Source: Allolobophora icterica (Eukaryota > Annelida > Clitellata > Crassiclitellata > Lumbricidae). From it: 64,000 bases of DNA. The notes under the pieces are model-generated. The model was not told the origin of the DNA. It saw only the letters and a program-made list of their open reading frames with translations, and searched no databases. Location: positions 36,201,466 to 36,265,465 of the forward strand of contig OY744616.1 of NCBI GenBank assembly GCA_963556255.1, written 5' to 3'. This document shows, piece after piece, positions 1 to 64,000 of the stretch (its first letter is position 1; each line of letters opens with the position of its first letter). The translations under genes were made by a program, and so were the position numbers.

Positions 1-635
1 AACCTACAACTCCCTGCAATATTCCCAGCCCTAGTAGGCCTACCTCCGTGATCTCTTCATCATCCAGGAAACCCGCTCCATCCGATCATCCTCCTATCTC
101 AGTATAGTCTTTCTCGACCCCCAGTCGCTACTCATCCCAAATTCTCCAACCGAGCCATATTCAGCAAGGCACCCACGCCTCTGGAATGATCTCCCTCTCT
201 GAATTCCGCAGATTTTGCGTTCCGCCATCATCACTGCAACCCGCCCTCCATTCTCCTCCTCATGTTCCTCTATTTATCAACACCTGGGCTTTCCCCTCAA
301 AATTGAAATCTCACCTTTTCAAGGGCCTACTCCTGCCCTGACTCATTTGATCCTCCGCTTTCAAATTATTCTCGCCCTATATATTTAAACGACACTCGAT
401 CGCCTTCACAGCTTCTCTGCCTCCTCTCTTGATCTGGCCCTCTGGAAACCGGACTCAGAACTCTTTTGGACTACTCTTTGGAAAAACCCCTCTGATTTGA
501 TTCGGCCTTCTGGAACTGGACTCTGATCTCTTTTGGATTACTCTCTAGAAACACCTTCTGATTTGATGTAGCGCTCGTGAAGTGAATAGGATGGTGCCCT
601 GCGCTTGGCCTTCGAGTTAATTCCTTTGATCTCGG
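1..635 (+). mobile_element. Decayed 3' end of an L2/CR1-like LINE (family A)
   Basis: The left edge reads as the degenerate C-terminal end of a non-LTR retrotransposon ORF: fragments match the usual L2/CR1 tail, in which a Pro-rich Arg/Ser block is followed by a Trp-Asn-Asp-Leu-Pro stretch (near 180-200). A 3' UTR-like segment then contains the words 'agcgctcgtgaagtgaatagg' region and 'gcgcttggccttcgag'. The same UTR occurs reverse-complemented at 27810-27905, which supports a repeat family. Several frame breaks are present and it is cut by the window edge, so this is a relic. The family assignment is from recognition only. Confidence 0.55.
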
Positions 636-835
636 ACGTCCATAAAATCGCCCCCCGTAAAGAAAAACTCTGGATCCGCCCCTGAGTACGACTCAGAAAC
701 GCTGAAGTACCTTTTAGAACCGTTTATTTGGCAAACAGAGTAGTGATCGAAGTAGGCCTAACAATTAAGGTAATTAAGTTACTCTCAAATACGCACGTTA
801 TGTTATGCCGCCTTCTTAAAGCCACAGTAGTAGTT

Positions 836-1070
<235 letters not shown>

Positions 1071-1306
1071 ACGATAAGGATCAACATGAATAACAAGAAC
1101 AAGGATGAAGAGAACAAGAACATGAAGAACGCCAAAAGGCGAACAAGAAGATCAAAAACAAGAATGAGAAGAAGAAAAACAAGAAGAAAAGAACGAGAAG
1201 AAGCGATCTGAAACATCTTTCTGCGACAATTGACAAGGCTCTTGATTAGGTTAGATCAGATCCGACGCCTTGCTATGGCAAGTGGTTTCGAATCATACCT
1301 AGACCG

Positions 1307-1337
<31 letters not shown>

Positions 1338-2465
1338 CGGTATCATTCAGGTAATTCAACGCAGACACACCGTCGCTGTAAATTAATCGCAAGCGGGTGA
1401 GTTGAGTTCGTTGATTAACAATCAAGGTCAATTTGTTACGGCTGCAGTTCTAATTCCCAGCAGTTTGGTGACATTTCGTGCACACCCCTAAATGGTCGCC
1501 CTCTGAGGGTGGAACCGGGTGATGCCGGGGTCAGAGGTTAAGCTAAGGTCATGACCTGTAAGATGACACTCGACTGGGCTTCACCGGAGGCAATGCTTAG
1601 CGGAGAACGATAGAAGGAGTTTGAATTTCAGACAAGTGCCAAGACAAATTCTAGGGACACTTTAATTGGTCGCTAATGACTTCGGACCCTGCCCTCCATA
1701 CATTCTATTAAGTTATGCAGAGACAGACCTCGTTTGTATATTCATATGTTTCAACTGTAAAGTGATGTAATCGCTCGTTTATTTGCTTCCAAAGTAGTCT
1801 TGAAGACCATTCTTTTATATTCTCGTCATCTCTCTTTAGTTAAGTCTACACATATAACACTCATGCTGAGACTTTATAATGTTGTTGTTAACCTGCCTCT
1901 ATCGTCATGCATTGTCTCTGATGTTATTACCTGGGGATACCTTCTTTGCGGGACAATAGTCCCCTCTGGAACTGGTACTCCCAATCGTATCCAGCCTAAT
2001 TGCCACATGTGTTTTTTCTTAGTTAACTTCAATCAACACATGTTTTTTTATGTGTTCATAAAACACCCATGTGTTCATTCTCTGTTCCGATTGACTCTTG
2101 ATGAGATGCAATAATTATGTTATGTTATGCTATGTTATGTTCAGCGTGGTCTTTGTGTTGTCAGGTAGGAGTTTCCCTGAATTGGCGCTATACAAATTTG
2201 TGATTATTGTTACAATTACAGTATAGGGGTAGTGAATATTTTGGTGCTGGCAGAAAAATGACAACGTGTTAACATCAAGAAAGCTATCAATTAATATGAA
2301 TTGTTATCAAACAGACACTTGCAACTTATTTAAATAAATTGTTTCCTTAGGCCTATTGACTTACTTACTTACTTACTTATATGCAACGTGCATAATTACA
2401 GTACTGTATTCGTAATCGTAAACTCTATTTCCTAGACAAATTTCTAAAGTGCTACTCTAAAGCTA
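1071..2465. other. Stretch without a recognisable gene
   Basis: Contains an (AT)n tract at about 1309-1338 and a LINE/SINE-like 3' end with the word 'ggcgctatacaaattt' near 2183-2199. I see no coding region or structured element elsewhere in it. Confidence 0.6.
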
Positions 2466-3160
2466 CACTGTTACCGGAAATGGTGGGATATCCCACGATT
2501 TAGGGTGGTCTCTATAGCCCACCTTATTTTTAAGGTAAAGGTGGAATTTCCCACGTTATTTGATTGGTGGGAAATCACACCCTGGATCATTACACCTTAG
2601 GGGTGGGTTTTAACACCTTCTTTGAAGGTGTAATATCCCACCCTATGGTGGGATATCACACCATAGATCATTACACCTTAGGGGTGGGTTTTAACACCTT
2701 CTTTGAAGGTGTAATATCCCACCCTATGGTGAGATATCACACCATAGATCATTACTCCTTAGGGGTGGGTTTTAACACCTTCTTTGAAGGTGCAATATCC
2801 CACCCTATGGTGGGATATCACACCATAGATCACTACACCTTAGGGGTGGGTTTTAACACCTTCTTTGAAGGTGTAAATATCCCACCCTATGGTGAGATAT
2901 CACACCATAGATCATTACACCTTAGGGGTGGGTTTAAACACCTTCTTTGAAGGTGTAATATCCCACCCCATGGTGGGATATCACACCATGGATCATTACA
3001 CCTTAATGGTGGGTTTTAACACCTTCAAAGAAGGTGTAATATTCCACCCTATGGTGTGATAGACCACCCTGACCCTGGGGTGTGAAAATCCACGATTTAG
3101 GGGTGGTCCCTATAGCCCACCTTATTTGTAGGTAAAGGTGGAATTTCCCATGTTAGGACT
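2466..3160. repeat. Mobile-element-like repeat with internal 81-bp minisatellite
   Basis: Starts with CACTGTTACCGGAAA, and a related word (its reverse complement with one change) closes a similar block at 25063. About six copies of an 81-bp unit lie between 2559 and 3066; the unit contains the palindrome ACACCTTCTTTGAAGGTGT. Related flanks, with 'ctatagcccacctta' and 'aaaggtggaatttccca', occur on both sides (near 2513 and 3111). Because 81 is a multiple of three, a spurious open frame runs through the array. I see no matching right terminal repeat in this copy. Confidence 0.75.
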
Positions 3161-4160
3161 GTATATTAATTTACTAAAGAAATAAATCATTTGCATATGT
3201 TGGTGTATATTGTATGCAACATAAAAACATACATGTATAGACATGTGTTTATATTGGCATATACATAAATAAACATTTTTGAGCATATATAAACTCTACA
3301 TAAATACAAATGTGCATTTGAATATTATTCTATGCTTATAAATACAAATATATTTATTACCTAGGTCTACGAACCTCAATATAAGGTAGAACAATTTAAA
3401 AATCCACCAATATTTTTATTTGAACAATAAATATGCGTAGAACAAATCGTGTATGTGCATACATATACAGTACATGCACACATGTCACAAACCAATTTAA
3501 AATTCGCCAACACATGGCCATTGTTTGCATTTAAAAAAGAAACACATAAAAGATAAAAATAAATGGCAAAAGGCACTAAGTGTCACTAAATCAAATGAAA
3601 ACACACTTTATTGAACATTATGATACACGCAAAGCAAATTTATACATGCAAATCAATGGCGTCAAAGGGTAAGCCCAAAGGAACATAGTGTTCCTCTTAC
3701 AGGGTCGCCCTGGTTACATTAGTTTATTTACCAGGTTTAATTGCTTTATAGTATGCTACATTCAATAAGCCAAATCCTCAGATTATAATGTCCATCAGCG
3801 AGTGTACAAAGTGTATAAAACAATGACAGGATTAATTCAACACTGAAATCAATGAAAAACTAAAAAAATGAACCTCAATTAATAGCCACATAGGTACCTG
3901 CACAATGATTGCATAGTAATTTTAGACGAGCGGATCCATTAGATATCTTTTATACTTGCTTTTAAATTGTTGGACAGTAAGTAAGTTCGCTGGGTAAATA
4001 TTTCCAGAGCAGAGGTCCACATATTCCAATGCCATGTGTCCTAATGTCAATACTCTTTATTAATACAATTGCATCCAACATATTTGTTGAGGCGATCAAT
4101 GCACTCAATGACTTCATCATTCAGTCTTTAGACAGCTGATGATTGTAATCCCAACTCCAA
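3161..4160. other. AT-rich stretch, no gene seen
   Basis: Dominated by dispersed 'catacatgta'-type words and A/T runs. No coding frame with recognisable content on either strand. Confidence 0.6.
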
Positions 4161-4164
4161 AAGT

Positions 4165-4430
4165 CTAAAGCGCTACACTGAAGCTGAGCGCAAGGCACCA
4201 GCTTAATTATGAGCGAGTACGTGTTGTATCACAGATCTATGTCCAGTGGAGGTCCGCTTTCTTCTTGCCTGAGACCAGAGAGATGAGAAGGAGCAGTTGC
4301 CAAGACTTCAATTTGGAGTGGAAAGCCTATGGAGTGATACGTAGAGGAGCTGGAGGCAGATGACAGTGGGTGACTTGCGGTATTGAAGGAGGAATCGAGA
4401 GCCTCTGCATCGAGCGACGAACCGATCTGT
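4165..4430 (-). mobile_element. LINE family A 3' fragment
   Basis: Read on the minus strand it ends with the same 3' UTR style as the copies at 1-635 and 27800-28320 (the 'agcgctacactgaagctgagcgc' region). Short and full of stops. Confidence 0.45.
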
Positions 4431-4938
4431 CAAAAACCAAAACAATTTTATTGAATGGTGTTCAATTAAGAAGTCGTATATTATGTACAATCGGACAGCA
4501 AAATTGCTTGAATTTTCACACAAAACCTTATTAACAAATGATAGTCAATTGTGTTTCAGCCATCCCAGGAGTAGGTAGAAACAAATGAATCCTGGAGCAA
4601 AGTTTAAAATACACTAAGAAATTCATTCATTCATTCCGATAATTTATATAACGCTTCTTCAAAAAACGTAATCTGAGGCGCTCCCAGTCCAGTCACGGTT
4701 AAACAAAGAAGACTTAAACAGGCGGTAGAAAGCAGGTGAACTGCCTTGTGGAAATAAGCGCAAAGAAAGTGGCTCTAATTCCATGTAGAAGGGCCAGCCA
4801 CCGAGAAGGCACGATAATGTTTAACTGAGGAGCAGGACCGAGGAACCAACAGCTCACTCCAGCTGCAGAACGCATAACTCAGCAGGACATTAGGCCTCAG
4901 AGCGTACAGCAGAGATCAGATAAGTAAGATGGAGTTTC

Positions 4939-5061
<123 letters not shown>

Positions 5062-5209
5062 TTGACACGAGAAGCAATCCTATTAAAAAAACACGCTGCG
5101 AGGTAAGGAGCGAATGCAGGACATCATGCACATAAGCTGAAACTGGTGCACATTTTGGGATCTGGGCAACTAGCTGGTTTACCCGTCGTTGCCCGGGGTT
5201 ATAAGTTTC

Positions 5210-5281
5210 ACACCACCACCACCACCACCACCACCACCACCACCACCACCACCACCACCACCACCACCACCACCACCACCA
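5210..5281. repeat. (CAC)n microsatellite
   Basis: About 24 uninterrupted CAC units; gives a poly-Trp frame on the minus strand that is not a gene. Confidence 0.95.
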
Positions 5282-5298
5282 CGTTAATGTGAAGTGAA

Positions 5299-5476
5299 CA
5301 GGCACGTAACTAGCCTTTTTCGTTTGGGGGGGCTTAAGCCTTGAAAATGGCAACATTTATACAGTGTTCATACGAATTTTAGCCGTAAGCATACAACGGC
5401 TTGACTTGTTTGGGGGGGCTTCAACTTCGTTTGGGGGGGCTTAAGCCCCCCAAGCCCAACGCTAGATACGTCCCTG
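5299..5476. mobile_element. hAT-type MITE with 8-bp target duplication
   Basis: 178 bp bounded by imperfect terminal inverted repeats (left CAGGCACGTAACTAGC; right end reads CAGGGACGTATCTAGC on the other strand). An exact 8-bp duplication, GAAGTGAA, sits at 5291-5298 and 5477-5484. Internally it has repeated 'tttgggggggctt' words. An 8-bp duplication with CAGG termini is typical of hAT. Confidence 0.85.
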
Positions 5477-6366
5477 GAAGTGAACTCCCTACTGGGATTG
5501 GCGAATATTTAGAAATGCGTGCCGGTGACAGAGAATAATCTTCTCGGGCGGCTCCATCTGGCGAATTAAAATAGGTCGACTCGAATTTGTAAAAAGTGGG
5601 GGTTTTAGAGAGTTTTTTGCCCGGTACACCATGGTAGCGGTGAAAACGGGGGACGCGAAGCCTCACACTGGGTGTGTAATACCCACCCCGAAACAGTAGT
5701 GAAGGTTTGGAGTGAAAAGCTCGAAAGCTGTAGAAATGCATTCCCGTAAAAGATCGCGTGCTACAGACCGAGGAACCAGAGGGACAGATTCTTTGCTTAA
5801 TTTATATAGATGAGCCGAGGAGCAGAGCAAAGGACCCAGTCAAGACGCCCAATAAGAGCCAATGGATCCCTAGCAATAACTGAGCAGCAATAGTCACTTA
5901 TATTGGAGATAAAAGCGTGAAGAAGGACCACCGCCGCATCATGAGAAAGGGACCATATTACAACACGCAGCTGCTGGAGCTGGCTATAGCAACTCCGGGT
6001 GACCAAGTTAACATGCTGGGAAAATTAAGCACTGGCACAATAGAAGGTATTAAATACAATGAAAATTAATTACATGTTGGATTTGGATGTTTTCTGGTGT
6101 TGTAGGTGCTAAACAACAGCTACACATATTGTATAGTAGCACTAAACGAATAAAAAATCATACAATACTGGTCATACTCATAAAGATGTACGTAATCTGC
6201 AGATATCCTACACGGCATGTTCTATGGGCCTCTAAATTATGCTATTGTGTAGTTATTGTGATGTCTAGTCCCAATCTTCCGCAACCCAATTGTGTTATCA
6301 AGGATTAATGGCAACATTATATATTTCTGTATAAACAACATGGGCAGTTTACGATAGAATTAATAC

Positions 6367-6959
6367 TAGGGCATATCCTGTTACTGACCCGGACAACCGG
6401 AAATTCCGGGTATTGAACACCCAGAAGACACCCGCATCCGGAGCTGAAAGGTCATTCGGGCCCGGGTGGGTAATTTCCCGTCTTATGCCTCAGGTTTCTT
6501 CAACCGTCTTCATTACTTAAATGTCCAGTATAGACTCTTTGTCAAACCTTGCCTCTCCCAGGCCTAAGGGGTCCAGCAAGACGTGGCCAATACCCCTCCA
6601 CATTCCGAAGCCTCTCTCAGCCGAATGCCTAATCCCAACACAAAGCACTCTGTATGCATGATGAATAGGGGCATATACCGAACACCCTTCAGAGTCATCC
6701 TCCTCTCAGGCACCCGAATGTATGTCCTCCTGCCTTGGAATGTTAGAGAGGCGCTATAAAAATGTCCACAGACAGACATACATTCATACGTACGTACGTA
6801 CGTACATACATATAAACATACATACAGAGCACGTTGGGGACTTAGTGTTCGGATTAGAGACTTGAGATTACTTTTAGTTTAATTCCCAGACCCGGAAGCT
6901 ATTATTCAAACTACCCGGACCCGGTATCCGATTGAAAAACGGCTTCCGGCTATACCCTA
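6367..6959. mobile_element. hAT-type nonautonomous element with nested LINE 3' end
   Basis: Termini are TAGGGCATATCC at the left and the complement of TAGGGTATAGCC at the right, flanked by the exact 8-bp duplication ATTAATAC (6359-6366 and 6960-6967). Inner arms repeat 'acccgga'-type words. A LINE/SINE-like 3' end with 'gaggcgctataaaaa' and an ACGT/ACAT microsatellite (about 6720-6830) lies inside and is probably a later insertion. Confidence 0.8.
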
Positions 6960-7163
6960 ATTAATACACTGCTGCTAGATAAAATCAGAGCATAAGAGGA
7001 TGCTTAATCTTAAAGAATCATAAGTGAAAGCTGAGATAGAAATAGACAGAAAATTATATTTACCATTGAACAAATTCCAATGTGTTTACACTGGTTCCTC
7101 ATGATGTGTGTGCACTGAAACAGAAAAAGACATGTCACAATTAACCATAGAATATCACCACTA

Positions 7164-7798
7164 CACTGTGTCCACGATAAAGTAGAACACTAGACTTTGT
7201 GAAATATCTTGGTCAATTGTAGTATTATAGGTACTAAGTTTGGTGCACATGAACTTCAGTCTATTCTATCCATACCCTGCAAATTTTATGACAACTGATG
7301 CAACGGTTACGAGGATATGCCCTTTTGAAATTGGGTAGTTCAGAAACCAAGTTACCGAACAGTAAAACGCATAGAATTACGTCATTTTTCTGGCTACCGC
7401 AGGGGATACATAGGCTGTTGTTTATAAGCGTCATTTTCGGAAACAGTTACACTACGAGACCTGTTTTACGTAACAGTAGTTGGTTGTTAAGAAATGGTTT
7501 TCAGCGCAGAGGACAAGATTTTAATCAAGGACTTGAGAGAGACGAAGGGGTATGGCGCAAGGAGACTCATTACAGAATTTCCAATGAAAATGCGTTTTAC
7601 TGTTCGGTAACTCGGTTTCTGAACCACCCAATTTCAAAAGGGTATATCCTCGTAACCGTTGCATCAATTGTCATAAAATTTGCAGAGTATGGATAGACTA
7701 GACTGACGTTCATGTGCACCAAATTTAGTACCTATAATACTACAATTGACCAAGATATTTAACAAAGTCTAGTGTTCTACTTTATCGTGGACACAGTG
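7164..7798. mobile_element. Tc1/mariner-like MITE with long terminal inverted repeats
   Basis: 635 bp, almost a palindrome: the outer roughly 230 bp on each side are imperfect reverse complements, beginning CACTGTGTCCACGATAAAG, and the element is flanked by TA on both sides (7162-7163 and 7799-7800). The middle has no transposase. A 132-codon frame across it merely reads the arms. Confidence 0.85.
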
Positions 7799-8289
7799 TA
7801 TAACTTCCCACCACTGGCACTACAAATGTGGTATAACAACCATGGAAGTGTGGGTGTAGCTAAAAGCAAGTGTCACCTTAGGAATAGACGCAATTTGTGG
7901 GGGTACCCGTACCCCAACTTTTGAACTGGGGCACTGTACCCCCACTTTTTAAACAATGCCAATCAATATTTATTACTGTGCATTCCCAGAGATTGCACTC
8001 TCTGCCTTGCTTCAAGTATGTAGATAGAGTGAGGAGTGTGTAACACAAAAGCACGAAAGTACTTAGATACACAGGTAAACCGAGAACCAGAGAAACTGAG
8101 TCACAGGCAGCTAGACAGAATGTCAGCCAAACAGGTCACCCGACAGACTGACCGCCGTGACCGGCCCGCAGGCGCCACAGATCTAGGTCACTGACATCAT
8201 CCTCAATCTCCGCCTTATAGTTGTCACCTTAGCCATATCCTGATGTAGAGATGTAGGTCAAAGCGCAAGCTTATATCCTTCATCAATTA

Positions 8290-8395
8290 CAAATTCATTT
8301 CTTTAGCTGTGGCTGGGAGTGCCTCTGAGTAGGCGTCTTGAAGAGGCGCTATATAAATTCTTAGAATGAATGAATGAATAAGGTTTCGCTTTGGT
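8290..8395 (+). mobile_element. LINE/SINE 3' end with GAAT tail
   Basis: Carries 'gtgcctctgagtaggcgtcttgaagaggcgctatataaattc' style sequence (recognised from its 'aggcgctatataaatt' core) followed by a short (GAAT)n tail. The same core recurs near 6732, 14845, 30650, 30897 and 63330. Confidence 0.55.
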
Positions 8396-8813
8396 GCACC
8401 ACCAGTTGACGACTTGTCAAATAGAAGTTAATAACAATTACATGTTGGATTCTGACACTAAGTGGTGTTAAACACAAACTTAGTATCTACAGTACAACTA
8501 CACGTATAGTATAGTGGTGCTATATAAATGAAAAATAATTATAACTATACTAATGATAAAGAATGTGCATACTCTGCAGTAACCTCTACTCCAAAACCTG
8601 TCAAACTTTAGATCCATTTCCAACCTTAATACCATTTCTAAGATTCTCGAAAGTCTCTTCCTCGCATGAATCAACAAGCACATTACTTATCTCCTAATTT
8701 CAGTCCTTACCAATCAGCTTACCATGAAAGCTACTCTACTGAAACTGCTCTTGCCTTTTACCATGGACAACATCTTCTCATCTATTGATAAAGGAAAGGC
8801 GTGCCTCACAGTT

Positions 8814-8845
<32 letters not shown>

Positions 8846-8859
8846 ACAGAGGTGTTATA

Positions 8860-9450
8860 TAGCGCCCCTTCAAGGTAATCTACTCAGGAGCGCTCCTAGT
8901 CCAACCCTGGTCAAGCAAGACAGTTTTAAGGCAAGAGTAGAACCGAGAAGAGCAATCAATCGGGGTCAGGCGCAGAGCTACTGGGAGCCCATTCCAGGTC
9001 GCTGGGCCAGAGACAGAAAAGGCACGGTGTTGTCGGATAGCAGCCCGTGCGCGGAGAACAAGGAGCTCACGACGCTGGACAGCCACAGTGGAGCAGCAAA
9101 GTTCTTGGAGGTAAGTGGGAGCCCCTCAAGGCACCGCCGAATGAGAGAAGAGACCCGATAAGTAATGCATTGCGGGTAGGGAAGCCAGTGGAGAACCTTA
9201 CGCACGTACTGCTAGACCCGGCCAAACTTGGGGATGCGACCCATCAGCCGGGCAGCCGTGCGCAGGACCCGATTGAGGCACCTCATTCGGCAGGTTGGGA
9301 GCCCATCATATATGCCGCTACAATAATCGAGGCGGGAGACCACAAAAGCATGGACATGTGTAGATGCTGAACTAGGAGAGAGGGAGCACAATATGACCCT
9401 GAGCTGTCGCAGCTGGTAGTCACAGCTGCAGCAGAGGAGATTAATATGTT
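8860..9450 (-). mobile_element. L2/CR1-like LINE 3' fragment (family B), minus strand
   Basis: Minus-strand translation in two frames gives pieces of the LINE C-terminus: a 'VLHWLP' word and an 'HRAFSVSGPATWNGLP' word, both characteristic of the L2/CR1 ORF2 tail. At least one frameshift separates them. The 3' UTR ends in an 'ttattattaatt'-type tail at about 8815-8845. Confidence 0.7.
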
Positions 9451-9539
9451 GAACAAATGAAAGCTCCTGGTCTAAGGTGATTCCTGAGTCTTGGATTGAA
9501 GCTAGGAAGGTAACATGCGGCTATTGGGCAGCACCAAGA

Positions 9540-10735
9540 CCCACTGTGCCTCGGCCTTAGTGCTGCTTTCGACACTGTCGACCACCAGCTTCTACTCTCT
9601 AGACTCAGTAAAAGCTTCGGTGTCTCTGGGACTGCCTTAAATTGGTTAGCTTCTTACCTCTGCAATCGGTCTCAGCAAGTGGGTATTGGTACTGCTAGAT
9701 CGGATTCTCCTCTATGCACTGCTGGTGTCCCTCAGGGTTCTGTTCTCGGTCCCCTATTATTTACCATTTTCACTTCACCAATTAGTAGCATAGCCAATCA
9801 CTTTCGAGTCCAGTCACACCAGTATGCTGATGATACTCTGCATTTAATCGCTCTGTCGCCAACGGATCAGTCCGGTAAAATTATACTAGAAGAGTGTCTC
9901 TTTTCAATGCATGGTTCTGCTTCTATGGTCTTGCTATAAACCCAGATAAGTCTGAGGCAATCATGTTTGGCTCACGCCAGCCACTGTGCTCTTTCGCTTC
10001 TCATTCTAGTGTTGTTCCAATATCAAAGACTATCAAAACACTTAGGGTCACTTTGGACAGTAACCTCACACTCCAATTTCATATAACAAACCTTTGCACA
10101 TCTTGTTTCTATCATATCAGGACAATACGTCACACAAGGTCTGGTCTTACCAAAGACATGTAACAGACTACAGCCTGTTCTCTTGTCTGCTCTCGCCTCG
10201 ATTATGTCAACTCTGTGTTTGCAGGCATGTCAGACCTTCAAGTCAACCGGCTTCAACGCATCCAAAATTCTCTGGCTCGTGTGATGTTGCGTGCAACTTC
10301 TCGTTCAAACTCATTAACTCTGCTCCATCAGCTGCATTGGCTTCCTGTAGAATTCAGAATTAGATTTAAACTGGCCTGCTTGACATATAAAACCCTCACA
10401 ATGTGCACTCACTCCTACCTACCTTCAACCACTACTCTCTCCTTACATCCCGCCATACAGTCTGCGGTCTTCGGTTATGGGTCTTTTGGTAGAGCATAGA
10501 CGCGGCACTGCCATGGGCTCTTGTGCATTTCGTGTTGCAGCCCCCAAGGAATGAAACTGACTACCAGTGTTTATCCGTTGCGTGACCTCTTCTTCTTCCT
10601 TCAAGAAATGCCTCAAAACTCATTACTTCTCACTGGCTTTAAAACATATGGATATCTAATTGCTCTTCACCTGGCGGATGACTAACCGCACCTCAGATGC
10701 ACATTTCTGTGTGACTTTGCATGCGTTAAAAATGT
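9540..10735 (+). pseudogene. Frameshifted reverse transcriptase of an L2/CR1-like LINE
   Basis: Plus-strand reading gives reverse-transcriptase landmarks in order but in different frames: an 'AAFDTVDHQLL' motif A relic (about 9560-9600), 'GVPQGSVLGPLLF' motif B (about 9725-9765) and 'YADDT' motif C (about 9820-9840). A later segment (10215-10500) has the 'RLQRIQNSLARVML' and 'LHQLHWLPVEFRIRFK' words of the C-terminal region. Stops and shifts separate the pieces, so no active enzyme is encoded. The element ends at an ATA trinucleotide tail. Confidence 0.8.
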
Positions 10736-10737
10736 TC

Positions 10738-10739
10738 GT

Positions 10740-10812
<73 letters not shown>
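10738..10812. repeat. (ATA)n microsatellite at LINE 3' end
   Basis: About 24 ATA units directly after the LINE relic; plausibly the expanded 3' tail. Confidence 0.9.
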
Positions 10813-11034
10813 GTATGATGTTTTGTAGTACTCTAATAATTAGAAAACATTTGTGTTATAACAGATCAATAACATCATTATTTCTGTTCAGACAACATAA
10901 CAGCATTAAATTATTTCTGTTCAGACAACACGAACAGTTATAAATAATGCATTGGTATTTCAATAAGTGAATGGTTGTTTGATAAAACCAGAGAATAAGG
11001 AATTACATTGTAGCTGATTGATTAGAGAGCTCAC

Positions 11035-11800
11035 CTTGTAACTTGGGGAGTAGAGGTTTGGGATGGTTACTCTGTATGGAACTCCAGCAAGACCTTTACT
11101 AACAATTGCTCCTCAGCGCCATTGATTGATACTTGGCGCTTCATAAATACATAATATTTATAACGATATCAATAATAATACGAAAATTAATAATAATATG
11201 GTGGAAAATGACATAGAGGGATAGATGAATGATAACACTCTTCTCAAAGAACACAAGATCTTGAAAGACATGGCTCGATACCCATAAGCCCCTTATAAGT
11301 TGATTCGGTTTTCCACTCCCTAGGGGGCAACTGTAAACTGAGCGGTGCCTAACCGGCTGCCAAGACGTGTGTTCTATAAGATCATGATAATTGTACCACC
11401 ATATGTTTCAATGTTACTGTCAGTGAGCATGTCAATAAAGATGAATATTATTATTATTATTGCTTACTTACGATGTGTGTCCAAAACATTAGAGTACCGG
11501 TAGGCGTTTGTGACCCCAATATACGTCAATCGGCTGAAGAAGATGACATTGTCCTCAAGTGCCAGAGATCAAACACCCTACAAACAAAATTATTTAATTC
11601 AATCGAATCTCAAAACTTCCATAGCGCCTTGTAACACGAAGATGATGGGCTCAAGGCTCTCGAGACGGTTACTGTGTATGGACATTCAGCAAGTCCTTCT
11701 AGCACAATTGCTCAGCACCATCAATTGATGCTTGGTCAGTGGATAGGGTGCTTAATAAATGCATAATGATAATAATAATATTAATAATAATAATTGCTTA
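11035..11800. mobile_element. Two partial SINE-like copies
   Basis: Segments at about 11035-11175 and 11625-11800 share 'caattgctc(c)tcagc(g)ccat(c/t)gattgatacttgg'-type sequence, an ATAAT-rich tail, and in the second copy the 'gccttgtaacacgaag' word of the better SINE copy at 55078-55285. The piece at 11215-11440 resembles the one at 17505-17645. All are degenerate. Confidence 0.5.
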
Positions 11801-13800
11801 ATGTGAGCTATACCCTGTCAGTCATGTGTTTGCAGTTTAACCATGTTGTGTCATAACAAGGATGATTTATATTCTTCTTTGTTGTACTTAATCACATATC
11901 AATAACAAACATAATCCGGCATGAAGTACAATCAGAGCCCTACAAAGCACAAGCTTATACAAGGTTAGGGCCCTGTTTCCATATTGGGTTTGTTTACATT
12001 ATTAAATCATCATAATAGGGTTTATTTATATTTTTAAATCATCATAATAGAATTGTCCAGATTTTAAGCTAATGATTGAAAGAAGCAATGCTTATGGTGA
12101 AGAATATTTAAGCAAAACAGACCATGTGGTCTAAGATTGTCTAAACTATATATTACAAGGCTTGACACAGAGAAGCCACTTCACAAAACATCAAGATTTG
12201 AATGTAGGATGCAGTTCACACATGTCAATAAGCCAACCATTCAGGTACCTAGTCAGCCAGCTGTCCAAGTCGGACACACACCCATGCAACCAGCCTTGCA
12301 GCCACCAGTCATAAACACAGTCATTTATGCCTTCATCCACGCAACCATCTGTGCATTCATCCAAAGTCACCTGTGCATACATTCAAGCAGCCAAGATATG
12401 AAAGCAAAACTTGCTCACCAATGCCTAAGATTCCTCCTTCAGCCAAAAGGAAATATGCTATACTAATAAATTTATGCTTAATTACTTGCTAGACATGGCT
12501 ATCTGTGAGGTGGAAAAACGTTACCTTCAGTGTGTACAAATAACCAAAGTGAGTAGCATTCATGGTATATGGCCACCACAGATGTGCATCTGAAATTGTC
12601 AGCGCCGCAGGCAATCCACTTCCATGTGCCACCATTGTTCCATTTCTGTCCAGGACCTCGACTGACACTTCCAGCAGTTCACTTGAGTCTACGTTGTTGT
12701 GTCACAGAAAGTGTAGTTTCTCAGTTTCAGTCGAGTCTTGACCTTGAGTTTTTGTCTTGACCTTATAGTCAAGAGCGACTGCAAAAACACCTCAACATCT
12801 GAACCATGCTATGTCACATGCTTCGTTAGCTGAAAAAGCCTGTCAATAGATATTGGGTTTTAGAATGCTACATCTAAACCATCACTGAGCAAATTGCAAT
12901 GGTGAACTAAAACCTTTAGTAACAAATAAGCAAGCCAACTAGAAAACAAACGCAACAGTGTTACTCTATTTTCATTATTTTACATTATGATAAATCTATT
13001 AACACACATATTGAGACCAATTGCTATCTCACAACTAATAATCTAATGTTTAAACATAATGACCTATGACATGCTACTGGACCTGAACCCGTACACAGGT
13101 CCGTTACTCGTACCTGCAATGCTTCCATCCGTACCCAACCCATGAAATACCTGCCTGACCTGTACCATATCAGAGGTACTACAGGTCGGGTACAAGTAAA
13201 CCTGCAGACCCCAATATGAACATCTATGAATGCTGTTTCAAAACAAAGAGATGTATAAGCTGATGCCATGTACACATCTCTTTCAACAGTTGCTGGTAGT
13301 CTGCAAAAGCGTGAGTTTAACACTTTAACAACGTTAAAGGAACATTTGAGCTGAACAGTAAACATTGGCCGGAACGCTTTTCCTTAAACTGCATTATGGA
13401 ACATGGTTTAGCAACCGGAAGACATGGAACTGGTTGCACAACATTGGTAATGCAATCAGAGAACCGAAATGACCTCACAGAAGACAGAAAGCATAACACT
13501 GATGCAATGCAAAACGTAGTAGAGCAATGAAAAGTCGCATAAGTAGAATAAAAGCATTATAACAATGCAAAGTAGCGTGATAATGTGATATAAAGCTATG
13601 GCAAACTTTTTATCCCTAAAGTGTGGATTTGTTTATGTGCTGCTGGTTTACATGCCATACTGCTTAACATGAATGATAAAGTGGCGTTATGTGCCCTAAT
13701 GTAATTAGCTTAACATGCCATATAAATTAAAGCGCTTTATGAGACCTGCAGTATAGTGCTAAAAACTGACTTTATCAGCATTATCCCTTTTTAAACATGG
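11801..13800. other. Long stretch without a recognisable gene
   Basis: Short open frames occur on both strands but none shows a conserved domain, coding bias or a partner exon that I can recognise. Minor local duplications occur near 11990-12050. Confidence 0.55.
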
Positions 13801-13825
13801 CTTGGTTCACAAGCCATATCAAAAA

Positions 13826-14022
13826 GACACTGCACTAATCAATGAACAACACCATTGGCTACCTCTCTCTGCCCATATTCACTTCAAAGTGCTTATTCTT
13901 GTGCTTAAGTCTCAATTAGGTCTTGCTCCACAGTACTTGTGTGATCTAATTCTTCGGCCTAATTCTGCTACTTCACCGTGTCCTCTCCGATCTTCTGAAC
14001 GCCTTGACCTCTTAAATAGCCC
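13826..14022 (+). mobile_element. L2/CR1-like LINE C-terminal fragment
   Basis: Plus-strand frame reads 'HHWLPLSAHIHFKVLILVLK', then 'GLAPQYLCDLI', then 'PLRSSERLDLL': the standard tail of L2/CR1 ORF2. It is broken into by a 'cccaccttattgtg' block related to the repeat at 2466-3160. Confidence 0.7.
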
Positions 14023-14460
14023 ACCTTATTGTGTACGTAAAGATGGGAATTCCCACGTTATTTGCTTACAAAACCTCCTTGTCACTCGACTGATACCTAT
14101 GAATGGTTGCCAGTTACAGCGGCCACTATTGAGTATTGGCTTGAAAGGGAGATCAGAAATCTGCAGAAACACGTCCGAGTCCAACGATTAATTACCCAAC
14201 GTCAAAATGACATTATAAAGCAGTGTCAAGTTTCTGCAAGGGACAAAATCGCCAGGTCGGTAATAAGCTGTTTTATTCTTGGCCACCGAATGGTCAGTGT
14301 CAACTAAGAACAATGGTTGCTTTTCAGCCCATCTCAAGGTTCAGTACCATCTGCTTCCGATGTGCGCTTATGAGTAGCCAAAAAGATAGAATTTCCCTGC
14401 GTATTTTGAGACTGATAGGCCACCTATACTTAAATTCATTTCATTTGATAAACATTATTA

Positions 14461-15541
14461 GGGCACGGGTAAAATGCTGATCTGCTGATTTGCTGATTGG
14501 CGAGGGGTAAAATGCTGATTAGAAAATGCTGATTGATCAGCATTTTACCTAGCAGCCAAATCAGCAAATCAGTGGGTAAAATGCTGATTGTTTTAATTAG
14601 CAAATGCTAATTGAAATCCAGGCAACTAGTGATCACAGAACCAAATACACTTTGTTGTTTTCAATATTGTTTTAATTAAAAAATGCTGATAGAAATCCAG
14701 GCAACTAGTGATCAAAAAGCCAATACACTTTGTTGTTTTCAATATTGTTTTAATTAACAAATGCTAATTGAAATCAACAGGGTAAGACCTTTCTTTTTGA
14801 CCGGGCCTGGGTCGGGAGTGCCACTGAGTAGATTTCTTGAAGGGGCGCTACAGAAGTTCATCATAGATAGATAGATAGATAAAATGCTGATTGAAATCTA
14901 AACAAGTAGTGATCACAGAAGCAAGTACACTTCGTTGTTAGGATTGGAATGACTGCAGACATGAGTGATATCTACGAGTGTTTCAATAGGCAGTCAGTAA
15001 ATGTAATTGTTAATCGACCAACACGAGGATCAATTCTTCATTATTCGTGGTCAGAAGGTTTTAAGAAGGATGATTGGAAAGTTGATGGATATCGTTGGCG
15101 TTTTTAGAAAATGTGGCAGTGGTCATGTGACAGAATGTATTTCCAGATCTATGATCGACAGTCCAAAGTCATGGAGCAAGTGCTTCACCAAAACAGCATA
15201 TTTTCGAAAGGATCGTCCAAATTCTGTCGTAATCAACTACAATAGTGATGAGAAAGTCGCAGCTCATTTTCCGCATGAAAATGCAAAGACAACTACCAGA
15301 AACTACACTCGGACACAACCTTCAGTACTTCTTTATCATAATTTTACCCACCAAACAGCATGACCAATCAGCATATTTCCAATCAGCATTTTACCCACCA
15401 ATCAGCATGACCAATCAGCATTTTTCTAATCAGCATTTTACCCACCAATCAGCATGACCAATCAGCATTTTTCTAATCAGCATTTTACCCCTCGCCAATC
15501 AGCAAATCAGCAATCAGCAAATCAGCATTTTACCCATGCCC
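14461..15541. mobile_element. MULE-like foldback element with 9-bp target duplication
   Basis: Bounded by inverted ends GGGCACGGGTAAAATGC (left) and, on the other strand, GGGCATGGGTAAAATGC (right), with the exact 9-bp duplication ACATTATTA at 14452-14460 and 15542-15550. Both arms are built from repeated AATCAGC/GCTGATT words over roughly 80-180 bp and can fold back. Nine-base duplications with GGG termini suggest the Mutator superfamily, but no transposase is visible. Three internal direct repeats ('gaaatccaggcaactagtga' type) lie at about 14604, 14687 and 14882, and a LINE/SINE 3' end with a GATA tail at about 14800-14880. Confidence 0.8.
14961..15360 (+). pseudogene. Broken coding relic inside the foldback element (CG-1-like?)
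   Basis: One frame (from the ATG at about 14961) reads 'NRPTRGSILHYSWSEGFKKD' and soon 'WKVDGYRWRF' before a stop. A second frame, from about 15160 to 15357, reads 'CFTKTAYFRKD', 'VVINYNSDEKVA' and 'YTRTQPSVL'. Together the layout (RP..GS, a D..W core, Y-F-R-K, then a V..Y-N/L segment) resembles a divergent CG-1 DNA-binding-like domain, but this is pattern memory only. At least one frameshift or missing segment separates the halves, so it is not functional. It could be a captured host exon or a remnant of the element's own gene. Confidence 0.4.
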
Positions 15542-15643
15542 ACATTATTACACAAAGTTTGCAGCAGCTACAAGTCGCAAGTGTTTCTGCGCTGTTAGCA
15601 ATGAAGAGTACATTGTTGAAGTTTGATTATAATTATTGTACGC

Positions 15644-15973
15644 GGTAAAACCGTAGTTTACGTTGCTAAATTCAACATGTTTTCAGGCCCGTAGCTTACG
15701 TTGCTAAATTAATGTCATGTCTTCAGTCCAACTTCTAGTTTGATTTTTAATATGAAATGATTTCATCGCTCATCCAACTTCTAGTTTTAGTTATATGTTC
15801 ATCGATCATCCAGCTTCTAGTTTCAGTAATATTTTCATCAATAATCAAACTTCTAGTTTTACTATGAAACAATTCTCATATGCGGCAATAGACCTAACGT
15901 GAAAAAATTTAGCGACGTAAACTTCGCATTTTCCAACCACTATCAATTTAGCAACGTAAACTACGGTTTTACC
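15644..15973. mobile_element. MITE with near-perfect 29-bp terminal inverted repeats
   Basis: Left end GGTAAAACCGTAGTTTACG and its reverse complement at 15945-15973 bound 330 bp. Interior has degenerate 'catccaacttctagtt' direct repeats at about 15725, 15772, 15808 and 15845. I could not identify a clean target duplication. Confidence 0.75.
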
Positions 15974-17650
15974 ATTTTACGCTAACTGTATGTTGGCAAT
16001 ATACTGTAAGTAACATTTGAAACTACCTTAGGCAGAGTCCCAAAATGCAGTGTTGAGTGCACCGTGCATTGACTAGGGCCTACTAATTTGAGCTGCACGG
16101 CACATTAATTGACCCTGCTTTGCTACAGTTGATTTTCATGTATTTACGGCGTCCCCATCATTCCATGCGCAGTACGACAAGGGTCCCCGTGCAAAATTAG
16201 CATAGGGCCCCCGAGTGGTTAATCCGGCCTTGATAATGAACATGGGGTCCTCCGAGTGGTTAATCTGGCCGTGATCACAACACCATAAAATACAAGGAAA
16301 CCGCAAATTACATACAATTCAAATACCTCACTCTACATTCAATACACGACTGCACTTAAGATACAAAAGCTCGATAACACAACAGAGTTAATGTCTCACC
16401 CGAATTATAACATTCACATAATTTGGTCTTCGTACACGAGTTACACATGGCGCTCCTTCCACACGCCCTTCTACTTCTCGCTTACCCTTAACACAACCTA
16501 GCAAAGCCCCGTATGTAGTGTTCCTTTAGCGCAATTACTACACGCACACAAAATTAATAGGGTTTGTACAGCGGACATTGTTTTTGTGACAGTTAGAAAT
16601 AAATTAATTTTCATTTTGAGCATTTTTCGCTCTCTGGGCGCTGTAGCAATTTTGAAATTACGATAATTATTAGTCCCGATAATTACGATGTAGGCCTACA
16701 GACACGAACATCATGTTGCGGTGTGACAACGTGTGGAGTTAATAAACGAATAATAATCATGGCTCACAGTTAATTGTTGATAATGCAAACTATTAAGTCT
16801 TGCCTAGACGCCCAAGAGGCTACCCTTTTTCTACAAGTTTGTAAATATAACTGACGGTAGGCTAATTTGTGAATGCAATATAACAGTTCATAAAATTATG
16901 ATGACTTCTTCAGTGCCGTTCGTTATAATGTAGGCCCTAATCAAAAATCAGCTCGAGATGCGTGTTCAAACATGTGGAGAGGCCAGTTTATGGAGGGGTG
17001 AAAGTTAAAGCAACTTGACAAGGCTATACTAGCTCTGAATGACGTTAAAGTAAGTCCGAAGGTTCAGAGCGTATAGAATTTGGAACCGACTTTCAAATAA
17101 AGCTGTCGACCAGCCACGACGACTGTTTCGATAGCATTGAGCTGTTCAGCTGCGATATCCTATTTCAATATCAGATTCATCCCTAAGTTACGATGTTAAA
17201 AGGTCCGTATGGAAAGAATTATTGATAGTGAATACTAAATTTAAAAAATTTTATTTGTGTAAACATTTATATTCTCCTCCCCCAAATTTTTTTCATTCTT
17301 GGATTCGAACCCACTATAGTACGCACATAAGGCAGATCCAATCCCATTCGACTAAAGCTAATCATTGTTGCGAACCCATTTGAACCTCTAGCCTACTTCC
17401 CTCGATGTCTTGCGAAGTGTCTAGATTTCTAAGAAGCGTCCCTGCTTATATGATTGTGCGTTTGACAACTGTTATTTTATACATGTCTGTCTTATCATCT
17501 ATGGCAAACCATAATTGGGAGAAGGATAGATGAATGGTAACACTCATGAAGAGCATTAAATTAGATCTTGAAAATTCGCGGTTCGATAGGGGGCCTACCC
17601 GTAGCCTAGGCTATCCCCCCTCTGGAGCGGGCGCCCATTAGGCCTACATG
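15974..17650. other. Stretch without a gene; tRNA-like and SINE-like scraps
   Basis: On the minus strand near 17285-17365 a tRNA-like module has the B-box word GGGTTCGAATCC. At 17505-17645 a SINE-like segment shares words with 11215-11440. Two 'cgagtggttaatc' duplicates occur at 16211-16225 and 16252-16266. No coding region seen. Confidence 0.5.
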
Positions 17651-17654
17651 CCCG

Positions 17655-17655
<1 letters not shown>

Positions 17656-17722
<67 letters not shown>

Positions 17723-17724
17723 GC
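17656..17724. repeat. (TTA)n microsatellite
   Basis: About 22 TTA units followed by an imperfect repeat. Confidence 0.95.
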
Positions 17725-17805
17725 CCTATTATTATTAGTTTATTAGGCCTACATTGTTCCATGTCCGAGCAAGTTGAATTGGTGTGTTCATGGGCTTCTT
17801 CTAAT

Positions 17806-18655
17806 AGGGTTATCCACGTTTGTGTTCATGTGTAAACAACATTAGCCTACAATATTGTAATAACATAATTACCTGGTTATTACAATAATTAGCCTAAACA
17901 CATCGCTGGTGTTATCATGGCTGCAAAGAAAACTATGACCTACATTTTGCGTACAAACACACAAAATACCTGAAAGCAAATAGGCCTAGGCCTAACGGGG
18001 CCCAATCATAAATTCTACGGGTGGGTATCATTTTACGATGATTCCAATTTAGTCAAATTTTACTTAATATAAGCCTACTAGCTTAAATTGAATATTTTGA
18101 AATATTTTTCTTTCCGTTAGAATTATTTTCTTTTAATGGATAGCCTAATTTTTATGCTGCAATAATTACTGCTTCATCATTACTGACCCAGTTAGCTACA
18201 TCGGTAAGAGCGTAGGCTGCGTCTCATGAGACTCTGTGTTAGAGAGCATGCGGATCGCGGTTCGCTTCCCGAAGGCGGCTTATTTTACAGATTTAAATCT
18301 CGGGATACCACGGTCCGTACACGGGGACCTTAATGGCATGGCGCCTATTAAAACGGGCAGCGGCGGTGAAGTCCCTCCCCCGATCAATTCATTGAAAAAT
18401 TAGCAGGGTCGAGGCCATAATTTATAGGCCTACGGTCGATATAGAAAATCGCGTACATTTACATTTACATTTACATGGCCGAGTTAGATGAGGGCTTCCT
18501 TTGAATTCACGAGGGTGTGGATTCGAACCCAACTTTAAAGTGAATTTTTTTATTCATACAATTTTCTTAAACTAATGTTCTTCAAAGGCATAGGCGTAGG
18601 CCTAATTTGTGGAGTGCACAAGGGGTACCTGTACCCCCACTTTTTAAACATGGCC
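17806..18655. repeat. Head of tRNA-module repeat, copy 1
   Basis: About 400 bp from 'ggttatccacgtttgtg' to 'tttatgctgcaataatt' are a direct repeat of 23822-24130. Two tRNA-like modules follow: 18188-18275 (B-box-like GCGGTTCGCTTCCC) and 18476-18537, which has an A-box-like TGGCCGAGT and B-box-like GGATTCGAACCC. The end (18590-18655) resembles the small 'ggcgtaatttgtgg' MITE family. Class unknown. Confidence 0.7.
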
Positions 18656-18660
18656 AATCC

Positions 18661-19804
18661 TTAACTATAATAATGAAATTTTGCTTAATATGCTAGTTTA
18701 AATTGAATATTTATTTGGGAATATTTCTTTTCGGTTAGAATTTTTCTTACTTTCGTTTAATAGATCATTTTTATACTGCAACAACAGGTACGGCAGCTTG
18801 GCCGACTTGGTAGAGCGGTTTCCCTGAATGCAAGAGGTACCCGGTTCCAAACCAACCCTGAGCTTAATTTTTTTTAATTCATTTTTTTTTACTGCTGCAT
18901 TAATTTTTTACTCGTATATATTTCAAAGCATTGGAAATCTTAACTATAATAATGAAATTTTGCTTAATATACTAGTTTAAATTGAATATTTATTTGGGAA
19001 TTTCTTTTCGGTTAGAATTTTTCTTGCTTTCGTTTAATAGATCATTTTTATGCTGCAACAACAGGTACGGCGGCTTGGCCGATTTCGTAGAGCGGTTTTC
19101 CTGAATGCAAGAGGTACCCGGTTCGAAACCAACCCTGGACTTAATTTTTTTAATTCATTTTTTTTACTGCTGCATTAATTTTTTACTCGTATATATTTCA
19201 AAGCATTGGAAACCTTAACTATAATAATGAAATTTTGCTTAATATACTAGTTTAAATTGAATATTTATTTGGGAATATTTCTTTTCGGTTAGAATTTTTC
19301 TTGCTTTCGTTTAATAGATCATTTTTATGCTGCAACAACAGGTACGGCAGCTAGGCCGATTTCGTAGAGCGGTTTCCCTGAATGCAAGAGGTACCCGGTT
19401 CGAAACCAACCCTGGACTTAATTTTTTTAATTCATTTTTTTTACTGCTGCATTAATTTTTTACTCGTATATATTTCAAAGCATTGGAAACCTTAACTATA
19501 ATAATGAAATTTTGCTTAATATACTAGTTTAAATTGAATATTTATTTGGGAATATTTCTTTTCGGTTAGAATTTTTCTTGCTTTCGTTTAATAGATCATT
19601 TTTATGCTGCAACAACAGGTACGGCAGCTTGGCCGATTTCGTAGAGCGGTTTCTCTGAATGCAAGAGGTACCCGGTTCGAAACCAACCCTGGACTTAATT
19701 TTTTTAATTCATTTTTTTACTGCTGCATTAATTTTTTACTCGTATATATTTCAAAGCATTGGAAATCTTAACTATAACGATGAAATTTTGCTTACTATAC
19801 TAGT
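18661..19804. repeat. 277-bp tandem array with a tRNA-like module per unit
   Basis: Units begin at 18661, 18940, 19215, 19492 and 19768 (spacing 275-279 bp). Each carries an AT-rich lead, then a tRNA-like block of the form 'cagcttggccgatttcgtagagcgg' (Ser/Leu-type A-box) with B-box GGTTCGAAACC, then a T-rich trailer. The fifth unit is cut by the piggyBac element after about 37 bp and resumes at 22503. Within the array, units differ by only a few bases; the last tRNA module (about 22588-22660) is more diverged. The modules cannot be folded confidently into a complete functional tRNA. Confidence 0.85.
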
Positions 19805-19808
19805 TTAA

Positions 19809-22498
19809 CCTTCGCCATACGCGAACAATAAAACTACGTCTTCCATGCTTGGGGGTCCAAATGACCCCCAAGGTATACCTGTTCCTGGGCATGGAATTTG
19901 ATAATTTTTGTTTCGTTTCTAATGTTTTATGGGTCAGGGAATTCATTGCAGCTACTGCCAAATGCGTGACCTTCACGGATGACCTTGAAATTCAAGGTCA
20001 CATGATTTTTCAGGTGTATCTCTGCTTCTTCGCATGCTATCTTGAATATTTGTTTTCAGAAATTCAAGGCCACGTGATTATGCACGTGACCTTACCTATC
20101 TCAACTGGAACAGCCATTTTTGTTTGTTTATATGTTGTAAGTCTACAAAATTTCGAAAAATAACACAGACAAAGCAGTTTCAGTCTTATATTCGTGAATA
20201 GACAATGGCTAAAAGAATAACAGGTGCAGCGGCCAAAGAAATCATTGGAGCCTGGATAGCGAATGACTATTTCGATGAAGAAGCTGTCGACGACTTCCAC
20301 GATGAATCGGAAGAGGACGAAGTGGATAACGTCGAGGTAGAGGAAAGCACGGATGAAGACGAACAGGACGTGGAGGACATTGCTCCAGCAACAGACGATA
20401 TTATGTTGTCGAAAGACGGATTGACACGTTGGTCGAAAAAAGTTCCTGCTAAGCAAGGTAGACGAGCTGCTGCTGATATTGTTAGAAATGTACCCGGCCC
20501 TGCTACAAATGTTATCCTTGAGAAGGCTTCAGGTGCTTTTGCGCTATTCTTTGAAGATGCTGTTCTTGAAAAAATTCTGGAATGGACAAATCAGGAAGCG
20601 GTGAGGGTGTGTGCTGAGAGGGGTTATAAGAAAACTTTCAAACTATTCACTCTCTCAGAATTGAAAGCATTCTTGGGATTGTTATTTGTTATCGGTGTTA
20701 CCAAAGGCAGGAATGAATCTATAAACCAACTGTGGGGTGAGGAGTGGGGACGACCGTTTCTCCGAGCAACTATGTCAAAGAGCAGATTTGAAGGCTTTCT
20801 TCAATTCATTCGTTTTGACGATAAGGAAAGCAGAGCTGAAAGACGTGTGACAGATAAATTGGCTGCAATAAGAGAAGTAACTGACGTGTTCTCAAACAGA
20901 TGTAAAGAGAAATACATTCCCTCGGAACAAGTTACCGTTGACGAAATGCTGTCGGCCTATCGTGGCAAGTGCCCATTCAGGGTTTATATCCCGTCGAAAC
21001 CCGCTAAATACGGAATAAAAATTTGGATTATTGCCGATGTACCCACAGGATATTGCACGTATTTTCAAGTTTACACAGGGAAGATAAACAATGTTCCTGA
21101 AAAAGGGCAAGGTGTGAGAGTTGTAAAAGATTTGTGCACCCATTTGTATGGCTCAGGACGGAATGTGACAACGGACAACTTCTTCACCGATGTTACTCTA
21201 GCTCAACATCTGTTAGATAATTCTCTGACCCTAGTCGGAACATTGAGAAAGTCGAAAGGATGCATACCTAGATAAATGCTACCAAATGCTAAACGAGAAT
21301 TGTTGTAATCAGTGTTTGGATTTTCCGATAAGATGACAATAGTGTCATACGTGCCAAAGAAAAATAAGGCTGTCACCTTATTGTCAACTGCTCATCACGA
21401 CAATGTGATCTCGTCCGAATGTCACAAGAAACCAGAGGTCATCCTTACCTACAATAGCACTAAAGGTGCAGTTGACACTTTGGACAAAATGTGCAGACAA
21501 TATACAGTGAAACGTTCTACCAGACGATGGCCATTGACACTTTTCTTCACCCTTCTGGATATAGCTGCACATAACGCATCCGTGATTTGGTTTCATCAAC
21601 ATCCTGAATGGGTGGATTCTGCAAACACTAATCAGAAGGACAGAAGGAGAGCATTCATATTGGAAATGGGGAAAAGTATGTGTCTTCCATGGATCGACAG
21701 CAGAAGAAGCACGCCCTGCGTAAGCGGCAGAACATCGATAAAGCGGGCTTTGGAATACGTGAATCTGCCTGTTCCTACGACAACACAGAACGACACAGTC
21801 ATCACTCCTCAGAGAGGACGATGTCACATGTGCGATCGAAAGAATGACACCAAGACGAAGCACAGATGCAGCACGTGTGGTCAATTTGTTTGTGGTAACC
21901 ATTCCACACAATTATTTACCTGTACCGAATGTAGTTAGATACACTGGCAACAAGTCATAAACAAATTATGAGAAGTGAAACGATGTAACATAAGATGTAA
22001 CATAACATATTCCAGTTGTGTTTTGTTTATATTTTGTTGAGTTCCTTGTACCAAATAACCATAGAAACCAAAAAACTTCGTTGTTCTAACAGGTATAGTA
22101 GCAGAGATAGGTATGGTCATGTAAAAAATCATGTGACCTTGAATTTCAAGGTCTTCCGTCAAGGTCAGGCATTTGTCAGTAGCTGGAGTGAATTCCCTGA
22201 CCCCTAAAACATTGGAAACAAAAAAATAATCTTCAAGATACCTTGCGTAGAAGCAGAGATACACCTCATTGTATGGACACTAATGATATGGACATGAATT
22301 TCACTCTAAGATCTCACCAAAATGACGTCACAGCGTCAGAACTAAGCGTCAACGTATGACGTCACTCATACCACTTTGACAAGGAGGAATTTTTAGGAAA
22401 AGTCACCAAAGGAAACTTTTTGGTGCCCACATTTTAGAAAGTTACAGATGAAAATATACCCCTGGGGGTCTATTTGACCCCCAAACGTGTGGCGAAGG
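19809..22498 (+). mobile_element. piggyBac DNA transposon, nearly full length, inactive
   Basis: The 2690-bp element is flanked by TTAA on both sides (19805-19808 and 22499-22502), the exact piggyBac target. Terminal inverted repeats are CCTTCGCCATACG (left) and CCTTCGCCACACG (right, other strand). Subterminal palindromes around GGGGGTC..GACCCCC occur at both ends (about 19851-19870 and 22463-22481). Much longer imperfect inverted repeats lie further in (about 19890-20130 against 22060-22275). It carries one transposase gene with two stops. Confidence 0.95.
20205..21938 (+). pseudogene. piggyBac transposase with two in-frame nonsense codons
   Basis: The enzyme class excises and inserts the element at TTAA through a DDD active site. 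The frame starts at ATG 20205, is acidic for the first 65 residues (typical of the family), and contains the three catalytic aspartates in order: D246 in VTVDEMLSAYRG, D324 in VTTDNFF, and D424/D427 in GAVDTLDKM. A C-terminal cysteine-rich zinc-binding domain (CHMCDRK ... CSTCGQFVCGNH ... CTEC) closes it. The frame is broken only by TAA codons at 21273-21275 and 21306-21308; reading resumes in the same frame to 21938, about 577 codons in all, normal for the family. No frameshift seen. A separate functional N-terminal product is unlikely because it would lack the third aspartate and the zinc domain. Confidence 0.92.
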
Positions 22499-22502
22499 TT
22501 AA

Positions 22503-22915
22503 ACTGAATATTTATTTTGGAATATTTCTTCTCGGTTAGAATTATTTTTTCTGTCTTTTAATAGGTCGTTTTATGCTGCAATAAAGGCTAGTGCGGAATT
22601 AGAGGGCGGTAGAGGGGTTTCTTTGAATGCAGGAGGTACACGGTTCGAAACCCACACTAATCTGAATTTTTAAAATTCATTCAATTTTTCTGAAACCAAT
22701 GTTCTTGGAACGCAATGTTGTAACAAAATATATTTTTATGTAATTGTCACATGATTGCTTTGTTTATCATTGCTCATGGAAGGTTATAACAATAACTTTT
22801 GCTATGAATTATTCCCTGATTCTTGCCAAAAAATTATGAAGTCATTGATTAATTATTTATTCACAACGTATAATTTAGTTAAGTTTACACATTGTTTACA
22901 TAATCAACTACTAGC
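22503..22915. repeat. Tail of tRNA-module repeat, copy 1
   Basis: Resumes the split 277-bp unit (tRNA-like module at about 22588-22660, B-box GGTTCGAAACC) and continues into about 230 bp ('tatttttatgtaattgtcac' to 'tttacataatcaactactagc') that are repeated at 24680-24885 in copy 2. Confidence 0.75.
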
Positions 22916-23814
22916 AGCGTGGCGAACAGGCCACAAGGCTTGAAAGAAGGTTGAAGCGTTCTCCAGCGACGTAATGCAACTGTGTCCGATCTGTAGATGG
23001 AAGCGCTAGCGTGATATCATAACAGCCAGTATTTGTTTTAGCTTATTTTTGCCATGTTAGCGCTTTAAATAATTAATTATAATAAAAGAACACGCCTTCC
23101 GGTCCCATAATTAAAGCCTAAAGCTAGGGCGTCGTTTAGTATAATCTTGACGATCTTTTTTTTCCTCTTAGACACCCTAACTTGAGAAGGTGTGCATGGG
23201 ATAGTATATAAGAAACTAGACACGGCATACGTGCGTTAACGTTGAATATAGGCTGCCTCACGTTGCATTGCCTATTACATAAAGTGGCAACCCTGCACTC
23301 TACGTATAAATAGTACGTCTTAGTATTACTTGGTCAGTGACAGAGTCCGGTTTGGGTTCTATTTCGAATATATTTTTACGGGCGTCCGGTACAAGGCTAA
23401 TCAGTGGACTCCAGAGTGACAGCCGCTCCAAACGCGGTCTGACCGGAGCTGGTGACGCCGATCCAACGGGGCTGGGCCTTCCCTGTTGTAGATCGCGACA
23501 GGTACTGAGTCTGATGGTGGAAGGCTGATTCGGGGAATGACCGATCGTGAGAAATAAAAGCCTCACCGGTCTGTATCGGTAAAATCGGGGATGGCGATCT
23601 CGCTGGTGACCGTTCGATAGTCCGGGTAAGGACCCGGTGGTTCCGTTCGATGAACACACAGGTCTGTGCAAAAGACAGGGAACAGACCCCACTGGTGACC
23701 GTTCCACGTGTACGAGGAGAGTGACCCGGTTGGTTCCATTCGAAAGTACGGGGAAGCAGACCCGTTGGTGATGTTCGATAAAGACGGGGTAAAGATTCCG
23801 TTGGTGCGACTCTT
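22916..23814. other. No clear gene; degenerate 60-bp repeats
   Basis: From about 23580 to 23815 phrases such as 'ggtgaccgttcgat', 'ggacccggtggttcc' and 'cccgttggtgatgttcgat' recur every 60-65 bp with drift, giving overlapping frames on both strands that I judge non-coding. The preceding part has no recognisable content. Confidence 0.5.
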
Positions 23815-24890
23815 TTAATACGGTTATCCACGTTTGTGTTCATATGTGAACAACATTACATAATGTAATAACATAATTACCTGCTTATTAGAACAATTAA
23901 ACAAATTCCTAATCGCTGTAGTTATCATGGCTGTAAAGAAAACTACTAACTTACCTACATTTTGCGTACAAGCACATCAAATGCCTGAGAGCAAAATAAC
24001 GGGCCCCGTCATAAATTCTACGGGCGGGTATCGTTTTACGATGAATCCAGTTTAAATTAAATATTTTGAAATATTTTTCTTTCCGTTACAATTATTTCCT
24101 TTTAATGGATAATTTTTATGCTGCAATAATTGCTAATGCAGCGTGGCCTAGTTAGTTGAGGCGCATCCTGTGAATCTACGAGGTGGTGGGTTCGAAACTC
24201 ACTCTGACGTAATTTTTTTAATTCATGCAAGTTTGTTAAACTATTGGTTGGGGTACCTGCCCTCCGATATTGGCCCCTACGATGTCCTTTGTCAAAAGGC
24301 TGATAATGCCTTATTCTCTGCCGTTCTGAGTAACCCAGGTCACGTTCTCCATGCTCTGCTCCCCCCTGTGAGGGCGTGCACTTATGATCTCCGCCCGCGC
24401 CCGCACGTCCGCGAAATCCCTAGAGCCGATATGATGACCCGCAGGGGTTTCATTATAAGAATGTTATATACCTAATCCAAACTTTATTAGTTAAATCTAA
24501 CCTGATTTCATCTTCACCAACTTATCATCATTTAACTTATCTATTGGTTTTCCTTATTCTGTTTATTGCGCCTCGCTTCGTATGCTTGTGTTTTGTAAGC
24601 CGCAGGGCGTCTGCAAGCGGCTCAATAAAGAACATACATACTTACTTACTTACTTACTTTCAAACGCAATATTGCAAACACATATTTTTATGTAATTGTC
24701 ACAAGGTTGTGTCTTGTTTATCATTGCTCATCGAAGGTTATAACAATAAATTTTGCAATGAAATATCATTTAAATTATTTAAATTATAACATTAATTAAT
24801 TTTTCCCTTATTCATTGATTAATTATAAAGAACGTATAATTTAGTTAAGTTTACAGTTACTTGTTTACATGATCAAATACTAGCATTATA
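23815..24890. repeat. tRNA-module repeat, copy 2, split by a LINE fragment
   Basis: Shares its head (23822-24130) and tail (24680-24885) with copy 1. It has a single tRNA-like module at about 24136-24208: A-box-like GTGGCCTAGTTAGTTGAGGC and B-box-like GGGTTCGAAACTC. The interval 24245-24657 is a LINE 3' fragment absent from copy 1. Confidence 0.75.
24245..24657 (+). mobile_element. LINE C-terminal fragment with CTTA tail (family C)
   Basis: The frame reads 'NPGHVLHALLPPVRACTYDL', then 'RPRPHVREIP', then 'FIIRMLYT' and stop: the extreme C-terminus of a LINE reverse transcriptase family common in invertebrates. A 3' UTR with an inverted pair ('aagccgcagggcgtctgc', then 'aagcggctcaataaag') and a short (CTTA)n tail follow. 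Confidence 0.7.
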
Positions 24891-24920
24891 ATTTTTCAGT
24901 GATATAGCATTGAGTTATAA

Positions 24921-25150
24921 TTACCACCCTATGATGTAAGGTGGGAAAACCCACGCTTACTTACTAAGTTCCCACGTTGCCTAATGCTGGGGTGTAAAAT
25001 CTCTCACATCACACCCTATCCCACCTTAATCCCACCCCTTCTACACCTTTTCCAGTAACAGTGTAAGCGCAAAGCACGAGGTTATTCAGGAGCGCTGTAT
25101 CGAATCAGAGGATGTTGTCAAGAGATCGACTGCAGCCTCAGCCTCCGAGC
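24921..25150. mobile_element. Small repeat related to the 2466-3160 element, then LINE A scrap
   Basis: 24921-25063 is made of 'accaccctatgatgtaagg', 'aacccacg' and 'cccaccttaatcccacccc' words and ends in TTTTCCAGTAACAGTG, the complement-type end of the element that begins at 2466. The next about 90 bp resemble the LINE A 3' UTR on the minus strand. Confidence 0.5.
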
Positions 25151-25848
25151 AGAACAATTTCATAAATTTGAATGTATTGTTCACTGTTATCATCATCTTC
25201 ATCATAGTCCTAATCACCGGTAGAGTAGCCTTAAAGCCATTGATCGTCCGACAAGGTAAGATTCAGAGTTAAGCAGAGCTTAATATTGTCATTGTAATAT
25301 TGTTATTGTCAATACATTTGCTATACATCGAAGAACTGAGTGAACTCCTGAGAAAGATCAGAGCAGCATATTTTGCGACTGCCTATATAGGGTGCTACTA
25401 TAATCTATCGATCATTAAATAAGTAAGTCCTGTATAATCGATGCATAAGTCAAGCCAATGGGTCGCATACAATGGTGCATGTGCCGGAAAAAAATGGCCG
25501 TTTCTAGCTTAACCTATAACTAGCTGAGTATGCCGGGGTTATATATATATAGCTGTAAAGAGGAATGCGACATATTCTCACATTTTGAGTCGCAGTCCTA
25601 ACATACAAACCGATGTTCAATCGTCCATTCGTCTCCAGCCACAAATGGTTACTTATCCATCCAGCGTAAGGTCGTCTATGAACCCTGAACTAGCTATAGG
25701 GCTTAATAGACTCTGCAAGGCTGGCTGCTGCAAAAGGACACAAAAAGGAGCCAACCGAATTGCGGGTCGACTTGTGACAGGTTGTATTGGACAAACCAAC
25801 GGCATTATTATCTTTACTACTACTCCTGCTGCTACGGATGGATCTAGA

Positions 25849-26137
25849 CCATGGGCGTCCGCAGGAATTTTTTTAGGGGGGGCGCAAAAAAATGTTAGGG
25901 AAAAAACTTTTGGAGGGGCAAAATAACGTTTTTGCAGAGAAATAAATTGCATAAAAAAATTAGATTAAATAATGACCAAGGACTTTACTTAAACAATCAA
26001 GTGTTTTTTCGCATTGAAAGTCGTGTTGGGACTGTTGTAATAATCATAATAATCAACATATTTTATTTTTATAAAATATTTGCAAAATCCAGGGGGGCGC
26101 AAACGCGTCCCCTTGCGCCCCCTCCGGACGCCCATGG
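25849..26137. mobile_element. MITE with CCATGGGCGTCCG termini
   Basis: 289 bp with ends CCATGGGCGTCCG and its exact reverse complement, flanked by TCTAGA on both sides (25843-25848 and 26138-26143). 'ggggggcgcaaa' words recur near both ends. A 6-bp duplication is possible, but TCTAGA is itself a palindrome, so the exact border is uncertain. Confidence 0.75.
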
Positions 26138-26520
26138 TCTAGATTCTAGACTCCAGAGTTTAACAGCATCTTATGGCAACAAAGGCCGTTGACGTCGGCT
26201 AAATTATTATGGCTTAGCACAGTTCTTTTTAAGTTTGCTGCTGCTATCATTCTTGCTGTTATTTATTAATTGTATTATCATTTCAATTCGAAGTAGATGA
26301 GCCCTCTAGCTTTAGAATTAAGAAAAATAATCTGGAACGGCTTATTGTTATACTATATCCTAATAATACTAAATAAATGGTTATATAAATATAATGGCTA
26401 TAACAATACTTATCCTTACTCATGGGAGTCATGGGCACTAAGAATACTTTGTAATTAAAGCAACGCAGTCTGCCTCTTCGCTCGCTAAGTGGAGCTGCTG
26501 ATAACAAGGTTCGTCAATTG

Positions 26521-27707
26521 TTGCTTCTTTATTCACCAGGTGACTCCGCTGAGCACAGACACTTGCAGTCTATAGTCTCTTGTTGTCCTCAAGACCAAGG
26601 TCTTGGTCTCGAGTTCGTTTTAAAAGTCTTGGTCTTGGTCTTGGTCTTGGTCTTGAGACCAAAAGTCTTGGTCTTGAAGTTCAAAGTCTTGGTCTTGGTC
26701 TTAAGGTCCAAAGTCTTGGTCTTGATTTCGCAAGACCAAGACCAAGACCGGCTGTCAATATGAACAGTCATTTAACAAAACTTAAGAACTTAAAAATTTA
26801 TCAAGCCTGTTTGCATCATAGCCTACGACAAATACCTACGGATGGATACAAGTCTTGTTGGTCAGGAAAACCCATCGGCAGCGGCAGCTAAGTTATGCTG
26901 TGTCTGGAAGCCCTGCCGAGACTTTTTCTGAAGCCAGACGGTCTGATAAACCATGGGAAGATTTCAAAAAGGCTCACGATTTGTGCATTTACATCCAGTG
27001 TTTGAGAAGCTATTGTGTGTGCCAGCGACTTCAGTACCTGTAGAACTTATTTTTCAAATGGCGGAATTTTTATTAGGCCCCACAAGCACGTCGTGGTCAG
27101 AAAATTCTGAGCGAATTGATTTTATAAAATACTAAAGGCATTTGGAAAAACATTTTGCGTAAAGAACTTTTGTAAATACGAATTCGGAATTCTCTGCAAT
27201 CTGCATTTAAAGTTAATTTGCCTGAATAAAATAAAAGAGTCACGTTTTCATTAAAATAGCGAGTAGTCCTACTTGACAATTTTTTGTAAGGAAAAGAAGT
27301 CTTGGGCTGAATGTGATATTTTGGGTCTTGGTCTCGGTCTTGGTCTTGAGGTTCAAAGTCTTGGTCTTGGTCTTGGTCTTGAGGTTCAAAGTCTTGGTCT
27401 TGGTGTTGGTCTCGAGGTTCAAAGTCTTGGTCTTGGTCTTGAGGTTCAAAGTCTTGGTCTTGGTCTTGGTCTTGAGGTTTAAGGTCTTGACAACAAGACT
27501 GCTTAAGGCTCAGCTACGTTTCATGAAGGTTTGGGATATTTCTTGAAAAGGTAACAAAAATCGTCGATATAATTAGGTTTCAAAAGAAAGATTTAAATTA
27601 ATTTGTCAATATTATATGGAACAGAGCTGAGGGCTTTACATTTGCTACATTGTAATTGCTTCTTTATTCACCAGGTGACTCCGCTGAGCACAGGCGCTTG
27701 CAGTCTA
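26521..27707. repeat. 52-bp direct repeats flanking the hexamer-array element
   Basis: 26521-26572 and 27656-27707 share 'ttgcttctttattcaccagg' and 'tgactccgctgagcaca' and differ at about two positions. They bracket the hAT relic plus about 160 bp. They are much too long for a hAT target duplication. Confidence 0.8.
26579..27498 (+). mobile_element. hAT-derived relic bracketed by TCTTGG hexamer arrays
   Basis: Ends CTTGTTGTC..CAAGACC (left) and GGTCTTGACAACAAG (right) are inverted. Arrays of GGTCTT-type hexamers occupy about 26590-26755 and 27325-27490; the second has a 'gaggttcaaagtcttggtct' higher-order unit. Between them, 26985-27135 encodes 'HPVFEKLLCVPATSVPVELI', which matches the hAT C-terminal dimerisation region (consensus PATS.P.ER.FS) although the usual R and S positions are changed. 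Not intact. Confidence 0.65.
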
Positions 27708-27799
27708 ATCTCTTTGAGGCATGCATAATTGCATATCATTTGAATGAAGGTCGATGTTCTCCTGTGCCTGAAGTATCTCGTCTTCGAACATGATCGTAA

Positions 27800-28320
27800 T
27801 CGTAATCTCCGAACTTCTAAAGCGCCACTCGAAGGCCAAGCGCAGGCGCCATCCTATTCACGAGCGCTACGTCAAATCAGAGGGGTTTTCCAAAGAGTAG
27901 TCCAATGGAGGTTCGAGTCCGGATACAAGGGGGTTTCAGATCAAGAGAGGAGGTAGACCAGCTGTTAGGCGGGTGACGCTTAGGGTAAGAAGAATTGGAT
28001 GAGTCAGGGTAGGAGTTCTTGAAAAGGTAAGACTTCAATTTAAAGTGGAAACTTGAAAGTCCGGGATGATAGAGGAACATGAGGAGGAGGATGAAGGACG
28101 GTTTTCAATGATGATGGAGGAACCGAGAATCTGCGGAACAGAGGTAGATCTTTCCAAAGGCGTGGTGCTGTACGTGTTGGCTATAGCTCGGTTGCAGAAC
28201 TTGAGATGAGTAGTGACAGAGGGTCGAGAAAGACTGTGATAGGAGGAGGATCGGGTGAAGCGGGTTACCTGGGTGGTGAAGAGATCACGGAGATACTTGG
28301 GCCGGGAATAAAGTTAAAAC
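27800..28320 (-). mobile_element. LINE family A 3' fragment, minus strand
   Basis: Minus-strand reading gives 'SSFHFKLKSYLFKNSYPDSS', the LINE C-terminal tail, followed by a 3' UTR that matches 540-625 on the opposite strand. Upstream parts match the window's first 200 bp in reverse. Confidence 0.65.
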
Positions 28321-29512
28321 AAACAGTTCTTTGTTAAGATAAGGTCTAATATTCTTTACACAAAGATCTACTCCATTCCTTGCACTTGTCCCAGCCTTCA
28401 ATATGGCTGCTGCTTTTGGGGATCCAGTATATTTCTTGCAGACATGTACATAATACAAAATTCTGTATATGTCACAACTGTACATAATAATGACATACAA
28501 CTACGGGCGAGAAACATGGTTCTAAGAATTGAGAACACCAAGCATGCATCTGACAACTCAGCTCAACAATTGATCTACCCAATTTCAATCAGTTAAACCA
28601 GACATTTCTTAAGTTGCTGCGGAGTGACCAGCAACAGAAATTCATTCTTCGATGACTGCACTTCCTCAAAGGCAATGGACAATAACTGGATAGACGAGTC
28701 ACATGACAGACTGTCAAATGAAATATAATATAGATTTCAATATCATCAGCGTAGAAATGACATCCCAATGAATGATCATCGGTCAGAGTTCTTAATGGTG
28801 GTGTATAATGTAAACACGAGTGACGAGAGGACCAATCACAGACCTTGTGAAATGCGACGCCATCAAAGCACCAGATAAATAATTACGTTGCCATTTAAAA
28901 ATACTAATTGAGTGCACAACCTGCGATAAATACTAAACCAGTTTAGTGCAGGACCAGAAATCCCAAGCCAGCACTTGGAACAATAATAAGAGCCGGACTC
29001 AATCATCATGAACTTACTGTATTCGTATGTCTGCATATGTGTGGTTTTGGCGCTTGGGCCTTGAACGCCTCATGAGACCTTGGCTGCAACTCGTATGCTA
29101 TACGTCATATTTGGAGTGAGGTCTTCCAGTACATAGGAGTTCATCACTGATAGCAAATCATAGCGGTTGACAAGGCAGACTAATCAAGTAGCAGTTTGTG
29201 AAATTACTGCTCATCGAGTTAGATGAGTAAATAATGTGGTTAAGTTTAAAACACTAGATTATTTGCCACCATATCAGCGAACCAAGTAATCAACCAATCA
29301 TGATTTGCGAAAAGCAAACTACCTATCATTCATCAGCAAGTTTATAAGTCGTTCAGTCAGTCAATCAATTGCCAAGTCAGTTATCAATCGGCAATGTGAT
29401 TGATCAATCAGCAATCATGTTGCACAAAACTTTTGGATTTGCTGCAGTGTTGTTCATACTCAGCAAAATATCAGAGTTCAAAGAAAGACCTTGAAGAATC
29501 AGACTCAATAGG
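28321..29512. other. Stretch without a recognisable gene
   Basis: Only short frames. The last 250 bp are rich in 'aatcaatc' and 'agtcagtc' words. No domain or RNA gene recognised. Confidence 0.55.
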
Positions 29513-31722
29513 CCAAGAGCATTAGGTTTAAGGTGGAAATTTTTCATAACAAGCTGAATTTTTCAGGATAGGTCTAGGAATATGAGTAGAATAACATACT
29601 AAAAGTCCCCGATAATCCCCTTGGAGCTCTTTCAGAAATCCAAGATGGCGTCCAAAATGGCCGTCATTAGATCATTATGTGCTAAAAGCTGAAAGTAGCT
29701 CCTCATAACAATCTGAATGTCTCAGGATAGGTAAAGGAATATGGGTAGAATAACATACTAAAAGTCCCCGACAATCCCCCTGGAGCTCTTTCAGAAATCC
29801 AAGATGGCGTCCAAAATGGCCGTCATTAGATCATAATGTGCTAAAAGTTGAAAGTAGCTCCTCATAGCAATCTGAATGTCTCAGGATAGGTCAAGGAATA
29901 TGGGTAGAATAACATACTAAAAGTCCCCGATAATCCCTCTGGAGCTCTTTCAGAAATCCAAGATGGCGTCCAAAATGGCCGTCATTAGATCATTATGTGC
30001 CAAATGCTGAAAATAGCTCATAACTAGCTGAAATTTTCAGGATAGGTCTAGGAGCATGAGTGGAATAACACTGTAGGTCCTTGACAATTTCCTGATTCCC
30101 TGGAGCTCTTTCCGAAATCCAAGATGGCGTCCAAAATGGCCGTCATTAGATCATAACGTGTCAAAAGCTGAAAGTAGCTCATAATAAGTTGAATTTTTCG
30201 GATTAGGTCTAGGAGCATGAGTGGAATAACATACTAAAGGGCCCTGAAAATTCCCTGGAGCTCTTTCCGAAATCCAAGATGGCGTCCAAAATGGCCGGCA
30301 TTTTCTATTATTATTATAATTTTGAAACCCGAGAAGTTAGAATTGCAATTGAAGTGTCTAAACACACGTTTTAAGTCACAAGGATGCATAGTATTCAAAA
30401 TTCAAAGTATCCAGAACAAATTTTATAGAGCTGAAAACTTTGTTCACTTTAGTAGTTCTGTCACATACGTGTTAATCTGGTCATTGCTACAAGTTTGACG
30501 ACTGCATTGACTGCACATTGAGGAAATACTGCACCCAAAGCTTCCCAGTTCTGCACTGAATTCCACCCTGGTCAAGGAGTTGTGAAATGAAGTCGCATAA
30601 CTGTTTGAAACACTCATTCTCGGCTACATCAGCGGCGTTCTCGTCCTTTTGAGAAGAGCTATATAAAGATTCGCTAAGTGATCTTTGTCTATGCTATCCA
30701 AGGTGCCACCGTGCCACATGTGCCCAACAATGCCCAAATGAGGACAGAATTTGAGCACGAAGAGCACGAGAAAAGGCATTGCCAGATAGTATGTGTATGA
30801 CGGATCCGTTGGCATATACCATCTCCCAAAGTACCGGCAAGTGGCCCTTATACAGCGCTTAATCGAGCGTGCTTCTGAGTAGATAACCCTGAAGAGGAGC
30901 TATATAAATTCTCTATATGAATGAACAATCAGGAGACTGGAAGCTACACCGGCTGGTGTGTGAGGCAAATGATTCCACTTTTCCATGCTGCAGGACATCT
31001 TAAGTATGCCAAATCTGCCAGGTTGCACTTTCAACAGATGGAAGCCTTAGAGCAAACTATGCTTTTGGCACATAATGATCTAATGACGGCCATTTTGGAC
31101 GCCATCTTGGATTTTGGAAAGAGCTTCAGAGGGATTGTCAGGGATTTTTAGTATGTTATTTCACTCATGCTCCTAGACATATCCTGGAAAATTCAGCTTG
31201 TTGTGAGCTATTTTCAGCTTTTGGCACATTATGATCTAATTACGGCCATTTTGGACGCCATCTTGGATTTCTGAAAGAGCTCCAGAGGGATTATCGGGGA
31301 CTTTTAGTATGTTATTCTACCCATATTCCTTGACCTATCCTGAGACATTCAGATTGTTATGAGGAGCTACTTTCAGCTTTTAGCACATAATGATCTAATG
31401 ACGGCCATTTTGGACGCCATCTTGGATTTCTGAAAGAGCTCCAGGGGGATTATCGGGGACTTCTAGTACGTTATTCTACCCATATTCCTTTACCTATCCT
31501 GTGACATTCAGATTGTTATGAGGAGCTACTTTCAGCTTTTAGCACATTATGATCTAATGACGGCCATTTTGGACGCCATCTTGGATTTCTGAAAGAGCTC
31601 CAGGGGGATTATCGGGGACTTTTAGTATGTTATTCTACTCATATTCCTAGACCTATCCTGAAAAATTCAGCTTGTTATGAGAAATTTCCACCTTTCATCA
31701 CATTTTGATCTAATGCTCTTGG
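29513..31722. mobile_element. Foldback element with arms of 159-bp tandem repeats
   Basis: The outer ends are CCAAGAGCATTAG and its exact reverse complement. The left arm (to about 30305) has five tandem units marked by 'caagatggcgtccaaaatgg' at 29641, 29800, 29959, 30120 and 30275; the right arm (about 31060 onward) has four inverted units with the same spacing of about 159 bp. The loop (30306-31060) has no transposase, only LINE/SINE-type 3' ends near 30640-30665 and 30860-30915. I see no clear target duplication. This is the architecture of Drosophila FB-type foldback elements, but the sequence family is not one I recognise. Confidence 0.8.
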
Positions 31723-31769
31723 ACTACAAGTGATGTAACCATGAAGCTCTCTTGGGAAATGCATACATA

Positions 31770-31915
<146 letters not shown>

Positions 31916-32590
31916 CATACGTACTTGTATATAAATACATTGCTATATGCAAAAATGCATATTCACACAAAAATACATATATACATACACTCCTATATAA
32001 ATATACATACATGAATGCATGTTTCAAAATGTCTTTATTTTCAAATTAATTAATAAATCTTGAAAGTGGCAGGAAATTTCCCCTTTTCAGTACTGCATCT
32101 CAAACGTTCATAAACTTGACAAACTCACCAACATTTCCAAACGGCGTTACGATTTGGTGGTAATATTGATAATGTTGTTGTTTTTAAAATTTCAGGCAAA
32201 TGCTAAACGTTTTGACCGAGTAATGACACTTTTCTAGGGGTCTACTTTTCATCGGGACACAGTGTAGATGATCCTAGTCCACTTTGACAGAAAGGCAGCC
32301 TATGGTGGCTAAGCAATTTGTCAAAGAGAAGTTCTAAGTTTAAAATGAAATGACAAAAGTGCATTCAATGAATCCATCAATTTTCGTTTATTACTAATAC
32401 AAGCTGTCAGAACGCAACTTGAATACAATAAATGGCTGCAGCACGAGTTATAGAGGATTAGATGATTTGTATAAAGGTAGTTGATATAAGTAATCAATAA
32501 AGTTACAGCCTTTGCGTATGTTTCCAGCGTTGGGCTCGAAAGACCGTGACGTGATCGTTAATTTGACTTATCCTTTGTCAGAGGGACAGC
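31916..32590. other. No gene seen
   Basis: A 'cgggacacagtgtagat' word near 32254 resembles the terminus of the Tc1-like MITE at 7164-7798; otherwise nothing recognised. Confidence 0.5.
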
Positions 32591-32759
32591 TTTTCACCCG
32601 GATATCTCTGATTCGGTAAAGTAGGAGATCTGTGCAAGGTAGGTGGGCTATTCATCGACGGCCGACCACTTGGACGTGGAACCTCTTCGTATTGACGGGT
32701 GACGCAACTCCAGGCAATCTTCACCCTTCTTTACCGAATCAGAGATATCCGGGTGAAAA
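32591..32759. mobile_element. MITE with perfect 31-bp inverted ends
   Basis: 32591-32621 and 32729-32759 are exact reverse complements (left end TTTTCACCCGGATATCTCTG). The 107-bp interior is unrelated. The A/T flanks make the exact boundary and target duplication ambiguous. Confidence 0.85.
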
Positions 32760-33324
32760 GAAGTTCTGCCCATAAATATGTATGTTTATACACCAAGATT
32801 GCGATTCTAAGCTGAAATATTGAAAAATCTATATTTTCCGTCGGCCATTTTGGAAAATGGCTGCCACTGAGGCCAGAAGGCAAATCTGCAATGGCCCTAT
32901 GGCTAAAATTTTTCTTCGTCTTACGTTTTTACCATGTGCCAAATTTCATGCTTCCATCATCAAGTGAGCAATTTTAACACCAAGCTGACTGACTTAATTG
33001 GCAGACGTCATGCTAAAACGTCCGCTAGGGGGCGTAAACCATGAAAGAAAAATTGGCAACAGCATTTTTCTGCTTCAGAACTATCATATTATTAATTTAA
33101 ACATCATTGCCAAGATTCTACCCAAAAATGTTCTTCCCATACATAAGCCGACGGACTTTTTATAAACCTGAATATCGTTAACTGCACCACTAAAACACGA
33201 GTGTATGTCTACTAGATCCGCCTCATCTACCATGTTCGTTTGATGTAATCGTAACTTAGACGTTACAGAAGATGAAGAACAATCCATTAAGCTATAGCCA
33301 AGAGGCAGAAATCTCAAACCAAAT

Positions 33325-33410
33325 TTTTTGCCCTCGCGGGAATTTGAACCCCCGATCTCTCGACCGACGCTAACAACTACAGTATCGAGCACCCAATAGA
33401 CGTTGCTACC
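33325..33410 (-). mobile_element. tRNA-derived SINE head or tRNA relic
   Basis: The minus strand reads 'gctcgatactgtagttgtta' followed by 'gcgtcggtcgagagatcggg' and the B-box-like GGGGTTCAAATTCCC, resembling an Asp-type tRNA with altered arms. It lacks a clean acceptor stem, so a SINE head or pseudo-tRNA is likelier than a gene. Confidence 0.5.
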
Positions 33411-33689
33411 CAATATCTCTATCATACCGTTGTCTAAATGAGACCCAAGGCGTTTTTACAGACCGGCTTTTATTTACACAAATCGTTTTACCCTAATATG
33501 TTGTTGCTGGAGACCGACGTTTAATTGGAACCCAGCACTTCAAGAATTTTTACTCTACGTACATGCATGCAGATATGCGTATACGTCGGCCCTACGTATA
33601 TGCAATTATACGTGCATACTTATAAACATACATTGCATATACATTAATTCACACACATGCGTACATACATACAGACATATATACCTGCA

Positions 33690-33767
33690 TTTATCTTATC
33701 TTATCTTATATAATTATTTATAAAGCGCCTCTCACAGCATAGACTATTCAGAGGCGCTCCCAGCGTG
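33690..33767 (-). mobile_element. 3' UTR and tail of the L2/CR1 LINE
   Basis: On the minus strand the sequence after the stop has an 'agaggcgctttataaat' word and ends in an ATAAG-type pentamer tail, as L2/CR1 elements do. The same 'ggcgct..ata' core is found at many LINE/SINE 3' ends in this window. Confidence 0.75.
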
Positions 33768-35228
33768 TCAGCCTCGAGGGAAAAGAAAGGTCTTTAAGCA
33801 GCGGAGAGAAGAAGGCGAGATCCCAAGCAAAATCTTGCTACGGAGAGAGGGGGGCAGGTCATTCCAAAGGGAAGGGCCAAGGATGGCAAACGCACGATGC
33901 TGAGCCATCGAAGTCCTTGCACGAGGGACAAGCAGATCAAGGCGGTCAGCAGACCGAAGAGGGCGGGAAGACAGAGCAGATAGAGGTTTGCGCATTAGGT
34001 CACAGAGGTATTTAGGAGCTTTTCCCAGTTGAGTCCTAGAGACCAGGAGAAGAACCTTGTATTGGATGCGGGAAGCAACAGGAAGCCAGTGAAGTACATC
34101 AGTCATAAAGGTAGTTATGTGAGAGAAGCGAGGAAAACGGGCAATGAGCCTGGCAGCCGCATTCAGAACAGACTGCAGAGATGAAAGGCGCGCTTTAGGG
34201 AGCCCAGCAAACAATGAATTGCAATAGTCAATGCGGCAGCAAATGAAGGCATGGACCATAGTAGTAAACACTGAAGGAGAAACTGATCTTCTTACAGCCC
34301 TCAAACGCCTCAGATGATAGAAACAGGAACGTGTCAGATGGGAGAGGTGTTCAGAAAACGAGAGGGTACTATCAAGGGTGACACCCAAATCCCGAACACT
34401 GGATGAAAATGAAAAAGCAGGGTATATTGACGACAGAAGTGGGATATCAAGTTTAGAAAGTTGCTGTTTAGTGCCAAACCAGATCAGTTGGGTCTTAGAA
34501 GAGTTAAGGTTAAGTCGATTTGATGACATCCAAGAGTGGAGATCATGTGACAGGGAATCAATGGATCCAACAAGGGAGATCTGCTGAGAGGATGGGCCTT
34601 GGACAAAGATCTGAACATCATCTGCATAAAGGTGACCAGAGGTAAAGTGTTTAGTAAATATAGAAGGAATGTCAGCTGTGTAGAGTAAGTACAGAATGGG
34701 GCCAAGGACAGAACCCTGTGGGACACCATACTCAACTCTAACCCAGGCAGTTCTGGAGTCACCAAGGACAATCCTCTGAGTACGGTCAGAGAGGTAAGAT
34801 TTGAACCAAAGAAGAGGGAGACCACTGAGACCACAAGATAGTTCAAGACGTTGAAGTAGGATTTCATGGTCAACCATGTCGAAGGCCGAGGAAACATCAA
34901 AAAGTGCTAGAAGCGTCAAATGAGACCTGTCAATGGCAGTATAAATGTCCGAGAGAAGTGACAGGAGGGCAGTTTCCGTAGAATGGTGACCTCTAAACCC
35001 TGATTGACTAGAAGGGAGGAGTCCAGACTGTTCAAGATAGGGCAGAAGTTGAAGCGAGACAAGTCTCTCAAGAGTTTTAGAGAGAAAAGAAAGGTTAGAA
35101 ATAGGACGATAGTTAGAACATACTTGTGAGTCAAGATTAGGTTTTTTGAGGGTAGGGAAGACAATAGCTTGCTTCTGAGATGGAGGGAGATGGCCCTCTG
35201 CTAGAGACCTATTGAACAAATATATCAA
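33768..35228 (-). CDS. L2/CR1-type LINE reverse transcriptase, 5'-truncated but open
   Basis: About 486 codons stay open on the minus strand. Reverse-transcriptase blocks appear in order: NYRPISNLSF, the SGFRGHHSTETALL block, motif A LFDVSSAFDMVDH, motif B GVPQGSVLGP, catalytic motif C YADD within HLYADDVQIF, then the SSKTQLIWFG and VRDLGVTLDSTL blocks and the L2/CR1 C-terminus (LHWLPVASRIQYKVLLLV, APKYLCDL, LWNDLPPSLR). The catalytic residues are therefore present. No ATG begins the frame at its 5' edge and no endonuclease precedes it, so the copy is 5'-truncated, the normal outcome of target-primed reverse transcription. The open frame suggests a recent insertion. It borders a pogo-like element. 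Confidence 0.92.
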   Translation of the reverse strand: MIYLFNRSLAEGHLPPSQKQAIVFPTLKKPNLDSQVCSNYRPISNLSFLSKTLERLVSLQLLPYLEQSGLLPSSQSGFRGHHSTETALLSLLSDIYTAIDRSHLTLLALFDVSSAFDMVDHEILLQRLELSCGLSGLPLLWFKSYLSDRTQRIVLGDSRTAWVRVEYGVPQGSVLGPILYLLYTADIPSIFTKHFTSGHLYADDVQIFVQGPSSQQISLVGSIDSLSHDLHSWMSSNRLNLNSSKTQLIWFGTKQQLSKLDIPLLSSIYPAFSFSSSVRDLGVTLDSTLSFSEHLSHLTRSCFYHLRRLRAVRRSVSPSVFTTMVHAFICCRIDYCNSLFAGLPKARLSSLQSVLNAAARLIARFPRFSHITTFMTDVLHWLPVASRIQYKVLLLVSRTQLGKAPKYLCDLMRKPLSALSSRPLRSADRLDLLVPRARTSMAQHRAFAILGPSLWNDLPPSLRSKILLGISPSSLRCLKTFLFPRG

Positions 35229-35261
35229 AAATGGGAAATTTATGCATGAGGCTTACATATG

Positions 35262-36332
35262 CAGTCGACGCCGCTTAAGTGCATAACCTCGAGACTGCCT
35301 TGAACCTATATACACTGAACGGACTTACGCAATAACAGCAATTCACATAAAAAAGACGTGTCAAGCATGCACGCTATAGGAACAGCGTACATTGCAGTGT
35401 TGTGCACAAGACCAAAAGTCAGACCAAGACCGAGACCAAGACCGCATAGTCCAAGACCAAGACCGAGAACAAGACCGCAAGGTTAAAGACCAAGACCGAG
35501 ACCAAGACCACATGGTCCAAGACCAAGACCGAGACGAAGACCTTGTGGTCCGAAGACTTTGTGGTCCAAAGACCTAAGCCTCAAGACCAATACTGTAAAC
35601 GCCATTCTCGATTTAAATGTTACATAATCCCATCATTCAAATCAGATGTTTATTACATTTTATAAGAACTATATCACACAAGGTTTTGACTCATGAAGAG
35701 TCCACTACAGCTAAAAACCCTCTCAACATGTGCAGATGTTGCTGGGATGTAAAAAACTAATGATCGCAAAGACCGGCATATATCGACAACAGCAACATTT
35801 AACAAATACTCCACACTCCACTCTCGAACCCACCCAAGGCCGAGACCAAAGGCAAATGACCGAGACCAGACGCCCAAGACCAAGACCGGACCTTAAAGAC
35901 CAAGACCAAGACCGGCACATTCATGACCAAGACCAAAACCGCATGTTTTTGGTCTCGAGAGGGTCTCGAGACCAAGACCACAGTCTCGAGATCCCATCAA
36001 TGGTGGAATGTCAGCCAGTAACAATGCTACGTCACCTTCTGATAGGACCGCAGTACAGCTAGGGACAGATAACTGGGCAGTCGGAGTCCACGGGCGAACT
36101 GCCCAAGCGGCCAGAATGTTCTAAGCTACCTATGCAATTAAGTGGCGTTGATATATACAAAGCAATGCATAACGAGCCTGTATGTGCACATACCGAATTA
36201 TGCACTTATGAGACATGCACATACCCGGAGTTGTCTACCATTGAAATACCCTATATTATAACAGGATCGGTCAGCTTCTATGCATAAGCGAATTATACAT
36301 TCATCCGTTATGCACTTACGTGGCGTCGACTG
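35262..36332. mobile_element. pogo/Tigger-like nonautonomous element hosting a hAT relic
   Basis: Ends CAGTCGACGCCGCTTAAGTG (left) and, on the other strand, CAGTCGACGCCACGTAAGTG (right) match at 24 of 26 positions when extended through GCATAAC. CAGT(C/T)GACTCC-type ends are characteristic of pogo/Tigger elements. The right flank is TA; the left flank is not a clean TA. The middle (about 35400-36000) is filled by the hexamer-array relic below. Confidence 0.6.
35400..36000 (-). mobile_element. Second hAT relic with CCAAGA hexamer arrays
   Basis: In minus orientation it repeats the plan of 26579-27498: AGACCA-type arrays at 35405-35580 and 35835-35990 with a hAT dimerisation segment between (minus 35690-35790, reading FYIPATSAHVERVFSCSGLF, with the conserved PATS..VER.FS words intact). 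No other transposase part is readable. Confidence 0.65.
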
Positions 36333-36560
36333 TAGATACTTACATAGTACATACAGACAGATGTATATACACATGTACATACATATGTACATATACACGC
36401 ATGATACATACGTTCACACTGGCGTATATACGTACATACATGAAAATATACATACATACATACAAACACTTACATTAGTACATACATATATACAATAAAT
36501 AGATCCAAAATCACAGAAACAGACAGCTAGACAAAGACAGAAGAGAAGATAGATAAATGT
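36333..36560. repeat. ACAT-rich simple sequence
   Basis: Imperfect 'acatacata' runs. No gene. Confidence 0.7.
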
Positions 36561-36577
36561 GTGTGTCAGAGAGAGAA

Positions 36578-36580
<3 letters not shown>

Positions 36581-36638
<58 letters not shown>

Positions 36639-37043
36639 GACAGACAACCACAGACATACAGACAGACAGACAGACAGACAGAGATACGTGAGACAGAGGA
36701 AAGACTGCATGAACGAGAGCACAGATATAGTGACAGACACAGACAGTAGCAGACGAGCATACAGGAAGAGAGACACTGACGCAATGCTGGTAAAAATGAG
36801 CAACATAATTATAAAAGATAGATCGAAGCAGACAGAATGGCAGACAGGCAGTGACAAAGGCAACACACACACAGACAGACAGACAGACAGAAGAACACTG
36901 ACAAGGACCACCAGGGATAGATAGAGAGACAGACGACATGACACAAAATGAATCTACAGAGGCATGCAGGGAAACAGAGACGTAGATGGCGACGACAGAG
37001 AAGAAATAGACAACAGAGAGCTAGAAAGACATACAGAGCGACA

Positions 37044-37121
<78 letters not shown>

Positions 37122-37470
37122 CAGACACAGACACAGACACAGACAGACAGAGACAGACACAGACACAGAGACAGACAGACAGAGACAGACAGACAGACAG
37201 ACAGAGACAGTCAGAGACAGACAGCGACAGAGATAGAGAGACAGAGACAGAGACAAAGACAGAGAGACACAGACACAAACACAGACAGACGCAGACACAG
37301 ACAGAAAGAAAGGGAAAGACAGACAAACAGAGAGCTAAAAAGAGACAGAGGCAGGAACAGACACACAGACATACAGAGAGTCAGAGAGGCAGACAGACAG
37401 AGATACAGAGACAGAAACGGGTACAGACACAGAAGTGAAGAGACACCAAGACATACAGAGACAGACAAGG
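36581..37470. repeat. GACA/AGAC microsatellite cluster
   Basis: Long perfect (ACAG)n blocks at 36588-36640, 36658-36683 and 37074-37122, with GA and ACAGAC variants between them. All long frames here on both strands ([16 protein letters not shown]) are artefacts of the repeat. Confidence 0.95.
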
Positions 37471-38280
37471 GACACCACTAAGTGACCTTCACTCGTCCTT
37501 GTCACAGGCGGGCAACGAATTCAACGCATGCGCCGATCGATAATGTGGGCGGAGCTAAGGAGGACTGCAGAGGCAGCGACGCATACAGATGGCTTCAGAT
37601 GGATACAGCAGCAGGTCAGCATCGCCAGCCACTCCTCTACTGGCATCGAATTTCTACGCTCGACGACAACGTAGACCCTTAATAGCAGCTGTAACACTGC
37701 CTGCCAGGCACCACGCATCATCAGCAAACAACACATTCCTCTGCGACCGTCCGATTAAGATATACAGCGTTACTAGATCTTATTCGATTGTCTGAGGTTA
37801 CAGTCACGGATTTTTACAACTGTTACGGTCTGTGAATCGGTTGTAGTCGACGACTCGCTTACTACAACCAAACAGTACAAGCACTTGCTTGACCGCCATC
37901 CTCGTATTATATGAATTATTCATCAGTGGGCGTGGCTTGCAATGTTTTGATCACGTAACAACGCTTATGTTGCCGAAAGACCGCGTATATTACGCCGGAG
38001 ACTGTGGCTGCTGCGTGACCAAACAGGATGTGTTTCAATAGAACAGCAAGAGCAGTTCAGCGGCTGACTGAGGACCGATTTCTCTCAGCCGCTAATTCGT
38101 CGATTCCCAGCGTAATTTCTCCCTTGACGCGCGGTTTCTAACGCCGCTGACGGAGATGGTTGCTGTGGCCTGAAAACTGGACCAAATAAACAATTAAGAT
38201 GGGTTCCTTCACCTAAGCACTCGCCTGAGGCTGAATAGGTCAAACATCTTTTCATCGGAAGCCACTTCTTTGTTCTCGTG
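37471..38280 (+). other. Upstream region of the PPP1R3-type gene
   Basis: More CpG-bearing and less repetitive than its surroundings, as expected for a 5' UTR and promoter. I cannot assign a transcription start, and an upstream non-coding exon cannot be excluded. Confidence 0.4.
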
Positions 38281-41200
38281 ATGTACCTTTTCGGATGTTG
38301 CGCCCGTAAGCACGACGATATCGACCGTGAAGCTTCGTTACTGTCACCTAAGATCGACGCCGAGAACCAACCACGTCGATCGAAAAGGTCCAAGAAACCC
38401 CACTATGGCCTCGTGAGTCAGGGCGGCCAGACCCTGCCACTGGATCCATGTACCAGGAGCCTAGAAGTGCACGTGGCACCCGGTGAGTACGAGGGAGGCA
38501 AATACTGCCTTGCCTTGATTTTGCCAGAGAATACAGATAGCGGTGGCGGGCATGACAAGGACGGTGGTACGGTGGGGTACGGAGAGTTCAGTGTCTCATC
38601 GTCTGTTCGTCTCCTGGATGAGGACAGCGATGCTGGAATTATCCAGGAGGATAACGTCGTCGCGGCGGAAGAGGAAGTGTGCTTTTCCAAATCCTCCGAT
38701 GGAAGTAGGTGGAGTACGTTATGCGAAGCGAGCAACGGAAGTTCGGTACGAGAGCTACGTGACGGATCGGTTATTTCGAGCGGTTTTGTTGGACGGAAGG
38801 TTGTGTGCGAGTCGCCGGATACGGGGATTTCCTGGTCGTTTCCGGATATTGCCTCATCCGACGAGCAAGGTAATTGCTTCGATAGCCCTCGTGCTCACCT
38901 GAGCGGAAACGCTACTCGTGAAGGAAGGACTGCCGGCGGTTATACCGTAATTTCAGACGGTGAGGCAGTTCTTCCGTCTCGCAGTGTTCCAGTGAGAGAT
39001 ATTTCTGAATATACTGCTGATAGTTGTGCTCCTGTAAACACTGAAATGGTGCCAGAATTCGAGTCTCAGACAGGCTTTGTCCAAGAAAATGTCTTCGCCG
39101 GAAATGGAGAGAAGTTTTCCAACGACGTGGTTCGCGTCACACAATACGTGCTGGAAACAATAAACAGAGTTTGTGATAGTTTTGAAAATCAGGATGTTAT
39201 ATATATTGATGATCAAGAATCGGATGATAAAGCCCCGATAAACGGCGAAGGTGGTGACTATGGCCAAGAAAGTGAGGCTGAATTAACTAAAACTGTTGAT
39301 AACATCGTTGATAGCGAAGTGATGAATGCCGCGCAATCTAAAACTACTCCAGAAAACTCTTCCGACGAAGGCGACTATTTTTTGTACAATGAGGATCCTG
39401 TTGACAATGCTAAGCAGACAGGAGACACCATCAACGCTGAAACTGGTGAAACCAAAGACTTTGAATGTGAAGTGACTAGCAATGTTGAAACCAGCAGTGA
39501 ATTTACATATAGTGCAATATTTAATGTTGAAAATTACGACAGTTTTGACCGCACTGTAGAAAACAACGATGAAGACAATATCATTGTTGTCTGTGACGGT
39601 TTTAAACGAATACCATTAATGTATACCGAGGAAAGTGACATTTGTTTTAACAAACCTTTTGAATTCAACAGGGAGCAACAACATGATGACTACAGCGATT
39701 CTAAGTATGAAATAGAAGATGTTGATGATGATTATCAGCAACTTGTTTATACAAGTGACGGAAAAATGATCGGTGATGCACATGTAGATTATTGTGATAA
39801 TGATCACAGCAGAATTGTTAACATTTCTGATAACATTGCGAATTTTTACACCGCAAACCCTCAAGAAGATGAATACATTGAGCTTATCGCTGATAGATTC
39901 GTAAGAGAGATTCTGAAGAGTAGCCTTGAAGAACAAAACTTAGGAAAGGTCGAACATTTGATGAATGTTAGCATGGATACATCTTCCCAGAATGGCATGA
40001 ATCTCTATGGTGACGACGAATGGCAGGTTGTGAGTGAAGATATTTCCTACGAACAAAACCTTTCAGCCGTTAATGAGCAAAGACATCGAGCATCAAGTCC
40101 AGAGATTCGTCAAGAACTTTCTACCGATGGTTTAAATATTTCCCAAATGGAATTGCATACCAACACCAAAGAACGGCATACCTTTGAAGAGAACCCTTCT
40201 CCCTTCCCTAAAGTGAACCGTTCTCCGACCTCTGAAGAGAACCGTTCTCCGACCTATGAAGAGAACCGTTCTCCGACCTTTGATGAGAACCGTTCTCCGA
40301 CCTCTGTAGAGAACCGTTCTCAGACCTCTGAAGAGAACCGTTATCCGACCTCTGTAGAGAACCGTTCTCCCACCTCTGAAGTGAACCGTTCTCCGACCTC
40401 TGTAGAGAACCGTTCTACGACCTCTGAAGAGAACCGTTCTCCGACCTGTAAAGAGAACCGTTCTCCGACCTATGAAGAGAACCGTTCTCCGACCTCTGAA
40501 GAAAACCGTGCTCCGACCCCTGAAGTGAACCGTTCTCCGACCTCGGAAGAGAACCGTTCCCCAACCTCTGAAGTGAACCGTTCCCCAACCTCTGAAGAGA
40601 ATCGTTCTCCGACCTCTGTAGAGAACCGTTCTCCGACCTCTGATGTGAACCGTTATCCGACCTCTGAAGTGAACCGTTCTCCGATCTCTGAAGAGAACCA
40701 TTATCCGACCTTTGAAGAGAACCGTTATCCAACCTCTGTAGAGAACCGTTCTCCGACCTCTGAACAGAACCGTTATCCGACCTCTGTAGAGAACCGTTCT
40801 CCGATCTCTGAAGAGAACCATTATCCGACCTTTGAAGAGAACCGTTCTCCGACCTCTGAAGTGAACCGTTCTCCGAAATCTGAAGTGAACCGTTCTCCGA
40901 CCTCGGAAGAGAACCGTTTTTCATCCTCTGAAGTGAACCGTTCTCCGACCTCTGTAGAGAACCGTTCTCCGACCTCTGAAGAGAACCGTTCTCCGACCTG
41001 TAAAAAGAACCGTTCTCCGACCTGTAAAAAGAACCGTTCTCCGGCCTATGAAGAGAACCGTTCTCCGACCTCTGAAGAAAACCTTGCTGCGACCCCTGAA
41101 GTGAACCGTTCTCCGACCTCTGTAGAGAACCGTTCTCCAATCTCTGAAGTGAACCGTTCCCCAACCTCTGAAGAGAACCGTTCTCCGACCTCTGTAGAGA

Positions 41201-44200
41201 ACCGTTCTCCGACCTCTGATGTGAACCGTTATCCGACCTCTAAAGAGAACCGTTCTTCGACCTCTGTAGAGAACCGTTCTCCGACCTCTGAAGAGAACCG
41301 TTCTCCGACCTCTGTAGAGAGACACTCTCCGACCCCTGAAGTGAACCGTTCTCCGATCTCTCTAGAGAACCGTTCTTCGACCTCTGTAGAGAACCGTTCT
41401 CCGACCTCTGAAGAGAACCGTTCTCCGATCTTTGAAGATAACCATTTTCCGACCTCTGAAGAGAACCATTTTCCGACCTCTGAAGTGAACCGTTCTACGA
41501 CCTCTGAAGAGAACCGTTCTCCGACCTCTGAAATGAACCGTTCTCCAATCTCTGAAGAGAACCGTTCTCCGACCTCTAAGGAGAACCGTTCTTCGACCTT
41601 TGAAGAGAACCGTTCTCCGACCTCTGAGGAGAAGCATTCTCCGACCTATGAAGAGAACCGTTCTCCGACCTCTGAGGAGAAGCATTCTCCGACCTATGAA
41701 GAGAACCGTTCTCCGACCTCTGTAGAGAACCGTTCTCCGACCTCTGAAGAGAACCGTTCTCTGACCTCTGAAGAGAACCATTCTCAGACCGAAGGGCTTG
41801 TGAGCGTCAATGATGATTGCATTAGTAAAATGCAGCTCTTTAACAATATAAGCAATTTCCAACGGGAGCAGCCAGTTACAAGTCATAGAATTGTTTTCGA
41901 AACGAGAGAGTCATTCACTGGTGCACTCACTGACGAAGAACAGTTGCATACTGCAAGTGAAGAAATTCCTGACGAAGAACTGGAAGTGACTTGTGAAGCA
42001 ATTCGTCCAGAAGAACAGATTGTCGTCAGTGAAGAAATTCCTATCCAGGAAGAACTGGCTGTGGCTGCTAGCCTGGTCGCAGCCAACGATGATAATAGTT
42101 TCTCCATAGCCTCACTTACTGAACGGAGAGACAGCGATACTGAAGCATCAAACTTGTGCAAAGATGTAATAGAAACTTCAGAGGAGCTGGATCTGTTCGA
42201 CCTTACAGATGGCAGAAATGTTTTAACGAACCAGTACCACGAACATGAAACTCAATACGAATTCAACGAGAACTTTCTTCTGTTACCACCTGCTGGGTAC
42301 TGTGAAGAGACCCTGGAATCAACTAAAGAATCTGGCTCAGATGAAAGTCATCAAGGGCAAGAGTTTTACGATCATATTGAAATCAGTCTGGAATCGCTTG
42401 AGCTCGCATTGCAAGACATCAGCCAATCTTCGCAACTAGATGAGGTTAAAAGCGATCTCTCTTTTCCCCCACACAGTGCAGGCACGATTGAAGTAAGCAC
42501 CCAAGGGACGGGTGAAGACGAGTTGATTCCGCCTGTAGAAGTGGATGAACGCACGACACAGGTCTCTGGCTTGACAGAACAGTCTAACTCTCCGAATCAG
42601 TTAACAGAAACATCGCTAGAAACAGAATGCTTTGAAAGCGAAACTTTATCAACTACAGAACTGCTTTGGAACGATACTGAACCATCGAAGTCTGGTCTAG
42701 TTTATCAGATAGATAAAGTTATCGAAGCTGTCGAAGATCCGTCTAAACCCGTGGAACTCTGTGACTCGTACAACGCTCCATTGGATCTCTCCTCGGCAGA
42801 TGACGGGTACTGTTCTTTCTCTGGTGCAGAAAACACCATAACGATATCCTGCGGAGGCCACTTTGGACTCTCAGTGGACGAATCTGGCAACTCAATAATA
42901 TGCCAGTCAACACCCAGCATGGCAGTTAGTGACGTCTGTGACGAAATGAATAATCTGAACGGCAACAATAATCTGGTCACGCGATTGACGGAATCAGAAA
43001 CGAACCTGGTGACCGACACATCATCGGAAGGGTGTTTGAAGTCAGAGTCGTTTGACAATATGTCGAATGCTGAAGTTGTTGCGGAGGAGGAGGACCTTGT
43101 CAATGCCAATATGTTGAACCTTTCCAGTGTATCGAATGATATCGACGAACTGGTGGAAAACAAGACTGCGGCCCAGATCGCTGCAGGGTGCGAGTCTTAC
43201 AAGCGTAGGCAGGATGACACAAACACAGCTGGTGATGTAGCCCTGGTGGAAAGTAATAAACCTGCTATTAAGAATTCGTCTGGTGCTGAAAGAGTTGTAC
43301 AGATAAATGACGACGAGAAAGGTGGAACAGAAACCCCTCCAGCTGTGGGTTCAATGTCGGAGAGACGTCACGGCAAAACTCGCTTTACCCGAACCAAGGT
43401 ACGTGAGGATGATATTTTTGTATTACCTTCCAATTCATGCAGATCCAAGAATCATTCCGAGGGACAACGTACACTTGCTTCGACTGTTGCTGCTTCTCCT
43501 TCCAGCAACATCAACGCTGACTTCTTCTCCACGTACATAATTGATCTATCCAAGGAGCTGAGAGAAGACGACCAGAAAGCAAGTATAGACGAGCTAGCAG
43601 ACCAAACATCTTTTAAAGACAGCATTACAGCAGACAATGCAACCTCGACATCCGCTAAAAAGCCAGACTTGAGTAGCTACCAGAATTCAGCTTTGACACG
43701 CTTGATTGACGACATGCATCTGCTGTCGCCTGATTCCTGCCGAGACCTTGCCAATTTCGTGGAGATGGAGGACTCTGCACAGCGGCCACCCAACGTACGG
43801 CGCAGCATCTCTCTGAAGACCTCACCGACTGGAACTCCCCGCAAGAAGAAGGCCGTCCGGTTCGCTGACGCCCTCGGCCTCGACCTCGAGTCCGTCCGCC
43901 ACATACGAAGCAACGATGACATCTCGACTGTTCCAACATCCGCTCTACCTCACGACTCCTCATCGCTCGCGCAGAATCTGACAGCGTCTTCAGTCCCATC
44001 GCGTTATCTCTACATGGAGTTCTCACAGCCGAGATCGCTGCCGGATTTCCTGTGCCGAGTCTACGACGAGAAGGTGTCGCTAGAGAGCTGCGTCTGTGAC
44101 GACAGAGACCACATCATAACCGGATGTGTTCGAGTGTACAATATTTCGTTCCGCAAGGAAGTCGTCGTTCGGTACACGACGAACGGCTGGGTTACGTACA

Positions 44201-44448
44201 GAGACACTCCGGCATCCTACCTGACCAACTCGAGTGATGGAACGACGGATCAGTTCTCCTTTACCATCGTCTTGCCAAGGTACTTCGACGTCGGAAGTCG
44301 ACTGGAATTTGCCATCTGGTTTCGCGCTGGCGAAGACCTCAGTCAAAGCCATTGGGACAACAACCATGATGCCAACTACTCCGTCGACTGCTACTCGAAC
44401 TGCAATGGCGGAAACAGCGACTCCCCGGCTTGGCTTCATTTTCTATGA
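38281..44448 (+). CDS. PPP1R3-type glycogen-targeting PP1 regulatory subunit with giant octapeptide array
   Basis: Proteins of this family bring protein phosphatase 1 to glycogen so that it can dephosphorylate glycogen synthase and phosphorylase. One exon gives 2055 residues from ATG 38281. The PP1-docking RVxF-type motif is KKKAVRFADALG (V1859, F1861), preceded by RRSIS (1840-1844), a basophilic-kinase-like site. A CBM21 domain follows at about 1920-2040, with GCVRVYNISF, VVVRYTTNGW, FSFTIVLP, LEFAIWF and the signature WDNN (2025-2028) before the C-terminus. Residues about 636-1170 hold about 67 copies of an octapeptide like ENRSPTSE; the rest of the N-terminal 1830 residues is acidic and apparently disordered. 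The start MYLFGCCARK has a Cys pair that might be acylated. Usual family length is 280-360, or about 1100 in PPP1R3A, where the domains are N-terminal. No paralogue assignment is possible. Confidence 0.93.
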   Translation: MYLFGCCARKHDDIDREASLLSPKIDAENQPRRSKRSKKPHYGLVSQGGQTLPLDPCTRSLEVHVAPGEYEGGKYCLALILPENTDSGGGHDKDGGTVGYGEFSVSSSVRLLDEDSDAGIIQEDNVVAAEEEVCFSKSSDGSRWSTLCEASNGSSVRELRDGSVISSGFVGRKVVCESPDTGISWSFPDIASSDEQGNCFDSPRAHLSGNATREGRTAGGYTVISDGEAVLPSRSVPVRDISEYTADSCAPVNTEMVPEFESQTGFVQENVFAGNGEKFSNDVVRVTQYVLETINRVCDSFENQDVIYIDDQESDDKAPINGEGGDYGQESEAELTKTVDNIVDSEVMNAAQSKTTPENSSDEGDYFLYNEDPVDNAKQTGDTINAETGETKDFECEVTSNVETSSEFTYSAIFNVENYDSFDRTVENNDEDNIIVVCDGFKRIPLMYTEESDICFNKPFEFNREQQHDDYSDSKYEIEDVDDDYQQLVYTSDGKMIGDAHVDYCDNDHSRIVNISDNIANFYTANPQEDEYIELIADRFVREILKSSLEEQNLGKVEHLMNVSMDTSSQNGMNLYGDDEWQVVSEDISYEQNLSAVNEQRHRASSPEIRQELSTDGLNISQMELHTNTKERHTFEENPSPFPKVNRSPTSEENRSPTYEENRSPTFDENRSPTSVENRSQTSEENRYPTSVENRSPTSEVNRSPTSVENRSTTSEENRSPTCKENRSPTYEENRSPTSEENRAPTPEVNRSPTSEENRSPTSEVNRSPTSEENRSPTSVENRSPTSDVNRYPTSEVNRSPISEENHYPTFEENRYPTSVENRSPTSEQNRYPTSVENRSPISEENHYPTFEENRSPTSEVNRSPKSEVNRSPTSEENRFSSSEVNRSPTSVENRSPTSEENRSPTCKKNRSPTCKKNRSPAYEENRSPTSEENLAATPEVNRSPTSVENRSPISEVNRSPTSEENRSPTSVENRSPTSDVNRYPTSKENRSSTSVENRSPTSEENRSPTSVERHSPTPEVNRSPISLENRSSTSVENRSPTSEENRSPIFEDNHFPTSEENHFPTSEVNRSTTSEENRSPTSEMNRSPISEENRSPTSKENRSSTFEENRSPTSEEKHSPTYEENRSPTSEEKHSPTYEENRSPTSVENRSPTSEENRSLTSEENHSQTEGLVSVNDDCISKMQLFNNISNFQREQPVTSHRIVFETRESFTGALTDEEQLHTASEEIPDEELEVTCEAIRPEEQIVVSEEIPIQEELAVAASLVAANDDNSFSIASLTERRDSDTEASNLCKDVIETSEELDLFDLTDGRNVLTNQYHEHETQYEFNENFLLLPPAGYCEETLESTKESGSDESHQGQEFYDHIEISLESLELALQDISQSSQLDEVKSDLSFPPHSAGTIEVSTQGTGEDELIPPVEVDERTTQVSGLTEQSNSPNQLTETSLETECFESETLSTTELLWNDTEPSKSGLVYQIDKVIEAVEDPSKPVELCDSYNAPLDLSSADDGYCSFSGAENTITISCGGHFGLSVDESGNSIICQSTPSMAVSDVCDEMNNLNGNNNLVTRLTESETNLVTDTSSEGCLKSESFDNMSNAEVVAEEEDLVNANMLNLSSVSNDIDELVENKTAAQIAAGCESYKRRQDDTNTAGDVALVESNKPAIKNSSGAERVVQINDDEKGGTETPPAVGSMSERRHGKTRFTRTKVREDDIFVLPSNSCRSKNHSEGQRTLASTVAASPSSNINADFFSTYIIDLSKELREDDQKASIDELADQTSFKDSITADNATSTSAKKPDLSSYQNSALTRLIDDMHLLSPDSCRDLANFVEMEDSAQRPPNVRRSISLKTSPTGTPRKKKAVRFADALGLDLESVRHIRSNDDISTVPTSALPHDSSSLAQNLTASSVPSRYLYMEFSQPRSLPDFLCRVYDEKVSLESCVCDDRDHIITGCVRVYNISFRKEVVVRYTTNGWVTYRDTPASYLTNSSDGTTDQFSFTIVLPRYFDVGSRLEFAIWFRAGEDLSQSHWDNNHDANYSVDCYSNCNGGNSDSPAWLHFL
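40187..41792 (+). repeat. Coding 24-bp minisatellite, about 67 units
   Basis: Each 24-bp unit (type 'gagaaccgttctccgacctc' plus 'tgaa') encodes one octapeptide. Unit variants change E/V at two positions and S/Y/T at others, while the Pro and Asn-Arg are mostly kept. No stop or frameshift interrupts it. Because 24 is divisible by three, minus-strand frames are also open; they are not genes. Confidence 0.97.
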
Positions 44449-45090
44449 AGCCATGTGTTGTCATCGTCATACTCTGAGAAAAGCAATGACTTCTAACAAC
44501 AGACACTAACGTGGCCACAACGCTCCGAACCACTTTGTATCTGGTCCTTCCAAGATCCACGTCAGATATATATATACATGAATACATATATACATGTCTG
44601 CAAACACACACATACATATGTACATACATACATACATGCATGCACGCATGCGTGCATGAATGTATAGACTATATGATGTATGAATGGATATAATTACATG
44701 TGCAGGCCACATGCAAGTTGTCAGCCGCACTAATTGTTCAACGTTCACAGAAATAGTCATAAACTTGTCTTAATTTGGGGGCAGATGTAAACCTCTCCTC
44801 TTCCAATCTTGTCGCCTTCCACAACTTCCTACTCAAAGCAAATAAATAAATGAACGAATAATATCTTAATGAGATGATGACGACGACGATGATGATAATA
44901 ATAATGATAACAATAACAGGATAATCATAATAATTAAAATCACCTATCTTTCTTAGACTTATCATCGTTCCTGATCCTCTGAGCTCTTTTATTTGTGTAG
45001 TGAGGCACGGCTTATCAAGTATAACCCGCCCTATGATCCTGCATAGCATCTACAATTCTACATGTATAGGAGGGTTAATTAATTAATTAA
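44449..45090. other. 3' flank of the PPP1R3-type gene
   Basis: Contains ACAT-type simple sequence near 44570-44670 and AATAAA-containing words near 44838 that could serve as a polyadenylation signal; this is unproven. Confidence 0.35.
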
Positions 45091-45144
45091 TTAATTAATG
45101 GATGATTATGATGATGGTGCTAGTGATTATTATGGTGCTGCTGA

Positions 45145-45441
<297 letters not shown>

Positions 45442-45442
<1 letters not shown>

Positions 45443-46860
45443 AACTTTTGTAACAGTTTGCAACTCGTTATCTGTTGATCGTTCTCCATAAATTGTAGCG
45501 TAACTGTTGTGTTTAATTTAGTCGTGATTAGAGAACACTTGAAACGAACCTTTGTTTTCACCAAGAAATCTGCATTTCATTATATTACATTAAAATTTAA
45601 TTATTTTTGCATAAATGCATGGCGGGCTGTTTTCCATATGACCTCAGGGAGTTGTGTGTCCCGGTTTCATCCACTTCTGGCCGGTGATTTCTTCGCCTTG
45701 CTGCACAGGGTGACCTGGTTGTTGGCCTTAGCCCCATGGCACAACATAGGAGGTCCACTATAGTTGATCGAACTTTGTGAGATAGGTTGCCTTGGACCAC
45801 TACAATACGAGCTCATTGATCTTTCTTTACAACCCTTGAGATCCATTAATTCGATCTTGGTCTTCTTTCGTTAGGTCGGAAACGCCTTTAATGAGTCTCT
45901 TTTGACGAGGCAGTATATGAATCGGTGAATACATTTGCAATTACAAAAGTACAACTTAACCCATTAAATGTTGTCCTTCCGAAACAGTGCTTTAGACTAG
46001 GTAATTAGTTTTAGCACACGGTAAAAGCATTACTATTCACGTCTTAGTAAAATTACACAAGTAATTAACGCTAAAAGCCACTTTTAGACAACGAGTTTCT
46101 TGGATTTACCTGAATGAAGATACTCTCAAGAGCTTTACGCCGGTAGGTAGAGCAGATCTCTCTGTAGGCCCTCTCTGTAGGGCCAGTGTAGGCCATGGAA
46201 TATCATTCTGGTTTTGACGTCGCTAGGTGGAACAGCTGTCACGCCGTACGTTTAACATTTGTTTGTGTAATCGCTAGGTGTCGCAACCGTCGGTTCACAA
46301 AGCGTTTTCAGTGTTAAGTACAGTTCATCTACAGTGTATATAATAACTTCTTCTTTGGTGATGGTGGTATCTGACAATAGCATCATTAACCCATCGATAT
46401 TTCAAACTCTTTCTGTAGTTGTCAAGAAAAGACGGCAGAAGACCCATCCCATGGTTACGGCGGTGTAATGCGTTGTAAAGGCCTAGGCTACATTGACGTT
46501 GCCTATAGTCTGTAGAATGGGCCTACTACACAGGCTCGTAGTGTGGTGAGCAATTTATCTCCCAGTGAATACTACTATGAATGTCGGTCAAGTTTGGAGA
46601 TAGGCTGCAGAAACGATTTCAGACTTGTCTTAATCGATCAGACAATAATAATCTTTTGCTTTTGGAGCATGCTGAAATGCAAATCTGATCGTTTGTTAAA
46701 GAGGCATCGATAGTTAATATTATATAAAAAAAATTAAATTAAGCTATATTAACTGGCAAACTACAACATCAATAACTTCAGCTAAGCGACATAAAATATT
46801 AAAATATTTGTTTAAAGAAAGAGACCTTGTAAAAAAAATATTTATGAATAACTACACAGT
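45442..46860. other. Stretch without a recognisable gene
   Basis: A block at 45620-45800 ('ggcgggctgttttcc' to 'ttgccttggacc') looks like a repeat fragment with a short minus-strand frame, but I cannot classify it. The rest is AT-rich with no coding signal. Confidence 0.5.
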
Positions 46861-46931
46861 CATAGGCGTAATTTGTGGGGGGTACGAGTTGTACCCGTAC
46901 CCCCACTTTTTAGACCAAAGTTACGCCCCTG
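46861..46931. mobile_element. 71-bp micro-MITE with 8-bp target duplication
   Basis: Ends CATAGGCGTAA and, on the other strand, CAGGGGCGTAA; exact duplication TACACAGT at 46853-46860 and 46932-46939. The interior has 'ggggggtacgag' and 'gtacccgtacccccact', which also occur at about 7885-7955 and 18592-18655, so this is a family. Confidence 0.85.
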
Positions 46932-46939
46932 TACACAGT

Positions 46940-47595
46940 GCATGTACACACATTTAGTCATTCATCCAAATTTTTCTAAAGTTATGCTTAAAAGGGTTAT
47001 TTTACCTAAAGGCAATTATAATTAAAACTTTTTGTCTAAAAGTAGCAGCTGGTTTTATAGTGATTGTAGGCCTAACGAAACCTGTTTTTTTGGCCATTTA
47101 AGCATTTTGTGCTTTATGACTGGGAGAGCTCTAGCATTGGGTTAATACGGACTTGTGCTGTTTCCTGACAATCTCCAGTTTTAAAACTGACCCTTTGAGA
47201 AGTTTTGAATGTTTCTAAGTCTTTCTGTTTCAGGTCAATTGATTGTTTCACTGGAACACTCAACACAGTAACAATAAACCGATCTGTTTCGTACTTTTGG
47301 TTTCAAATACAACTATTGAGATCTTTGAAACCTATGGGCTTAAAGTGAGGCTTTCTATTTGAAAATTGCTGACATGGCATGATTCTACTTTTGTGTGGAT
47401 TTAAATGAAAGTAAGTAGACTTCTAAATTAGGTAAATTAGTTTTCTCATGACTGCTAAGACTTGTGAACAGCATTTACAAAACTATGGTGTCAACTCAAA
47501 CGACTGCGGGCCTAGTGATTAATTTATTTAGACGACATAAGCCTTATTAATTTATAGAAGTAGTGGTGAAAGAGAGGGAAAGGAAAAGAGGAAAA
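46940..47595. other. No gene seen
   Basis: AT-rich, ends in a purine-rich run that leads into the GGGA microsatellite. Confidence 0.5.
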
Positions 47596-47644
47596 GGAAG
47601 GGAGAGAGGGAGGGAGGGAGGGAGGGAGGGAGGGAGGGAGGGAG
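47596..47644. repeat. (GGGA)n microsatellite, left part
   Basis: About ten GGGA units directly abutting the left LTR; continued at 52869-52941 on the other side, so the LTR element split the array. The last five bases (GGGAG) match the first five on the far side, consistent with a 5-bp target duplication but not distinguishable from the repeat. Confidence 0.9.
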
Positions 47645-48370
47645 TGTCGCAATCGGAGGTCTCCCAGTCGTGTGTTTGCCGTGTGTTGATGTCGACCCTC
47701 GATTGCTTGTTCTTTTACTTGCACTTTTATTTAACGTGCCTAACTTTTCTATAGAAGATTCACGACGAACTTTGTTTAATTAATAAATGAATTTAATTAA
47801 AGAAACAAATATATACACTAACTCTACGGGAACTTCCACGTAGTATTAAAGCGTTTAAATATTAAATCGGACTATCTCAAATGTTGCTTCGTACAGCCTA
47901 ACTACAGATCGTTCTTTCGCGTCAGTCTCTGAATCTGACGGACTAATACTCTGCCGTCGCCGCTGGTCGCTCCTCTCGATGTTGTTCGCTCGACCGATGT
48001 TCACGCGTCCCCTCGTCAGTAGTATAAGTCCCGTGTTCTCCTTTTCCTTCCGTTAAGTAGGAACTTCAGCGTGCACCAGTCAGCCCCCCTCCCCACGTCA
48101 AGCTATCGTCAATTAGTGTCAGATTGCTCCTCGATACGCGGGTCGTCGCTCGCCTGCAGCGCGGGCGGTGTCTGGTTACACCATAGCCGCGAGGTGTCCT
48201 ATTACACCTTGGCTGTGTGGTGTCCGATTACACCTGGGCCTCGCGGCCTTCATTGTTGCCCAAGTGGAGACTGGCTTTTCGTCCGTCATCATCCTATCTC
48301 GACCGGCAACGACGCTTACATCATAATGATGATGCCATCTCGTCGTTGTTGTCGATCTCCTCACGCGACA
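47645..48370 (-). repeat. Left LTR (3' LTR of the minus-strand element)
   Basis: 726 bp with termini TGTCGC and GCGACA, which are inverted repeats of each other. Differs from the right LTR by a single base that I can find (G at 48245 against T at 52743). On the minus strand an AATAAA word lies at about 47727, a plausible polyadenylation signal. Frames inside the LTR are repeated in both copies and look non-coding. Confidence 0.97.
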
Positions 48371-48381
48371 CCTCCCTTCCC
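48371..48381 (-). other. Polypurine tract
   Basis: On the minus strand GGGAAGGGAGG sits directly before the 3' LTR, the usual plus-strand priming site in LTR elements. Confidence 0.75.
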
Positions 48382-48561
48382 GGGGGAGGACAAAGCCAGT
48401 CATTGGTTCGCCTCCCGGCTGAGAATGATGTCGTTCCCTCCCTCGATTTCCTCCAGACCATGTCCTCGTCGTTCCCATGAAAAATACAAAATATCAGCAC
48501 AGTTAGAAATATATTTACAGTTGTCTCGGTGCCTTACATGGTAGTCCGCCTTCTTCCTCAA

Positions 48562-51500
48562 TCATAGTCTGGACAAAAGATCAGCGGGAATATTCAGCGA
48601 CCCAGGTCGATATTCAAAGGAAATACCGAAGTCCTGGAGTGCCAGAGCCCATCTCGCAAGTTTAGCACTTGTGGGCGTAGAAGCAGTTAGGAAAGTCAAG
48701 GGGGTGTGATCAGAATAGAGGGTGGTCCTTGACATAAAAATCCAATCCCTAAACTTCTTCCACGCAGAAGTCACAGCATGCGCTTCGCGTTCCACAGTGG
48801 ACCCACGCGCTTGCGTAGCATCTAATTTAGAACTGGCGAAATATATTGGCCGTTCTGTTCCATCGACTTGAATTTGGAATAAGCAGCCTCCGACTGCTTT
48901 GTCTGAACCGTCAGTCGATAGACCAAACTCTCTGCCGTAGTCAATTGTCTGCAAACATACCGCGTTATTTAAATCGTGCGTAAGATTATCTAGCGCCTTT
49001 TGGTGATCAGCTCGCCAGGGTATCTTAACATGCACCGATTTCTGGGTCCAGTCAATGAGAATTCTGGCTGTCTCAGCCAGGTTAGGGATGAAGTTCCTAA
49101 AATGACTGAAGAAGCCCATTACTCTCCGTATGTCCTTTTTGGACTCGGGTTGAGGGATTTTCCCTAGCCCTGCGATTTTCATAGGATCCGGTTCAATGCT
49201 CCCTGATCCGATCAGGTGACCTACAAACGTTGTTTGTCGCCTAGCAAACGAACTCTTCTTAATGTTAAGGGTCAGACCCGACTGTTGAATAGTCATTAAG
49301 TACTTCTCTAGATGTTTCATGTGATCCGGCCACGTCATCGAATGTACTGCCATGTCACTATGTGAGGGAGTGATGATACCTAGGGCCAAAAGTTCGCGGG
49401 TCTGCTTCTCCATCTCCGGTTTGAGCAGTTCCGGCACCTTATAGGCTCGCAAACTCTTCGGCCTGAACTCCGCGCTAACAGTGATTGTGTGTTCTAGGAC
49501 GGGACAGAAACCTGGTTTGTCCGAGAACACATCTGGAAACCTGTCTAACAGACTAAACAGCTGTTTCCGCTCGGGTACCGTTAAGTGTGCAACGGCAATA
49601 GGGTCTACTTGTGCACTGGGCCTTGTCTGCCTCGTGACGAAGCTACCCACCGTTTCCCCGTGACCGAAGTCTTCGTCCTTCTCGAACAGAATGGAGCAAT
49701 TGTTAATCAATGCTTGCTGTATTCTTTCGTTATATTTGCGAATCCGATTTGCGTGTAGTAAGCGGCTTTTGCCCCCTATTTCCACGATGTATGTGTAGGG
49801 CGATTTCACCTGAGCGATGATGGCCGGGCCTTGCCATTGGCCCTCCTTCTTTGCTCCTCGCGCTTCCGGTGATTGGATGATGGCTTTGTCTATTCTCTCT
49901 TTAGGCAAGCACAGTTGTTTTACAGACTGCCCAGCTATTTTGTCTTTATAAAAGGGCAAATTGTCTTCAGTGAAGGAGCTCTTCGCCCCAATTTTCCCGT
50001 GGGCCAAGAATGGTGCTAGTGTCGAACATTGTGCTTGTTCGGCCGCCATCTTGTTTCTGCCTACTATTGTGTCTTCCTTGGGTGGGGGTGGTATCTCAGG
50101 ATTGAAGAATAGCTCTTCATTATCCGTTTCTTCGGGACCGATTTCTCCTACACTCCCCCTGTCTGCTTGAGCGCCCGTGAAGTAATCCTCGCCTATCAGC
50201 GTCCTAAGTCCCTCTACCTCCTCCCCTCTCTCCTCTTCCTCACTCGTCTCAGTCCTTGCGACCGCCTGCGCTTCTGAAATTTGGTCTATTTCAGGAGCGC
50301 TGGCCGCGTGACTCGAATACAACGCTGTCTCGCGCAGCAAGTCGGCTGTAGTGGGCGTGATAATTAACGGTTCATTAAGGTCTTTAATGAGTGCCGCCCA
50401 TATCCGAACATCAGGGGCGTAATTTACCTCCCCCTCGCTGTCCTCGCCGGCCTGAGACCCCTTTAGTCTCAGCCGCACCACGTCCACAATCATTGATTGA
50501 CCGTTCAGCCCCTTCACCTCTATCTGCTTGACCACAGGTAGGTTGAGCGGCCTGATTAGTTCTGCTCGCGCACAATTGTATTCGGCCCCGCTATCTATTA
50601 GAGACGATGTCACAGGGAGTCCCGTAATATACACTTTCATGTACTCTCTTACATAAGTCTCCTCCACGTCAATGCAATCCGGGTTTGTCGGCAATGCATG
50701 CTGTTCTATCTCTTGTATCAATGGCGGCCCGTCTTGTCGCGTCTCGCTTTGCCTGTCTGCCTGTCTGCCTTGAGCTCTGGTCACGGTTGGCTGGACCGCA
50801 CACGCGCTCACCTGTTTGCTTTTAGTTTGTTTGTTCTTCGAACACAGTTTAGCTCTGTGGTCTGGAGAAAAGCATAGGAAACAAAGGCCACGCTTTCTAA
50901 TCTCGTCGGGGGTTGGACGTCCGTCTGTCCTGTTATTTGTCTGTGTCCCTCCCGGTCGGTCAGTCCACGTGTCCGTCTGTTTAGCTGTCGTCTGAGGAGG
51001 TGCTGGCGCTTTCGCGTAGCGTGCCTCCGTCTTACCCGTGCCTAGACTATGCTTCTCAGCCTGTTCCTCCTCATCTTCTCTCCTCCACTTCTCCTCAAGC
51101 ACTCTGAGTCTTTCTTCTCTGCTTCGTCTCTCCTCCTGAAGCCTTATTTTCTCTGCTTCCTCTTTCTCTTCTCTCCTCTGCTTCTCTTCAAGCAGCCTGA
51201 GCTTCTCAGCCTGCTTCTCCTCATCTTCTCTCCTCCACTTCTCCTCAAGCATTCTGAGTCTTTCTTCATTCCTCTTTCTCTCTTCTTCGATCCGCCTGCG
51301 TTCCTTTTCACTGCTTCTCCTCACTCTTCTCTCCGCTTCCTCTCTTTGGTATGTTGTTAGTTCTAACATGACCCGCCGCATTTGCCTTGCCGGGCTCATA
51401 CTGCTACCTGGGCTACCTGTGCTTACTTTCTCACTTACTTCTGGCGGGATCTCCCTTCCAGAAACAATTATTTCAGCACTAGCCTCTTGGAGCTGGTCCA

Positions 51501-51615
51501 TCCTCATGGAACCCAATTCCTCCTCTCCTAGTCCCATCTTTATCAGATATGCGACTAGTCTGTGACGGGGCATGTTCAGCACCTTCACTCTTTTCCCTAT
51601 CGACAACTTATCCAT
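48562..51615 (-). CDS. Fused gag-pol with PR and RNase H but no IN core or RT palm
   Basis: The 1017-codon frame starts at ATG 51615. In order: a conserved-looking N-terminus (1-60), a long Glu/Arg coiled coil (about 85-205) with a duplicated EERLR(M/V)LEEKWRREDEE unit, a CCHC zinc knuckle CFLCFSPDHRAKLC (about 244-257), an aspartic protease core SLIDSGAEYNC (about 337-347), the integrase N-terminal lead-in DKIAGQSVKQL (about 555-570), then directly an integrase C-terminal GPY-like segment WQGPAIIAQVKSPYTYIVEI (about 595-615), RT fingers FPDVFSDKPG through LLALGIITPS (about 690-750), then directly the post-palm region beginning AVHSMTWPDHMKHL, thumb and connection, and RNase H (STDGSD, VEREAHAV, YSDHTPLTFL) ending PADLLSRL. 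A capsid-like segment, the DDE integrase core and the YxDD palm are not present. No stop or frameshift occurs. Confidence 0.9.
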   Translation of the reverse strand: MDKLSIGKRVKVLNMPRHRLVAYLIKMGLGEEELGSMRMDQLQEASAEIIVSGREIPPEVSEKVSTGSPGSSMSPARQMRRVMLELTTYQREEAERRVRRSSEKERRRIEEERKRNEERLRMLEEKWRREDEEKQAEKLRLLEEKQRREEKEEAEKIRLQEERRSREERLRVLEEKWRREDEEEQAEKHSLGTGKTEARYAKAPAPPQTTAKQTDTWTDRPGGTQTNNRTDGRPTPDEIRKRGLCFLCFSPDHRAKLCSKNKQTKSKQVSACAVQPTVTRAQGRQADRQSETRQDGPPLIQEIEQHALPTNPDCIDVEETYVREYMKVYITGLPVTSSLIDSGAEYNCARAELIRPLNLPVVKQIEVKGLNGQSMIVDVVRLRLKGSQAGEDSEGEVNYAPDVRIWAALIKDLNEPLIITPTTADLLRETALYSSHAASAPEIDQISEAQAVARTETSEEEERGEEVEGLRTLIGEDYFTGAQADRGSVGEIGPEETDNEELFFNPEIPPPPKEDTIVGRNKMAAEQAQCSTLAPFLAHGKIGAKSSFTEDNLPFYKDKIAGQSVKQLCLPKERIDKAIIQSPEARGAKKEGQWQGPAIIAQVKSPYTYIVEIGGKSRLLHANRIRKYNERIQQALINNCSILFEKDEDFGHGETVGSFVTRQTRPSAQVDPIAVAHLTVPERKQLFSLLDRFPDVFSDKPGFCPVLEHTITVSAEFRPKSLRAYKVPELLKPEMEKQTRELLALGIITPSHSDMAVHSMTWPDHMKHLEKYLMTIQQSGLTLNIKKSSFARRQTTFVGHLIGSGSIEPDPMKIAGLGKIPQPESKKDIRRVMGFFSHFRNFIPNLAETARILIDWTQKSVHVKIPWRADHQKALDNLTHDLNNAVCLQTIDYGREFGLSTDGSDKAVGGCLFQIQVDGTERPIYFASSKLDATQARGSTVEREAHAVTSAWKKFRDWIFMSRTTLYSDHTPLTFLTASTPTSAKLARWALALQDFGISFEYRPGSLNIPADLLSRL

Positions 51616-52130
51616 CTTCCAACAGTCCGCTCACTAATAGAAAAAGATAAGTAAGTTAGAGGAGAGTCACCGTTGGTCAGAAATCAAAGAAAACAACGTC
51701 CTAAAATTCTACCACAAATACAACAAGAACAGAACTGAGCAAAAGGAGCTACGCAAAAGCCTCGGCTATTCGCACACCAATCCTCATCCAGACCTCAACC
51801 GCAACCTCACAGATTACCCCGACTACCAGTAAGGACTTACCCTCTGAATACGTCGAGCGAGCTCCGTCTTTTGGTATCTTGGCTGATCCGCTGTCCTCCG
51901 TTGCCACTCCCGTCCGTCGTTGCTAGCGATGGTCGGTCGTCCGTCGGCGCTCTTGTTCCTCGTCCTTGCCTGTTGCTGTCGGTTGCTTTGAGTCCTTCGT
52001 CTCCGGAGTCCGGCACTCGATTTCTCCAGTTGCGAAGGGTTGTATTCGCCGCTGGTCCCGATCTGTTGAGATTCCTCTTTTCCGTTTCCGGTTCCGCTCT
52101 TCGTCGTGACGTCTTCAGTTGAAAACCTGT
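51616..52130 (-). other. Leader between primer site and gag-pol
   Basis: About 515 bp of 5' untranslated sequence on the minus strand; frames on the plus strand here are shadows. Confidence 0.6.
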
Positions 52131-52141
52131 CGACTGCGCCA
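52131..52141 (-). other. Primer-binding site, matches tRNA-Ser 3' end
   Basis: The minus strand reads TGGCGCAGTCG one base after the 5' LTR. This is complementary to CGACTGCG plus CCA, the acceptor end of animal tRNA-Ser, the primer used by several gypsy-group elements. Confidence 0.8.
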
Positions 52142-52142
52142 A

Positions 52143-52868
52143 TGTCGCAATCGGAGGTCTCCCAGTCGTGTGTTTGCCGTGTGTTGATGTCGACCCTCGA
52201 TTGCTTGTTCTTTTACTTGCACTTTTATTTAACGTGCCTAACTTTTCTATAGAAGATTCACGACGAACTTTGTTTAATTAATAAATGAATTTAATTAAAG
52301 AAACAAATATATACACTAACTCTACGGGAACTTCCACGTAGTATTAAAGCGTTTAAATATTAAATCGGACTATCTCAAATGTTGCTTCGTACAGCCTAAC
52401 TACAGATCGTTCTTTCGCGTCAGTCTCTGAATCTGACGGACTAATACTCTGCCGTCGCCGCTGGTCGCTCCTCTCGATGTTGTTCGCTCGACCGATGTTC
52501 ACGCGTCCCCTCGTCAGTAGTATAAGTCCCGTGTTCTCCTTTTCCTTCCGTTAAGTAGGAACTTCAGCGTGCACCAGTCAGCCCCCCTCCCCACGTCAAG
52601 CTATCGTCAATTAGTGTCAGATTGCTCCTCGATACGCGGGTCGTCGCTCGCCTGCAGCGCGGGCGGTGTCTGGTTACACCATAGCCGCGAGGTGTCCTAT
52701 TACACCTTGGCTGTGTGGTGTCCGATTACACCTGGGCCTCGCTGCCTTCATTGTTGCCCAAGTGGAGACTGGCTTTTCGTCCGTCATCATCCTATCTCGA
52801 CCGGCAACGACGCTTACATCATAATGATGATGCCATCTCGTCGTTGTTGTCGATCTCCTCACGCGACA
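52143..52868 (-). repeat. Right LTR (5' LTR of the minus-strand element)
   Basis: 726 bp, same TGTCGC/GCGACA termini as the left copy, one base different. It would contain the promoter that drives the minus-strand gag-pol. Confidence 0.97.
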
Positions 52869-52941
52869 GGGAGGGAGGGAGGGAGGGAGGGAGGGAGGGA
52901 GGGAGGGAGGGAGGAAGGGAGGGAGGGAGGGAGGGAGGGAG
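52869..52941. repeat. (GGGA)n microsatellite, right part
   Basis: About 18 GGGA units with one GGAA change; the other half of the array that the LTR element entered. Confidence 0.9.
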
Positions 52942-54164
52942 TTGGGGGTAGGCACAAATGAAGAGAAAGACTGACACGGCTTTATGTTCACACCAGGCAA
53001 CAACACTGTGTGTATGTAATGTATGCATGTATGTGTGTTTGTGCGTATGTGTCTATGTGTATGCGTGTGTATACATGTGTGTATGTATGCATGTATGTAT
53101 GTATGTACGTACGTATGTACGTATGTGTGTAATGTCAATGTGTGAATGTGGATCATATGTTCATGTATACATGTCGGCGGGAGACATATTCCTTCTAAAC
53201 ACTGCAACAAGCCACGATTCTGTCTACAGCATGCCTCAGTGAATCTACTTTGAACTAGACAATTAATATCTTTGAGTGTCTGAATGCAGTAGTGATTGCT
53301 TTCGTCAGGTATTACTTTCAAGAGCGTGCTCTCAAACGAACGGGCAGGGTCTTGAATAGGCAGCTTTCTCCCAGTGATTGTTATTAGGTTCCAAGCGCCG
53401 TTAGTGTTTCGCAGACTGAGGGAGTTGGATTCTCTTGGAAAGAACGTCACACCTATTCTTCAGACTCTGTTTACAGGATAAATTGTCCGACGGATGTGGA
53501 GCTCCAGCATCACGTTTCATCGCAGGTGGCTCTAATCACCAAACACGGTATTTGGTTGCGCTGGAAGACAATCCAAGGTCTTGCTTATCGCCGACTCCGT
53601 GTGTGTGTGTCTGGGTGTGTGTGTGTCTGTGTGCATGTGGCTGTGGCTGAGGGAACGCTGTCTCGAAGACATTGGCTCTATTATAACATCAACAGTGATA
53701 AATTTTTATTATCATGTTTAAGGAATTCGGTTAAAAATACTAATAATAAAAGCATTAGATGGAGAGGCGCTTTTCCAAGTTTCCTGATACATACTTACAT
53801 ACAATGTCATACATACATATACACATACATACACAAATACATACACACATACATACATACATGCATAAACATACACACATTCACATATGAAAAGTTTTTA
53901 GATTGTATTATATTAGACCGTCATTTGGAGATTTGGATTGTACCGTTGGGAATCAATTTTGATTATTGCACAATGCAGAGAGTATGAGATGGCTTCAAAG
54001 GCAGACAGACCTCTATCTGAATATTATTAATGAAAAGTATCAGACCTTATTTTAAAAATACATTCACCAATAGTCTAACCCTAGATTTATAGATATTTCC
54101 TCCTGCTAATTATTTCTGTGTAATAAGTTGCGTTGATGTCAGTTTGATGCTTTGATTAAATGAA
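52942..54164. other. No gene seen; TGTA/TG and ACAT simple repeats
   Basis: TGTATG-type repeats at 53005-53140, TG-rich at 53595-53645, ACAT-type at 53785-53885. Short frames follow these repeats only. Confidence 0.55.
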
Positions 54165-54165
54165 A

Positions 54166-55074
<909 letters not shown>

Positions 55075-55077
55075 AAT

Positions 55078-55285
55078 GGGACACGGTGGCCGATTAGTTA
55101 AAGCGCTGGCCTTGTAACACGAAGAGTAGGAGTTCGAGACTCCTCTGAGACGGCCAGTTACTGAGCAAATCTTTCACTCACAATTGCTCAGCGCCATCGA
55201 TCAATGCTTGGTCATTAGATAGTGGCACTTAGGCTAATAAATAAATAAATAATAAGAATAATAAATAAGAATAATGAATAAATAA
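55078..55285 (+). mobile_element. tRNA-derived SINE
   Basis: The head has A-box TGGCCGATTAGTTAAAGCGC and B-box GAGTTCGAGACTC at tRNA-like spacing. A body with 'caattgctcagcgccatcga' follows, with an (AATA)n tail. Partial copies of the body occur at 11040-11175 and 11625-11800. Confidence 0.8.
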
Positions 55286-57342
55286 ATAGTTTCTTCTTCT
55301 TCGATTTTCTATCCTAAGACAGGTACAAAGAATCAAAACGACGCCATTCTTCGTTATTTTGTGCCTTTTCCTTAATTTCTTTATATCGTCGTCTGTTTCT
55401 TTCACCCATCACTCCCGTCCCCCACTCCCCACCCCCAAGTCGCCCTTGTAACGACATGGTCGCGTTACGGCGCTCTAGAAATTGTCCGTGCTATTATTGG
55501 TCTTCCTGGTGTTTTCTTTCCTTCAATCGTTCATTCAAGCACTGTCTTCAGTAGCGAATTTTCACGTAGTGTGTGGCCAGTGTAGTTCATTTGTCTCTTC
55601 TGTATTGTATTCTGATCATTGATCATAGGTCTTGCACCAGTTGCAACATCTCCTCGGTGGTTAATAATCCCTACAGCTGATCTTCGCCAGTCTTCTCCAT
55701 AGCCTCAAGTGCCTCGAGCTTCTCCATTTCCGCCTTTCCAATAGTCCCTATCTCCGTTTTTGTTTATTAACAATGAAAGACTCTGTCAGCCTTTAACAGA
55801 ACGTAATTCTACTATGTCAAGTATAGTAAGGTAGAGTCAAGAACAATTGTGCAGTGGAGTGCACGGTTTAACGCGTTGTAGACCTCCAGCAATAACAACC
55901 TTCATGAATCGCTCTATTAGGAGCATGATGTAGGTCATGCAGCACTTTTAAGAGATTTTTTAAAGACGCTAAATAAATGCCTGGATTTCTAATTGCCCAC
56001 AAAGCAATGCATTAGCGCTCACGTGCCCTGACCCCTCAAGTGAATTGCAATCGATGTACTCCCCCTCCCCGCTGCATCCAGTTTTCCCACCCACGACAGG
56101 TATTCGGCCCGCGTTTTTTGATCCCCAACCTGGGTGGGCCCGATAAAAACGTTATAGGGAGGATAATCGGACGATTTGCGGAAACAAACACAGACGACTG
56201 TAAAAAGCCAAAGACCAAGAGAAATATTACTCGACAGATTCGCCAAAATAAACAAACACAAGTGCCGGGTCGTGACCCCGACTGCATTAGCGCCACCTAT
56301 CGACACAGGTCTGCTATCTCAGATGGCGGCCAGATCCTCCTTACCTTGCCTGGGCCACCCCACCGTCCCTTGCCCTTCCTGCCTCCGCTCACCCTCCCCC
56401 CGCCCCATCGGTAAACGTGGGAGGAGAGCGTTCGTTCGTAAATTGGGTAACTCCATTTTGTTGGGAACGTTTTTCTTGTCGGACTACTTTCTGCGTTCTC
56501 GTAAATAAACATTTTGCCAAGTTGCCGTCGCTGTCGGAGTATTTGTTTTCACTTCCGGCCGGCCATTTATCGGTTCCGGTTCGGGGAAAGGAATTGCGAG
56601 CACCGACGATTAGGTAAACACTAGCACTTCCTCTAACAAGGACGCTCTGTGTGTGTGTATTTGTGCGATTGCGGCGTTCGTAATGCGATGGACGTCTGTC
56701 TAAGGGAAGAGCAGCAGCAGCACTCTGATCGGCGCTGCTGTTGGTCTATCGGGGGATCGTTCTTATTCGCTGGGTGGTGGTGATCCCTCGGTCTCCCGCG
56801 GCCAATCTCTTCGTGCTCTTCACTTTCACTCAAAACGCGGTTCTTCGGCTGCATTAGGTCGCACTCGACTGACGTCTACCACGTTTGCGATATCACTGGA
56901 TTGTCATCGACAGATAGTTTATAACTTTATATGATTTTATATCCATGGCAGAAGTTGACGGAAGTTGTCGAATGTGTTAGAGCGCTATAGAAATGAAAAT
57001 GCGCTTCAGGTGTAACTGATAGTTCGTCAGTCGATTTCTTATACGATTGCGTCAGCGTTGGATGTTCATTCTTTTGATTTTAACGGAAAATCGAAATTAC
57101 TCATTTTCGTCCAACAAGATTACAAAATTGCTGTTACTTCGATCTACGTTTGGCAAATACTTGAGGAGTTGATGTCGCGTTGATCCGCGTCCATCTAGGC
57201 TTAAGACTTTGCTTGAGAGAATTCTGTTGTCTGTTTTGTTTGCACTTAAATATTCATTAAACCACGAAAAGATATTCTGAAAGATACCCTGAAAGATACC
57301 TGGAAAGATACTTTGACATTCGAAGACATAAATTGTTTAAGA
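55286..57342 (+). promoter_or_regulatory. Upstream region and 5' UTR of the FoxL1-like gene
   Basis: CpG content rises between about 56040 and 56880, unlike the surrounding AT-rich DNA, as expected of a promoter region. Immediately before the start, four imperfect 12-bp repeats of 'tgaaagatacc' type lie at about 57267-57315. Short frames at 56040-56510 and 56633-56854 have no recognisable domain. I cannot place the transcription start. Confidence 0.4.
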
Positions 57343-58443
57343 ATGTCGTCCTGGGACTTGTATGGTCCCACTTTGGGATTTCCCTGTCAGCTGTGTTCAA
57401 CACTCAAGCCCTACTACCATGTTCCCAACGGACTACACTTGAACGGGTGTCACCAAACTGCCTTCTATCCCAGACACCACCTTGTTTCCGGTCTGTCTGA
57501 CGCAGCAGAGGCCATTTTCTTCCGGTCGAGGGGACTAAGCAACGTTGGGAAGAGCGGCAGTTACATTCAAGAACCTCCGCCACAGAAGCCGCCATTTTCC
57601 TACATCGCCCTAATCGCCATGGCCATCAACAGCGCCCCTGATCGAAAGATCACCCTCAACGGCATCTACCAGTATATCATGGAACGATTTCCCTATTACC
57701 ATGACAACAAGCAGGGTTGGCAGAACTCCATCCGTCACAACCTCAGCCTCAACGACTGTTTCGTCAAGGTGCCGAGGGACAAAGGTCAACCGGGGAAAGG
57801 CAGCTACTGGACCCTCGACAAAAGATACGACGATATGTTTGAGAAGGACAACTATCGCAGACGCAAGAGAAGACCAAGAGAAACGAAACTCGGGTCACAC
57901 AAGGGTCAAGGACAAGTCCACAGTGAAGGTCGATTGGCTCTCAGTCCAGCAGAGGCTGACAGATCGAACGGAAGGGTCTACTGGACAGACGGTGCGATCG
58001 AGGAGGAGCTGGAGATGGCATCGAAGATCGAAGTCTCCACCAACCCAGTTGACAGACGCAACCAGAAGTATTCTGAGGGAGAGGTGCTCGACCAGACTGT
58101 CGAGTATTTCGAAAACAGTGATTCAGACTACACCGGAAGTGGACCGTCGACGGCGCCGACCAATCTACTTTCAAAAAGACAAGATAGCGGATGTGGAGCT
58201 TCTATTTCGGAAACCTGTAACGGGAGAAAGCAACGGAAATCCGAACGAGGCAAAAGGAAATTTGAAATCGCGACCTACAATCATACGTCCAACTTCTCGC
58301 AGTTTCTGGAGTCATCGTTGTCCGGTGTTCCAGATGGAATTAGGTCGACAAGTCCTAGAAGCCGAGATGGATCAGTGAACAGGAATCATCTCTCTGTCAA
58401 GGCAAAACTCTTCTCTATCGAGCAGCTACTAGGCAGTACTTAG
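57343..58443 (+). CDS. foxL1: Forkhead transcription factor, FoxL1-like
   Basis: A nuclear DNA-binding regulator. The ATG at 57343 has A at -3 and starts MSSWDLYGP; the open frame extends ten codons upstream but without an ATG. The forkhead domain spans about 82-178: [14 protein letters not shown], then [20 protein letters not shown], the recognition helix [10 protein letters not shown] (128-137), then GKGSYWTLD and the basic tail RRRKRRPRE. The [10 protein letters not shown] and NDCFVKVPR words with [12 protein letters not shown] favour FoxL1 over FoxC, FoxI or FoxF. The last residues [11 protein letters not shown] contain an eh1-like motif (FSIEQLL, 357-363), known to bind Groucho/TLE co-repressors, and FoxL1 proteins have a similar SFSI word near their end. 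One exon of 366 residues is normal for FoxL1. FoxL1 often sits with FoxC, FoxF and FoxQ1; none is visible here. Confidence 0.88.
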
Positions 58444-59482
58444 GTCTAGTCTAGTAATCTGAGTTTACATGCAATTGAACTGTTACCGAAATACGACGTC
58501 TTCTTCAGAGACGCCTAGTAGCGTTAATCACCTTCATGTGTTTCAAAATGACTTGGATGAAATCCTGCTGGAGTTAAGAAGTCACGTTGGTTTGTATGTA
58601 GATAGGCATTTGAATTTGATATAATTATTAGGACTGTTTTCCATATCTAGATATAGCGCATAATGTTTAGTAAAGCCTAGGTTTGTCTACAGAGTAGAGT
58701 AGACTATGTTGAATTTATAGATCGGTTGAGCTCTACGTGTCTGTGGGAGACCGTCAGTGGAGGCTTCTCTAGTTATATAAGCTCTGTTTGCTTGTTGATG
58801 AACTTTTCCTCCTTGAAGACGATGACATAACTTAGACTAGCGTGGCCACCTGTATCTAGTGTCTAGATGACTAATTAGATTGACAGCAAAGAGAATACGA
58901 CAAAGACATCGTGTTTCATTTATTGTGCTCCTCTATATCGTAGGCATGCATGAATTTACTGAAGCAGAACAACAACTCTGAACAGTTTCATTTGTAGTTT
59001 AAAATCCGAGACACAATGTTAATAGGGTGATTCGTGTTCCCAGCATCAGTTCTCATCGCCTGCTAAGAATAAATTCTAATGGATATGTGAAGTATGACAG
59101 CAATGTTGAAATGTAAACCATATGTAATATAATGAGGCATTGATATAGCGCCACTCTTAAATCAGCCGACCTATCTCTGCTCGTAGCTGACACATGTTGC
59201 ACTTGATAAACGGACATCTGACGATTTCTTTTGTCTCTGACCGGGAAAGCGTTGGGCTCCAGTGGCGCCACCAGACGCCAAAAAAGTGGACGCAAAGTCG
59301 CAAACATTGGTGTATTTAAGACATAAAACATTGCCAGTCATTTTGGTTAATCAATGGTCATCATCATCCATGTGTTAATGAAGCATAAATGAACATTACA
59401 TAGGCCTACCACTACATAGACGAAAACTCTTAGTCTTAAACTCTAACACTCAATGTCAACGCTGACAACGCAGTATAATGCA
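58444..59482. other. 3' flank of the FoxL1-like gene
   Basis: No further gene. AATAAA-type words occur near 59066. A short LINE/SINE-like word ('tgatatagcgccactctta') near 59139 on the minus strand. Confidence 0.4.
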
Positions 59483-59490
59483 GTCATATG

Positions 59491-60030
59491 CAGTGATGGG
59501 CAATAGTTAACTAAAAAGTTGCTAACTTTTAGTTTTACTAAAAAATTTTAGTTAAGGAAGAAGTTTAACTAAAAAAATAGTTTAGTTAAAACCATAGTTT
59601 AACTAAAAAAATTTAGTTGCTAACTAAAGAGTTTAACTAAAAAATCAGCAATATATGCAACTATTTTTCCACAGTGAACATTGAACACTGTCAGCAAAAA
59701 AAACATTTTAACACTGCATGGTTTTAGCATTAGTGTTTTCAAATTCATACACTACTTACAGTACACATGTAACTGTATGCCAGAAAAGCACACATTACAA
59801 ATTTTGAAGGTGAAATTGTCATTGACGCTTTGCATTACTACAGTTCACTTAACGTCTTTTATTGTGAAAATGTTTGTCGTAAAAAGTTGGAAAAATTTGG
59901 AAAAAGTTTAACTACTTTTTTTTAGTTTAGTTAACTAATTTCCAAAATCAGTTGCCAACTTTAGTTAAACTATTTTTTTAGTTGGAAAATAGTTTTAGTT
60001 TAACTAAAAAAAGTTTAGTGCCCATCACTG
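59491..60030. mobile_element. hAT MITE with TAGTTAAC-rich arms
   Basis: 540 bp with ends CAGTGATGGGCA and its reverse complement, flanked by the exact 8-bp duplication GTCATATG (59483-59490 and 60031-60038). Both arms consist of TTAGTTAACTAA-type words repeated many times. The interior (59640-59900) has no transposase. Confidence 0.93.
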
Positions 60031-60053
60031 GTCATATGTGAAACTTTCATCAT

Positions 60054-60915
60054 AGTTCGTGACTTTCTGTTTTAAAATTCGTAAAAATTCGTGATTTGTT
60101 TTCCTATTTTAAAATAAGTAAATATTCTTAAAAATTCGTTTGGCTATTGTTGGGCCTTTTTTTACATTGACAGTGGTGTTTTGCAAAAAGCAGCGTAAGC
60201 AACAACAAATGTGATAACGTCATGATATTTTGTGTTAAGCTTCTGCTTAGAATTTAATGTAGACCTAAAATTCAATATAGGGAAAAGTTTATTACGTAAC
60301 GAGTTAATTTAGTTAAAACCTAATTTCTCAAAGATGAAAGAACATGGACCGGAGTGGACATATATAGTGATTTTGGAGGAGAAGGAAAAGGGTAATCCGA
60401 AAATACAGTGTTGCTTTTGTGACAAGAGATTTGTTGGATATTCTGCCCGAATTTGGAAGCATTTGCATGGCGACAATACAGAAAGCACAGTCGAGTGGGA
60501 GCAGTGGGCTGTTCCTGACTCAGTCTCAGAGGACGATGAAGTAGAAGACACAGCTAGGTGAGGGTTGCCAAACCCTTACCATGTTTTGTTTCAAGCTGTG
60601 TCAGTGACTGACTGGTCACGCTGGCTGAGGCATTTGTGGTTTTTCGTTCTGCTAACTGACACTTACAGTCACACACCCCAGCTATGATAGAATTCGAAGT
60701 TCAAGACTCCAAGTAGAACAGTAACTGAATATCAGTACTGCTGTGTTGCTAGTCAGCTATCTTTAACTACTGATTGATCGATTGCCTATGACATTGACAT
60801 TCACTTGCTTAAAAAGTTGAAAAGTAAACAAATAATAAAATTCGTTACCAGTTTTGAAATTTGTTAAAATTCGTGAAATATTAAAATTCGTAAAATGCGA
60901 ATTCTCGAACTACGA
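60054..60915 (+). mobile_element. hAT-like relic with BED-type finger, copy A
   Basis: Flanked by CTTTCATCAT on both sides (60044-60053 and 60916-60925). The ends carry repeated 'aaaattcgt' words and AGTTCG/CGAACT termini. A related, rearranged copy lies inverted at 63008-63741. The duplication is ten bases by my reading, longer than the eight of typical hAT. Confidence 0.65.
60334..60561 (+). pseudogene. N-terminal BED-like zinc-finger exon of a transposase
   Basis: The 75-codon frame begins MKEHGPEWTYIV and has CCFCDKRFVGYSARIWKHLH, a C-x2-C...H-x-H arrangement like the BED fingers at the N-terminus of many hAT transposases. No catalytic domain follows within the element, so it is a remnant or an exon of a lost gene. 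Confidence 0.55.
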
Positions 60916-60989
60916 CTTTCATCATGCCATTTGAATGACATAGTCACTAGCATTGATTTGGTCACTAGCAATCATTGTCACGCGAAAGT

Positions 60990-61300
60990 GCTAACAATAT
61001 AGGGAAAACGATAACGATGACCGCTGCTATCAAATTTCTGTAAGCTTCAGCGTCATCAGATTTGTCGTGACGAATGTGCATCAATGCCAAACCGTTTAGA
61101 CGTTGAGCACCCACGGTAGAAAGTAGCACGTTTAACGCAACTGAAGCTGAGTTCGGCTGACGCCGTGGAAACGGGCATTGTAAGTAAAACAAGAAAGATA
61201 TTGTGCATATTTGGGTACAAGTCTCTGGCAATCAGCTTTACGCAAGGACATTCATAATTTAATATCACTAAGTCTAAGTTGATCATAACTGAAACACAAT
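60990..61300 (-). pseudogene. hAT dimerisation-domain relic
   Basis: Minus-strand frames read LLTMPVSTASAELSFSCVKR and, after one frameshift, STVGAQRLNGLALMHIRHD: together the C-terminal hAT dimerisation region (..SA.RSFS..KR...ST....RLNGLAL..IH). It lies outside copy A, so it may belong to a different element. Confidence 0.8.
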
Positions 61301-61660
61301 ACAAATAAACACGCTCGTATTGTTTACTACGTCATGAAGTGCAACGTCTGGAGCATAGATATACAAGTATAGAGGCTCAGGATGTAGGCCTAGAGTGTAA
61401 CCATAGAGCTAATAACAATGGCATGCTGTCATTATTGTGTGCACCATGTGCCTTTACTAATACAGTTCATGCTGTCTAGAAATTATTAAACCGTAATCAT
61501 TTCACACATTTAGAATCAGATATTTACATTTAGAGGTTAACATTAGTGTTATTAATATTTCATTTTTACTGTTTAGCCAAAAAGTAGACATAAATGCGTT
61601 TATTGCGTCCCAGTACCGTCACCACTGTTGGGCTCTGACCGGGAGAACGTGCGTAACTAA
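61301..61660. other. No gene seen
   Basis: Nothing recognisable on either strand. Confidence 0.5.
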
Positions 61661-61860
61661 CCGGTCTAGCAATTTCAGATTACCCCTACTTCACCTTACC
61701 CCATGGTAACTTGAAATAACGTTCAGATTACCTGGAGTTAGGATTAAATCGATTTCAAGTTACCTCTGAGAGTATGCCTTGAAGGCGATTTCATCCTATC
61801 CTAACCTCTACGATTTCAGATTACTACCTCAGATTAATGAGGCCCATTTTTCATTAGTCT
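61661..61860. repeat. Repeats of TTTCAGATTACC type, left arm
   Basis: The word 'tttcagattac' or a close variant occurs at least four times here, with a 'taaatcgatttcaagttacc' variant. The opposite orientation occurs at 63903-64000. Confidence 0.6.
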
Positions 61861-61873
61861 AATCAACTATCTC

Positions 61874-61878
<5 letters not shown>

Positions 61879-61959
<81 letters not shown>

Positions 61960-62002
61960 TTTATAATAATAATAATAATATTTATAATAATAATAATAAT
62001 AA
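61879..62002. repeat. (AAT)n microsatellite
   Basis: About 40 AAT units with ATATTTAT interruptions. Confidence 0.95.
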
Positions 62003-62037
62003 AAATATTATGAACTGGCAATGAAATCGCGCGGTCG

Positions 62038-62067
62038 CCGACCTCGCGATTTCATTCGCGAGGTCGG
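62038..62067. other. GC-rich hairpin
   Basis: CCGACCTCGCG and its exact complement CGCGAGGTCGG are separated by ATTTCATT. The flanks ('gaaatcgcg') also pair in part. Confidence 0.7.
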
Positions 62068-62231
62068 CCGGCGCCTTTCGGCCGCTTCAGGGGAGCCAAG
62101 AGAGGGCACCTTTCTTTTCCAGCGCCTTTCCATTTGCATTCAACGTTATAATGCAATCGCATTCCGTGGCACATTCAGGGACTCAACGGAGGACGAGGCC
62201 TGATCTCCTGGAAATAACATAACAACAAATT

Positions 62232-62425
62232 AATATCTAAGTCCCCAAGGGATCATATGTACCTTGGGGCAAAAATAAAAATAAAAATAATAATAATAAT
62301 AATGCAGTAGCTTTCCGCAGCACTTTCCCTCTCTCGAATCCTGAGGAATAGAGGCCGTTCCAGATTATTTGCTTATTTTAATTAATATTTAAGTCCCCAA
62401 GGGATCATATGTACCTTGGGGCAAA
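62232..62425. repeat. Duplicated hairpin block
   Basis: The word AAGTCCCCAAGGGATCATAT followed by GTACCTTGGGGCAAAA occurs at about 62239 and 62391. Each copy is itself a hairpin (CCCCAAGG...CCTTGGGG). Confidence 0.8.
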
Positions 62426-62586
62426 AAAAAAAATAATAATAATAATATTTATATTGCGTTCACAGGCACATTCGCACAAATGGGGGAGGATGAGGCACAG
62501 TAAACCAATTTAACCACGCACCTTCTCAATCTCTAAGAGCCTGAGGGTCACACCTCGGGCGGCAAAAAATAATAAAAATATTTATG

Positions 62587-62706
<120 letters not shown>

Positions 62707-63007
62707 AAAATAACTGCCAATATTTATAATTAAACTGTTATTCCCCCTAATGGATGATGTACGATAAGTTCTTTCACTGTAGGTCACAATTACATCAACT
62801 AAGCTATATATGAAACATGCAAATCTTGCACATTAACTAAATGTGATGGTAACTGCTTGTATTATTTTTTGAGATACCTATTAGCCATAAATGCTTCATG
62901 TGAATCAACAACCTGTAGTGCTGTTATGATATGGAGCAGCTGACACGCATGTCGTAGTTGTCTGGCCGCTTGGGTTCTGTGGTGGTCAATGATTACAATC
63001 AGTCAGA

Positions 63008-63741
63008 GTTCGAGAATTCGCATTTTACGAATTTTAAGAATTTTATATTTCACGAATTTTAACGAATTTTAAAACTGGCAATGAATTTTATTATTTGTCT
63101 TTGTTTACTTTTCAACTTATAAGTAAGTAAATGTCAGTGTAAATGTAAAAGTAAATGCACAATCCAGAAGTTTCGCCTATGTTGGCCCCTCTGCTTGGAA
63201 CTGTCTCCCCCTTGTTTCTCCGCCAAGAGCTTCTTGCCCTCTCTCCTCTCCAGTTCCGTAGACGCCTGAAAACTTTCCTTTTTGCCGGTGCCGGCATTGA
63301 TGCGGGTTGAAAGCGCCGCTGATTTGAGTGGCGCTATATAAGTTTTCGGTTACAATTACAATTACAATTACAATGTCATATAGGCAATCAATCAATCAGT
63401 CGTAAAAGATAGCTGACTGATATTCAGTTACTGTTCTACTTAGAGTCTTGAACTTCGAATTCTATCATAGTTGGGGTGTGTGACTGTAACTAAATTAACT
63501 CGTTACGTAATAAACTTTTATATTGAATTTACATTAAATTCTAAGCAAAAGCTTGACACAACAAATCATGATGTCATCGCATTTGTTGTTGCTTACGCTG
63601 CTTTCTGCAAAACGACACTGTCACTGTAAAAAAAAAGGGCCAACAATGGCCCAGCGAATTTTTTCGAATTTTTACGAATTTTTAAGCTACGCCAAAAATT
63701 CACGGATTTTTACGAGTTTTAAAACCGAAAGTCACGAATTA
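63008..63741 (-). mobile_element. hAT-like relic, copy B, inverted relative to copy A
   Basis: Matches the two ends of copy A in reverse orientation ('gagttcgagaattcgcattt' at left, 'aagtcacgaatt' at right) but lacks the BED-finger interior. A LINE 3' fragment has been inserted at about 63140-63376. Confidence 0.65.
63145..63376 (+). mobile_element. L2/CR1-like LINE 3' end with ACAATT tail
   Basis: The plus-strand frame reads 'LLALSPLQFRRRLKTFLF', the L2/CR1 C-terminus, then stop, 'gagtggcgctatataag' and a (TTACAA)n tail. 'aatgtca' flanks both sides approximately, consistent with a short target duplication in copy B. Confidence 0.7.
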
Positions 63742-63899
63742 TCAATAAGTATATCAGCCGTTGGAAACAGCCTGTGCTGTATGGTTTATTACGTTAATTG
63801 AGACTAGCTTTCAATCTTTTATGTTTCACATATTTTATTCGTCAAAATTATTATGAGTTGTAACCATAAGAATTTATAATTTTTAGCTAAATCAGAGAG

Positions 63900-64000
63900 A
63901 GGGTAATGTTAACAGTGCAGAGGTAATATGAAATAAAGTTCAGGCTACCCTACTTCTGGAGGTAATATGAAATCGATTTCAGATTACCGGGAGGTAACTT
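63900..64000. repeat. Repeats of GGTAATATGAAAT type, right arm
   Basis: Inverted relative to 61661-61860; includes the palindrome GAAATCGATTTC. Cut by the window end. Confidence 0.6.

What the first reader, a model, noticed from the sequence alone, without database searches (positions are those of the whole stretch)
48562..51615. LTR element that has lost its integrase core, RT palm and apparently capsid, all in frame
Seen: RT fingers (LLALGIITPS) run straight into post-palm sequence (AVHSMTWPDH), and the integrase lead-in (GQSVKQLCLPKERIDKAIIQ) runs straight into the GPY-like segment (WQGPAIIAQV). Known: the DDE core and YxDD palm lie between these blocks in related elements. Inferred: three or at least two deletions each kept the frame, leaving protease, zinc knuckle and RNase H. 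Either a non-autonomous lineage still makes and needs a reduced Gag-Pol, or in-frame losses occurred by chance before amplification.
Basis: partly seen in the sequence, partly recalled or inferred. Interest (0 to 1): 0.75.

Follow-up and report, generated by a model that had tools for sequence, protein, structure and literature searches.

The report
Shrunken jumping gene keeps its frame
A virus-like jumping gene in an animal genome has lost the parts it needs to copy, package and insert itself, yet many shortened copies have spread beside a complete relative and kept their reading frame open, which suggests that a stripped-down protein, or its translation, still matters.

Summary
The element (47645-52868, minus strand; LTRs 725/726 identical) carries one intact 1017-aa frame without capsid block, integrase finger and core, and RT palm. 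Against 30 copies with an integrase core, the IN deletion is 909 bp in 30 and the RT deletion 363 bp in 24. Three partner LTRs read are 94-95% identical. One copy each was checked of two intermediates: integrase lost only; integrase and palm lost, capsid kept. In 30 shortened copies, aa 308-1017 show 0 indels to 327 substitutions (LTR 29:150 in 29 copies). Protease stays constrained (dN/dS 0.23, partner 0.18); post-palm RT and RNase H are relaxed (0.75 and 0.45, partner 0.21 and 0.16). Best reading: a trans-mobilised parasite of a Gmr1-like element, resembling mouse IAP 1-delta-1, in which open translation, perhaps with the protease half, still matters. Expression and mobility were not tested.

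The parts
52143..52868 (-). 5' LTR (726 bp)
   Evidence: 725/726 identical to the other LTR, TG...CA ends
47645..48370 (-). 3' LTR (726 bp)
   Evidence: three partner LTRs read are 94-95% identical
47640..47644 (.). target-site duplication GGGAG (other copy 52869-52873), inside a GGGA microsatellite, so its exact length is uncertain
   Evidence: flanks read; copy L002 has ATGAT on both sides
52126..52141 (-). primer-binding site TGGCGCAGTCGACAGG next to the 5' LTR
   Evidence: sequence read; complement to a tRNA-Ser 3' end is recalled, not tested
48371..48386 (-). polypurine-rich tract next to the 3' LTR
   Evidence: sequence read
51616..52142 (-). untranslated leader
   Evidence: between 5' LTR and the start shared with relatives
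48562..51615 (-). single open frame, 1017 aa plus stop; start MDKLS and end LSRL as in relatives
51052..51615 (-). Gag N-terminal part and charged coiled coil (aa 1-188)
   Evidence: aligns with P0005 and P0007; long helix in the model of relative P0032
51040..51057 (-). capsid-deletion junction (aa 187-192, EKHSLG)
   Evidence: block present in 8 of 8 Gag relatives; other copies show other junction forms
50842..50883 (-). CCHC zinc knuckle CFLCFSPDHRAKLC
   Evidence: sequence; lost in L027-L030
50380..50694 (-). aspartic protease region (aa 308-412; LIDSGA at 50584-50601)
   Evidence: sub-threshold Pfam match; dN/dS 0.23 in reduced copies
49891..50007 (-). integrase lead-in (aa 537-575)
   Evidence: aligns with P0059
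49873..49899 (-). integrase-deletion junction (909 bp lost between GACAA repeats)
   Evidence: 40 of 40 scored DNA hits and 150 of 150 scored peptide hits, window included, cross it
49666..49890 (-). integrase C-terminal (GPY/SH3-like) segment (aa 576-650)
   Evidence: 86% identity to P0002 over aa 576-756
49357..49665 (-). RT N-terminal (fingers) segment (aa 651-753)
49339..49368 (-). RT-palm deletion junction (363 bp lost between TGAAATGGC and TGACATGGC)
   Evidence: crossed without gap in 30 of 30 copies
48946..49347 (-). post-palm RT remnant (aa 757-890)
   Evidence: dN/dS 0.75 against 0.21 in partners
48565..48945 (-). RNase H region (aa 891-1017)
   Evidence: PF17917 E 1.8e-25; dN/dS 0.45 against 0.16 in partners

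Best explanation
This is one young copy of a non-autonomous, multi-copy family of Gmr1-like Ty3/gypsy retrotransposons. Shown: it differs from longer elements of the same genome, with much the same LTR, by in-frame deletions, two of which lie between short direct repeats; 30 of 30 copies read share the IN and RT junctions; longer and intermediate forms coexist; reduced copies share far more variants with longer copies than chance gives; aa 308-1017 keep their frame. Inferred: the deletions arose by template jumps during reverse transcription. The reduced RNA is packaged into particles made by the full-length partner, which supplies capsid, RT and integrase in trans. Copies whose RNA can be translated through are favoured, because the short polyprotein (coiled coil, usually zinc knuckle, protease) helps its own RNA in cis, or because an early stop would expose the RNA to decay. 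The RT and RNase H tail is carried mainly as open frame, not as enzyme.
For: Family: 99 match rows from 45 scored candidates with the whole ORF; IN junction crossed in 40 of 40 scored DNA hits and 150 of 150 scored peptide hits, window included. Partner: 108 hits with an integrase core, 49 of 108 in frames of 1600 aa or more; 3 LTRs read, 94-95%. Microhomology 5 bp and 8 of 9 bp, read in 3 partner loci. Intermediates, one copy each: IN lost with RT palm present (L066); IN and RT lost with capsid present (L064, L065). Rounds of copying: within-copy LTR divergence 96/11342 in 29 copies (many LTR pairs only partly covered) against 3.5% between copies. Shared variation: 78 of 150 reduced polymorphisms have both alleles in 24 main-lineage longer copies, 8.6 expected. 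Frame: 0 indels to 327 substitutions over aa 308-1017 in 30 copies, LTR 29:150 in 29 copies; 130 of 150 frames at least 850 aa. Constraint by region.
Against: No expression, protein or mobility data. L001-L030 were chosen by whole-ORF protein score, which favours open copies; the 84-aa list is ranked by score too, is capped, and a frame of 850 aa need not be complete. Six of 30 copies carry stops or frameshifts and one could not be scored; indels outside aa 308-1017, in the coil, are common. Low protease dN/dS could be imported by recombination with longer copies; the test on variants private to reduced copies is small (7N:7S against 45N:9S, p 0.015). The integrase C-terminus estimate is unstable: 0.41 and 0.65 with other pairs and borders; RT fingers overlap with the partner's interval. 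Some copies lack the zinc knuckle. Four-gamete failures rise from 27% under 100 bp to 44-51% beyond, but recurrent mutation or recurrent deletion at the same repeats is not excluded.
Confidence: 0.65

Rival explanations
1. Plain defective passengers: the same non-autonomous family moved in trans, but the open frame has no role. The frame looks kept because the family is young, recombines with intact copies and was sampled by protein score.
For: RT fingers and post-palm RT near the neutral ratio; heavy sharing of variants with longer copies; capped, score-ranked lists; 6 of 30 copies disabled.
Against: 0 indels in 30 copies over 2130 bp against about 36 transmitted indels expected from the LTR ratio; 130 of 150 frames of at least 850 aa when only 84 aa were used to pick; private missense variants depleted in NC-protease-linker but not in the tail.
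Confidence: 0.3
2. Three deletions in one full-length copy after it inserted here, by chance in frame.
For: Deletions between short repeats can arise in chromosomes as well.
Against: The IN and RT junctions occur at many other places; LTRs differ by 1 in 726.
Confidence: 0.01
3. Assembly artefact: the missing blocks were collapsed or dropped in assembly.
For: No reads were available.
Against: The IN junction is crossed at 150 scored places on 17 contigs, while copies with the missing blocks are assembled in the same genome and intermediates exist.
Confidence: 0.02
4. A domesticated host gene derived from the element.
For: Open frame with a constrained protease part.
Against: Near-identical LTRs and target duplications at the two sites looked at; many dispersed copies.
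Confidence: 0.02

Closest known systems
Mouse IAP 1-delta-1 elements (PMC6466679, PMC7411935; passages seen)
   Same: A 1.9-kb deletion in gag and pol that leaves an open fused frame; non-autonomous; needs gag and pol in trans; the fusion protein is reported to help in cis; [quoted passage not shown]
   Different: IAP is a mouse endogenous retrovirus; one deletion there, here three blocks removed with intermediates present. Here the protease part is the constrained one. The cis effect is not tested here.
Gmr1-like Ty3/gypsy elements (Goodwin and Poulter 2002, not seen; cited in PMC8220671 and PMC2774666, passages seen)
   Same: Integrase upstream of RT; a Gag block weakly related to a SCAN-bearing Gag relative.
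   Different: The window copy lacks capsid block, integrase core and RT palm.
Plant TR-GAG elements (PMC8704663, abstract and passages seen)
   Same: Non-autonomous LTR element beside an autonomous relative; keeps an open frame; reported to transpose.
   Different: TR-GAG keeps Gag alone; here the capsid block is lost and protease and RNase H segments are kept.
Autonomous and non-autonomous partners in soybean (Du et al. 2010; title seen in the reference list of PMC5668417)
   Same: Partners that exchange sequence (LTR swapping, from the title).
   Different: Paper not read; nothing is claimed about its reading frames.

Membership tests
Gmr1-like Ty3/gypsy | Integrase domain upstream of RT/RNase H | tested here: met
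   Pfam order rve then RVT_1 in 7 (P0002, P0003, P0004, P0006, P0008, P0010, P0011) of the 12 relatives with both domains among 15 scanned; the other 5 are RT-first and more distant. Same order of remnants in the window
Gmr1-like Ty3/gypsy | Ty3/gypsy-type RT and RNase H | tested here: met
   PF17917 and PF17919 in the window, PF00078 in relatives
Gmr1-like Ty3/gypsy | RT or integrase tree groups with named Gmr1 reference elements | not tested
   No named reference sequence was at hand; no tree was built
Gmr1-like Ty3/gypsy | SCAN-related Gag capsid (reported for over half of Gmr elements in frogs, PMC4131045; see also PMC3424704; passages seen) | tested here: inconclusive
   No Pfam SCAN hit in 4 Gag relatives; weak match to P0008 overlapping its SCAN part; fold hits to Arc and PNMA2 capsids at E above 0.1
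Non-autonomous LTR retrotransposon | LTRs, PBS, PPT and target duplication kept, replication enzymes missing | tested here: met
Non-autonomous LTR retrotransposon | Many copies sharing the deletion, and a longer partner with much the same LTR | tested here: met
   that the partner is active was not tested
IAP 1-delta-1-like cis-acting fusion element | Fused gag-pol frame kept open across copies | tested here: met
   23 of 30 fully open; 130 of 150 in frames of at least 850 aa; both samples score-ranked
IAP 1-delta-1-like cis-acting fusion element | Fusion protein raises retrotransposition of its own RNA in cis | not testable with these tools
   Needs experiments; only signs of selection were measured

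The most novel reading that the evidence does not exclude
A retrotransposon has gone through stepwise in-frame reduction (integrase, then RT palm, then capsid, then in some copies the zinc knuckle), with several stages apparently multiplying in one genome, and with selection on an open frame and on the protease half but not on the RT/RNase H tail. The parasite's RNA is thus chosen in cis by being translated: the reduced polyprotein, or simply translation to the natural stop, gives it access to the partner's particles. This would be an IAP 1-delta-1-like strategy reached independently in a Gmr1-like element that has no capsid of its own.
Probability: 0.35. Interest if true: 0.75.

Novelty: new variant of a known kind. 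Interest (0 to 1): 0.6.

Why it matters
Non-autonomous LTR elements are often treated as RNA passengers. Here longer, intermediate and reduced forms sit in one genome with measurable selection, so the question why some passengers keep a translatable frame can be tested. Protease constraint without post-palm RT/RNase H constraint separates 'the frame must be open' from 'the enzymes must work'. No paper joining Gmr1 with this kind of element was recognised in the listings of two searches (10 of 12 papers listed, none opened for this; none found); most subscription papers are not in that library.

Tried and rejected
Scan of viral contigs with the ORF: 14 pattern matches, no relative. BLAST of the element against the rest of the window: no second copy. 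Post-insertion loss and assembly loss are rejected as main explanations because the junctions recur. An early protein-only argument for relaxed RNase H (25 window-specific against 2 P0002-specific changes; 23 against 8 with other outgroups) was replaced by DNA comparisons within the genome. A neutral dN/dS of 1 was rejected; the LTR spectrum gives 0.74. The all-pairs ratio of 0.505 is not main evidence, since pairs are not independent. The PBS tRNA was not tested. Frame-length classes in the 150 hits (10 at 1340-1415 aa, 37 at 1230-1320, 81 at 850-1190, 20 below 850, 2 above 2000) suggest stages, but coil length varies, 7 of the 37 are one tandem cluster, and only one copy each of the first two classes was checked. 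Whether the capsid-junction forms are independent losses or later trimming of one loss is not settled.

Rows dropped: one search used 24 of 30 longer loci for the partner pairs (L041, L045, L053, L054, L059 are a lineage at 84-91% identity; L032 is another deletion derivative); L007 has masked bases and was not scored; one search used 29 of 30 LTRs (at least 700 bp); one search has 29 of 30 LTR pairs.

Odds changed on checking: best explanation 0.8 to 0.65 and novel case 0.40 to 0.35, because the integrase C-terminus ratio depends on pairing, the capsid-junction forms may not be independent, and multiplication of the intermediates rests on frame length; the bare claim of a trans-mobilised non-autonomous family is shared by the first rival and is much surer.
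Full report
What is there. The element spans 47645-52868 on the minus strand: two 726-bp LTRs with one mismatch, GGGAG on both sides inside a GGGA microsatellite, a primer-binding site and a purine-rich tract beside the LTRs, a 527-bp leader and a single open frame of 1017 aa. Pfam sees RNase H strongly; protease and RT matches are below threshold.

The losses. A search of 5.8 billion proteins, in which 7990 candidates were scored, gave close relatives. P0002 (86-88% identity in aligned parts) has integrase core, RT and RNase H; P0005 and P0007 have Gag with a block that the window lacks; P0001 has RT but another integrase loss, at a different junction. Two further searches with pieces gave 8 Gag proteins in all, each with the block (two end inside it), and P0059 with a full integrase. 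None of the 60 proteins carries the window's IN or RT junction words or its 5-letter capsid-junction words. The Gag block is helical in a model of P0032 (mean pLDDT 65 overall); its best fold matches are Arc, PNMA2 and dArc capsids, but at E above 0.1, so 'capsid' is likely rather than proved. A weak match to the Gag of P0008 overlaps its SCAN domain; Pfam finds no SCAN in four of the Gag relatives.

Family. Among 15 relatives scanned, 7 of the 12 with both domains have integrase before RT; the window's remnants have the same order. That order is the published mark of Gmr1 elements (PMC8220671 and PMC2774666, passages seen). No tree with named references was made.

Copies in the same genome. 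The genome holding the window (1.118 Gb, 328 contigs) answered. With the whole ORF, 45 candidates were scored and 30 loci kept, the window among them. Over aa 308-1017 the 30 align without an indel, crossing the IN and RT junctions, with 3 stops in all. None of the 30 longest open frames matches the capsid profile. Twenty-three of 30 are open from the conserved start to the conserved stop; six have stops or frameshifts, one was not scored. Because these were ranked by protein score, two samples less tied to the frame were taken: 251 bp of DNA around the IN junction, where 40 of 40 scored hits cover the query from end to end at 98-100% (1092 candidates), and an 84-aa peptide, where 150 of 150 scored hits cross the junction (149 over all 84 residues, one over 83; 3366 candidates). 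Frames around these run from 488 to 2205 aa, median 1029.5, 130 of 150 at least 850 aa. Both lists include the window, are ranked by score and are capped.

Partner. A search with P0059 gave 108 scored loci with an integrase core, 49 of 108 in frames of at least 1600 aa. In the 30 of these read in DNA the window aligns in pieces: the IN deletion is 909 bp in 30 of 30, the RT deletion 363 bp in 24 of 30, the other six having length changes of their own. In three loci shown, the IN ends share GACAA, with one differing base in two of them on the right side, and the RT ends are TGAAATGGC and TGACATGGC. Three partner LTRs are 94-95% identical to the window's. Reduced and main partner copies differ by only 3 fixed sites in 2387.

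Stages. Frame lengths suggested intermediates. One copy with a 1387-aa frame has the IN deletion but an intact RT palm region; one copy with a 1259-aa frame has IN and RT deletions but the full capsid block. The capsid junction differs among copies: one form in L001, L002, L003 and L009, another in L010 and L011, and a third, which also removes the zinc knuckle, in L027-L030 (not all 30 were compared). The third shares its coil end with the first and is probably a later deletion; whether the second is an independent loss is open. The order IN, RT, CA is inferred from these single checks.

Mobility. Within-copy LTR divergence is 96 of 11342 sites over 29 copies, many only partly covered, against 3.5% between copies, so much of the variation is older than the single insertions. 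Of 150 polymorphisms carried by at least two reduced copies, 78 have both alleles in the 24 main partner copies; 8.6 would be expected by chance. Four-gamete failures are 27% under 100 bp and 44-51% beyond. This fits template switching between co-packaged RNAs, proposed for another LTR element (PMC5668417, passages seen), though recurrent mutation or deletion is not excluded.

Selection. The LTR spectrum gives a neutral dN/dS of 0.74. In 15 reduced and 12 partner sister pairs the ratios are: protease 0.23 and 0.18; linker 0.40 and 0.36; integrase C-terminus 0.65 and 0.14; RT fingers 0.67 and 0.31; post-palm RT 0.75 and 0.21; RNase H 0.45 and 0.16. Bootstrap intervals are apart for post-palm RT and RNase H, touch for the integrase C-terminus, and overlap for RT fingers. 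With other pairs and borders the reduced values are protease 0.21, linker 0.42, integrase C-terminus 0.41, RT fingers 0.71, post-palm RT 0.65, RNase H 0.55, so the integrase C-terminus value is unstable. Variants private to reduced copies and carried by at least two of them are 7N:7S in NC-protease-linker and 45N:9S in the tail (Fisher p 0.015). In the tail, and among singletons, private N:S exceeds the neutral value of about 2.4, probably because silent variants are more often shared with the partner and so leave the private class; only the contrast between regions is used. Indels: 29 to 150 substitutions in the LTR, 0 to 327 over aa 308-1017. For comparison, partner loci, picked by integrase alone, show 9 indels (8 frameshifting) and 4 stops over much the same region, reduced copies 0 and 2.

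Reading. A trans-mobilised, shrinking passenger of a Gmr1-like element whose frame appears protected. The closest precedent is mouse IAP 1-delta-1, a deleted form with an open gag-pol fusion that needs help in trans and is reported to act in cis (PMC6466679, PMC7411935, passages seen). Whether the protease half works as protein, or only translation matters, or neither, is open.

Noticed in passing
20202-21938 (+): piggyBac-like transposase (DDE_Tnp_1_7, E 3e-54 and 7e-13) in two open pieces (the name piggyBac is recalled).
   Followed up: partly
38239-44448 (+): A 2069-aa open frame with a CBM21 domain near its end and a long ENRSPTSE-type repeat in the middle; likeness to glycogen-targeting PP1 subunits is recalled.
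   Followed up: partly
57250-58443 (+): Forkhead-domain frame (E 4e-40).
   Followed up: no
33768-35252 (-): Reverse transcriptase frame, 494 aa, probably of a non-LTR element.
   Followed up: no
G000:C1:33521297-33623933: Seven hits in frames of 1277 aa within about 100 kb, probably a tandem or segmental duplication of one IN-deleted copy.
   Followed up: no
G000:C5:5506705 and 5509477: Two IN-junction hits 2.8 kb apart both lie in a 2205-aa open frame, perhaps a head-to-tail fusion of two coding parts.
   Followed up: no
L032: A different derivative: integrase core and RT kept, while much of capsid, zinc knuckle and protease is missing.
   Followed up: no
P0001: A relative from a metagenome contig with the integrase core lost at another junction and RT kept.
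   Followed up: no
L041, L045, L053, L054, L059: A second lineage with integrase core at 84-91% identity to the window; L053 and L054 lie 5.7 kb apart.
   Followed up: no
G000:C15:28560392 (L040): An integrase hit inside a 3218-aa open frame, far longer than the usual 1690 or so.
   Followed up: no
aa 308-993 of reduced copies: Synonymous divergence among reduced copies varies about fourfold along the frame (0.018 in RT fingers, 0.080 in RNase H), perhaps mosaic ancestry.
   Followed up: partly
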